64,000 nt of DNA from Schoenoplectus triqueter (Eukaryota; Streptophyta; Magnoliopsida; Poales; Cyperaceae): positions 62,001-126,000 of the forward strand of contig CAXKVV010002152.1 of NCBI GenBank assembly GCA_964058805.1, read 5' to 3'. The translations under genes were made by a program, and so were the position numbers. The notes under the pieces were generated by a model, which was not told where the DNA came from, ran no database searches, and worked only from the letters and a program-made list of their open reading frames with translations. Positions 1 through 64,000 of this stretch are shown here, one piece after another. Positions within the stretch are counted from its first letter, which is position 1, and each line of letters begins with the position of its first letter.

Positions 1-690
1 CCAGATGAACCCTTGATTGAATCTCAGCCCTTGATCTTTCCTTTTAATCTGTTTTATCTTCCTTGAATTTATTTTAATAGCTCTGCTTATCCAAAAATCA
101 TGAAATTTTCACCAAAAATCCCTAAATTCATGATGATAATCCCTGTAATTTTTAATTCCATTTTTACCCTTGCCTCTTTGAATTAAAAATTCCTTTGTCT
201 ATAAAACCCTATTTCTTTCTCCGAATTAATCCCAGATTTCAATTGTAGCTCAGTGTCTCTGCCAATTATCTCTCTCTTGCAGAAACCACCCTAACTAAAT
301 ACCAATTAGACTTATATTGATATTCATTAGGGTTTGATCTGATCAATAGTTGATTACTTGTCAACAATTGATACAAATCTAGACTTGATCAGATGGTTGC
401 TCCCAGCTTTGGCACCTAATCAGTCTTGTGAAATTTACTTTCAATCCCTTAACATGAGGGTGACTTGGTCAAAGAACTGACTACTTATCAGTAATTGACA
501 CAAATCAAAGCATGGTTAGGTGGTTGCTCGCAGCTTTGGCACCAGGTCAGCCTTGAAAGCAAAATCACATTTGAAATTTCCCATGATTAGTTGTATCAGA
601 ATACTAGCTTGGCATTGACACAATTCTAGTTGTATAGAGATTATACTGCTTCAGTCCTTAGGGTTTACTCTGAGGGTAAATCCTTAGGAT
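1..690 (-). mobile_element. Decayed LTR fragment, inverted
   Basis: The plus strand here is the reverse complement of a diverged version of the young element's LTR at about 31150-31800. Shared landmarks include the paired 'ccaaagctgggagcaaccac' segments, the 'aatatcaatataagtctaat' segment and the 'ttatgatttttgg' stretch, all in reversed order and orientation. Similarity fades at about 690, close to where LTR position 31150 would be. No coding capacity. It is an old, point-mutated and indel-rich relative of the element at 31022-55336. Its orientation is opposite to the LTR fragment immediately to its right. Boundaries are approximate because I aligned by eye. Confidence 0.75.
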
Positions 691-1019
691 TTAATCTTGA
701 CTCCTTTGATGTTTGGTCACTGAGGTGTGGGGCCCACCTGTCAGTGAAAATGATTACATGGATGACCCCTCAGGAGATCTCTTCCTCTCTCCTGAATCTC
801 TTGAGCGTCATCCACATCAAATGAATAGGAGATGACAGGGTATTTATATTCTTGCTTTGCACTTAGGATTTCCTTGTGGGATTAATGAATTTATTCCGGG
901 GTTAGGCAGCGACCTCTTCTGATCAGTGGGCCCTCTCTTCCTTGTTTTCTCTTCTTTCCCCTTCTTATGATTTATTATCAACAATTGATATTTATTTTCA
1001 TTTAATCGGCTACTCTTCC
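691..1019. other. Unassigned intergenic sequence
   Basis: Mixed-composition sequence between two LTR fragments of opposite orientation. I could not match it to any other part of the window. A 64-codon plus-strand frame covers 630-824, but it starts inside the LTR-derived sequence and has no recognisable motif. It may be the inversion junction, or LTR sequence of a family variant not represented elsewhere in the window. Confidence 0.3.
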
Positions 1020-1029
1020 TTGGAATTTT

Positions 1030-1440
1030 TCAAGGGTAAACAATTTTCTATAAAAATAAATAGATTTTAAAAAAATAATAATAAAAATAAATTATATTAC
1101 CTTGGCTATTATAAAAATCCTAAAATTCAAATAAAATCATAAATAATAGCCAACTTATTTTCTATTATTTTTGCAAGTAATTTACTACAAAAATAATAAA
1201 AATAAAATGCTATTACTTTAGCTATTATGAAAATCCAAAAAATTCAAATAAATCCTAAATAATAGCCAATTTATTTCCTATTACTTTTGTGAGTAATTTT
1301 CTATAAAAATAAATAGAGTTCAAAAATAACAAAAATAAAATCCTATTACTTTGGTTATTATAGAGAAATCTCAAAAATTTAAATGAAATAAAAATCCTAA
1401 ATAATAGCCAACTTATTTTCTATTTTTTTTGTGACTCATT
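1030..1440 (+). repeat. AT-rich ~125-bp tandem repeat inside old LTR
   Basis: Three units of about 120-128 bp, anchored by 'ggctattat' or variants near 1104, 1224 and 1352. Each runs from 'gctattat' through an A-rich stretch to 'ataatagccaa' and 'ttttctattattttt'. Within a unit the two anchors are inverted copies of each other: TTGGCTATTAT at 1102-1112 with ATAATAGCCAA at 1143-1153. Related units lie in the young LTR near 35447 and 35574. Confidence 0.7.
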
Positions 1441-1559
1441 TTCTATAGAGATAAGTGGAGTTTGAAATAAAAATATATATAATGATAATAATAAAAAATA
1501 AAATAGAAAATGTATAATAAAAAATATATAAACATAATAAAAATATATAAAAAATAATA

Positions 1560-1870
1560 AAAAAATAAGGAATCGTTATAATCGTTATACGGTTTACCAA
1601 AACGTTGAACGCTTCACAAGACGTTGGTAACGCTTTGACTATTCTCTGACAAGTCAAAATATTCTAAAGAATCGTTGTAACGATTCCTTGAATTGTTGTA
1701 ATGATTCTCCAAAATGTTGAATGTTATACAGAGCGTTAGCAACGTTTTGACCTTTTAACCAATTTTCTGACAAGTCTAATATCTTCTGGAAGCGTTATAA
1801 CGATATGTGGAAGCGTTATAATGATTTGTTGAAGTGTTGTAACGGTTTGTTGAATCGTTACACGATTCCT
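1560..1870. repeat. Palindrome-rich CGTTATAACG-type repeat block in old LTR
   Basis: Short inverted repeats are dense here, such as AATCGTT-gt-AACGATT and the self-complementary CGTTATAACG, with many CGTT/AACG half-sites. The block includes two diverged tandem copies of a segment containing 'ttctgacaagtc' about 145 bp apart. I find no counterpart in the young LTR, so it was either inserted here or lost there. No coding signal. Confidence 0.55.
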
Positions 1871-2261
1871 AAGATGATGAATGATCAACAAGGTGATGAT
1901 ACACCTTGTTGACTGCTGATGAGACCTCACAATATGGTAGCTTCTGAACTAATTTGTCTAGGAGCTCATTCTCCGATAAACCTGTCTCAATGTTAGACCA
2001 GCTAGGAGCCCCCGAGTCTAATTTTGTGCACAAGTTAACCCTGAATCTGTGAACCGGCTAGGTGCTCAGGACTCATGATTTAGTGGTGTTCAAATATGCT
2101 CACACAAAGGGGTGTAGAGCAACGTAGTGATTTTTGCACAAGAAATGCAATATTCAGAATAGCCAATCAAGACGAGAATATTTTGACGCCCGTCAAAGGA
2201 TGACTAAGACTGCGACATCAACATGAGAAAACGTGTTGATTTCAAGAGAGAAGAACATCAC

Positions 2262-2318
2262 GATGTCCAAAGATGTGACATCATAATGACTCTGTGTCAT
2301 GAACAAGTAATTCATGAC
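2262..2318 (+). other. Pair of stem-loops (GATGTC and GTCATGAA types) in old LTR
   Basis: GATGTC (2262-2267) pairs with GACATC (2277-2282). GTCATGAA (2296-2303) pairs with TTCATGAC (2311-2318) around a 7-nt CAAGTAA loop. The same two hairpins in the same order occur in the young LTR at 36404-36467, so the arrangement outlived the divergence of the two LTRs. Confidence 0.65.
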
Positions 2319-2331
2319 CAGTCACGCTAGT

Positions 2332-2941
2332 AAGACCAAACTAATATGTTGATAAGTTTGTCTTCTAATTCAGGGGATTGAACTGATCTATAGTAAGTTC
2401 ATCTCCCGAGATCGTAGGATTGAATCGATCTATAGTAGATTCATCCTCAAAACAGTGAATCTGAACCGATCTGTAGTAGGTTCTTTCACTGACACATGCC
2501 TCAATATCAAACTGGCTCAGTGCTTCAGGTTTGACTTTGTGTGCAATTGTGTTCCTAGGTTTATGAATCTGCTCAGTGCTTGGAATTCATGATCTAGAAG
2601 ATCAGTGAGAAGAAACAAGTGGGCCAAATCCACCCGTCTCCTGATTCACCAACCTCAAGATCAACCGGCTAAGTGCTTCGAGTTGTATTTTCTGTGATTG
2701 GTCATTGACTAGTAAAGATTGAACCGATCTGTAGTAGGTTCATCTTCTAGGTCAACTAAGGTCGAGTTGATCTGTAGTAGACTCACCTTCCATCCCTCCG
2801 TAAATATCGATCTGATCTATCAATAAGATTGTCTCTCGGAGCGGTAAAGATTGAACTGACCTGTAGTAAGTTCATCTTTTTCACCACCCTATCTCGTTGG
2901 ACTGACCTGTCAGTAAGTCCAGGGTGCTTCAGTGACCCCGA
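2332..2941 (+). other. Array of covarying stem-loops with GATCTGTAGTA-type loops (old LTR)
   Basis: About nine hairpins share the form arm1 - one bulged base - arm2 - 11-12-nt loop - arm2' - arm1'. Clear cases: 2332-2364 (AAGAC-c-AAACT / AGTTT-GTCTT), 2373-2406 (GGGGAT-t-GAACT / AGTTC-ATCTCC), 2416-2447 (AGGAT-t-GAATC / GATTC-ATCCT), 2453-2491 (CAGTGAA..GAACC / GGTTC..TTCACTG), 2715-2746 (AAGAT-t-GAACC / GGTTC-ATCTT), 2758-2789 (AAGGT-c-GAGTT / GACTC-ACCTT), 2846-2879 (AAAGAT-t-GAACT / AGTTC-ATCTTT) and 2918-2941 (TGGACT / AGTCCA). Loops are GATCTATAGTA, GATCTGTAGTA or GACCTGTAGTA. Both arms change together while the loop hardly changes. Confidence 0.75.
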
Positions 2942-3253
2942 TCACCGAAGCACGTGACCACTTGACCATCATTTAGCTATACTATTTGTTTCCCCCCTTT
3001 CAAGATCCAGAGGTGCCTCGAGGTTAATAGCCCAGGGTAATTAACGGTGGGGGCTTGCGCCCATCAAAATCTACAAGTACTCACAATCACTAAAAAAAAC
3101 CCTAAATGTGCATTCCAATGGGTATAAACGGTGGAATTAACCGGCGTTAAATAAAAGCACGCTTATGAGGGATCTTTGTGTCCTTCTTCAGCATCCCATC
3201 GCCCAAAACCCAGAGGCGGTGCGGTGCGCGCGAAGAAGGGTCGCACAACCACT

Positions 3254-4189
3254 GAAAACGAGTCCGGCAGCGCAAAACATGAAAATAGGAGCCTACGCCC
3301 TCCGCACCGCAAAAAACATGTCCGAGAGCGCAAAACATGAAAACGGGACCAGACACCCTCAGTACCGTCGAAAATGAGTCCGGGCGCGCAAAAGATGAAA
3401 ATGTGACCCGACGCCCTCGGTACCGCCGAAAATGAGTCCGGGAACGCAAATCATGAAAACGGGAGTCGACGCCCTCGGTTCCGCCAAAAATGAGTCCGGG
3501 TCTGCAAAACATTAAAACGGGACCCAACGCCCTCGGTACCGTCGAAAATGAGTCCGGGCGCGCAAAACTTGATAACGGGAGCTGATGCCCTTGGTACCGT
3601 TGAAAATGAGTTCGAGCGCGCAAAACATGAAAACGGGACCCGACGCCCTCGGTACCGCCAAAAATGAGTCTGAGAGCGTAAAATATGAAAACGGGACCCG
3701 ACGCCCTCCGCACCGCCGAATACATGTCCGGGAGCGCAAAACATGAAAACAGGACCCAACGCCCTTTCGTACCACCGAAAATGAGTTCGGGCATGTAAAA
3801 TATGAAAACGGGAGCCAACGCCCACGGTACCGCCGAAAATGAGTCCGGGTACGCAAAACATGAAAATGGGACCCCGACGCCCTCGGTACTGTCGAAAACG
3901 AGTCCGGTAGCATAAAACATGAAAACGGGACCTGACGCCCTCTGCACCGTCGAAAACGTGTCCGGTAGCGCAAAACATGAAAACGGGACCCGACGCCGTC
4001 AGTATCGCCGAAAACGATTTCGGGCACGCAAAACATGAAAACGGGAGCCAACGCCCACGGTGCCGCCAAAAACGAATCCGGCAGCGCAAAACATGAAAAC
4101 AGGAGCCTACGCCCGCACCGCCAAAAATATGTCCGGGAGCGCAAAACTTGAAAACGGGACCGGACGCCCTCGGTACCGCGCGAAAAGAT
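3254..4189 (+). repeat. GC-rich minisatellite, ~58-bp unit, ~16 copies
   Basis: Head-to-tail units of roughly 56-60 bp are anchored by 'gagtccggg' or 'catgtccggg', then 'gcgcaaaacatgaaaacggg' and 'gacgccctcggtaccgc'. Anchors fall near 3260, 3316, 3375, 3435, 3493, 3552, 3609, 3667, 3724, 3784, 3840, 3901, 3957, 4015, 4073 and 4128. The array starts 7 bp after the LTR terminus at 3247, where the primer-binding site would be expected, and is far more GC-rich than the satellites to its right. Long minus-strand open frames across it arise because the unit lacks stops in several frames. They look like repeat artefacts rather than genes. Confidence 0.85.
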
Positions 4190-5095
4190 GAACAAAAATG
4201 CATTAAGATAGTACACAAATGCATTAAAAAATAACTAAAATACACAAAATTGTTTTCAATATTATCCCCCATTCATTTACATTTCATTTACATTATAAAA
4301 TAATATTGAAAGTTTAACACAAATGTATTAAAATCAATATTAAGTTTGTTCGAGTTTAGTATCATTTGTAGTCTCAATTCTAATCTTAAAATAATCAAAA
4401 TACACAAATTTGTTTCAAATGATGTCCCATATTCGTTTAGATTGTAATCACTATGTTATCCAACCTTTATGGCATGAATAATATTGAAAGATTAAAAATA
4501 ATTCATAAACACTGTATTGAGTTTATTCAAATTTTATATCATTTGTAGCCTCATTTCAACTCATAAAATAACTAAAATAAACAAAGTTATTGTAAATGAT
4601 GTCCCCTATTTGTTTACATTATAATCATTGTGTTTTCAAACCTTTATGACATAAATAGCGTTAAAAGATTTACATAAATGCATTAAAATGGTATTCAGTT
4701 TATTCGAGTTATGTATCATTTTTAGCCTCATTTCAACTCATAAAATAACCAAAATTCAAAAAGTTATTTTAAATGATGTCCCCTATTCAGTTACATTATA
4801 ATCATTGTGTTATCGATCCTTTATGACACGAATAGCATTGAAAGATCAACACAAATGCATTAAAATGGTATTCGGTTTATTTGTTTGTATAATTTGTAGC
4901 CTCATTTTAACTCATAAAATAACTAAAATGCATAAAGTTGTGTTAAATGATGTTCCCTATTCGTTTAGATTATATATTGTGTTATCAAACTTTTATATCA
5001 TGAATAACGTTGAATGATTAACAAAAATACATTGAAATGATTTCTCTTTATTTGAGTTTTATATCATCTCTAGTCTCATTTTAACTCATAAAATA
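4190..5095. repeat. Minor AT-rich satellite, ~175-bp monomer, ~5 copies
   Basis: Tandem units marked by 'ctcataaaataactaaaat' near 4230, 4388, 4571, 4742 and 4918, followed by 'aaatgatgtcccctattcgt' and 'ttataatcattgtgttatc'. Spacing varies from about 158 to 183 bp. The sequence differs from the major satellite to its right, although both are AT-rich and of similar monomer length. The last unit ends at 'ctcataaaatatgc', where the major satellite begins. No credible gene; the 70-codon frame at 4805-5017 is a by-product of the repeat. Confidence 0.8.
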
Positions 5096-7439
5096 TGCTT
5101 ATTATAAGATTTTCCAATTAAAACTTTGATATGAACATTCTATGATACTAATTTTGCACAAAACATAAGGAATATGTGTTAAAAACTGCTGTTTAAACAA
5201 GTTGTTTGAGATTTTCAAAATTTTTGGCCGCCTAGCTACTCATAATTTCGTGAAAATTAATATAATTAGTTCTAATTATGCCTATTATGAGGTTGTCCAA
5301 TTAACACTTCGAAATGAATATCCTATGATACTAATTTTTCATAAAACATAAGTAAGATATATTAGAAATTGCTGTTCAAACGAGTTGTTTAAGATTTTTA
5401 ACATTTTTGCCTCATGCTACACATAATTTCGTGAAAATTAATACAATTACTCCTAACTATGCCTATTAGAAGATTATCCAATTAGCACATCGATATGAAT
5501 GTTCCACGACACTATTTTTTGTAAAAATTAAGTAAGATGCATTAAAATGTTGTTTAAAGAAGTTGTTTGACTTCTTTTTTTTTGGCTGAATAAATACTCA
5601 AAAATTTTAGCAAATTAATAAATTTACTCCTAATTATGTCTATTGTAAGATTGTCCAATTAACACTTCGATATTAATATCCTACGAGACTAATTTTTCAT
5701 AAAATTTAAGTAAGATACATTACAAACTGTTGTTTAACCAAGTTGTTTAAGATTTAAAACATTCATTGTACATTACTACATATAATTTCATAAAAATTAA
5801 TATAATTACTCCTAATTATACCTATTAGGAGATTATATAATTAAAACTTCGGTATGAATATTTTACGACACTAATTTTGCACAAAACATAAGTAAGATGC
5901 ATTAAAAACAGCTGTTTAAACATGCTGATTGAGATTTTAAAATATTTTATCCGCACAACTACATATAATTTCATGCAAATAAACATAATTACTCCTAATT
6001 ATGCATATTATAATACTTTCGAATTAAAACATCGATATGAATATTCTATGACGCTTATTTTGCACAAAACATAAGTAAGATGCATTAAAAGTGCTATTTA
6101 AACAAGTTATTTGACTTTTTTAAAAAAATTGGCCGCATAATTTTATAAAAATTAATGTAATTACTCTTAATTATGCCTATTATAAGATTATCTAATTAAC
6201 ACTTCGATATGAATATCCTACGATACTAATTTTTCATAAAACAGAAGTAAAATACATTAGAAACTACTGTTTAAACAAGTTATTTCAGTTATTCAAAATT
6301 TTTGGCCGCATAACTACAAATAATTTCATGCAAATTAATATAATCACTTCTAATTATGTCTATTATAAGATTTTCTAATTAAAACTTCGATATTAACATT
6401 CTATGATGCTAATTTTGCACAAAACATAAGGAAAATGTGTTAAAAACTGCTGTTTAAACAAATTGTTTGAGATTTTCAAAATTTTTGGCCGCCTAGCTAC
6501 TCAAAATTTCGTGAAAATAAATATAATTACTCCTAATTATGCCTATTATGAGGTTGTCTAATTAACACTTCGAAATGAATTTCCTACGATACTAATTTTT
6601 CATAAAACATAAGTAAGATATATTAGAAATTGGTGTTCAAACGAGTTATTTATGATTTTTAACATTTTTTTACCACATAACTACACATAATTTCATGAAA
6701 ATTAATATAATTACTCCTAACTATGCCTATTAGAAGATAATCCAATTAACACATCGATATGAACGTTCAACGACAGTAATTTTGCGTAAAAATTAAGTAA
6801 GATGCATTAAAAGCTGTTTAAAGAAGTTGTTTGAATTTTTTTCATTTTTGGCTGAATAAATACTGAAAATTTTGTGAAAATTAATAAATTTACTTCTAAT
6901 TATGCCAATGGTAAGATTATCCATTTAACACTTCGATATTAATATCCTACGAGACTAATTTCTCATAAAACATAAGTAAGATTCATTACAAACAGCTGTT
7001 TAACCAACTTGTTTAATATTTAAAACATTCATTGTCTATTACTATATATAATTTCATGAAAATTAATATAATTACTCGTAATTATACCTATTAGGAGAAT
7101 ATCCAATTAAAACTTCGATATGAATATTCTACGACACTAATTTTGCACAAAACATAAGTAAGATGCATTAAAAATAGCTGTTTAAACATGTTGATTGAGC
7201 TTTTAAAATATTTTATCCGCATAACTGCATATAATTTCATGCAAATTAATATAATTACTCCTAATTATGCATATTATAATACTATCGAATTAAAACATCG
7301 ATATGAATATTTTATGACGCATATTTCGCACAAAACAAAGTAAGATGCATTAAAAATTACTATTTAAATAAGTTATTTCACTTTTTTAAAATTTTTGGCC
7401 GCATAAATATACATAATTTCATGAAAATTAATGTGATTA

Positions 7440-7632
7440 CCTTTAATTATTCCTATTGTAAGATTGACCAATTAATACTTAGATATGAATATCTTACGAC
7501 ACTAATTTTCCATAAAACAGAAGTAAAATACATTAGAAACTACTGTTTAAACAAGTTATTTCAGATTTTTAAAATTTTTGGCCACATAACTACAAATAAT
7601 TTCATACAAATTAATATTATCACTCCTAATTA
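7440..7632 (+). repeat. Hybrid monomer at a 7-mer loss point
   Basis: The first half matches the monomer seen at 11250-11330 ('gattacctttaatta', 'gattgaccaattaatactta', 'ttccataaaac'). The second half matches the one at 12600-12680 ('agaagtaaaatac', 'tttcagatttttaaaa', 'ttggccacataac'). In complete super-units these two monomers are one 7-mer apart, so a crossover near 7511-7525 joined them and removed one ~1.28-kb 7-mer. Confidence 0.65.
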
Positions 7633-10600
7633 TGTCTATTATAAGATTTTCCAATTAAAACTTCGATATTAACATTTTGTGATGCTAATTTTCCAAAAAA
7701 ACATAAGGAATATATGTTAAAAACTGCTGTTTAAACAAGTTGTTTGAGATTTTCAAAATTTTTTGTCCGCCTAGCTACTCATAATTTCGTGAAAATTCAT
7801 ATAATTACTCCTAATTATGCCTATTATGAGGTTGTCCAATTAACACTTCGAAATGAATATCCTACGATACTAATTTTTCATAAAATATAAGTAAGATATA
7901 TTAGAAACTGGTGTTCAAACGAGTTGTTTAAGATTTTTAACATTTTTTACCTCATAACTACACATAATTTTGTGAAAATTAATACAGTTACTCCTAACTA
8001 TGCCTATTAGAAGATTATCCAATTAGCACATCGATATGAACGTTCAACGACACTAATTTTGTGTAGAAATTAAGTAAGATGCATTAAAAAGCTGTTTAAA
8101 GAAGTTGTTTGAATTTTTTTAATTTTTGGCTGAATAAATACTCAAAATTTCGTGCAAATTAATAAATTTACTCCTAATTATGCCAATTGTAAGATTATCA
8201 AATTAACACTTTGATATTAATATCGTACGAGACTAATTTTTCATAAAACATAAGTAAGATACATTACAAACAACTGTTTAACCAAGTTGTTTAATATTTA
8301 AAATATTCATTGTCCATTACTACATATAATTTCATGAAAATTAAAATAATTACTCATAATTATACCTATTAGGAGATTATCCAATTAAAACATCGATATG
8401 AATATTCTACGAGCACAAAACATAAGTAAGATGCATTAAAAACAGCAGTTTAAACATGTTGATTGAGATTTTAAAATATTTTTTCCACATAACTGCATAT
8501 TATTTCATGCAAATAAATATAATTACTCCTAATTATGCATATTATAATACTATCGAATGAAAACATCGATATGAATATTCTATGATGCACAAAACATAAG
8601 TAAGATGCACTAAAAGCTGCTATTTAAAGAAGTTATTTGACTTTTTAAAAAATTTTGGCCGCATTAATACACATAATTTTGTGAAAATTAATGTAATTAC
8701 TCTTAATTATGCCTATTATAATATTGTCTAATTAACACTTCGATATGAATATCCTACGACACTAATTTTTCATAAAACATAAGTAAAATACATTAGAAAC
8801 TACTGTTTAAACAAGTTATTTCAGTTTTTCAAATTTTTTGACCGCATAACTACAAATAATTTCGTGCAAATTAATATAATCACTCCTAATTATGCCTATT
8901 ATAAGATTTTCTAATTAAAACTTCGATATGAACATTCTATGATGCAAATTTTGCACAAAACATAAGGAATATGTGTTAAAAACTGCCGTTTAAACAAGTT
9001 GTTTGAGATTTTCAAAAATTTTGGCCGCCTCTCTACTCATAATTTCGTGAAAATTAATATAATTACTCATAATTATGCCTATTATGAGGTTGTCCAATTA
9101 ACACTTCGAAATGAATATCCTACGATACTAATTTTTCATAAAACATAAGTAAGATATATTAGAAACTGCTGTTCAAACGAGTTGTTTAAGATTTTTAATA
9201 TGTTTTACCTCATAACTACACATAATTTCGTGAAAATTAATAAAATTACTCCTAACTATGCCTATTAGAAGATTATCCAATTAACACATCGATATGAACG
9301 TTCAACGATACTAATTTTGCGTAAAAATTAAGTTAGATGCATTAAAAAGCTGTTGAAAGAAGTTGTTTGATTTTTTTATTTTTGGCTGAATAAATACTCA
9401 AAATATTGTGAAAATTAATAAATTTACTCCTAATTATGCCAATTGTAAGATTGTCAAATTAACACTTCGATATTAATATCGTACGAGACTAATTTTTCAT
9501 AAAACATAAGTAAGATACATTACAAACAGCTGTTTAACCAAGCTATTTAAGATTTAAAACATTCATTGTCCATTACTACATATAATTTCATGAAAATTAA
9601 TATAATTACTCCTAATTATACCTATTAGGAGAATATCCAATTAAAACTTCGATATGAATATTCTACGACACTAATTTTGCACAAAACATAAGTAAGATGC
9701 ATTAAAAATAGCTGTTTAAACATGTTGATTGAGATTTTCAAATATTTTATCCGCATAACTGTATATAATTTCAGACAAATTCATATAATTACTCCTACTT
9801 ATGCATATTATAATACTTTCGAAATAAAACATCGATATGAATATTCTATGACGCTTATTTGTCATAAAACATAAGTAAGATGCATTAAAAAGTGCTATTT
9901 AAACAAGTTATTTGACTTTTTTTAAATTTTTGGCCGCATAAATACACATAATTTCATGAAAATTAATGTGAATACTCTTAATTATGCCTATTGTAAGATT
10001 GTCCAATTAATACTTCGATATGAATATCCTACAACACTAATTTTTCATAAAACAGAAGTAAAATACATTAGAAACTACTGTTTAAACAAGTTATTTCAGT
10101 TTTTCAAAATTTTTGGCCGCATAACTACAAATAATTTCATACAAATTAATATAATCACTTCTAATTATGTCTATTATAAGATTTTCTAATTAAAACTTCG
10201 ATATGAACATTCTATGATGCTAATTTTGCACAAAACATAAGGAAAATGTGTTAAAAACTGCTGTTTAAACAAATTGTTTGAGATTTTCAAAATTTTTGGC
10301 CGCCTAGCTACTCAAAATTTCGTGAAAATTAATATAATTACTCCTAATTATGCCTATTATGAGGTTGTCTAATTAACACTTCGAAATGAATTTCCTACGA
10401 TACTAATTTTTCATAAAACATAAGTAAGATATATTAGAAATTGGTGTTCAAACGAGTTATTTATGATTTTTAACATTTTTTTACCACATAACTACACATA
10501 ATTTCATGAAAATTAATATAATTACTCCTAACTATGCCTATTAGAAGATAATCCAATTAACACATCGATATGAACGTTCAACGACAGTAATTTTGCATAA

Positions 10601-13600
10601 AAATTAAGTAAGATGCATTAAAAGCTGTTTAAAGAAGTTGTTTGAATTTTTTTTTCATTTTTGGCTGAATAAATACTGAAAATTTCATGAAAATTAATAA
10701 ATTTACTTCTAATTATGCCAATGGTAAGATTATCCATTTAACACTTCGATATTAATATCCTACGAGACTAATTTTTCATAAAACATAAGTAAGATACATT
10801 ACAAACAGCTGTTTAACCAACTTGTTTAATATTTAAAACATTCATTGTCCATTACTATATATAATTTCATCAAAATTAATATAATTACTCCTAATTATAC
10901 CTATTAGGAGAATATCCAATTAAAACTTCGATATGAATATTCTACGACACTAATTTTTCACAAAACATAAGTAAGATGCATTAAAAATAGCTGTTTAAAC
11001 ATGTTGATTGAGCTTTTAAAATATTTTATCCGCATAACTGCATATAATTTCATGCAAATTAATATAATTACTTCTAATTATGCATATTATAATACTATCG
11101 AATTAAAACATCGATATGAATATTTTATGACGCATATTTCGTACAAAACAAAGTAAGATGCATTAAAAACTTCTATTTAAATAAGTTATTTCACTTTTTT
11201 AAAATTTTTGGCCGCATAAATATACATAATTTCATGAAAATTAATGTGATTACCTTTAATTATGCCTATTGTAAGATTGACCAATTAATACTTAGATATG
11301 AATATCCTACGACACTAATTTTCCATAAAACATAAGTAAAATATATTAGAAACTACTGTTTAAACAAGTTATTTCAGTTTTTCAAAATTTTTGGCCGCAT
11401 AACTACATATAATTTCATACAAATTAATATAATCACTTCTAATTATAACTATTATAAAATTTTCCAATTAAAACTTTGATATGAACATTCTACGATGCTA
11501 ATTTTGCACAAAACATAAGCAATATGTGTTAAAAACTGCTGTTTAAACAAGTTGTTTGAGATTTTCAAAAATTTTGGCCGCCTAGCTACTCATAATTTTA
11601 TGAAAATTAATATAATTACTCCTAATTATGCCTATTATGATGTTGTCCAATTAACACTTCGAAATGAATATCCTACAATACTAATCTTTCATAAAACTTA
11701 AGTAAGATGTATTAGAAACTGCTGTTCAAACGAGTTATTTAATATTTTTAACATTGTTTGCCTCATAACTACACATAATTTCGTGAAAATTAATACAATT
11801 ACTCCTAACTATGCCTATTAGAAAATTATCCAATTAACACATCGATATGAACGTTCAACGACACTAATTTTGCATAAAAAATTAAGTAAGATGCATTAAA
11901 AATCTGATGAAAGAAGTTGTTTGATTTTTATTTAATTTTTGGTTAAAAAATACGCAAAATATCATGAAAATTAATAAATTCATTCCTAATTATGCCTATT
12001 GTAAGATTGTCCAATTAACACTTCGATATTAATATCCTACGAGACTAATTTTTCTTAAAAGATAAGTAAGATACATTACAAACTACTGTTTAACCAAGTT
12101 GTTTAAAATTTAAAATATTCATTATCCATTACTACATATAATTTCGTAAAAATTAATATAATTACTCCTAATTATACCTATTTGGGGAATATCCAATTAA
12201 ACCTTCGATATGAATATTCTACGAAAGTAATTTTGCACAAAACATAAGTAAGATGCATTAAAACAGCAGTTTAAACATGTTGATTGAGCTTTTAAAATAT
12301 TTTATCCGCATAAGTGCATATAATTTCACACAAATTAATATAATTACTCCTAATTATGCATATTATAATACTATCGAATTAAAACATCGATATGAATATT
12401 CTATGATGCTTATTTTGCACAAAACATAAGTAAGATGCATTAAAAACTGCTATTTAAACAAGTTATTTGACTTTTTTAAAATTTTTGGCCGCATAAATAC
12501 ACATAATTTCATAAAAATTAATGTAATTACTCTTAAATATGCCTATTATAAGATTGTCTAATTAACACTTCGATATGAATATCCTACGACACTAATTTTT
12601 CATAAAACAGAAGTAAAATACATTAGAAACTACTGTTTAAACAAGTTATTTCAGATTTTTAAAATTTTTGGCCACATAACTACAAATAATTTCATGCAAA
12701 TTAATATTATCACTCCTAATTATGTCTATTATAAGATTTTCCAATTAAAACTTCGATATTAACATTTTGTGATGCTAATTTTCCAAAAAAACATAAGGAA
12801 TATATGTTAAAAACTGCTGTTTAAACAAGTTGTTTGAGATTTTCAAAATTTTTTGTCCGCCTAGCTACTCATAATTTCGTGAAAATTCATATAATTACTC
12901 CTAATTATGCCTATTATGAGGTTGTCCAATTAACACTTCGAAATGAATATCCTACGATACTAATTTTTCATAAAATATAAGTAAGATATATTAGAAACTG
13001 GTGTTCCAACGAGTTGTTTAAGATTTTTAACATTTTTTACCTCATAACTACACATAATTTCGTGAAAATTAATACAGTTACTCCTAACTATGCCTAGAAG
13101 ATTATCCAATTAGCACGTCGATATGAACGTTCAACGACACTAATTTTGTGTAAAAATTAAGTAAGATGCATTAAAAAGCTGTTTAAAGAAGTTGTTTGAA
13201 TTTTTTTAATTTTTGGCTGAATAAATACTCAAAATTTCGTGCAAATTAATAAATTTACTCCTAATTATGCCAATTGTAAGATTATCAAATTAACACTTTG
13301 ATATTAATATCGTACGAGACTAATTTTTCATAAAACATAAGTAAGATACATTACAAACAACTGTTTAACCAAGTTGTTTAATATTTAAAACATTCATTGT
13401 CCATTACTACATATAATTTCATAAAAATTAAAATAATTACTCATAATTATACCTATTAGGAGATTATCCAATTAAAACATCGATATGAATATTCTACGAC
13501 ACTTATTTTGCACAAAACATAAGTAAGATGCATTAAAAACAGCAGTTTAAACATGTTGATTGAGATTTTAAAATATTTTTTCCGCATAACTGCATATTAT

Positions 13601-16524
13601 TTCATGCAAATAAAATATAATTACTCCTAATTATGCATATTATAATACTATCGAATGAAAACATCGATATGAATATTCTATGATGCACAAAACATAAGTA
13701 AGATGCACTAAAAGCTGCTATTTAAGGAAGTTGTTTGACTTTTTAAAAAATTTTGGCCGCATTAATACACATAATTTTGTGAAAATTAATGTAATTACTC
13801 TTAATTATGCCTATTATAATATTGTCTAATTAACACTTCGATATGAATATCCTACGACACTAATTTTTCATAAAACATAAGTAAAATACATTAGAAACTA
13901 CTGTTTAAACAAGTTATTTCAGTTTTTCAAATTTTTTGACCGCATAACTACAAATAATTTCGTGCAAATTAATATAATCAATCCTAATTATGCCTATTAT
14001 TAGATTTTCTAATTAAAACTTCGATATGAACATTCTATGATGCAAATTTTGCACAAAACATAAGGAATATGTGTTAAAAACTGCCGTTTAAACAAGTTGT
14101 TTGAGATTTTCAAAAATTTTGGCCGCCTCTCTACTCATAATTTCGTGAAAATTAATATAATTACTCATAATTATTCCTATTATGAGGTTGTTCAATTAAC
14201 ACTTCGAAATGAATATCCTACGATACTAATTTTTCATAAAACATAAGTAAGATATATTAGAAACTGCTGTTCAAACGAGTTGTTTAAGATTTTTAATATG
14301 TTTTACCTCATAACTACACATAATTTCGTGAAAATTAATAAAATTACTCCTAACTATGCCTATTTGAAGATTATCCAATTAACACATCGATATGAACGTT
14401 CAACGATACTAATTTTGCGTAAAAATTAAGTTAGATGCATTAAAAAGCTGTTGAAAGAAGTTATTTGATTTTTTTATTTTTGGCTGAATAAATACTCAAA
14501 ATATTGTGAAAATTAATAAATTTACTCCTAATTATGCCAATTGTAAGATTGTCAAATTAACACTTCGATATTAATATCGTACGAGACTAATTTTTCGTAA
14601 AACATAAGTAAGATACATTACAAACAGCTGTTTAATCAAGCTATTTAAGATTTAAAACATTCATTGTCCATTACTACATATAATTTCATGAAAATTAATA
14701 TAATTACTCCTAATTATACCTATTAGGAGAATATCCAATTAAAACTTCGATATGAATATTCTACGACACTAATTTTGCACAAAACATAAGTAAGATGCAT
14801 TAAAAATAGCTGTTTAAACATGTTGATTGAGATTTTAAAATATTTTATCCGCATAACTGTATATAATTTCAGACAAATTCATATAATTACTCCTACTTAT
14901 GCATATTATAATACTTTCGAATTAAAACATCGATATGAATATTCTATGACGCTTATTTGTCATAAAACATAAGTAAGATGCATTAAAAAGTGCTATTTAA
15001 ACAAGTTGTTTGACTTTTTTTAAATTTTTGGCCGCATAAATACACATAATTTCATGAAAATTAATGTGAATACTCTTAATTATGCCTATTGTAAGATTGT
15101 CCAATTAATACTTCGATGTGAATATCCTACAACACTAATTTTTCATAAAACAGAAGTAAAATACATTAGAAACTACTGTTTAAACAAGTTATTTCAGTTT
15201 TTCAAAATTTTTGGCCGCATAACTACAAATAATTTCATGCAAATTAATATAATCACTTCTAATTATGTCTATTATAAGATTTTCTAATTAAAACTTCGAT
15301 ATGAACATTCTATGATGCTAATTTTGCACAAAACATAAGGATAATGTGTTAAAAACTGCTGTTTAAACAAATTGTTTGAGATTTTCAAAATTTTTGGCCG
15401 CCTAGCTACTCAAAATTTCGTGAAAATTAATATAATTACTCCTAATTATGCCTATTATGAGGTTGTCTAATTAACACTTCGAAATGAATTTCCTACGATA
15501 CTAATTTTTCATAAAACATAAGTAAGATATATTAGAAATTGGTGTTCAAACGAGTTATTTATGATTTTTAACATTTTTTTACCACATAACTACACATAAT
15601 TTCATAAAAATTAATATAATTACTCCTAACTATGCCTATTAGAAGATAATCCAATTAACACATCGATATGAACGTTCAACGACAGTAATTTTGCGTAAAA
15701 ATTAAGTAAGATGCATTAAAAGCTGTTTGAAGAAGTTGTTTGAATTTTTTTTTATTTTTGGCTGAATAAATACTGAAAATTTCATGAAAATTAATAAATT
15801 TACTTCTAATTATGCCAATGGTAAGATTATCCATTTAATACTTCGATATTAATATCCTACGAGACTATTTTTTCATAAAACATAAGTAAGATACATTACA
15901 AACAGCTGTTTAACAAACTTGTTTAATATTTAAAACATTCATTGTCCATTACTATATATAATTTCATCAAAATTAATATAATTACTCATAATTATACCTA
16001 TTAGGAGAATATCCAATTAAAACTTCGATATGAATATTCTACGACACTAATTTTGCACAAAACATAAGTAAGATGCATTAAAAATAGCTGTTTAAACATG
16101 TTGATTGAGCTTTTAAAATATTTTATCCGCATAACTGCATATAATTTCATGCAAATTAATATAATTACTCCTAATTATGCATATTATAATACTATCGAAT
16201 TAAAACATCGATATGAATATTTTATGACGCATATTTCGCACAAAACAAAGTAAGATGCATTAAAAACTTCTATTTAAATAAGTTATTTCACTTTTTTAAA
16301 ATTTTTGGCCGCATAAATATACATAATTTCATGAAAATTAATGTGATTACCTTTAATTATGCCTATTGTAAGATTGACCAATTAATACTTAGATATGAAT
16401 ATCCTACGACACTAATTTTCCATAAAACATAAGTAAAATACATTAGAAACTACTGTTTAAACAAGTTATTTCAGTTTTTCAAAATTTTTGGCCGCATAAC
16501 TACATATAATTTCATACAAATTAA

Positions 16525-16560
16525 TATAATCACTTCTAATTATGCCTATTAGAAGATTAT
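16525..16560 (+). repeat. Junction of an exact two-monomer deletion
   Basis: After 'aatcacttctaattatgcct' the sequence continues as 'attagaagattatcc'. Equivalent places near 11445 and 21272 continue as 'attataaaattttcc', followed by two extra monomers before reaching the same point. The super-unit spacing is therefore 4,733 bp here (15054 to 19787) instead of about 5,100, a loss of about 367 bp, which is two monomers in register. Confidence 0.75.
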
Positions 16561-19500
16561 CCAATTAACACATCGATATGAACGTACAACGACACTAATT
16601 TTGCATAAAAAATTAAGTAAGATGCATTAAAAATCCGATGAAAGAAGTTGTTTGATTTTTATTTAATTTTTGGTTAATAAATACGCAAAATATCATGAAA
16701 ATTAATAAATTTATTCCTAATTATGCCTATTGTAAGATTGTCCAATTAACACTTCGATATTAATATCCTACGAGACTAATTTTTCATAAAACATAAGTAA
16801 GATACATTACAAACTACTGTTTAACCAAGTTGTTTAAAATTTAAAATATTCATTATCCATTACTACATATAATTTCGTAAAAATTAATATAATTACTCCT
16901 AATTATACCTATTTGGGGAATATCCAATTAAACCTTCGATATGAATATTCTACGACAGTAATTTTGCACAAAACATAAGTAAGATGCATTAAAACAGCAG
17001 TTTAAACATGTTGATTGAGCTTTTAAAATATTTTATCCGCATAAGTGCATATAATTTCACACAAATTAATATAATTACTCCTAATTATGCATATTATAAT
17101 ACTATCGAATTAAAACATCGATATGAATATTCTATGATGCTTATTTTGCACAAAACATAAGTAAGATGCATTAAAAACTGCTATTTAAACAAGTTATTTG
17201 ACTTTTTTAAAATTTTTGGCCGCATAAATACACATCATTTCATAAAAATTAATGTAATTACTCTTAAATATGCCTATTATAAGATTGTCTAATTAACACT
17301 TCGATATGAATATCCTACGACACTAATTTTTCATAAAACAGAAGTAAAATACATTAGAAACTACTGTTTAAACAAGTTATTTCAGATTTTTAAAATTTTT
17401 GGCCACATAACTACAAATAATTTCATGCAAATTAATATTATCACTCCTAATTATGTCTATTATAAGATTTTCCAATTAAAACTTCGATATTAACATTTTG
17501 TGATGCTAATTTTCCAAAAAAACATAAGGAATATATGTTAAAAACTGCTGTTTAAACAAGTTGTTTGAGATTTTCAAAATTTTTTGTCCGCCTAGCTACT
17601 CATAATTTCGTGAAAATTCATATAATTACTCCTAATTATGCCTATTATGAGGTTGTCCAATTAACACTTCGAAATGAATATCCTACGATACTAATTTTTC
17701 ATAAAATATAAGTAAGATATATTAGAAACTGGTGTTCCAACGAGTTGTTTAAGATTTTTAACATTTTTTACCTCATAACTACACATAATTTCGTGAAAAT
17801 TAATACAGTTACTCCTAACTATGCCTATTAGAAGATTATCCAATTAGCACGTCGATATGAACGTTCAACGACACTAATTTTGTGTAAAAATTAAGTAAGA
17901 TGCATTAAAAAGCTGTTTAAAGAAGTTGTTTGAATTTTTTTAATTTTTGGCTGAATAAATACTCAAAATTTCGTGCAAATTAATAAATTTACTCCTAATT
18001 ATGCCAATTGTAAGATTATCAAATTAACACTTTGATATTAATATCGTACGAGACTAATTTTTCATAAAACATAAGTAAGATACATTACAAACAACTGTTT
18101 AACCAAGTTGTTTAATATTTAAAACATTCATTGTCCATTACTACATATAATTTCATAAAAATTAAAATAATTACTCATAATTATACCTATTAGGAGATTA
18201 TCCAATTAAAACATCGATATGAATATTCTACGACACTTATTTTGCACAAAACATAAGTAAGATGCATTAAAAACAGCAGTTTAAACATGTTGATTGAGAT
18301 TTTAAAATATTTTTTCCGCATAACTGCATATTATTTCATGCAAATAAATATAATTACTCCTAATTATGCATATTATAATACTATCGAATGAAAACATCGA
18401 TATGAATATTCTATGATGCACAAAACATAAGTAAGATGCACTAAAAGCTGCTATTTAAGGAAGTTGTTTGACTTTTAAAAAAATTTTGGCCGCATTAATA
18501 CACATAATTTTGTGAAAATTAATGTAATTACTCTTAATTATGCCTATTATAATATTGTCTAATTAACACTTCGATATGAATATCCTACGACACTAATTTT
18601 TCATAAAACATAAGTAAAATACATTAGAAACTACTGTTTAAACAAGTTATTTCAGTTTTTCAAAATTTTTGACCGCATAACTACAAATAATTTCGTGCAA
18701 ATTAATATAATCACTCCTAATTATGCCTATTATAAGATTTTCTAATTAAAACTTCGATATGAACATTCTATGATGCAAATTTTGCACAAAACATAAGGAA
18801 TATGTGTTAAAAACTGCCGTTTAAACAAGTTGTTTGAGATTTTCAAAAATTTTGGCCGCCTCTCTACTCATAATTTCGTGAAAATTAATATAATTACTCA
18901 TAATTATGCCTATTATGAGGTTGTTCAATTAACACTTCGAAATGAATATCCTACGATACTAATTTTTCATAAAACATAAGTAAGATATATTAGAAACTGC
19001 TGTTCAAACGAGTTGTTTAAGATTTTTAATATGTTTTACCTCATAACTACACATAATTTCGTGAAAATTAATAAAATTACTCCTAACTATGCCTATTAGA
19101 AGATTATCCAATTAACACATCGATATGAACGTTCAACGATACTAATTTTGCGTAAAAATTAAGTTAGATGCATTAAAAAGCTGTTGAAAGAAGTTGTTTG
19201 ATTTTTTTATTTTTGGCTGAATAAATACTCAAAATATTGTGAAAATTAATAAATTTACTCCTAATTATGCCAATTGTAAGATTGTCAAATTAACACTTCG
19301 ATATTAATATCGTACGAGACTAATTTTTCGTAAAACATAAGTAAGATACATTACAAACAGCTATTTAACCAAGCTATTTAAGATTTAAAACATTCATTGT
19401 CCATTACTACATATAATTTCATGAAAATTAATATAATTACTCCTAATTATACCTATTAGGAGAATATCCAATTAAAACTTCGATATGAATATTCTACGAC

Positions 19501-22500
19501 ACTAATTTTGCACAAAACATAAGTAAGATGCATTAAAAATAGCTGTTTAAACATGTTGATTGAGATTTTAAAATATTTTATCCGCATAACTGTATATAAT
19601 TTCAGACAAATTCATATAATTACTCCTACTTATGCATATTATAATACTTTCGAATTAAAACATCGATATGAATATTCTATGACGCTTATTTGTCATAAAA
19701 CATAAGTAAGATGCATTAAAAAGTGCTATTTAAACAAGTTGTTTGACTTTTCTTAAATTTTTGGCCGCATAAATACACATAATTTCATGAAAATTAATGT
19801 GAATACTCTTAATTATGCCTATTGTAAGATTGTCCAATTAATACTTCGATGTGAATATCCTACAACACTAATTTTTCATAAAACAGAAGTAAAATACATT
19901 AGAAACTACTGTTTAAACAAGTTATTTCAGTTTTTCAAAATTTTTGGCCGCATAACTACAAATAATTTCATGCAAATTAATATAATCACTTCTAATTATG
20001 TCTATTATAAGATTTTCTAATTAAAACTTCGATATGAACATTCTATGATGCTAATTTTGCACAAAACATAAGGATAATGTGTTAAAAACTGCTGTTTAAA
20101 CAAATTGTTTGAGATTTTCAAAATTTTTGGCCGCCTAGCTACTCAAAATTTCGTGAAAATTAATATAATTACTCCTAATTATGCCTATTATGAGGTTGTC
20201 TAATTAACACTTCGAAATGAATTTCCTACGATACTAATTTTTCATAAAACATAAGTAAGATATATTAGAAATTGGTGTTCAAACGAGTTATTTATGATTT
20301 TTAACATTTTTTTACCACATAACTACACATAATTTCATGAAAATTAATATAATTACTCCTAACTATGCCTATTAGAAGATAATCCAATTAACACATCGAT
20401 ATGAACGTTCAACGACAGTAATTTTGCGTAAAAATTAAGTAAGATGCATTAAAAGCTGTTTGAAGAAGTTGTTTGAATTTTTTTTCATTTTTGGCTGAAT
20501 AAATACTGAAAATTTCATGAAAATTAATAAATTTACTTCTAATTATGCCAATGGTAAGATTATCCATTTAACACTTCGATATTAATATCCTACGAGACTA
20601 ATTTTTCATAAAACATAAGTAAGATACATTACAAACAGCTGTTTAACCAACTTGTTTAATATTTAAAACATTCATTGTCCATTACTATATATAATTTCAT
20701 CAAAATTAATATAATTACTCCTAATTATACCTATTAGGAGAATATCCAATTAAAACTTCGATATGAATATTCTACGACACTAATTTTGCACAAAACATAA
20801 GTAAGATGCATTAAAAATAGCTGTTTAAACATGTTGATTGAGCTTTTAAAATATTTTATCCGCATAACCGCATATAATTTCATGCAAATTAATATAATTA
20901 CTCCTAATTATGCATATTATAATACTATCGAATTAAAACATCGATATGAATATTTTATGACGCATATTTCGCACAAAACAAAGTAAGATGCATTAAAAAC
21001 TTCTATTTAAATAAGTTATTTCACTTTTTTAAAATTTTTGGCCGCATAAATATACATAATTTCATGAAAATTAATGTGATTACCTTTAATTATGCCTATT
21101 GTAAGATTGACCAATTAATACTTAGATATGAATATCCTACGACACTAATTTTCCATAAAACATAAGTAAAATACATTAGAAACTACTGTTTAAACAAGTT
21201 ATTTCAGTTTTTCAAAATTTTTGGCCGCATAACTACATATAATTTCATACAAATTAATATAATCACTTCTAATTATGCCTATTATAAAATTTTCCAATTA
21301 AAACTTTGATATGAACATTCTACGATGCTAATTTTGCACAAAACATAAGCAATATGTGTTAAAAACTGCTGTTTAAACAAGTTGTTTGAGATTTTCAAAA
21401 ATTTTGGCCGCCTAGCTACTCATAATTTCATGAAAATTAATATAATTACTCCTAATTATGCCTATTATGAGGTTGTCCAATTAACACTTCGAAATGAATA
21501 TCCTACAATACTAATCTTTCATAAAACTTAAGTAAGATGTATTAGAAACTGCTGTTCAAACGAGTTATTTAATATTTTTAACATTGTTTGCCTCATAACT
21601 ACACATAATTTCGTGAAAATTAATACAATTACTCCTAACTATGCCTATTAGAAGATTATCCAATTAACACATCGATATGAACGTACAACGACACTAATTT
21701 TGCATAAAAAATTAAGTAAGATGCATTAAAAATCTGATGAAAGAAGTTGTTTGATTTTTATTTAATTTTTGGTTAATAAATACGCAAAATATCATGAAAA
21801 TTAATAAATTTATTCCTAATTATGCCTATTGTAAGATTGTCCAATTAACACTTCGATATTAATATCCTACGAGACTAATTTTTCATAAAACATAAGTAAG
21901 ATACATTACAAACTACTGTTTAACCAAGTTGTTTAAAATTTAAAATATTCATTATCCATTACTACATATAATTTCGTAAAAATTAATATAATTACTCCTA
22001 ATTATACCTATTTGGGGAATATCCAATTAAACCTTCGATATGAATATTCTACGACAGTAATTTTGCACAAAACATAAGTAAGATGCATTAAAACAGCAGT
22101 TTAAACATGTTGATTGAGCTTTTAAAATATTTTATCCGCATAAGTGCATATAATTTCACACAAATTAATATAATTACTCCTAATTATGCATATTATAATA
22201 CTATCGAATTAAAACATCGATATGAATATTCTATGATGCTTATTTTGCACAAAACATAAGTAAGATGCATTAAAAACTGCTATTTAAACAAGTTATTTGA
22301 CTTTTTTAAAATTTTTGGCCGCATAAATACACATAATTTCATAAAAAATAATGTAATTACTCTTAAATATGCCTATTATAAGATTGTCTAATTAACACTT
22401 CGATATGAATATCCTACGACACTAATTTTTCATAAAACAGAAGTAAAATACATTAGAAACTACTGTTTAAACAAGTTATTTCAGATTTTTAAAATTTTTG

Positions 22501-25500
22501 GCCACATAACTACAAATAATTTCATGCAAATTAATATTATCACTCCTAATTATGTCTATTATAAGATTTTCCAATTAAAACTTCGATATTAACATTTTGT
22601 GATGCTAATTTTCCAAAAAAACATAAGGAATATATGTTAAAAACTGCTGTTTAAACAAGTTGTTTGAGATTTTCAAAATTTTTTGTCCGCCTAGCTACTC
22701 ATAATTTCGTGAAAATTCATATAATTACTCCTAATTATGCCTATTATGAGGTTGTCCAATTAACACTTCGAAATGAATATCCTACGATACTAATTTTTCA
22801 TAAAATATAAGTAAGATATATTAGAAACTGGTGTTCAAACGAGTTGTTTAAGATTTTTAACATTTTTTACCTCATAACTACACATAATTTCGTGAAAATT
22901 AATACAGTTACTCCTAACTATGCCTATTAGAAGATTATCCAATTAGCACGTCGATATGAACGTTCATCGACACTAATTTTGTGTAAAAATTAAGTAAGAT
23001 GCATTAAAAAGCTGTTTAAAGAAGTTGTTTGATTTTTTTTTTTATTTTTGGCTGAATAAATACTCAAAATATCATGAAAATTAATAAATTTACTCCTAAT
23101 TATGCCAATTGTAAGATTGTCAAATTAACACTTCGATATTAATATCGTACGAGACTAATTTTTCGTAAAACATAAGTAAGATACATTACAAACAACTGTT
23201 TAACCAAGTTGTTTAATATTTAAAACATTCATTGTCCATTACTACATATAATTTCATGAAAATTAAAATAATTACTCATAATTATACCTATTAGGAGATT
23301 ATCCAATTAAAACATCGATATGAATATTCTACGACACTTATTTTGCACAAAACATAAGTAAGATGCATTAAAAACAGCAGTTTAAACATGTTGATTGAGA
23401 TTTTAAAATATTTTTTCCGCATAACTGCATATTATTTCATGCAAATAAATATAATTACTCCTAATTATGCATATTATAATACTATCGAATGAAAACATCG
23501 ATATGAATATTCTATGATGCACAAAACATAAGTAAGATGCACTAAAAGCTGCTATTTAAAGAAGTTGTTTGACTTTTTAAAAAATTTTGGCCGCATTAAT
23601 ACACATAATTTTGTGAAAATTAATGTAATTACTCTTAATTATGCCTATTATAATATTGTCTAATTAACACTTCGATATGAATATCCTACGACACTAATTT
23701 TTCATAAAACATAAGTAAAATACATTAGAAACTACTGTTTAAACAAGTTATTTCAGTTTTTCAAATTTTTTGACCGCATAACTACAAATAATTTCGTGCA
23801 AATTAATATAATCACTCCTAATTATGCCTATTATAAGATTTTCTAATTAAAACTTCGATATGAACATTCTATGATGCAAATTTTGCACAAAACATAAGGA
23901 ATATGTGTTAAAAACTGCCGTTTAAACAAGTTGTTTGAGATTTTCAAAAATTTTGGCCACCTCTCTACTCATAATTTCGTGAAAATTAATATAATTACTC
24001 ATAATTATGCCTATTATGAGGTTGTCCAATTAACACTTCGAAATGAATATCCTACGATACTAATTTTTCATAAAACATAAGTAAGATATATTAGAAACTG
24101 CTGTTCAAACGAGTTGTTTAAGATTTTTAATATGTTTTACCTCATAACTACACATAATTTCGTGAAAATTAATAAAATTACTCCTAACTATGCCTATTAG
24201 AAGATTATCCAATTAACACATCGATATGAACGTTCAACGATACTAATTTTGCGTAAAAATTAAGTTAGATGCATTAAAAAGCTGTTGAAAGAAGTTGTTT
24301 GATTTTTTTATTTTTGGCTGAATAAATACTCAAAATATTGTGAAAATTAATAAATTTACTCCTAATTATGCCAATTGTAAGATTGTCAAATTAACACTTC
24401 GATATTAATATCGTACGAGACTAATTTTTCGTAAAACATAAGTAAGATACATTACAAACAGCTGTTTAACCAAGCTATTTAAGATTTAAAACATTCATTG
24501 TCCATTACTACATATAATTTCATGAAAATTAATATAATTACTCCTAATTATACCTATTAGGAGAATATCCAATTAAAACTTCGATATGAATATTCTACGA
24601 CACTAATTTTGCACAAAACATAAGTAAGATGCATTAAAAATAGCTGTTTAAACATGTTGATTGAGATTTTAAAATATTTTATCCGCATAACTGTATATAA
24701 TTTCAGACAAATTCATATAATTACTCCTACTTATGCATATTATAATACTTTCGAATTAAAACATCGATATGAATATTCTATGACGCTTATTTGTCATAAA
24801 ACATAAGTAAGATGCATTAAAAAGTGCTATTTAAACAAGTTGTTTGACTTTTCTTAAATTTTTGGCCGCATAAATACACATAATTTCATGAAAATTAATG
24901 TGAATACTCTTAATTATGCCTATTGTAAGATTGTCCAATTAATACTTCGATGTGAATATCCTACAACACTAATTTTTCATAAAACAGAAGTAAAATACAT
25001 TAGAAACTACTGTTTAAACAAGTTATTTCAGTTTTTCAAAATTTTTGGCCGCATAACTACAAATAATTTCATGCAAATTAATATAATCACTTCTAATTAT
25101 GTCTATTATAAGATTTTCTAATTAAAACTTCGATATGAACATTTTATGATGCTAATTTTGCACAAAACATAAGGATAATGTGTTAAAAACTGCTGTTTAA
25201 ACAAATTGTTTGAGATTTTCAAAATTTTTGGCCGCCTAGCTACTCAAAATTTCGTGAAAATTAATATAATTACTCATAATTATGCCTATTATGAGGTTGT
25301 CTAATTAACACTTCGAAATGAATTTCCTACGATACTAATTTTTCATAAAACATAAGTAAGATATATTAGAAATTGGTGTTCAAACGAGTTATTTATGATT
25401 TTTAACATTTTTTTACCACATAACTACACATAATTTCATGAAAATTAATATAATTACTCCTAACTATGCCTATTAGAAGATAATCCAATTAACACATCGA

Positions 25501-27768
25501 TATGAACGTTCAACGACAGTAATTTTGCGTAAAAATTAAGTAAGATGCATTAAAAGCTGTTTGAAGAAGTTGTTTGAATTTTTTTTCATTTTTGGCTGAA
25601 TAAATACTGAAAATTTCATGAAAATTAATAAATTTACTTCTAATTATGCCAATGGTAAGATTATCCATTTAACACTTCGATATTAATATCCTACGAGACT
25701 AATTTTTCATAAAACATAAGTAAGATACATTACAAACAGCTGTTTAACCAACTTGTTTAATATTTAAAACATTCATTGTCCATTACTATATATAATTTCA
25801 TCAAAATTAATATAATTACTCCTAATTATACCTATTAGGAGAATATCCAATTAAAACTTCGATATGAATATTCTACGACACTAATTTTGCACAAAACATA
25901 AGTAAGATGCATTAAAAATAGCTGTTTAAACATGTTGATTGAGCTTTTAAAATATTTTATCCGCATAACCGCATATAATTTCATGCAAATTAATATAATT
26001 ACTCCTAATTATGCATATTATAATACTATCGAATTAAAACATCGATATGAATATTTTATGACGCATATTTCGCACAAAACAAAGTAAGATGCATTAAAAA
26101 CTTCTATTTAAATAAGTTATTTCACTTTTCTAAAATTTTTGGCCGCATAAATATACATAATTTCATGAAAATTAATGTGATTACCTTTAATTATGCCTAT
26201 TGTAAGATTGACCAATTAATACTTAGATATGAATATCCTACGACACTAATTTTCCATAAAACATAAGTAAAATACATTAGAAACTACTGTTTAAACAAGT
26301 TATTTCAGTTTTTCAAAATTTTTGGCCGCATAACTACATATAATTTCATACAAATTAATATAATCACTTCTAATTATGCCTATTATAAAATTTTCCAATT
26401 AAAACTTTGATATGAACATTCTACGATGCTAATTTTGCACAAAACATAAGCAATATGTGTTAAAAACTGCTGTTTAAACAAGTTGTTTGAGATTTTCAAA
26501 AATTTTGGCCGCCTAGCTACTCATAATTTCATGAAAATTAATATAATTACTCCTAATTATGCCTATTATGAGGTTGTCCAATTAACACTTCGAAATGAAT
26601 ATCCTACAATACTAATCTTTCATAAAACTTAAGTAAGATGTATTAGAAACTGCTGTTCAAACGAGTTATTTAATATTTTTAACATTGTTTGCCTCATAAC
26701 TACACATAATTTCATGAAAATTAATACAATTACTCCTAACTATGCCTATTAGAAGATTATCCAATTAACACATCGATATGAACGTACAACGACACTAATT
26801 TTGCATAAAAAATTAAGTAAGATGCATTAAAAATCTGATGAAAGAAGTTGTTTGATTTTTATTTAATTTTTGGTTAATAAATACGCAAAATATCATGAAA
26901 ATTAATAAATTTATTCCTAATTATGCCTATTGTAAGATTGTCCAATTAACACTTCGATATTAATATCCTACGAGACTAATTTTTCATAAAACATAAGTAA
27001 GATACATTACAAACTACTGTTTAACCAAGTTGTTTAAAATTTAAAATATTCATTATCCATTACTACATATAATTTCGTAAAAATTAATATAATTACTCCT
27101 AATTATACCTATTTGGGGAATATCCAATTAAACCTTCGATATGAATATTCTACGACAGTAATTTTGCACAAAACATAAGTAAGATGCATTAAAACAGCAG
27201 TTTAAACATGTTGATTGAGCTTTTAAAATATTTTATCCGCATAAGTGCATATAATTTCACACAAATTAATATAATTACTCCTAATTATGCATATTATAAT
27301 ACTATCGAATTAAAACATCGATATGAATATTCTATGATGCTTATTTTGCACAAAACATAAGTAAGATGCATTAAAAACTGCTATTTAAACAAGTTATTTG
27401 ACTTTTTTAAAATTTTTGGCCGCATAAATACACATAATTTCATAAAAAATAATGTAATTACTCTTAAATATGCCTATTATAAGATTGTCTAATTAACACT
27501 TCGATATGAATATCCTACGACACTAATTTTTCATAAAACAGAAGTAAAATACATTAGAAACTACTGTTTAAACAAGTTATTTCAGATTTTTAAAATTTTT
27601 GGCCACATAACTACAAATAATTTTATGCAAATTAATATTATCACTCCTAATTATGTCTATTATAAGATTTTCCAATTAAAACTTCGATATTAACATTTTG
27701 TGATGCTAATTTTCCAAAAAAACATAAGGAATATATGTTAAAAACTGCTGTTTAAACAAGTTGTTTGA

Positions 27769-27773
27769 GATAG
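27769..27773. other. Satellite/retrotransposon fusion junction with 3-bp microhomology
   Basis: Satellite reads 'gtttgagat' up to 27771, where other copies continue 'tttcaaaa' (compare 22661-22680). Here it continues as element sequence 'agataatgcgaa', which internally follows 'cagacgat' (45572-45579). The two partners share only GAT at the joint. There is no LTR end and no target-site duplication, so this is a deletion or recombination breakpoint rather than an integration junction. Confidence 0.85.
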
Positions 27774-29098
27774 ATAATGCGAATAATGAAAATACTGGGC
27801 CAGAAAAGATAGAATGCCAAGAAACAATGATAACTGAAGAAGATGATGATTGGAGACAGCCGTTCATCGAATATTTCCGGCATGGCACCCTCCCCAAAGA
27901 CAAAAGAATCGCTGATCAACTAAGAAAACGGGTACTACGATATGCGTATGTGGGCAACACGTTATACCGTAGGTCTTATGATCAGTTGTGGCTAAGATGC
28001 GTATCAGGACCTGAAGCCGGGCAGGTGATGAAAGAAGTTCATTCCGGACTATGCGAAGCACATCAGTCTGGGCCAAAGATGAAACTAAAAATCAAGCGAA
28101 TGGGATATTATTGGCCCACAATGGTGGCTGATTGTGAAGAGCATGCAAAGAAGTGCCGCATGTGCCAAATACACGGCCCTTTTATACATCAAGCGCCAAA
28201 CCTGTTGCACCCCACGGTAGCATCCTGGCCATTTAATATGTGGGGCACAGATATAGTGGGACCCATAGACCCTCCAACGTCGAGAGGTCACCGGTTCATC
28301 CTGGCGGCGACAGATTACTTTACGAAATGGGCCGAAGCCGTTCCACTCAAAGAAGTTAAAGCGTCTGATGTGGTTAAGTTCTTCAAGACGCACATCCTTT
28401 ACCGATTTGGTACACCACAACGAATAATATCCGATAATGGAACGGCCTTCAAGAGCTCCAAAGTCTATGCCCTGGCGGAGCAATTTAATATTGATTGGAG
28501 ATTCTCGTCCATTTATAACCCGAGAGCCAACGGCCTGGCCGAAGCCTTTAACAAAACCCTAATAAATATCATGAAGAAGACCGTAGACGGCAACCAACGA
28601 GACTGGGATAACCGTCTACAGGAGGCATTATGGGCTTATCGGACCACGTACCGAACGCCTACGCAAGCTACCCCATATTCTCTGGCTTTTGGGGTTGAAG
28701 CCGTCCTCCCTCTTGAGGTGGAACTACCGTCATTGCGGGTGGCTATGCAAAATGATATGACCATGGACGAATGCCAACAACTTAGACTGGACGAGTTGGA
28801 TGCCATGGACGAGAAGAGACTGATAGCCCAGCAGAACCTTGAAATATATCAGGCAAAAATGGCAAGGGCATATGATAAGATGGCGCGAGTCAGGGCATTT
28901 CAACAAGGGGAGCTTGTTCTTGTCCTCAAGAGGCCGATCATTGGCCGGCACATCGGCCCGAAATTCTCTCCGAATTGGGAAGGGCCATATGTAATTGAGA
29001 AGGTATACGGGGGCGGCGCATACCAACTCATAGACCATGAAGGTGAAAGGCCCATGCCACCGATTAATGGGCGATATCTGAAGAAATACTACACATAG
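27773..29098 (+). pseudogene. 5'-truncated gag-pol fragment: integrase domain
   Basis: The reading frame is identical to the last ~440 codons of the full polyprotein and ends at the same stop (29096-29098). The break falls just after the second RNase H and before the integrase, so the whole integrase survives: HHCC zinc finger (H at 28040 and 28061, C at 28154 and 28163), core D at 28250, D at 28433, E at 28541 (D-X35-E), and the C-terminal GPY motif. The upstream frame reads into satellite without an ATG; the first in-frame ATG is at 27827. No promoter is evident in the satellite, so I treat it as a fragment, although the frame itself is undamaged. Confidence 0.85.
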
Positions 29099-29693
29099 CC
29101 CGGAGCGGGGCCAACCGAGTAGTATCTATTGTAAATAAATAAGGAGGGAATAAGTGTTCGCTTACACACACGTACACGAAACACAAACCCATGTCTAACC
29201 TCCACTTTTGCATAAAAATCCAAAAAACCCTACTTGTGCATCTGTAAATAGAATGCATCCAAAAATCCAAAACCACACAAACACGTATAGCCCTATAAAA
29301 AATAAAAAATATATAGAATAAGAGAATTCAAAGCCGAAACCACGCGAGAATGTAAGGCGAGAGCCTTGGTGTTTGGGCTCATAATACAAATACCACTGGG
29401 TTTGTCCATTTGATACAGAATAAACACAAAAATGGGCAGGGTTTGCAGTTTGTCCCTCAAACTATCTGTTGCCCAATGACGAAAGTTGCTCATATTGGTC
29501 GCCCGCGGCGCGAGCCAAGGGATAGGTCGAGCAAATTGGTGGCTAGTAAATAGTCGCTTCCGAGGGCATATAAATAAATAACTCTCGTACTATTAGTAAC
29601 ATGTATCACTAATAACAAAAATCTGCTCTCTTCTAATAAAATAAAGGGATATCTAAGTAAAACAATAAAAACCTATTTTCCTTACTCATTGAT

Positions 29694-29742
<49 letters not shown>

Positions 29743-29746
29743 TATA
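29694..29746. repeat. A27(TA)13 microsatellite
   Basis: An uninterrupted run of 27 A is followed by 13 TA units. The equivalent in the complete element (47502-47550) is A27(TA)11. This 4-bp change accounts for the shift in offset between the two copies. Confidence 0.95.
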
Positions 29747-29808
29747 ATAAAATCTTTCCAATAAGGGGTTGCCACCTTTGTCCCCGACACCATGAGTGTT
29801 ATACAAAG

Positions 29809-30275
29809 CCAGGTTGGGTGCATTCATCCGTAAAAGCACCACACGCCCGAAGAAATGGTGTGTCATAATCCCACGACATATCATGGAGGGGTCAGATCAA
29901 GGGTTTACGCTTGTACCCGACATCTCATGTTAAACAAAGCGGCTCGCTTAAAGAAGTGACTCAGGTCATGGAGAGCGGACCTACCCGATGAAAGCCTGTC
30001 TCGCAGGGATGCGTGATGGATGTTTGAGGGTAGCTAAAATATAAAAAACCAGGTTGGGTACATTCATTCGCAAAAGTACCACACGCCCAAGGAGGTGATC
30101 TGTTTCTAATCCCAAAATAGGTCATGGAGGGGTCAGATTAAGGGTTTATGCTTTGCCCGACATTCGGTGTCAAATAAAGTAATTCGCTTAAAGAAGTGAC
30201 TCAGGTCATGGAGAGCGGACCTACCTGATGAAAGCCTGTCTCGCAGGGATGCATGATGGATGTTTGAGGGTAGTA
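29809..30275 (+). repeat. 240-bp tandem duplication in 3' UTR
   Basis: Two diverged copies start at 29809 and 30049 with 'ccaggttgggt', then 'accacacgccc', 'catggaggggtcaga', 'gcttaaagaagtgactcagg' and 'gcctgtctcgcagggatgc'. The second copy differs at many positions, so the duplication predates the unit duplication; both 3' UTRs carry it. Confidence 0.85.
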
Positions 30276-31008
30276 CCCCCACAAAACAAACTGAGTGGAG
30301 ATGAGTGAACGTGAGTTTCCACTTCTGCACGCAACGATGCACAAATGAGGGGAGAGTGGGTGAGCTTCCACAAATAAATGTCAATTAAATATACAAGGAG
30401 CATCCACAAAATGGTGTTATCAATTGCATCCATAATCCAATTGATACTGGTAAGTTTATCCATCAGTAATAAAGGGATAAACGGGTTTATTCTGTACCCG
30501 GCCTAGAGGTCAATACAGACAGGTTCGGTATCCGTAAAATACCACGGTTACTTCAGTTCTGTATTGTAATAAATAAAGAGAAGCTATGTATAGAATAAGT
30601 GCAATAGGGTGCTGTAAAGCTTTCCCTTTTTCTATTTTTGTACTTAGATGCTATGTGAAAATAAAAGCAGCTGTATTAGGCACTTTTACAACTAAGATTG
30701 AGAGTGTAAAAATGTAAAGAGCTTATGAAAAATCTCCCATACTGCGAGAGAAGAGATGAGAAAATAGCGAAGCAGGCGATCAGCATCCCTAACAGTGAAA
30801 GAAAAGAGAAAAGAAAGTGAAATAAGGTAGCCGAGAGATGCTATCTTTATCTATCCCCATAGTGGCTGAAGCAGGTAGGTCAGCAGGAGGCTGAGTACAT
30901 GCACCATTATCCCACGAGCGAGAGGCTGAGAGGACAGGCCCCACCATGTTGCGCTCATGAGAAGAATCTGATTAAAGGAAAATCTATCGAAGTCTAGCCT
31001 GAACCCTA

Positions 31009-31021
31009 AGAAGGAGAGAGG
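31009..31021 (+). other. Polypurine tract (second-strand primer site)
   Basis: AGAAGGAGAGAGG lies immediately before the TGTGTCG of the LTR. A purine run touching the 5' end of the 3' LTR primes plus-strand synthesis in LTR retrotransposons. A longer purine run at 30797-30817 is a possible secondary tract, but it is not next to a TG that fits the LTR ends. Confidence 0.6.
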
Positions 31022-31266
31022 TGTGTCGAATATGTGCACCAAAGCAGGCCCTTCAAATTGCCAAATTCTTCAGGACCCGCTTTGGTGGGTGGCTCTTTGT
31101 TTACCCCTGAAAGGTTGAAGGAAGAAATACAAGAGAGAAAGCCAAGATCAAACCCTATGAGCTGAAGCAGTACAATCCCTGTACTACATGGAATAGTATC
31201 AATGCCAAGCCAGTATTTTGATACAACCAATCATGAGAAATCCCAATGTGATTTTTGCTTTCAAGG

Positions 31267-31470
31267 CTGACCTGGTGCCAAAGCTGTGAGCAACCACCTA
31301 ACCATGCTTTAATTTGTGTCAATTGCTGATAAGTAGTCAGCTCTATGACCAAATTACCCTCATGTTAAGGGATTGAAAGTCAATTTCACAAGACTGATCA
31401 GGTGCCAAAGCTGGGAGCAACCACCTGATCAAGTCTAGATTTGTATTAATTGCTGATAAGTAGTCAGCAC
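31267..31470 (+). repeat. Tandem duplicated ~127-bp hairpin segment in LTR U3
   Basis: Two copies of 'ggtgccaaagctg'...'gcaaccacct'...'aattgctgataagtagtcag' are spaced 127 bp apart. Each ends in a small stem-loop, GCTGA-TAAGTAG-TCAGC (31325-31341 and 31452-31468). The second copy also has a 10-bp perfect stem, TGATCAGGTG with CACCTGATCA. The old inverted fragment near 240-570 carries both copies, with stems GTTGA/TCAAC (349-365) and ACTGA/TCAGT (476-492). Confidence 0.7.
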
Positions 31471-33084
31471 TTGATCAAATCAAACCCTAATGAATATCAA
31501 TATAAGTCTAATTGGTATTTAGTTAGGGTGGTTTTTGCAAGGAGAATTTATTTGGCAGAGACACTGAGCTACAACTGATAAATAGGGATTTTATAAGAAT
31601 AAAACAGGGTTTTATTGATCATGGAATTTTTAGCACAAGCAGACAGGGGTAAAAATGGAATATGAAAATACAGAGATAATAATCATGATTTTAGAGAATT
31701 TTGGTGAAAATTTTATGATTTTTGGATGAAGGGATCTATTAAAATTAATTGGAGAAAGAAAATCAGATAAATCCAAAGGTCAGGATTTGATCAAGGGCTT
31801 TTATGGGTGTAACTTGGAGCTGAAGAACTATCTGTGTGCAAATGGGAGATGCTAAGCACATAAGGGATAAGTTGGCGCTGGAGGTGTTTTTAAAAAGGAG
31901 CAAACATTTGCATGAGCCCAGCGCACTTTATTTGTGTCTCATTAAACCCGACAAGTGGGGCCTGTTCATGTGCGCCGAGTTCACCCAAAAGCGGCCGCTT
32001 CCCATCTCTTACTCTTTCGCTGCTGCTGGGACCCACAGGGCAGAACTCTCTTCCTTTCTTCTCTGCCGCGATTTCTTCTTCTTTAACTCGATTTTTCAAC
32101 AGAAGAAACGATTGAAAATGGAAATTGCTCAATCGGTGACGAAAATTTGTGAACTTTATATCGTTGGAAAGCCCTTGATGGAGAGAATGTGATGAAGCAA
32201 CTCTCATCCTATTTGGTACATCACACGTCACTCGCATCCAAAGTGAAATTAGTTCGGCCAAAATACAATTGAAGCTGTCTGAGGCTCAATTACCCTACTT
32301 GATGATTCAGGGAGTACCTCTGGACCTCCACGACGCTGCCTAAACCCTAAACTTGAGCTCTAGTACCTCTAAGCTTGAGAACCACCAACTTGCCAATCGG
32401 CAATGGAGAGAAGTGTTTAAAACCAGTGCCAGAGTGTGTAAATGGCCAAGGAAATGAATTGTACCTATTTCTGGGACCAATGTGATGTTAATAGGGCTTT
32501 CAATTAGAAGAATTGATCAAAAGACAAGTATAGCTAATTCAAGTGCTTAAATCGGGCTTAAAATGGAAACATGAGTTTGGGATGCCTAATTGGTTCCTTC
32601 TATCATCTGAACCTACTAAGGAGAGTACTGAGGCAGTGTGGGAGTATCCAGAAGCTTCTGGAAGAGTCCAGAAAGAGGGAATTGTGTAAATGGCAGTTGA
32701 GTGGCATTGTTGTAATTTTAAACAAAAGCCTAACAGAATAAAACTACCATCATTTCAGTTGTTGTGAATCAGCAACTGCCTCAGCATTGTTCAGTGGACC
32801 ATAAGGTGCATCAAGAGAGTGATTAAACTGGAAATCAAAAGACCAAGTGCAGATGGGCTAAAAGGAGATGAAGTTGGCAGAAAACAGAAAAAATATCAAT
32901 TGCCAAGCTGGCAATCCAGACTTCAAAGCACTCCCCTCAACAAACACGACTGAGATCAGTCCTGGCCATTGGATTAGTGAAGGAGAGGTTGAGATTGTGC
33001 CATGTCAGTGATCTGTGGGAGGGAAAAAGCACAAACTGTGCTAAGAGAAAGCACAACTGATCAGTTAAAACCCAAACTGACCCC

Positions 33085-33091
33085 TATATAA
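33085..33091 (+). promoter_or_regulatory. Candidate TATA box of the LTR promoter
   Basis: TATATAA within 'cccctatataagccctagc', in a locally GC-richer context. A start site about 30 bp downstream would lie near 33115, giving a U3 of about 2.1 kb and an R-U5 of about 4.4 kb. It was chosen by motif and context only. The identical motif is at 50889-50895 in the 3' LTR. Confidence 0.45.
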
Positions 33092-33927
33092 GCCCTAGCA
33101 ACTGAGAAGTGGGGAGAGGGAGCCATTATATACCCTGAGTAGATCCAGTAGCTAAGGCAGTCCCATTTTTGAAGAGGCATTCATGTACATACTACCCTCA
33201 TCAGCAGAAACCTCACTCATGCTAATTGATCTCGGTCAAGAACTTGAGAACTTAGCAAAAACAGTAGAATCCTAGCTAATTGGTCCCAATTGAGGAAAGG
33301 TGGAGGCTATGATCAAGATTCAAGAAGATTCAAGAAGAAATGGTGATTGATCAATTGATAGTAGATTCAATTGAATCTCTCAATTAGATCATACCAATCC
33401 TCCTTCCACAGGCTTCATCAATTGTGTATACATTCTAAGGTTTGGTAATTTTGTAAGAAAAGATGAAGCTTTCCCTCCTTTATTTGAATTTTTTTTTATT
33501 TTCTGTTAAAACTTTCCTTTTTAATCCCTTGACTATTTCTTTGAAGTTTCTTTTGAAGATTTTTTTTAGCTTTAATTCATTCTTCTTGATTCACCTTTCA
33601 TTTTGATTCTTCTACTGTTTTGTTTCAATTAGCCTAAATTGAGTATCAGCAATAAAAGGGAAGAAATAGCTTAACAAAAGGTTAGTAGTAGAGCAAATAT
33701 ATTGCCTCCTAACCCTCATCTATAGCTGGTCGAAGACTAAAGTCTCCCAGTTCCAATTAGTGATCTGATCAGATTGCAATTAGAGCATAATTTGGAAATC
33801 CACAAAGAAAATTGCTGTTAAACCGAGAAATGTGATATCCAACACTGGTAGTCCATACAAATTGATGCTTGAGCCTCGTGATATGATAGTTAGCACTAGG
33901 ATTATAAGAATCGATGAAGAATTAGCT

Positions 33928-33936
33928 CAGGTAAGC
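33928..33936 (+). promoter_or_regulatory. Candidate 5' splice donor in LTR (CAG|GTAAGC)
   Basis: CAG then GTAAGC matches the plant donor consensus except the last base, with the cut after 33930. It is downstream of the TATA box and upstream of all the stem-loop arrays and primer-binding sites. Paired with the acceptor at 37813/37814 it would define a 3,883-nt intron. This is inferred from motifs; other GT sites exist. Confidence 0.4.
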
Positions 33937-33959
33937 ATTCAAACATGAAGAAGTAAGAG

Positions 33960-34240
33960 CCAAGAACTCCTCGGTACCGAATTGGTACTAAACAGCAAAA
34001 CGGTACAGGCTCAGCCGATTACCCACCGCATGGATGTGCTCAACAAAGGTATTACTGTATTCACCTTGCTCCGGCGACGCTAGTGACATTGGCTGATCTC
34101 CGATCACCAAACCCGATCGACGGGAAGCCACCTCCGCGCGAATCTTGAAGTACCAACAAGTCGGGAAGGCTAAGGAGTTCCTCTGCGTAACTATTAAAGC
34201 ACTCGCGAATCTTGAAGCTCGCCGATGCATGTGATCTATC
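33960..34240. other. GC-richer segment of unknown origin inside AT-rich LTR
   Basis: This piece (with 'ctccggcgacgctagtgac', 'gatcgacgggaagccacctc', 'tcgcgaatcttgaagctcgc') stands out from the AT-rich LTR around it. 'gcgaatcttgaag' occurs twice, near 34139 and 34204. An 84-codon minus-strand frame spans 33988-34242, with no motif I recognise. It could be captured host sequence or simply the LTR's own composition. Confidence 0.3.
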
Positions 34241-34539
34241 AAGAGTTTAAGGGGTCAAAACAGGAAGAGGATCTGGGCCTTAAATTTATTGAATACACAT
34301 CTCAATTGAATCCAACGGCCCAAGAGCATCTAAACATTTTAACTGAAATCTGCACTAATCTCAACATGATCCAACGGGTAGTATTAGATGCTGTATTTGA
34401 TTGTGGCCCAGAGTAAGAGCCGGCCCAATTCAGAAAAAGTAAAAGGGAAAATAAACTGGGCCCAATTCGTATTAAAATAAGAAGATTAAAACTTGGCCCA
34501 GTCAATTAAGCCCATTAAGTTAATAACAGAATATTAAAA

Positions 34540-35790
34540 TTAAATAGTAAATAAATGATTTGAAAATGCTCCTGAACTCCAAATTGACTCAAATTTGTTT
34601 CTAAAGTTTCCTTATTTTTCATACTATTTTTCTATACAATAATATTCTAGTTTTAAAAATATAATCATGATAAAACAATTTAAAAGCAAAAGACACTACC
34701 TATATTGATATATTTGACCTAGCTTTGACTTGTCATTTTAAATACTATAAAAATTCCAAAAATACAAATAAAAATTATAAATAATAACTAGATATATTTT
34801 AGTGATTTTTCAAGTGATTTTCCATGAAATAATAATGATGATAGTAATATACTATAATAAATAGTGAGATTAGCTATATTCTTTGATAAAAAAAATATAT
34901 AATAATAATAATAGATATTATATTGATATTTTCTGTAAAAAGAATAATAAAAATAAATAGCACAAAATATATAAAAATATAATACCATGGTAATAAATAG
35001 TAAAATGCATTTTCTTTTATAATAAAGAATGATAATATAGTTTTATAATATGAATTGTATTTCTTTTATTTCTATACAAACATATACAATAAAAAATATA
35101 CTTTTGATGAATAAAATATAATAAAAAATAATAGTTGTAATAAAAACATAATGAATTTCATCTCTTATGACTATTTTCAACTAGTAATAAAAAATCCTAT
35201 ACTTTTCTATAGATAATAAATAGAAATAATAAAAATAGATATAATAAATAGTATAATAAATAGGATAGAATATTAGTAATGATTTCTTTTTAGCTATTAT
35301 AGATATTAAAAATAAAACAAAAAATAAAAAAAATAATAATAATAGTAAAATAGTATAGCTAACCACCTTTTAATTTTGTAAATGATTCTTACATAATGAA
35401 TAGCATTTCAATATAATAGAATATAATAATAAAATTCTATTACTTTGGCTATTATAAACATTTTAAAAATACAAATAAAAATTATAGCCATTTTATTTTC
35501 TATTATTTTTGTAAGTGATTTTCTACAGAATAAATAGAGTTTAGAAATAATAAAAAATAAAATTTTACTACTTTAGCTATTATAAAAATCCCAAAAATAT
35601 AAATGAAACTCTAATTAATAGCTACCCCTTTTCTTATTATTTTTGTAAATAATTTTCTACATAGATAAATAGAGTTTAAGAAATAAAAATAATAATAATA
35701 AAAAATATAATAATAGTAATAAGAATATAATAATAATAATAATAACAATAATAATAATAATAATAATAAATAAATGCATCTTCATAATAG
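34540..35790. repeat. AT-rich low-complexity region with ~125-bp hairpin units (LTR)
   Basis: Almost pure A/T sequence with AAT and ATAA runs (notably 35680-35770). Degenerate units resemble those at 1030-1440, anchored by 'ggctattataaac' near 35447 and 'agctattataaaaatccc' near 35574, each closed by an inverted counterpart ('attatagcc', 'ttaatagcta'). Minus-strand frames of 61-66 codons here are low-complexity artefacts. Confidence 0.65.
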
Positions 35791-35916
35791 AAATAATAAT
35801 GGAAGATATTACATAATAGACTTTGTGCATTTTAGAAATGAATAAACATGCTCACATAAGGAGTGTAGAGCCACGTAAGAATATTTGCACACGTGATATA
35901 ACATTTAGAATGATTA

Positions 35917-36335
35917 GTCAAGACGAGAACATCTTGACGTAAGATGATTAAGGCTTTAATAGCAATACAAGAAGATATGTCGAGACAAGAACATCTTGAC
36001 GCTTAATGAAGAATAACAAGATACGTTGAGACAAGAACATCTTGACGAGAGATGAATAAGGCTTTGATAGCAACATGAAGGAACATGTCGAGACAAGAAC
36101 ATCTTGACACTTGATGAAGAATAACCAGAGCTATGATACTAACATGGAGATGTATGTCGACTCTGAAGAAGAAGAACATTACGATGTCCTAGATAGGTGA
36201 CATCTTAATGACTCGCTGCCATGAGCAAGTAACTCATGATTGAATACGCTCACACAAGGGGTGTAGGGCAACATAGTAATTTTGCACAAGTAATGCAACA
36301 CGTAGAATGATTAGTTGAGACAAGAACATCTCGAC
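35917..36335 (+). other. Stem-loop family A: five 22-nt hairpins with CRAGAACA loops
   Basis: Hairpins of 7-bp stem and 8-nt loop at 35917-35938 (GTCAAGA/TCTTGAC), 35979-36000 (GTCGAGA/TCTTGAC), 36025-36046 (GTTGAGA/TCTTGAC), 36087-36108 (GTCGAGA/TCTTGAC) and 36314-36335 (GTTGAGA/TCTCGAC). All stem changes keep pairing if G-T (G.U) pairs are allowed. The loop is CGAGAACA or CAAGAACA. The old LTR has a related copy near 2170 (TCAAGA..TTTTGA). Confidence 0.75.
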
Positions 36336-36467
36336 GCTCGCTGAAGAATGACCAAAGCTACGACATCAGCATGGAGAGATATGTCGACTTTGAAGAAGAA
36401 GAACATTACGATGTCCGAGCGAAGTGACATCTTAATGACTCGGTGTCATGAACAAGTAATTCATGAC
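36177..36467 (+). other. Stem-loop family B: CATT..GATGTC and CATGAR hairpin pairs
   Basis: Two copies of a two-hairpin module. First hairpin: CATT-ac-GATGTC / GACATC-tt-AATG at 36177-36210 and again at 36404-36437, with a symmetric 2x2 internal loop. Second: CATGAG-CAAGTAA-CTCATG (36220-36238) and GTCATGAA-CAAGTAA-TTCATGAC (36445-36467), where the pair next to the loop is G-C in one and A-T in the other. The old LTR keeps the module at 2262-2318. Confidence 0.7.
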
Positions 36468-36481
36468 CATTTGAGCTAGCA

Positions 36482-37076
36482 AGACTGAACTCATCCGTCG
36501 ATGGGTTTGTCTCCTGGTTCATCTCCCGAGACTGTGAGATTGAATCGGTCTGTAGGTAGATTCATCCACAAAACAGTGAATGTGAACCGTTCTGTAGGTA
36601 GGTTCCTTCACTAACACATGCCTCAATGTTGAACTGGCTCAGCGCTTCAGGTTTGACATTGTGTGCAATTGTGTTTCCTAGGTTCATGAATCGGCTTAGT
36701 GCTTCGAATTCATGATCTAGAAGATCGGTGAGAAGAAACACGTGGGCCATATCCACCCTTTTCCTGATTCACCAACCTCAAGATCAACCGGCTCAGCGCT
36801 TCGAGTTGTATTTTGTGTGATTGGTTGTTGACTAGTTAAGATTGAACCGATCTGTTTGTAGGTTTATCTTCTAGATCAACGGAGGTCGAGTCGTTCTGTA
36901 TGTAGACTCACCTCAAGCCCCCTATGAAGAGATTAACCTGGTCTGTAGGTAAGGTTACATCTCGAGGTGGCATGGACTGAACCGATCTGTTTGTAGGTTC
37001 GTCCTCCATAGGACAAAACCGATCTGTTTGTAGGTTTGTCTTCCATAGATTGAACCGATCTGTTTGTAGGTTCATC
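36482..37076 (+). other. Stem-loop family C: array of covarying hairpins with one bulged base
   Basis: Nine hairpins: 36482-36512 (AGAC-t-GAACTC / GGGTTT-GTCT), 36538-36566 (GAT-t-GAATC / GATTC-ATC), 36576-36611 (GTGAA..GAACC / GGTTC..TTCAC), 36838-36870 (AAGAT-t-GAACC / GGTTT-ATCTT), 36882-36914 (GAGGT-c-GAGTC / GACTC-ACCTC), 36929-36963 (GAGAT-TAACC / GGTTA-c-ATCTC), 36974-37004 (GGAC-t-GAACC / GGTTC-GTCC), 37012-37040 (GACAAA-a-CC / GGTTTGTC) and 37048-37076 (GAT-t-GAACC / GGTTC-ATC). Loops are near GATCTGTTTGTA or GGTCTGTAGGTA. Arms vary in concert while loop and bulge position stay fixed. Interspersed hairpins of another family occupy 36624-36715. Confidence 0.8.
36624..36715 (+). other. 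Stem-loop family D: hairpins with GGCTCAGCGCTTC loops
   Basis: 36624-36661 forms an 11-bp stem (CAATGTTGAAC with GTTTGACATTG, two G-T pairs) around tggctcagcgcttcag. 36684-36715 forms an 8-bp stem (TCATGAAT with ATTCATGA) around a loop containing cggcttagtgcttc. A weaker relative (CAAC/GTTG, loop cggctcagcgcttcga) is at 36785-36808. The old LTR counterpart at 2502-2539 has TCAAAC/GTTTGA, turning the two G-T pairs into C-G and A-T. Confidence 0.65.
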
Positions 37077-37395
37077 TTTCGTAGACCCCTTTTTATGAAA
37101 TTAGACGACCACTTGACCATCTTTTAACTATACTATTTGCTTCTCTCTTTCAAAGATCCAGAGGTGCCTCGAGGTTAGTAGCCCAGGGTAATTAACGGTG
37201 GGGGCTTGCGCCCACCGGAATCTACAAGAACTCACAATCACTAAAAACCCCCTGAATGTGCATCCAAATATCTCTAAACGGCAGAATCGGCCGACACCCA
37301 GCAGATGCACGCTCGGGAGGGATCTCCGTGTCCTTCTTCCGCAACCCATCGCCCAGCGGCGGTGCGGAGCGCGCGAAAAAGGGTCGCACAGGATC

Positions 37396-37413
37396 TGGCA
37401 CGCCCAGTGGGAC
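37396..37413 (+). other. Primer-binding site copy 1 (inside LTR)
   Basis: TGGCACGCCCAGTGGGAC, 5 nt after the first CACA terminus. Because the matched LTRs extend to 37532, this copy lies within the LTR. The TGG start fits the CCA end of a tRNA. Partial similarity to plant tRNA-Arg 3' ends is my recollection, so the primer is not assigned. Confidence 0.7.
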
Positions 37414-37537
37414 TATCAAAATAAACTCAGGGAATATAAGATTTGGATGCACGCTCGGGAGGGATCTCCGTGTCCTTCTTCCGCATCCCATCGCCCAGCG
37501 GCGGTGCGGAGCGCGCGAAAAAGGGTCGCACAGGATC

Positions 37538-37555
37538 TGGCACGCCCAGTGGGAC
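37538..37555 (+). other. Primer-binding site copy 2 (probably the one last used)
   Basis: Same 18-nt sequence, 5 nt after position 37532. That base corresponds exactly to the end of the 3' LTR at 55336. Since the primer site used in reverse transcription fixes the LTR's 3' end, this copy is the best candidate for the priming site in the last round. Confidence 0.75.
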
Positions 37556-37679
37556 TATCAAAATAAACTCAGGGAATATAAGATTTGGATGCACGCTCGG
37601 GAGGGATCTCCGTGTCCTTCTTCCGCATCCCATCGCCCAGCGGCGGTGCGGAGCGCGCGAAAAAGGGTCGCACAGGATC

Positions 37680-37697
37680 TGGCACGCCCAGTGGGAC
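37680..37697 (+). other. Primer-binding site copy 3 (leader side)
   Basis: Third identical site, 5 nt after the CACA at 37671-37674, followed by 'ctagattctcctcttatc' and the untranslated leader. It lies outside the LTR as defined by the 3' copy. Confidence 0.75.
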
Positions 37698-37816
37698 CTA
37701 GATTCTCCTCTTATCTCTGAAAGAGAGAGGCAAATAGAATAGTTAAGAGATACAAGTGGTCTTCTATGTGCTAAAATGACTAATAATTTTCAAGTATTTT
37801 TTTGTTTTTGCAGGAA
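37698..37816 (+). other. Untranslated leader before gag with 3' splice-acceptor-like end
   Basis: Short leader between the last primer site and the gag ATG. It ends in a pyrimidine tract and CAG ('gtttttgcag', cut after 37813), with the ATG three bases later. This looks like a 3' splice site rather than plain leader. An upstream out-of-frame ATG sits in 'ctaaaatgac', near 37776. Confidence 0.5.
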
Positions 37817-40800
37817 ATGGCATTCTTTGGAAACTTCAACCTCGCTCCCTACACCGTCACTCCTGCACAGAGCCCAGAGGGCAAGCTCTTCATGTTCTTC
37901 GGGACTATCCCGCAAGAACTCACCATCTACGGCCCAGCTCCAGTGGCCACGATCACTCCCGCAACCGTCCGGATCTCCATCCCGGACGAGGAGGAGGACT
38001 CGATCACCCTGACTCCCAAGGGCATCTCCAATAACGTCATGGCCTCTCCTACTACCTCCCCAAAGAGGAGAAGGCGACCGTCCAAGAGGACAGCCCCAAC
38101 GGCCGCAGCCCAGACTACCCGCAACTCTCAAGCGTCCAGGAAGAGGGCCCTGGATGCATACCAAAATCAGCTGGTGGCTAGGCCAGCTATCCCAGTCTCC
38201 AATAAATTCTCGGCTCTCCGAATAGTGGCCAAGAACTCGGCCACAGGCCAACTCCGCCAGGCATGGGAGGTGCCTAAGCCCACACCTCGCCCAACTCAAA
38301 GGCCTCAGCGCCGCCAGGACAAGTCTCAAACCCCTGCAGAAGCCATCTACAAGGCTCACAGGGCCCTCAAGCAGAGGAAGAGCGTCAAGAACGCTAGGTC
38401 GAGACGATACGTCTCCCGCCCCAACCAATCTCAAGGCATGGCTCAGCCGCAAGCCATTGCCTCCACTCCGAACCCAAGGAGGTTTACATCAAAGGCAACA
38501 CCTAGCACCCGGCAGGTGTGGGTCCCAAAGGGTTCCCAGCCAATAAAACCCCAGTCTCAAGCCCAGCCCAGTAAAGCCGGCAAGCCTAACGCTCCGCCCG
38601 AGAGCGTGTTCAGCCGTCTAGGTCAGAAGAGTGTATTCAGCCGATTAGGCTCGAGAATACCACTCAACAACTTAAAAATAACTGCCCCTGACCAAGCAAA
38701 GAAGAAGAGAAGAACCGCTCGCTATGAAGAGCACTTCTCAGTCAACACCATCAGTATAAGCTACGATACTGATCCAGATACTGATGGAGAGGTGAACATG
38801 GTCCAGGACGACCAGTCCCCGCCTAATCAAGCTCACGTCACCAATACCAATAAAAATAATGGTAGAAAAGGGAGACCCCCCAAGAGAGTCAACCCCGAAG
38901 ACAACAGTAGGGAAGGGGAAGACCACAACGAAAACCCTGACTTCTTCGATAATGAAGATGACGTTGAAACACGTCCCGAAGTGCCTATCGATGAAATTGA
39001 AATACTAAAAGGCCACATCGAGGCACGGGATGAAGAGCTGATTAGGCAACGAGAACTAATCGCTACCATGCTAAAGCAAAACGAAGAACTGATTAAGGCG
39101 GTTAAGTCATTGCAAGAATCACAAGATGCCAATTTCAAAGCTGGTAGCTCCCGTCAAGAAGGGGTCCACAGTACCAAAAGCAATCATAAGGGAAAACAAC
39201 CCGTCGATTCTAAACCCCATCCACACAGAACGATAGAAGTGGAGGCTGAACCAACGGGAATATCCCGGAAAGAGATTCAAGCCATGATTGCCCAGCAAAT
39301 GCAAATAGCTGGAGGTGGATACGCTATCCCTCCCGTTAAAAACTGTGGACATCCATACCCTGCCATATATGATTTAGAAGAATATCCTAAAGGGTATGTG
39401 ATCCCCCGTTTCAGGACCTTCTCAGGGGAAGGCAATAAAGACCTAAACCCCGAACAACACCTGGCCCATTTTGTAGCCTCGTGCGGCAACACGGGCGGCA
39501 ATGATGCACTGTTGTTAAGACAATTCCCTCAGAGCCTAGTGGGAACCGCTTTCCAATGGTACTATTCGCTGGAAAACAACAGCATCAGAACCTGGGACGA
39601 GATGGCAGACTCGTTCAGGGCACGATTTGTCATGGTGTCTGACAAAATAAACATAGCCGATCTGGCAAGCACTAAACCCAAGAAAGGGGAGTCAATGACA
39701 GATTTTATCAATAGATGGCGGAACCTCAGCATCAAATGCGACCGCACATTGACCGAAGATGAAGCCGTCAACTTAATCATGAAAAACATTGACGGGTGGA
39801 TGGGCATGCTTCTTGGTGTGACAAAGGTCAACACATTCAAAGACTTGCTCAGATCGGTATCCAACATGGAAAGGATGTCACCGCACACCGTGCCAAACTT
39901 TATGAATAATAGGCCGCAACGAGGGGCCCGAGCTGAAACCAAAGTGGCATTCACCTCGCTAAAAGACAAGATGGTTGTCAACGCAGACACCCAAGGCGGC
40001 AGCAGTAGCACAAATGGCAACAATTACAATAAGGGACCCAGGCCCAATCCAGGAGGGAATTCACGGAGTTTTGAATCCCTTAAACAAAAGAAATCTAAAC
40101 CGTACTCCTTCAGAAAAGATAAAGTTGCCCAAATCTTCAGGGGAGCACTGAAGAATGGTCTAACCCTGCCGGCCAGTAAACGTCCGGAAGATGCCGATAA
40201 ATCGGACGAACCCAACTTTTGCCCATACCACAGAATAATAGGGCACTCAATTGAAGATTGCTGGGTCTTCAAAGATTGGGTCGAGAAGGCGTATAAAAAT
40301 GGTGAAATTACTTTACCAAAAGGGTTCTTGCAAAGCCCATCAGCCCATGAGCAGGCCAACACGATCTCTCATGAGGAAGAGAAAGTCCCGGGCCAGTCAT
40401 GCGAAGACCAGGAAGAACAATGGACTACGCACCTATCGAAGAAATCGATTAAAATGCTTAAAGCCCTTAAGAAAGAACCTGACATGAGATGGAAGGACGA
40501 CATCACACCAGTGGTCCCACCAAAACCCAGGGTATATTATAAGGTGGACCAGAGCCAAGATCAGGTTCTTAAGAAGAAAAAGAAGCATAGAAGCAACAAG
40601 TCCAGAAAGAATAAAATTGAAGAATGCGAGCAGGGCAGTCCCGAGGCGATTACCCTTCAACACTTCATCTCCAAAGAAGACTGGGAGAAGTTAACCCTAG
40701 GCCAAAAGAAAGAAGATGTAAATGAAGAAATAAATAAAGAAGAAAGCGAAGAGATCTGGGGTGCTTCGTGCAATATGGTATATTCTTCTCACGACGAAGA

Positions 40801-43800
40801 TATGCCAACATTAGAGGAGATGTTCTTCCCGAATGACGAAGGGGAAGCAAGCACCTCTGGGACCAAGAACGAAGAGTGCAAAGCCGTGCTCCGGTCTGGG
40901 ACTTATATACCCGAGAGACAGGCTCCCAAGGATTCCGATAAAGGAAAAGATAAGGCCCTGAATAAAGGTAAAGAGGTCGAGAATCCAAGCAAGAACCCAG
41001 AAAGGACCCGGTCGACGGGCGAAGAATATAATGTGTTGGCACATCTGCGTAAGATTCCAGCGCTATTAAGCATATTTGACGCGTTGATGATGTCACAAGA
41101 CCTAAGGGAGGTACTAATCCAGGCCTTGCAAGATCCCGAGAAGTACAAGTCATACTTTGTCGAGCAAAATATGCAAGAAGCCCTATTCACCGCCAAACGG
41201 GCCGCCTGTATAAATTTCACAGATGATGACCTCCTGATAGGCACCGTCGACCACAACCGCCCATTGTACATCACTGGAAATTGTGGAGGGCAAAAGATTG
41301 GCCGCATCTTGGTCGACGCAGGGTCTTCGATCAATATTATGCCGCTCAAAACCCTAAAGACCATCACCTTAGATGTGAAGAACCTATCTGATGAAAAGGT
41401 GATTATTCATGGCTTCAATCAAAACTCCCAAAAGGCCCTGGGAGCTATAACTCTGAACCTGCAATGCGGAAGCCTAAGAGCGCCTACTAAATTCTATGTC
41501 ATTGACGCTGAAACCTCTTATCGGGCGTTGCTGGGTCGCCCGTGGCTTCACAGCAATCAGGTCATACCCTCTACTCTGCACCAATGCCTGAAATATATTG
41601 AGAATGGTAAGCAAAAGAGAATTGACGGAGATGTCAAGCCATTCGGGGTGCATGAGATTAAGTTCAATGACGCCCAATATTTTCTGCCTAAATCCGCCGT
41701 GGCGCCGAGCCGGCCAATGACAAAAGCAGGTCAGAAACCCTTCAGCAAAGGCCCTAAATTTGATACCTCATCTGGAGAAGAAGAAGAGGTTAAATTCAAT
41801 ATCAAACCCCGAGGTGCTCGAGCCCAAAGACCCGGAAGAAAGTCGGGTGAAGAAGCAACCTTCCGCTTCAAACAGGTGGCTGCGTATAAGGCCCAAATAA
41901 AGCCGAGCGAAATCAAGTCAAGTGATTCTGAAGAGGAGGTCATTTTCAATTTTAAGCCTGCCAACACCCCTCAAATTCAGATCATAGAGGCAACTTCGAG
42001 AGAAGACTCTGAAGATTCTGACGACTCGGGCGATACCACCTCGGGAGAAGAGTCTGGCCATGATCGTCAGCCCTGGGAAGAGGAATCTGACGAAGAGATC
42101 ATCTATCACATCCTCAAAAAGCCATATAAAGGGCCCGAAACAGATAATGAAAGTGAGGAGTCATATATGATCAACACGGGACCCGGTAGCGGAAGGGATA
42201 ACCCGGTTAGGCCGAGGCCTATAAATGAAGAACGCTCATGGCGGGAAAATTTCGAAGGTCGCGTCTGGAATGCGATTGACGAAATAAGGCACCAAGTTGA
42301 AAATAATAGAAGAGAGGTGTCTGAACAATGGGAAGTGATGCAGGACATCAAAACGCAACATAACGAGATCATGATAATGATTGAAAACCTGCAAACCGCA
42401 ATTTATAACTCCGAGCTACTCAAGGAGGTGACGAGCGAACCCCGTTCCGGGACCCCTGAAAGACAAGCACCCGATAGCGGCAAACGGGTAATTGTAATAG
42501 TAGATGAATCAAAAGGGGAAGAAACGAAAGCTAAACAATCGACCGTCATGCAAACCCTCAAGGTCAAGAAGAGTAAACCATACTCTTTTCTAAAAAATAA
42601 AACAGCTCGGATATTTGAGCAGGCCTTAAAGAGTGGGTTAACACTTCCCGTCTGTAAAAGACCCGCAGACATGGAAAGAACCGGTGAAGGCGAATTCTGC
42701 CCCTATCATCGCATACTGGGCCATACAATTGAAGAATGTTGGGTATTCAAAGACCTAATAGAAGAAGGGCACAGAAACGGGACGATCCAACTCCCGAAGA
42801 GCTTTCAACAAGACCCAGCTCCGCATAACTTGAATAACAAGGGCAAAGGGGTGGCTTATACGATCTCGCACACTCCCGTACCTAGTAAACCTAAGGTTGC
42901 GAGACGTAAGCCGATCAAAGAAATCTACCGCTCTAACTCAGTCATGAACATTGAGATAGAAGAAGAGATGGCAGCGCTAGAGATTACTGTGGTTCCCGAA
43001 AGGCATTTTAAAGACCTCATGCCAAGGGAAGTGAACCATATACAAACCCTGAAGACCTTTGTTGTGCCGGCAAAGGTAGAGCGCATCAAAGGGAGAACTA
43101 TCATCCACAAGGCTATAATTTTCTATCAGAGCGATTCAACCCAGTCTCTGAAGAACCCTGATCGCAACACTTGGAAAAAGTGGGTGATAGAACAAGAATC
43201 GGAGAATGCAACGAGCGATGACGCTGCATCTCATCCCTTTGGAAAGGAGCTATATAAATTGGCGAAAAGGGCAAGATGTCTGAGAGACATATCCAAGGCC
43301 GAGGCCAAGCGCTTTGATGAACTCTGGAATGGCGGCCAGAATAAAGTCCTGGGCCTGGATGGTAAAATAAAATACACCCGGGGATTAGGGTACAACTGCG
43401 ATGACGCAGCATGCTTCGAGGGGTCTCTCAACGAATACCATATGAAAGAAAGCTGTTGCATGACTTCTGTTGAAATGCCGGATAATGAAACAGAAGAGGA
43501 CAATACCCCGGTCCTGAAAAATGCTTTGAAACAGCTGGAAAAGGAACCTAACACGGTCGATGAGTTAGCTGAAATCAATTTGGGGACGGAAGAAGACCCA
43601 CGACCAACTTTTATAAGCGCGTCGTTGCCGGAAGAGGTGGCTGACAGGTTGAAGACATTCCTTAGAAGCTATATGGACTGCTTCGCTTGGAGTTATAAAG
43701 AAATGCCTGGATTAGATCCCAATGTAGCGGTCCATTACTTAAAAATTGATCCAACCTTCAAGCCGATTAAACAAGCACCGAGGCGAATGAGAATAGAACT

Positions 43801-46800
43801 CGAAGAGAAGGTCGTGGAGGAGACAAAGAAACTCATCGACGCCGGCTTTATACGGGAAGAAGAGACGCCAGAATGGGTGGCTAGCATTGTCCCGGTTAAA
43901 AAGAAAAATGGGCAAATCCGCATTTGCGTAGACTTTCGGGACTTAAATAAGGCGTGCCCTAAAGATGATTTTCCGCTCCCCGTAACCGAAATCATAATTG
44001 ACCATACATCCTCTTATGAAGTCTTCTCCTTCATGGACGGTTATGCGGGTTATAATCAAATCAAAATGGCGCCAGAAGATGAGAGGCATACGGCCTTCCG
44101 CACGCCGATTGGCATATATTGTTACAAAGTCATGCCGTTTGGGCTGAAAAACGCGGGTGCCACCTACCAACGGGCGATGACAAAGATATTCAACGATCTG
44201 ATCCACAAGATAGTAGAATGCTATGTGGACGACCTAGTCATCAAGGCCATGTCATATGAAGAACACTTCCAATATCTTGAGGTCGTTTTCAACCGCCTGA
44301 GAGAACATGCGCTCAAATTAAACCCGTTGAAATGCGCATTCATGGTATCTTCTGGTAAATTTCTAGGGTTTGTAGTACGCCATAGGGGAATTGAGATAGA
44401 CCCGGGCAAAATCAAAGCAATAACTGAACTATCCCCGCCGAAGAATTTAAAACAATTGCGATCTTTGCAAGGGCAATTGGCGTACATCAGGCGGTTCATA
44501 GCCAACCTATCGGGTAAAATCCAACCCTTCACCCGGCTAACTAAGAAGAATATCCCGTTTAAGTGGGATGGCGAGTGCCAGCGAGCCTTTGAAGAAATCA
44601 AGGCATATCTACTCAACCCTCCAGTATTGGCGGCGCCCATACCCGGGAAGGAACTTATCCTATATACGACTGCCCTAGATGGATCCTTGGGAGCCCTATT
44701 GGCCCAAGAAAACCAGGATGGTAACCAAAATGCGCTATATTACTTAAGTCGCATGATGGTAGGAGCAGAATATGGGTATTCACCGATTGAGATGCATTGT
44801 CTAGCCCTAATCTTCGCGGTAAAGAAGTTGAGGCACTACATGCTAGCCCACAAAATCATTTTAATATCCAAGGTGGACCCTCTTAAGTATCTGATGACTC
44901 GGCCAATGTTGACGGGGAGGCTGGCCAAGTGGGCTATCATTCTCACCGAGTTCGACATCACCTATACACCGCAAAAGGCGATAAAGGGGCAGGCGCTAGC
45001 AGATTTCCTGGCTGCACATCCGATTCAAGATGACTCCCCATTAAAATGTGACTTCCCTGATGAGGAAACCCTACATGTTGAAGAAGGAAGTCCCATATGG
45101 GAGATGTACTTTGATGGTGCTTCTTCAATCAAGCCGATCGCGGGCCCGGGAGTCCCAACTGTGCGGGCTGGCGCAGGACTAGTCTTCGTAACCCCGGAAG
45201 GCGGGATAATACGACATTCTCTGGCTTTAACCGAGCCATGCACAAATAATGAAGCAGAGTATGAGGCGCTTATCGCCGGACTAGAGCTATCACTGGAGCT
45301 AGAGATCAAGGCTGTGCGCATCTTTGGGGATTCACAGTTGATTATAAATCAAATAATTGGCGAATACAAGGTCTTGAAGCCGGAACTAATACAATATCAC
45401 CAGAAGGCCATGGAACTAATGAAGAAAATCCCATATGTGTCCATTGAGAAGGTCACGAGGGCCGTGAATGGTGAAGCAGATGCGTTGGCCAAACTCGCCA
45501 AGGAGCTGGGTGAACCAACAGAGCCGGAAATCCATATCGTCGTCCGCAATAGGAGGCCATTATCATTGTGTCAGACGATAGATAATGCGAATAATGAAAA
45601 TACTGGGCCAGAAAAGATAGAATGCCAAGAAACAATGATAACTGAAGAAGATGATGATTGGAGACAGCCGTTCATCGAATATTTCCGGCATGGCACCCTC
45701 CCCAAAGACAAAAGAATCGCTGATCAACTAAGAAAACGGGTACTACGATATGCGTATGTGGGCAACACGTTATACCGTAGGTCTTATGATCAGTTGTGGC
45801 TAAGATGCGTATCAGGACCTGAAGCCGGGCAGGTGATGAAAGAAGTTCATTCCGGACTATGCGAAGCACATCAGTCTGGGCCAAAGATGAAACTAAAAAT
45901 CAAGCGAATGGGATATTATTGGCCCACAATGGTGGCTGATTGTGAAGAGCATGCAAAGAAGTGCCGCATGTGCCAAATACACGGCCCTTTTATACATCAA
46001 GCGCCAAACCTGTTGCACCCCACGGTAGCATCCTGGCCATTTAATATGTGGGGCACAGATATAGTGGGACCCATAGACCCTCCAACGTCGAGAGGTCACC
46101 GGTTCATCCTGGCGGCGACAGATTACTTTACGAAATGGGCCGAAGCCGTTCCACTCAAAGAAGTTAAAGCGTCTGATGTGGTTAAGTTCTTCAAGACGCA
46201 CATCCTTTACCGATTTGGTACACCACAACGAATAATATCCGATAATGGAACGGCCTTCAAGAGCTCCAAAGTCTATGCCCTGGCGGAGCAATTTAATATT
46301 GATTGGAGATTCTCGTCCATTTATAACCCGAGAGCCAACGGCCTGGCCGAAGCCTTTAACAAAACCCTAATAAATATCATGAAGAAGACCGTAGACGGCA
46401 ACCAACGAGACTGGGATAACCGTCTACAGGAGGCATTATGGGCTTATCGGACCACGTACCGAACGCCTACGCAAGCTACCCCATATTCTCTGGCTTTTGG
46501 GGTTGAAGCCGTCCTCCCTCTTGAGGTGGAACTACCGTCATTGCGGGTGGCTATGCAAAATGATATGACCATGGACGAATGCCAACAACTTAGACTGGAC
46601 GAGTTGGATGCCATGGACGAGAAGAGACTGATAGCCCAGCAGAACCTTGAAATATATCAGGCAAAAATGGCAAGGGCATATGATAAGATGGCGCGAGTCA
46701 GGGCATTTCAACAAGGGGAGCTTGTTCTTGTCCTCAAGAGGCCGATCATTGGCCGGCACATCGGCCCGAAATTCTCTCCGAATTGGGAAGGGCCATATGT

Positions 46801-46906
46801 AATTGAGAAGGTATACGGGGGCGGCGCATACCAACTCATAGACCATGAAGGTGAAAGGCCCATGCCACCGATTAATGGGCGATATCTGAAGAAATACTAC
46901 ACATAG
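37817..46906 (+). CDS. gag-pol: Gag-Pol polyprotein, 3,029 aa, dual RNase H (Tat lineage)
   Basis: One uninterrupted frame. I start at the ATG at 37817 (context gaaATGG, purine at -3 and G at +4) because the frame upstream has no ATG. Order by residue: basic low-complexity N-terminus with an RRRR patch (~83) and a doubled SVFSRLG motif (~263); coiled coil (~393-440); Gag (~524-690); zinc knuckle CPYHRIIGHSIEDC (802-815); aspartic protease with LVDAGSS (Asp1167) and LLGRPW (~1238); acidic linker and coiled coil (~1318-1535); second knuckle (1628-1641); reverse transcriptase with VDFRDLNKA (~2037) and YVDD (2136-2139); Ty3 RNase H (~2250-2400); archaeal-type RNase H with D2433, E2479, D2505, D2555; integrase with H2678, H2685, C2716, C2719, D2748, D2809, E2845 and a GPY end. 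Protease and RT are in one frame with no stop. It looks functional. Processing sites are unknown. Confidence 0.95.
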   Translation: MAFFGNFNLAPYTVTPAQSPEGKLFMFFGTIPQELTIYGPAPVATITPATVRISIPDEEEDSITLTPKGISNNVMASPTTSPKRRRRPSKRTAPTAAAQTTRNSQASRKRALDAYQNQLVARPAIPVSNKFSALRIVAKNSATGQLRQAWEVPKPTPRPTQRPQRRQDKSQTPAEAIYKAHRALKQRKSVKNARSRRYVSRPNQSQGMAQPQAIASTPNPRRFTSKATPSTRQVWVPKGSQPIKPQSQAQPSKAGKPNAPPESVFSRLGQKSVFSRLGSRIPLNNLKITAPDQAKKKRRTARYEEHFSVNTISISYDTDPDTDGEVNMVQDDQSPPNQAHVTNTNKNNGRKGRPPKRVNPEDNSREGEDHNENPDFFDNEDDVETRPEVPIDEIEILKGHIEARDEELIRQRELIATMLKQNEELIKAVKSLQESQDANFKAGSSRQEGVHSTKSNHKGKQPVDSKPHPHRTIEVEAEPTGISRKEIQAMIAQQMQIAGGGYAIPPVKNCGHPYPAIYDLEEYPKGYVIPRFRTFSGEGNKDLNPEQHLAHFVASCGNTGGNDALLLRQFPQSLVGTAFQWYYSLENNSIRTWDEMADSFRARFVMVSDKINIADLASTKPKKGESMTDFINRWRNLSIKCDRTLTEDEAVNLIMKNIDGWMGMLLGVTKVNTFKDLLRSVSNMERMSPHTVPNFMNNRPQRGARAETKVAFTSLKDKMVVNADTQGGSSSTNGNNYNKGPRPNPGGNSRSFESLKQKKSKPYSFRKDKVAQIFRGALKNGLTLPASKRPEDADKSDEPNFCPYHRIIGHSIEDCWVFKDWVEKAYKNGEITLPKGFLQSPSAHEQANTISHEEEKVPGQSCEDQEEQWTTHLSKKSIKMLKALKKEPDMRWKDDITPVVPPKPRVYYKVDQSQDQVLKKKKKHRSNKSRKNKIEECEQGSPEAITLQHFISKEDWEKLTLGQKKEDVNEEINKEESEEIWGASCNMVYSSHDEDMPTLEEMFFPNDEGEASTSGTKNEECKAVLRSGTYIPERQAPKDSDKGKDKALNKGKEVENPSKNPERTRSTGEEYNVLAHLRKIPALLSIFDALMMSQDLREVLIQALQDPEKYKSYFVEQNMQEALFTAKRAACINFTDDDLLIGTVDHNRPLYITGNCGGQKIGRILVDAGSSINIMPLKTLKTITLDVKNLSDEKVIIHGFNQNSQKALGAITLNLQCGSLRAPTKFYVIDAETSYRALLGRPWLHSNQVIPSTLHQCLKYIENGKQKRIDGDVKPFGVHEIKFNDAQYFLPKSAVAPSRPMTKAGQKPFSKGPKFDTSSGEEEEVKFNIKPRGARAQRPGRKSGEEATFRFKQVAAYKAQIKPSEIKSSDSEEEVIFNFKPANTPQIQIIEATSREDSEDSDDSGDTTSGEESGHDRQPWEEESDEEIIYHILKKPYKGPETDNESEESYMINTGPGSGRDNPVRPRPINEERSWRENFEGRVWNAIDEIRHQVENNRREVSEQWEVMQDIKTQHNEIMIMIENLQTAIYNSELLKEVTSEPRSGTPERQAPDSGKRVIVIVDESKGEETKAKQSTVMQTLKVKKSKPYSFLKNKTARIFEQALKSGLTLPVCKRPADMERTGEGEFCPYHRILGHTIEECWVFKDLIEEGHRNGTIQLPKSFQQDPAPHNLNNKGKGVAYTISHTPVPSKPKVARRKPIKEIYRSNSVMNIEIEEEMAALEITVVPERHFKDLMPREVNHIQTLKTFVVPAKVERIKGRTIIHKAIIFYQSDSTQSLKNPDRNTWKKWVIEQESENATSDDAASHPFGKELYKLAKRARCLRDISKAEAKRFDELWNGGQNKVLGLDGKIKYTRGLGYNCDDAACFEGSLNEYHMKESCCMTSVEMPDNETEEDNTPVLKNALKQLEKEPNTVDELAEINLGTEEDPRPTFISASLPEEVADRLKTFLRSYMDCFAWSYKEMPGLDPNVAVHYLKIDPTFKPIKQAPRRMRIELEEKVVEETKKLIDAGFIREEETPEWVASIVPVKKKNGQIRICVDFRDLNKACPKDDFPLPVTEIIIDHTSSYEVFSFMDGYAGYNQIKMAPEDERHTAFRTPIGIYCYKVMPFGLKNAGATYQRAMTKIFNDLIHKIVECYVDDLVIKAMSYEEHFQYLEVVFNRLREHALKLNPLKCAFMVSSGKFLGFVVRHRGIEIDPGKIKAITELSPPKNLKQLRSLQGQLAYIRRFIANLSGKIQPFTRLTKKNIPFKWDGECQRAFEEIKAYLLNPPVLAAPIPGKELILYTTALDGSLGALLAQENQDGNQNALYYLSRMMVGAEYGYSPIEMHCLALIFAVKKLRHYMLAHKIILISKVDPLKYLMTRPMLTGRLAKWAIILTEFDITYTPQKAIKGQALADFLAAHPIQDDSPLKCDFPDEETLHVEEGSPIWEMYFDGASSIKPIAGPGVPTVRAGAGLVFVTPEGGIIRHSLALTEPCTNNEAEYEALIAGLELSLELEIKAVRIFGDSQLIINQIIGEYKVLKPELIQYHQKAMELMKKIPYVSIEKVTRAVNGEADALAKLAKELGEPTEPEIHIVVRNRRPLSLCQTIDNANNENTGPEKIECQETMITEEDDDWRQPFIEYFRHGTLPKDKRIADQLRKRVLRYAYVGNTLYRRSYDQLWLRCVSGPEAGQVMKEVHSGLCEAHQSGPKMKLKIKRMGYYWPTMVADCEEHAKKCRMCQIHGPFIHQAPNLLHPTVASWPFNMWGTDIVGPIDPPTSRGHRFILAATDYFTKWAEAVPLKEVKASDVVKFFKTHILYRFGTPQRIISDNGTAFKSSKVYALAEQFNIDWRFSSIYNPRANGLAEAFNKTLINIMKKTVDGNQRDWDNRLQEALWAYRTTYRTPTQATPYSLAFGVEAVLPLEVELPSLRVAMQNDMTMDECQQLRLDELDAMDEKRLIAQQNLEIYQAKMARAYDKMARVRAFQQGELVLVLKRPIIGRHIGPKFSPNWEGPYVIEKVYGGGAYQLIDHEGERPMPPINGRYLKKYYT

Positions 46907-47501
46907 CCCGGAGCGGGGCCAACCGAGTAGTATCTATTGTAAATAAATAAGGAGGGAATAAGTGTTCGCTTACACACACGTACACGAAACACAAACCCAT
47001 GTCTAACCTCCACTTTTGCATAAAAATCCAAAAAACCCTACTTGTGCATCTGTAAATAGAATGCATCCAAAAATCCAAAACCACACAAACACGTATAGCC
47101 CTATAAAAAATAAAAAATATATAGAATAAGAGAATTCAAAGCCGAAACCACGCGAGAATGTAAGGCGAGAGCCTTGGTGTTTGGGCTCATAATACAAATA
47201 CCACTGGGTTTGTCCATTTGATACAGAATAAACACAAAAATGGGCAGGGTTTGCAGTTTGTCCCTCAAACTATCTGTTGCCCAATGACGAAAGTTGCTCA
47301 TATTGGTCGCCCGCGGCGCGAGCCAAGGGATAGGTCGAGCAAATTGGTGGCTAGTAAATAGTCGCTTCCGAGGGCATATAAATAAATAACTCTCGTACTA
47401 TTAGTAACATGTATCACTAATAACAAAAATCTGCTCTCTTCTAATAAAATAAAGGGATATCTAAGTAAAACAATAAAAACCTATTTTCCTTACTCATTGA
47501 T

Positions 47502-47553
<52 letters not shown>

Positions 47554-47612
47554 AAATCTTTCCAATAAGGGGTTGCCACCTTTGTCCCCGACACCATGAG
47601 TGTTATACAAAG

Positions 47613-48079
47613 CCAGGTTGGGTGCATTCATCCGTAAAAGCACCACACGCCCGAAGAAATGGTGTGTCATAATCCCACGACATATCATGGAGGGGTCAGA
47701 TCAAGGGTTTACGCTTGTACCCGACATCTCATGTTAAACAAAGCGGCTCGCTTAAAGAAGTGACTCAGGTCATGGAGAGCGGACCTACCCGATGAAAGCC
47801 TGTCTCGCAGGGATGCGTGATGGATGTTTGAGGGTAGCTAAAATATAAAAAACCAGGTTGGGTACATTCATTCGCAAAAGTACCACACGCCCAAGGAGGT
47901 GATCTGTTTCTAATCCCAAAATAGGTCATGGAGGGGTCAGATTAAGGGTTTATGCTTTGCCCGACATTCGGTGTCAAATAAAGTAATTCGCTTAAAGAAG
48001 TGACTCAGGTCATGGAGAGCGGACCTACCTGATGAAAGCCTGTCTCGCAGGGATGCATGATGGATGTTTGAGGGTAGTA
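47613..48079 (+). repeat. 240-bp tandem duplication in 3' UTR (second copy of the region)
   Basis: Counterpart of 29809-30275. The two units start at 47613 and 47853 with 'ccaggttgggt'. The differences between units are the same in both UTRs. Confidence 0.85.
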
Positions 48080-48812
48080 CCCCCACAAAACAAACTGAGT
48101 GGAGATGAGTGAACGTGAGTTTCCACTTCTGCACGCAACGATGCACAAATGAGGGGAGAGTGGGTGAGCTTCCACAAATAAATGTCAATTAAATATACAA
48201 GGAGCATCCACAAAATGGTGTTATCAATTGCATCCATAATCCAATTGATACTGGTAAGTTTATCCATCAGTAATAAAGGGATAAACGGGTTTATTCTGTA
48301 CCCGGCCTAGAGGTCAATACAGACAGGTTCGGTATCCGTAAAATACCACGGTTACTTCAGTTCTGTATTGTAATAAATAAAGAGAAGCTATGTATAGAAT
48401 AAGTGCAATAGGGTGCTGTAAAGCTTTCCCTTTTTCTATTTTTGTACTTAGATGCTATGTGAAAATAAAAGCAGCTGTATTAGGCACTTTTACAACTAAG
48501 ATTGAGAGTGTAAAAATGTAAAGAGCTTATGAAAAATCTCCCATACTGCGAGAGAAGAGATGAGAAAATAGCGAAGCAGGCGATCAGCATCCCTAACAGT
48601 GAAAGAAAAGAGAAAAGAAAGTGAAATAAGGTAGCCGAGAGATGCTATCTTTATCTATCCCCATAGTGGCTGAAGCAGGTAGGTCAGCAGGAGGCTGAGT
48701 ACATGCACCATTATCCCACGAGCGAGAGGCTGAGAGGACAGGCCCCACCATGTTGCGCTCATGAGAAGAATCTGATTAAAGGAAAATCTATCGAAGTCTA
48801 GCCTGAACCCTA

Positions 48813-48825
48813 AGAAGGAGAGAGG
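48813..48825 (+). other. Polypurine tract before 3' LTR
   Basis: AGAAGGAGAGAGG directly before TGTGTCGAAT at 48826, identical to 31009-31021. This is the functional copy for the complete element. Confidence 0.65.
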
Positions 48826-50888
48826 TGTGTCGAATATGTGCACCAAAGCAGGCCCTTCAAATTGCCAAATTCTTCAGGACCCGCTTTGGTGGGTGGCTCT
48901 TTGTTTACCCCTGAAAGGTTGAAGGAAGAAATACAAGAGAGAAAGCCAAGATCAAACCCTATGAGCTGAAGCAGTACAATCCCTGTACTACATGGAATAG
49001 TATCAATGCCAAGCCAGTATTTTGATACAACCAATCATGAGAAATCCCAATGTGATTTTTGCTTTCAAGGCTGACCTGGTGCCAAAGCTGTGAGCAACCA
49101 CCTAACCATGCTTTAATTTGTGTCAATTGCTGATAAGTAGTCAGCTCTATGACCAAATTACCCTCATGTTAAGGGATTGAAAGTCAATTTCACAAGACTG
49201 ATCAGGTGCCAAAGCTGGGAGCAACCACCTGATCAAGTCTAGATTTGTATTAATTGCTGATAAGTAGTCAGCACTTGATCAAATCAAACCCTAATGAATA
49301 TCAATATAAGTCTAATTGGTATTTAGTTAGGGTGGTTTTTGCAAGGAGAATTTATTTGGCAGAGACACTGAGCTACAACTGATAAATAGGGATTTTATAA
49401 GAATAAAACAGGGTTTTATTGATCATGGAATTTTTAGCACAAGCAGACAGGGGTAAAAATGGAATATGAAAATACAGAGATAATAATCATGATTTTAGAG
49501 AATTTTGGTGAAAATTTTATGATTTTTGGATGAAGGGATCTATTAAAATTAATTGGAGAAAGAAAATCAGATAAATCCAAAGGTCAGGATTTGATCAAGG
49601 GCTTTTATGGGTGTAACTTGGAGCTGAAGAACTATCTGTGTGCAAATGGGAGATGCTAAGCACATAAGGGATAAGTTGGCGCTGGAGGTGTTTTTAAAAA
49701 GGAGCAAACATTTGCATGAGCCCAGCGCACTTTATTTGTATCTCATTAAACCCGACAAGTGGGGCCTGTTCATGTGCGCCGAGTTCACCCAAAAGCGGCC
49801 GCTTCCCATCTCTTACTCTTTCGCTGCTGCTGGGACCCACAGGGCAGAACTCTCTTCCTTTCTTCTCTGCCGCGATTTCTTCTTCTTTAACTCGATTTTT
49901 CAACAGAAGAAACGATTGAAAATGGAAATTGCTCAATCGGTGACGAAAATTTGTGAACTTTATATCGTTGGAAAGCCCTTGATGGAGAGAATGTGATGAA
50001 GCAACTCTCATCCTATTTGGTACATCACACGTCACTCGCATCCAAAGTGAAATTAGTTCGGCCAAAATACAATTGAAGCTGTCTGAGGCTCAATTACCCT
50101 ACTTGATGATTCAGGGAGTACCTCTGGACCTCCACGACGCTGCCTAAACCCTAAACTTGAGCTCTAGTACCTCTAAGCTTGAGAACCACCAACTTGCCAA
50201 TCGGCAATGGAGAGAAGTGTTTAAAACCAGTGCCAGAGTGTGTAAATGGCCAAGGAAATGAATTGTACCTATTTCTGGGACCAATGTGATGTTAATAGGG
50301 CTTTCAATTAGAAGAATTGATCAAAAGACAAGTATAGCTAATTCAAGTGCTTAAATCGGGCTTAAAATGGAAACATGAGTTTGGGATGCCTAATTGGTTC
50401 CTTCTATCATCTGAACCTACTAAGGAGAGTACTGAGGCAGTGTGGGAGTATCCAGAAGCTTCTGGAAGAGTCCAGAAAGAGGGAATTGTGTAAATGGCAG
50501 TTGAGTGGCATTGTTGTAATTTTAAACAAAAGCCTAACAGAATAAAACTACCATCATTTCAGTTGTTGTGAATCAGCAACTGCCTCAGCATTGTTCAGTG
50601 GACCATAAGGTGCATCAAGAGAGTGATTAAACTGGAAATCAAAAGACCAAGTGCAGATGGGCTAAAAGGAGATGAAGTTGGCAGAAAACAGAAAAAATAT
50701 CAATTGCCAAGCTGGCAATCCAGACTTCAAAGCACTCCCCTCAACAAACACGACTGAGATCAGTCCTGGCCATTGGATTAGTGAAGGAGAGGTTGAGATT
50801 GTGCCATGTCAGTGATCTGTGGGAGGGAAAAAGCACAAACTGTGCTAAGAGAAAGCACAACTGATCAGTTAAAACCCAAACTGACCCC

Positions 50889-50895
50889 TATATAA
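50889..50895 (+). promoter_or_regulatory. Candidate TATA box in 3' LTR
   Basis: Same TATATAA as in the 5' LTR. In this position it would drive read-through into the satellite at 55337. Confidence 0.35.
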
Positions 50896-53720
50896 GCCCT
50901 AGCAACTGAGAAGTGGGGAGAGGGAGCCATTATATACCCTGAGTAGATCCAGTAGCTAAGGCAATCCCATTTTTGAAGAGGCATTCATGTACATACTACC
51001 CTCATCAGCAGAAACCTCACTCATGCTAATTGATCTCGGTCAAGAACTTGAGAACTTAGCAAAAACAGTAGAATCCTAGCTAATTGGTCCCAATTGAGGA
51101 AAGGTGGAGGCTATGATCAAGATTCAAGAAGATTCAAGAAGAAATGGTGATTGATCAATTGATAGTAGATTCAATTGAATCTCTCAATTAGATCATACCA
51201 ATCCTCCTTCCACAGGCTTCATCAATTGTGTATACATTCTAAGGTTTGGTAATTTTGTAAGAAAAGATGAAGCTTTCCCTCCTTTATTTGAATTTTTTTT
51301 TATTTTCTGTTAAAACTTTCCTTTTTAATCCCTTGACTATTTCTTTGAAGTTTCTTTTGAAGATTTTTTTTAGCTTTAATTCATTCTTCTTGATTCACCT
51401 TTCATTTCGATTCTTCTACTGTTTTGTTTCAATTAGCCTAAATTGAGTATCAGCAATAAAAGGGAAGAAATAGCTTAACAAAAGGTTAGTAGTAGAGCAA
51501 ATATATTGCCTCCTAACCCTCATCTATAGCTGGTCGAAGACTAAAGTCTCCCAGTTCCAATTAGTGATCTGATCAGATTGCAATTAGAGCATAATTTGGA
51601 AATCCACAAAGAAAATTGCTGTTAAACCGAGAAATGTGATATCCAACACTGGTAGTCCATACAAATTGATGCTTGAGCCTCGTGATATGATAGTTAGCAC
51701 TAGGATTATAAGAATCGATGAAGAATTAGCTCAGGTAAGCATTCAAACATGAAGAAGTAAGAGCCAAGAACTCCTCGGTACCGAATTGGTACTAAACAGC
51801 AAAACGGTACAGGCTCAGCCGATTACCCACCGCATGGATGTGCTCAACAAAGGTATTACTGTATTCACCTTGCTCCGGCGACGCTAGTGACATTGGCTGA
51901 TCTCCGATCACCAAACCCGATCGACGGGAAGCCACCTCCGCGCGAATCTTGAAGTACCAACAAGTCGGGAAGGCTAAGGAGTTCCTCTGCGTAACTATTA
52001 AAGCACTCGCGAATCTTGAAGCTCGTCGATGCATGTGATCTATCAAGAGTTTAAGGGGTCAAAACAGGAAGAGGATCTGGGCCTTAAATTTATTGAATAC
52101 ACATCTCAATTGAATCCAACGGCCCAAGAGCATCTAAACATTTTAACTGAAATCTGCACTAATCTCAACATGATCCAACGGGTAGTATTAGATGCTGTAT
52201 TTGATTGTGGCCCAGAGTAAGAGCCGGCCCAATTCAGAAAAAGTAAAAGGGAAAATAAACTGGGCCCAATTCGTATTAAAATAAGAAGATTAAAACTTGG
52301 CCCAGTCAATTAAGCCCATTAAGTTAATAACAGAATATTAAAATTAAATAGTAAATAAATGATTTGAAAATGCTCCTGAACTCCAAATTGACTCAAATTT
52401 GTTTCTAAAGTTTCCTTATTTTTCATACTATTTTTCTATACAATAATATTCTAGTTTTAAAAATATAATCATGATAAAACAATTTAAAAGCAAAAGACAC
52501 TACCTATATTGATATATTTGACCTAGCTTTGACTTGTCATTTTAAATACTATAAAAATTCCAAAAATACAAATAAAAATTATAAATAATAACTAGATATA
52601 TTTTAGTGATTTTTCAAGTGATTTTCCATGAAATAATAATGATGATAGTAATATACTATAATAAATAGTGAGATTAGCTATATTCTTTGATAAAAAAAAT
52701 ATATAATAATAATAATAGATATTATATTGATATTTTCTGTAAAAAGAATAATAAAAATAAATAGCACAAAATATATAAAAATATAATACCATGGTAATAA
52801 ATAGTAAAATACATTTTCTTTTATAATAAAGAATGATAATATAGTTTTATAATATGAATTGTATTTCTTTTATTTCTATACAAACATATACAATAAAAAA
52901 TATACTTTTGATGAATAAAATATAATAAAAAATAATAGTTGTAATAAAAACATAATGAATTTCATCTCTTATGACTATTTTCAACTAGTAATAAAAAATC
53001 CTATACTTTTCTATAGATAATAAATAGAAATAATAAAAATAGATATAATAAATAGTATAATAAATAGGATAGAATATTAGTAATGATTTCTTTTTAGCTA
53101 TTATAGATATTAAAAATAAAACAAAAAATAAAAAAAATAATAATAATAGTAAAATAGTATAGCTAACCACCTTTTAATTTTGTAAATGATTCTTACATAA
53201 TGAATAGCATTTCAATATAATAGAATATAATAATAAAATTCTATTACTTTGGCTATTATAAACATTTTAAAAATACAAATAAAAATTATAGCCATTTTAT
53301 TTTCTATTATTTTTGTAAGTGATTTTCTACAGAATAAATAGAGTTTAGAAATAATAAAAAATAAAATTTTACTACTTTAGCTATTATAAAAATCCCAAAA
53401 ATATAAATGAAACTCTAATTAATAGCTACCCCTTTTCTTATTATTTTTGTAAATAATTTTCTACATAGATAAATAGAGTTTAAGAAATAAAAATAATAAT
53501 AATAAAAAATATAATAATAGTAATAAGAATATAATAATAATAATAATAACAATAATAATAATAATAATAATAAATAAATGCATCTTCATAATAGAAATAA
53601 TAATGGAAGATATTACATAATAGACTTTGTGCATTTTAGAAATGAATAAACATGCTCACATAAGGAGTGTAGAGCCACGTAAGAATATTTGCACACGTGA
53701 TATAACATTTAGAATGATTA

Positions 53721-54880
53721 GTCAAGACGAGAACATCTTGACGTAAGATGATTAAGGCTTTAATAGCAATACAAGAAGATATGTCGAGACAAGAACATCT
53801 TGACGCTTAATGAAGAATAACAAGATACGTTGAGACAAGAACATCTTGACGAGAGATGAATAAGGCTTTGATAGCAACATGAAGGAACATGTCGAGACAA
53901 GAACATCTTGACACTTGATGAAGAATAACCAGAGCTATGATACTAACATGGAGATGTATGTCGACTCTGAAGAAGAAGAACATTACGATGTCCTAGATAG
54001 GTGACATCTTAATGACTCGCTGCCATGAGCAAGTAACTCATGATTGAATACGCTCACACAAGGGGTGTAGGGCAACATAGTAATTTTGCACAAGTAATGC
54101 AACACGTAGAATGATTAGTTGAGACAAGAACATCTCGACGCTCGCTGAAGAATGACCAAAGCTACGACATCAGCATGGAGAGATATGTCGACTTTGAAGA
54201 AGAAGAACATTACGATGTCCGAGCGAAGTGACATCTTAATGACTCGGTGTCATGAACAAGTAATTCATGACCATTTGAGCTAGCAAGACTGAACTCATCC
54301 GTCGATGGGTTTGTCTCCTGGTTCATCTCCCGAGACTGTGAGATTGAATCGGTCTGTAGGTAGATTCATCCACAAAACAGTGAATGTGAACCGTTCTGTA
54401 GGTATGTTCCTTCACTAACACATGCCTCAATGTTGAACTGGCTCAGCGCTTCAGGTTTGACATTGTGTGCAATTGTGTTTCCTAGGTTCATGAATCGGCT
54501 TAGTGCTTCGAATTCATGATCTAGAAGATCGGTGAGAAGAAACACGTGGGCCATATCCACCCTTTTCCTGATTCACCAACCTCAAGATCAACCGGCTCAG
54601 CGCTTCGAGTTGTATTTTGTGTGATTGGTTGTTGACTAGTTAAGATTGAACCGATCTGTTTGTAGGTTTATCTTCTAGATCAACGGAGGTCGAGTCGTTC
54701 TGTATGTAGACTCACCTCAAGCCCCCTATGAAGAGATTAACCTGGTCTGTAGGTAAGGTTACATCTCGAGGTGGCATGGACTGAACCGATCTGTTTGTAG
54801 GTTCGTCCTCCATAGGACAAAACCGATCTGTTTGTAGGTTTGTCTTCCATAGATTGAACTGATCTGTTTGTAGGTTCATC
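53721..54880 (+). other. Stem-loop arrays of the 3' LTR
   Basis: Same hairpin families as 35917-37076. Two LTR differences fall in stems. C54860T turns a C-G pair into T-G, which still pairs in RNA. G54405T breaks the loop-closing pair of the hairpin at 54380-54415. Confidence 0.75.
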
Positions 54881-55199
54881 TTTCGTAGACCCCTTTTTAT
54901 GAAATTAGACGACCACTTGACCATCTTTTAACTATACTATTTGCTTCTCTCTTTCAAAGATCCAGAGGTGCCTCGAGGTTAGTAGCCCAGGGTAATTAAC
55001 GGTGGGGGCTTGCGCCCACCGGAATCTACAAGAACTCACAATCACTAAAAACCCCCTGAATGTGCATCCAAATATCTCTAAACGGCAGAATCGGCCGACA
55101 CCCAGCAGATGCACGCTCGGGAGGGATCTCCGTGTCCTTCTTCCGCAACCCATCGCCCAGCGGCGGTGCGGAGCGCGCGAAAAAGGGTCGCACAGGATC

Positions 55200-55217
55200 T
55201 GGCACGCCCAGTGGGAC
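55200..55217 (+). other. Primer-binding site embedded in 3' LTR
   Basis: TGGCACGCCCAGTGGGAC, 5 nt after a first CACA terminus at 55194. One more 142-bp unit follows before the true LTR end at 55336. A primer site inside a 3' LTR shows that the LTR has taken up leader sequence. Confidence 0.85.
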
Positions 55218-55336
55218 TATCAAAATAAACTCAGGGAATATAAGATTTGGATGCACGCTCGGGAGGGATCTCCGTGTCCTTCTTCCGCATCCCATCGCCC
55301 AGCGGCGGTGCGGAGCGCGCGAAAAAGGGTTGCACA

Positions 55337-58300
55337 GAACGTTCAACGATACTAATTTTGCGTAAAAATTAAGTTAGATGCATTAAAAAGCTGTTGAAAG
55401 AAGTTGTTTGATTTTTTTATTTTTGGCTGAATAAATACTCAAAATATTGTGAAAATTAATAAATTTACTCCTAATTATGCCAATTGTAAGATTGTCAAAT
55501 TAACACTTCGATATTAATATCGTACGAGACTAATTTTTCGTAAAACATAAGTAAGATACATTACAAACAACTGTTTAACCAAGCTCTTTAAGATTTAAAA
55601 CATTCATTGTCCATTACTACATATAATTTCATGAAAATTAATATAATTACTCCTAATTATACCTATTAGGAGAATATCCAATTAAAACTTCGATATGAAT
55701 ATTCTACGACACTAATTTTGCACAAAACATAAGTAAGATGCATTAAAAATAGCTGTTTAAACATGTTGATTGAGATTTTAAAATATTTTATCCGCATAAC
55801 TGTATATAATTTCAGACAAATTCATATAATTACTCCTACTTATGCATATTATAATACTTTCGAATTAAAACATCGATATGAATATTCTATGACGCTTATT
55901 TGTCATAAAACATAAGTAAGATGCATTAAAAAGTGCTATTTAAACAAGTTGTTTGACTTTTTTTAAATTTTTGGCCGCATAAATACACATAATTTCATGA
56001 AAATTAATGTGAATACTCTTAATTATGCCTATTGTAAGATTGTCCAATTAATACTTCGATGTGAATATCCTACAACACTAATTTTTCATAAAACAGAAGT
56101 AAAATACATTAGAAACTACTGTTTAAACAAGTTATTTCAGTTTTTCAAAATTTTTGGCCGCATAACTACAAATAATTTCATGCAAATTAATATAATCACT
56201 TCTAATTATGTCTATTATAAGATTTTCTAATTAAAACTTCGATATGAACATTCTATGATGCTAATTTTGCACAAAACATAAGGATAATGTGTTAAAAACT
56301 GCTGTTTAAACAAATTGTTTGAGATTTTCAAAATTTTTGGCCGCCTAGCTACTCAAAATTTCATGAAAATTAATATAATTACTCCTAATTATGCCTATTA
56401 TGAGGTTGTCTAATTAACACTTCGAAATGAATTTCCTACGATACTAATTTTTCATAAAACATAAGTAAGATATATTAGAAATTGGTGTTCAAACGAGTTA
56501 TTTATGATTTTTAACATTTTTTTACCACATAACTACACATAATTTCATGAAAATTAATATAATTACTTCTAACTATGCCTATTAGAAGATAATCCAATTA
56601 ACACATCGATATGAACGTTCAACGACAGTAATTTTGCGTAAAAATTAAGTAAGATGCATTAAAAGCTGTTTGAAGAAGTTGTTTGAATTTTTTTTCATTT
56701 TTGGCTGAATAAATACTGAAAATTTCATGAAAATTAATAAATTTACTTCTAATTATGCCTATGGTAAGATTATCCATTTAACACTTCGATATTAATATCC
56801 TACGAGACTAATTTTTCATAAAACATAAGTAAGATACATTACAAACAACTGTTTAACCAACTTGTTTAATATTTAAAACATTCATTGTCCATTACTATAT
56901 ATAATTTCATCAAAATTAATATAATTACTCCTAATTAGACCTATTAGGAGAATATCCAATTAAAACTTCGATATGAATATTCTACGACACTAATTTTGCA
57001 CAAAACATAAGTAAGATGCATTAAAAATAGCTGTTTAAACATGTTGATTGAGCTTTTAAAATATTTTATCCGCATAACCGCATATAATTTCATGCAAATT
57101 AATATAATTACTCCTAATTATGCATATTATAATACTATCGAATTAAAACATCGATATGAATATTTTATGACGCATATTTCGCACAAAACAAAGTAAGATG
57201 CATTAAAAACTTCTATTTAAATAAGTTATTTCACTTTTTTAAAATTTTTGGCCGCATAAATATACATAATTTCATGAAAATTAATGTGATTACCTTTAAT
57301 TATGCCTATTGTAAGATTGACCAATTAATACTTAGATATGAATATCCTACGACACTAATTTTCCATAAAACATAAGTAAAATACATTAGAAACTACTGTT
57401 TAAACAAGTTATTTCAGTTTTTCAAAATTTTTGGCCGCATAACTACATATAATTTCATACAAATTAATATAATCACTTCTAATTATGCCTATTATAAAAT
57501 TTTCCAATTAAAACTTTGATATGAACATTCTACGATGCTAATTTTGCACAAAACATAAGCAATATGTGTTAAAAACTGCTGTTTAAACAAGTTGTTTGAG
57601 ATTTTCAAAAATTTTGGCCGCCTAGCTACTCATAATTTCATGAAAATTAATATAATTACTCCTAATTATGCCTATTATGAGGTTGTCCAATTAACACTTC
57701 GAAATGAATATCCTACAATACTAATCTTTCATAAAACTTAAGTAAGATGTATTAGAAACTGCTGTTCAAACGAGTTATTTAATATTTTTAACATTGTTTG
57801 CCTCATAACTACACATAATTTCGTGAAAATTAATACAATTACTCCTAACTATGCCTATTAGAAGATTATCCAATTAACACATCGATATGAACGTACAACG
57901 ACACTAATTTTGCATAAAAAATTAAGTAAGATGCATTAAAAATCTGATGAAAGAAGTTGTTTGATTTTTATTTAATTTTTGGTTAATAAATACGCAAAAT
58001 ATCATGAAAATTAATAAATTTATTCCTAATTATGCCTATTGTAAGATTATCCAATTAACACTTCGATATTAATATCCTACGAGACTAATTTTTCATAAAA
58101 CATAAGTAAGATACATTACAAACTACTGTTTAACCAAGTTGTTTAAAATTTAAAATATTCATTATCCATTACTACATATAATTTCGTAAAAATTAATATA
58201 ATTACTCCTAATTATACCTATTTGGGGAATATCCAATTAAACCTTCGATATGAATATTCTACGACAGTAATTTTGCACAAAACATAAGTAAGATGCATTA

Positions 58301-61300
58301 AAACAGCAGTTTAAACATGTTGATTGAGCTTTTAAAATATTTTATCCGCATAAGTGCATATAATTTCACACAAATTAATATAATTACTCCTAATTATGCA
58401 TATTATAATACTATCGAATTAAAACATCGATATGAATATTCTATGATGCTTATTTTGCACAAAACATAAGTAAGATGCATTAAAAACTGCTATTTAAACA
58501 AGTTATTTGACTTTTTTAAAATTTTTGGCCGCATAAATACACATAATTTCATAAAAAATAATGTAATTACTCTTAAATATGCCTATTATAAGATTGTCTA
58601 ATTAACACTTCGATATGAATATCCTACGACACTAATTTTTCATAAAACAGAAGTAAAATACATTAGAAACTACTGTTTAAACAAGTTATTTCAGATTTTT
58701 AAAATTTTTGGCCACATAACTACAAATAATTTCATGCAAATTAATATTATCACTCCTAATTATGTCTATTATAAGATTTTCCAATTAAAACTTCGATATT
58801 AACATTTTGTGATGCTAATTTTCCAAAAAAACATAAGGAATATATGTTAAAAACTGCTGTTTAAACAAGTTGTTTGAGATTTTCAAAATTTTTTGTCCGC
58901 CTAGCTACTCATAATTTCGTGAAAATTCATATAATTACTCCTAATTATGCCTATTATGAGGTTGTCCAATTAACACTTCGAAATGAATATCCTACGATAC
59001 TAATTTTTCATAAAATATAAGTAAGATATATTAGAAACTGGTGTTCAAACGAGTTGTTTAAGATTTTTAACATTTTTTACCTCATAACTACACATAATTT
59101 CGTGAAAATTAATACAGTTACTCCTAACTATGCCTATTAGAAGATTATCCAATTAGCACGTCGATATGAACGTTCAACGACACTAATTTTGTGTAAAAAT
59201 TAAGTAAGATGCATTAAAAAGCTGTTTAAAGAAGTTGTTTGATTTTTTTTTTATTTTTGGCTGAATAAATACTCAAAATATCATGAAAATTAATAAATTT
59301 ACTCCTAATTATGCCAATTGTAAGATTGTCAAATTAACACTTCGATATTAATATCGTACGAGACTAATTTTTCGTAAAACATAAGTAAGATACATTACAA
59401 ACAACTGTTTAACCAACTTGTTTAATATTTAAAACATTCATTGTCCATTAATACATATAATTTCATGAAAATTAAAATAATTACTCATAATTATACCTAT
59501 TAGGAGATTATCCAATTAAAACATCGATATGAATATTCTACGACACTTATTTTGCACAAAACATAAGTAAGATGCATTAAAAACAGCAGTTTAAACATGT
59601 TGATTGAGATTTTAAAATATTTTTTCCGCATAACTGCATATTATTTCATGCAAATAAATATAATTACTCCTAATTATGCATATTATAATACTATCGAATG
59701 AAAACATCGATATGAATATTCTATGATGCACAAAACATAAGTAAGATGCACTAAAAGCTGCTATTTAAAGAAGTTGTTTGACTTTTTAAAAAATTTTGGC
59801 CGCATTAATACACATAATTTTGTGAAAATTAATGTAATTACTCTTAATTATGCCTATTATAATATTGTCTAATTAACACTTCGATATGAATATCCTACGA
59901 CACTAATTTTTCATAAAACATAAGTAAAATACATTAGAAACTACTGTTTAAACAAGTTATTTCAGTTTTTCAAATTTTTTGACCGCATAACTACAAATAA
60001 TTTCGTGCAAATTAATATAATCACTCCTAATTATGCCTATTATAAGATTTTCTAATTAAAACTTCGATATGAACATTCTATGATGCAAATTTTGCACAAA
60101 ACATAAGGAATATGTGTTAAAAACTGCCGTTTAAACAAGTTGTTTGAGATTTTCAAAAATTTTGGCCGCCTCTCTACTCATAATTTCGTGAAAATTAATA
60201 TAATTACTCATAATTATGCCTATTATGAGGTTGTCCAATTAACACTTCGAAATGAATATCCTACGATACTAATTTTTCATAAAACATAAGTAAGATATAT
60301 TAGAAACTGCTGTTCAAACGAGTTGTTTAAGATTTTTAATATGTTTTACCTCATAACTACACATAATTTCGTGAAAATTAATAAAATTACTCCTAACTAT
60401 GCCTATTAGAAGATTATCCAATTAACACATCGATATGAACGTTCAACGATACTAATTTTGCGTAAAAATTAAGTTAGATGCATTAAAAAGCTGTTGAAAG
60501 AAGTTGTTTGATTTTTTTATTTTTGGCTGAATAAATACTCAAAATATTGTGAAAATTAATAAATTTACTCCTAATTATGCCAATTGTAAGATTGTCAAAT
60601 TAACACTTCGATATTAATATCGTACGAGACTAATTTTTCGTAAAACATAAGTAAGATACATTACAAACAGCTGTTTAACCAAGCTATTTAAGATTTAAAA
60701 CATTCATTGTCCATTACTACATATAATTTCATGAAAATTAATATAATTACTCCTAATTATACCTATTAGGAGAATATCCAATTAAAACTTCGATATGAAT
60801 ATTCTACGACACTAATTTTGCACAAAACATAAGTAAGATGCATTAAAAATAGCTGTTTAAACATGTTGATTGAGATTTTAAAATATTTTATCCGCATAAC
60901 TGTATATAATTTCAGACAAATTCATATAATTACTCCTACTTATGCATATTATAATACTTTCAAATTAAAACATCGATATGAATATTCTATGACGCTTATT
61001 TGTCATAAAACATAAGTAAGATGCATTAAAAAGTGCTATTTAAACAAGTTGTTTGACTTTTTTTAAATTTTTGGCCGCATAAATACACATAATTTCATGA
61101 AAATTAATGTGAATACTCTTAATTATGCCTATTGTAAGATTGTCCAATTAATACTTCGATGTGAATATCCTACAACACTAATTTTTCATAAAACAGAAGT
61201 AAAATACATTAGAAACTACTGTTTAAACAAGTTATTTCAGTTTTTCAAAATTTTTGGCCGCATAACTACAAATAATTTCATGCAAATTAATACAATCACT

Positions 61301-64000
61301 TCTAATTATGTCTATTATAAGATTTTCTAATTAAAACTTCGATATGAACATTCTATGATGCTAATTTTGCACAAAACATAAGGATAATGTGTTAAAAACT
61401 GCTGTTTAAACAAATTGTTTGAGATTTTCAAAATTTTTGGCCGCCTAGCTACTCAAAATTTCGTGAAAATTAATATAATTACTCCTAATTATGCCTATTA
61501 TGAGGTTGTCTAATTAACACTTCGAAATGAATTTCCTACGATACTAATTTTTCATAAAACATAAGTAAGATATATTAGAAATTGGTGTTCAAACGAGTTA
61601 TTTATGATTTTTAACATTTTTTTACCACATAACTACACATAATTTCATGAAAATTAATATAATTACTCCTAACTATGCCTATTAGAAGATAATCCAATTA
61701 ACACATCGATATGAACGTTCAACGACAGTAATTTTGCGTAAAAATTAAGTAAGATGCATTAAAAGCTGTTTGAAGAAGTTGTTTGAATTTTTTTTCATTT
61801 TTGGCTGAATAAATACTGAAAATTTCATGAAAATTAATAAATTTACTTCTAATTATGCCAATGGTAAGATTATCCATTTAACACTTCGATATTAATATCC
61901 TACGAGACTAATTTTTCATAAAACATAAGTAAGATACATTACAAACAGCTGTTTAACCAACTTGTTTAATATTTAAAACATTCATTGTCCATTACTATAT
62001 ATAATTTCATCAAAATTAATATAATTACTCCTAATTATACCTATTAGGAGAATATCCAATTAAAACTTCGATATGAATATTCTACGACACTAATTTTGCA
62101 CAAAACATAAGTAAGATGCATTAAAAATAGCTGTTTAAACATGTTGATTGAGCTTTTAAAATATTTTATCCGCATAACCGCATATAATTTCATGCAAATT
62201 AATATAATTACTCCTAATTATGCATATTATAATACTATCGAATTAAAACATCGATATGAATATTTTATGACGCATATTTCGCACAAAACAAAGTAAGATG
62301 CATTAAAAACTTCTATTTAAATAAGTTATTTCACTTTTTTAAAATTTTTGGCCGCATAAATATACATAATTTCATGAAAATTAATGTGATTACCTTTAAT
62401 TATGCCTATTGTAAGATTGACCAATTAATACTTAGATATGAATATCCTACGACACTAATTTTCCATAAAACATAAGTAAAATACATTAGAAACTACTGTT
62501 TAAACAAGTTATTTCAGTTTTTCAAAATTTTTGGCCGCATAACTACATATAATTTCATACAAATTAATATAATCACTTCTAATTATGCCTATTATAAAAT
62601 TTTCCAATTAAAACTTTGATATGAACATTATACGATGCTAATTTTGCACAAAACATAAGCAATATGTGTTAAAAACTGCTGTTTAAACAAGTTGTTTGAG
62701 ATTTTCAAAAATTTTGGCCGCCTAGCTACTCATAATTTCATGAAAATTAATATAATTACTCCTAATTATGCCTATTATGAGGTTGTCCAATTAACACTTC
62801 GAAATGAATATCCTACAATACTAATCTTTCATAAAACTTAAGTAAGATGTATTAGAAACTGCTGTTCAAACGAGTTATTTAATATTTTTAACATTGTTTG
62901 CCTCATAACTACACATAATTTCGTGAAAATTAATACAATTACTCCTAACTATGCCTATTAGAAGATTATCCAATTAACACATCGATATGAACGTACAACG
63001 ACACTAATTTTGCATAAAAAATTAAGTAAGATGCATTAAAAATCTGATGAAAGAAGTTGTTTGATTTTTATTTAATTTTTGGTTAATAAATACGCAAAAT
63101 ATCATGAAAATTAATAAATTTATTCCTAATTATGCCTATTGTAAGATTGTCCAATTAACACTTCGATATTAATATCCTACGAGACTAATTTTTCATAAAA
63201 CATAAGTAAGATACATTACAAACTACTGTTTAACCAAGTTGTTTAAAATTTAAAATATTCATTATCCATTACTACATATAATTTCGTAAAAATTAATATA
63301 ATTACTCCTAATTATACCTATTTGGGGAATATCCAATTAAACCTTCGATATGAATATTCTACGACAGTAATTTTGCACAAAACATAAGTAAGATGCATTA
63401 AAACAGCAGTTTAAACATGTTGATTGAGCTTTTAAAATATTTTATCCGCATAAGTGCATATAATTTCACACAAATTAATATAATTACTCCTAATTATGCA
63501 TATTATAATACTATCGAATTAAAACATCGATATGAATATTCTATGATGCTTATTTTGCACAAAACATAAGTAAGATGCATTAAAAACTGCTATTTAAACA
63601 AGTTATTTGACTTTTTTAAAATTTTTGGCCGCATAAATACACATAATTTCATAAAAAATAATGTAATTACTCTTAAATATGCCTATTATAAGATTGTCTA
63701 ATTAACACTTCGATATGAATATCCTACGACACTAATTTTTCATAAAACAGAAGTAAAATACATTAGAAACTACTGTTTAAACAAGTTATTTCAGATTTTT
63801 AAAATTTTTGGCCACATAACTACAAATAATTTCATGCAAATTAATATTATCACTCCTAATTATGTCTATTATAAGATTTTCCAATTAAAACTTCGATATT
63901 AACATTTTGTGATGCTAATTTTCCAAAAAAACATAAGGAATATATGTTAAAAACTGCTGTTTAAACAAGTTGTTTGAGATTTTCAAAATTTTTTGTCCGC
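55337..64000 (+). repeat. Major satellite array, right block (continues beyond window)
   Basis: Same ~182-bp satellite and 28-monomer super-unit as the left block (marker at 55997 and 61097, 5,100 bp apart), same orientation. It starts within a monomer at 'gaacgttcaacgatac', equivalent to position 24228 of the left block. In phase, about 1,557 bp of satellite is missing between 27771 and 55337. No genes. Confidence 0.95.

Follow-up and report, generated by a model that had tools for sequence, protein, structure and literature searches.

An array of like hairpins with matched stem changes in the LTRs of a giant Tat-type Ty3 retrotransposon

Plant LTR retrotransposons fill plant genomes, and their cis-acting RNA signals are poorly known; to our knowledge, no RNA hairpin array has been found in LTRs of the Tat lineage. 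Packaging signals of the STNV/MS2 type comprise numerous hairpins, scattered over the genome, that keep a short motif in the loop while their stems vary, and the iron-responsive element has an unpaired base, a bulged C, five base pairs below a CAGUGN loop. BARE belongs to Ty1/copia, a superfamily other than that of the element described here, and the U5:AUG pairing known from retroviruses concerns HIV-1. Structured or packaging-related RNA has been described for retroviruses (PMC7599994) and for Ty1 (PMC5454406) in the accessible parts of both sources, the former of which also covers the long-range U5:AUG pairing and the zinc knuckle of MLV, whose ligand is an exposed guanosine of UCUG. According to the accessible part of PMC3735527, the packaged RNA of elements other than BARE is poorly characterized, and a second RNase H (aRH) between RNase H (RH) and integrase (INT) serves as marker of the angiosperm Tat (Ogre/Retand) elements in the available sections of PMC6317226. 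We analyzed a stretch of 64,000 nucleotides of Schoenoplectus triqueter (the window), taken from an assembly of 82 Mb in 2086 contigs, in which the stems of an array of like hairpins change in matching pairs. These matched changes suggest that the element makes use of its RNA in folded form, most likely to offer a protein a row of docking sites. The domain holds about eight like hairpins in each LTR segment, with more than 1000 exact core copies in the 82-Mb assembly; it amounts to a natural mutagenesis experiment in which covariation can be traced within one genome, and it makes RNA selection by plant elements directly testable.

The element carrying the array has a 5' LTR at 31098-37532 and a 3' LTR at 48902-55336, both on the forward strand and 6,435 bp long, running from TGTTTACCC to GGGTCGCACA as judged by comparison of copies and end motifs. 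The left end was fixed by comparison with L048, an LTR copy inserted in satellite DNA, and the right border of the 5' LTR was placed by analogy with the 3' LTR because the end motif is present three times at the former. The duplicated stretch that includes the LTR spans 9,765 columns with an identity of 99.9%. An open reading frame of 3,034 amino acids (37802-46906, forward strand) encodes Gag-Pol, in which gag, protease, RT, RNase H, an RVT_3-type RNase H and integrase were found in pieces and in this order, the protease match lying below the curated cut-off. Within 44300-46906, the Pfam matches followed one another as RT_RNaseH (115-218), RVT_3 (288-400), Integrase_H2C2 (509-561) and rve (580-677); an aRH thus is present besides the RH and before INT, the order that marks Tat elements, and on its predicted domains the element is a giant Tat-type Ty3 retrotransposon. 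Among the integrase matches listed (120 of 1796), Rhynchospora proteins had identities of 65-77% over partial lengths, the best two Dendrobium proteins reached 63-65%, and metagenome proteins up to 96%. A search for RuBisCO yielded a single weak match. Gag-Pol contains two CHHC knuckles, at 40220-40261 and 42698-42739. They flank the protease region and are followed by similar residues, which looks like an internal duplication.

The end of the 5' LTR and the PBS fall into a tandem repeat with a unit of 142 bp (37304-37697, forward strand, 2.8 copies). The PBS-like motif GCACGCCCAGTGGGAC occurs in it three times, and once inside the 3' LTR (55185-55336); elsewhere in the genome, the number of units ranged from one to about four among the best 40 candidates scored. 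The stretch before the 5' LTR (27761-31097) holds an integrase-containing piece (open reading frame at 27761-29098) and a 3' region, which duplicate the part preceding the 3' LTR, and the element therefore seems to belong to a tandem or recombined pair that ends abruptly at the satellite. This satellite, with a unit of 183 bp, forms long arrays on both sides of the element (5094-27771, 124.7 copies; 55342-64000, 47.5 copies), and L048 likewise begins within this satellite. A 58-bp tandem array (3254-4186, 16 copies) lies directly 3' of a diverged LTR and is crossed by minus-strand open reading frames of 234-273 amino acids, which are probably not genes. At the left edge of the window, positions 14-1042 form an oppositely oriented LTR piece, inverted relative to the start region of the LTR (388 nt matching 31191-31578 at 89%, and L048 as well).

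The hairpin array is located near the 3' end of the LTR, with the PBS lying downstream. An earlier note, made by reading the window, had reported nine like hairpins at 36482-37076 whose arms differ between units yet stay complementary, and had proposed a covariance model as a check. Such a model (R1) was built from an alignment of 13 clean units of this family (type A), and its matches were taken at E up to 1. It found 26 matches in the window, all on the forward strand: nine at 36481-37078, nine in the 3' LTR at 54285-54882 and eight in the diverged LTR at 2332-2878. The nine units of the 5' LTR are located at 36481-36513 (34.9 bits), 36536-36568 (43.8 bits), 36578-36609 (25.4 bits, from a partial match at 36583-36605), 36838-36870 (51.3 bits), 36882-36914 (44 bits), 36929-36963 (28.7 bits), 36973-37005 (48.8 bits), 37010-37042 (46.5 bits) and 37046-37078 (51.3 bits), so that the array is present as reported. 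The separate set that had been ascribed to the diverged LTR (2332-2941) was found as well; it comprises nine forward-strand units at 2332-2920, the ninth of which (2899-2920) is missed by R1 and found by motif match. A loose hairpin motif matched the window 16 times, compared with 0.39 matches expected and a maximum of 2 in 100 shuffles.

Each type A hairpin consists of a loop of 11-12 nt, an inner stem of 5 bp, usually one unpaired base on the 5' side, and an outer stem. All arm pairs listed in the earlier note could be read in the sequence, and 96.2% of the 130 cells of the 13-unit alignment were paired, compared with 29-51% when partners were slid; both partners change in eight of the ten pairs. 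Pair types, counted as one of five measures applied to this alignment, were not in excess (11, shuffle mean 12.9). The covariation had been called strict, which is too strong, as the outer stem has a mismatch at 36536-36568 and is broken at 2805-2833, 3-nt interior bulges occur on the 5' side at 36578-36609 and 2457-2487, and the unit at 36929-36963 has an extra 3' bulge. The loop, described as near-constant, is exactly GATCTGTTTGTA in four of the nine units, and variants of it are found in the other five; the single unpaired 5' base said to be fixed in most units is usually present, with 3-nt bulges in some units. Local fold z-scores indicated enriched structure at 35800-37080, where segment means ranged from -1.2 to -1.8, compared with -0.5 to 0.05 in the rest of the LTR; they were low on both strands and did not tell the two strands apart.

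Type A is not the only family, and the hairpin domain extends beyond the array first reported, with extra families in 35917-36817 and a long-range helix just downstream. Three type B hairpins with the loop GGCTNAGNGCTT are located at 36624-36817, five type C hairpins with the loop CRAGAAYA at 35917-36335 (loops starting at 35924, 35986, 36032, 36094 and 36321), and three type D hairpins with the loop CAAGTAA at 36219-36466, all on the forward strand. In each of these families, Watson-Crick cells at the right register exceeded those of all 200 shuffles (type B, 421, shuffle maximum 388 at offset 2; type C, 804, maximum 731; type D, 835, maximum 610), and G-U exceeded A-C (118:48, 162:38 and 78:58, respectively). 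Arms of type C anchored on the loop were 82% canonical at offset 0 and 22-49% at other slides. Two type D units have the arms CATGAG/CTCATG and CATGAA/TTCATG, which are one compensated pair apart, and the third is unlike them (TTTTGCA/TGCAA). The type B hairpins are present in the minimum free energy (MFE) fold of the leader; three of the five type C hairpins and one of the three type D hairpins, the first unit, do not form in it. A loop-loop pairing of families A and C, seen by eye, was dropped since it is absent from the diverged loops. As a tentative picture, which we consider doubtful at present, the LTR might encode a modular scaffold RNA of at least four hairpin families, each with a constant loop and changing stems and with units amplified and lost. 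Such an RNA would be multivalent, each family having a different ligand, and its repeated Gag-recruiting sites would replace the few unique packaging hairpins of retroviruses.

The arms of the long helix are located at 37102-37175 and 37696-37766 (both forward strand), the latter immediately downstream of the last PBS copy; complementarity extends to 60 of 74 aligned columns, and the duplex has a calculated energy of -76.9 kcal/mol. The MFE fold of 35840-37800 kept 54 pairs of this helix together with most type A and B hairpins, and in this model the predicted helix encloses the U5 end and the PBS. Of the 108 loci described below, 53 were given to the test, and 18 of these, representing 17 distinct copies, had both arms. 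The duplex energy lay between -75.9 and -91.3 kcal/mol in 17 of them; the remaining locus, whose end seems to cut the helix, had -45.1 kcal/mol. No right arm was found in the other 35 loci, including all 15 loci of the diverged type that were given, probably because these loci are 3' or solo LTRs or have short flanks. The arms, which vary little among copies, are separated by 226-232 nt in 13 of these 18 loci and by 510 nt in the window, a distance that fits two extra 142-bp repeats. The predicted helix points to a common transcript of 37102-37175 and the leader. A psi signal of the retroviral type is located in the leader, has base-paired hairpins kept by compensation, and is a site that Gag/NC binds and packaging requires. 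The array lies upstream of both the PBS and the long helix and may belong to the leader, and compensating changes occur in its stems (see below), only a few of them as the sole change in their hairpin. Alternatively, the array could lie in U3, in which case only the 3' end of the RNA would carry it.

Covariation was assessed in 108 loci from the genome of the window, which partly overlap, include the window's own two and are a non-random sample: 48 were chosen by similarity to the LTRs of the window, and the other 60 by core patterns of the hairpin in which letters of the arms are specified. Type A units were located in them by the loop alone, blind to the arms, which yielded 435 distinct units (744 occurrences). 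Their inner stems contained 1,964 Watson-Crick cells out of 2,175, besides 116 G-U, 41 A-C and 54 other cells, whereas shuffling of the 3' arms (500 times) gave a mean of 1,383 and a maximum of 1,469 Watson-Crick cells, and sliding of the partners by 1-3 positions gave 275-632. Because 60 of the 108 loci had been drawn by patterns with arm letters, covariation was retested without pattern-matching units. It persisted both in the 48 similarity-drawn loci (102 units, 448 of 510 cells Watson-Crick, shuffle maximum 334) and in all loci (1,374 of 1,550, shuffle maximum 962). An earlier count in 66 loci (187 units) had given 51 G-U and 14 A-C cells in the inner stem, and no G-U excess in the outer stem (69 and 67).

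Exact matches of the two hairpin core patterns numbered 1,037 and 359 genome-wide, with none for the reversed patterns. Across 257 Gb of genomes from bacteria and archaea, the first pattern was matched four times, each time singly, where about seven matches were estimated by chance, and the hairpin core had no match in viral contigs. Once the 108 segments were oriented by similarity to the LTRs of the window, 901 hairpins were sense and 4 antisense. The number of like hairpins per LTR segment ranged from 1 to 18 (mean 8.3). The spacing of the hairpins varies by place (36, 37, 48, 73 or about 135 nt; contigs C7, C22, C33, C79 and others of assembly G000), and the arrays therefore grow and shrink between subfamilies.

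Another way to look at the stems is to place their changes on a tree, for which 96 copies were aligned after orientation (108 segments less nine dropped for length and three exact duplicates). In the 90 type A pairs, 21 double changes led from one Watson-Crick pair to another on the same branch, and 12 of these changes fell on internal branches; sliding the pairs by 2-4 columns left 0, 4, 0, 3, 1 and 2 such changes. One caveat is that unit exchange between repeats, or misaligned like units, may have produced part of the 21, because only three were the sole change in their hairpin. Single changes away from Watson-Crick pairs outside CpG gave G-U more often than A-C (126 and 73, p = 2e-4, a stem count that includes type B pairs), at ratios of 34:13 on internal and 92:60 on terminal branches, and the matching changes in other well-filled columns were balanced (680:675), so that the mutational control was flat. 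As the G-U excess occurs in the stems but not elsewhere, the sense RNA probably is the selected form; an inverted repeat acting at the DNA level would not give rise to such a strand bias. On the other side, the ratio of single stem changes that keep a pair to those that break it did not differ clearly between internal (37:27) and terminal branches (107:131; p = 0.09), and the G-U excess extends to terminal branches. The suggestion of the earlier note that RNA is the selected form thus agrees with the covariation between units, the same-branch compensations and the G-U excess over a flat control, and we consider it very probable on this comparative evidence that an RNA structure is under selection.

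Internal-branch changes per column amounted to 0.71 in the inner stem, 1.13 in the spacers (every array column that is not in a type A unit, and thus also those of type B hairpins) and 1.26 in the loops; the loop as a whole was not slower than the spacers and hence is not conserved overall. Three loop guanines, G1, G6 and G9, which were picked from four loops after seeing the data, had 4 internal and 47 terminal changes (spacers 366:739, p = 4.5e-5), and positions 2 and 4 are free, position 2 having on average 2.5 internal and 2.0 terminal changes in the four loops. The loop consensus is G-N-U-N-U-G-U-NN-G-U-A. UCUG was present in 371 of the 435 loops, a set picked by a motif that requires part of UCUG, and in 313 of 832 loops picked by the arms alone with both strands read, corresponding to about three quarters of the sense readings; it is not invariant. 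The inner stem was good in 423 units; for 194 of them the outer stem fitted best with a one-base 5' bulge, for about 107 with an interior loop of 2/1 or 3/1 (ties split), and an excess on the 5' side (offsets 1/0, 2/1 and 3/1) was found in about 301. The bulged base was T in 230, C in 55 and A in 15 of the 300 units with a good 1/0 outer stem, and never G.

These features can be combined into a proposed role. The array would sit in the transcribed leader, upstream of the long helix around the U5 end and the PBS, and its hairpins would represent multiple copies of one protein-binding site, read through the loop guanines and the kink. The large number of hairpins suggests multivalent binding. 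The likeliest ligand would be Gag of the element itself, which would use its CHHC knuckle to assemble on the genomic RNA that is to be packaged. If an RNA structure is indeed selected, a protein-binding array is a somewhat better bet than all other uses together, and if proteins do bind, Gag and packaging have slightly better than even odds; for the whole chain, from selected structure through protein binding to packaging, we estimate a probability of about 0.3. Of the roles put forward in the earlier note, a protein-binding array, packaging included, fits best, and dimerisation through a GATC palindrome in the loop is not favored.

The strongest competitor accepts the binding sites and changes their ligand: the hairpins might be recognized by an RNA-binding protein of the host, or help to translate or export the element's RNA, and not serve packaging. 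The structural evidence is the same for both readings, and the geometry of loop plus bulge resembles sites of host proteins such as the iron-responsive element, but no matching Rfam family was found. We regard this as a serious minority possibility.

A different explanation dispenses with selection on RNA altogether and assumes that template switching or unit exchange, that is, correction of quasi-palindromes by a polymerase and copying of whole units, keeps the arms complementary. The growth and shrinkage of the arrays and the small share of double changes that stand alone in their unit would be expected under this scenario. However, correction should erase the unpaired 5' base, which persists with different letters, and it should treat G-T and A-C alike, which is contradicted by the excess of G-U over A-C changes against the flat control; copying of units alone does not account for the matched differences in both arms between units. 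An origin without RNA selection therefore is unlikely.

Still less probable is a dimerisation domain, with the loops kissing through the GATC palindrome or one family pairing with another. In retroviral leaders, dimerisation takes place close to the packaging hairpins (accessible part of PMC7599994), a kissing-loop model exists for Ty1 (accessible part of PMC5454406), and 264 of the 435 loops open with GATC. But GTTC (78) and GGTC (27) are common among these 435, and loop position 2, which lies within the palindrome, changes often on internal branches. A source of small RNAs, with the hairpins diced into silencing or decoy RNAs, is very improbable: sense-strand hairpins within an LTR would suit it, but the product would come from the stems, which vary, whereas some positions of the loop are kept, and arms of about 10-15 bp are short for plant Dicer. 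Because some loop guanines look constrained and the stem letters vary, protein-binding hairpins are preferred over such a source.

The earlier note knew of no described LTR domain like this one, and neither Rfam nor the literature searched provided one. A search of 28000-38000 against Rfam at E up to 1 gave a single match, outside the array (E 0.55, 21.1 bits, cut-off 60), loci L010, L048 and L076 had no match at the gathering score, and no description of an array of like hairpins in an LTR was found in the accessible parts of the open-licence literature. The long helix recalls the U5-leader/PBS helices of retroviruses, in which sequence upstream of the LTR end likewise pairs with sequence just after the PBS; those helices are much shorter than the 54 pairs predicted here. 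The place of the kink is like that in the iron-responsive element, but the loop reads GNUNUGU..GUA and the bulge is T, C or A. With the packaging signals of the STNV/MS2 type, which the accessible account of STNV describes as short and degenerate, the hairpins share their large number, a short loop motif that is kept and stems that vary, but here they stand together in a single LTR domain, have a fixed kink and are not scattered. The second RNase H between RH and integrase, the giant size and the long LTR are shared with the Tat lineage (Ogre/Retand), whereas the hairpin array present in this element is not described in the available sections of PMC6317226. BARE, a plant LTR element with named packaging signals, has no repeated hairpin array described in the accessible part of PMC3735527. 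Closest in the proposed function is the core packaging signal of MLV (SL-B/C/D, UCUG), which according to the accessible part of PMC7599994 also combines several hairpins near the 5' end with a zinc-knuckle Gag and an exposed UCUG guanosine. In MLV, however, the hairpins are few and distinct and the UCUG of the solved complex is a linker, whereas here like hairpins occur in number and UCUG lies in loops, as candidate sites only. Structured RNA domains of retroelements thus are already known, and what seems to be new here is an array of like hairpins in an LTR.
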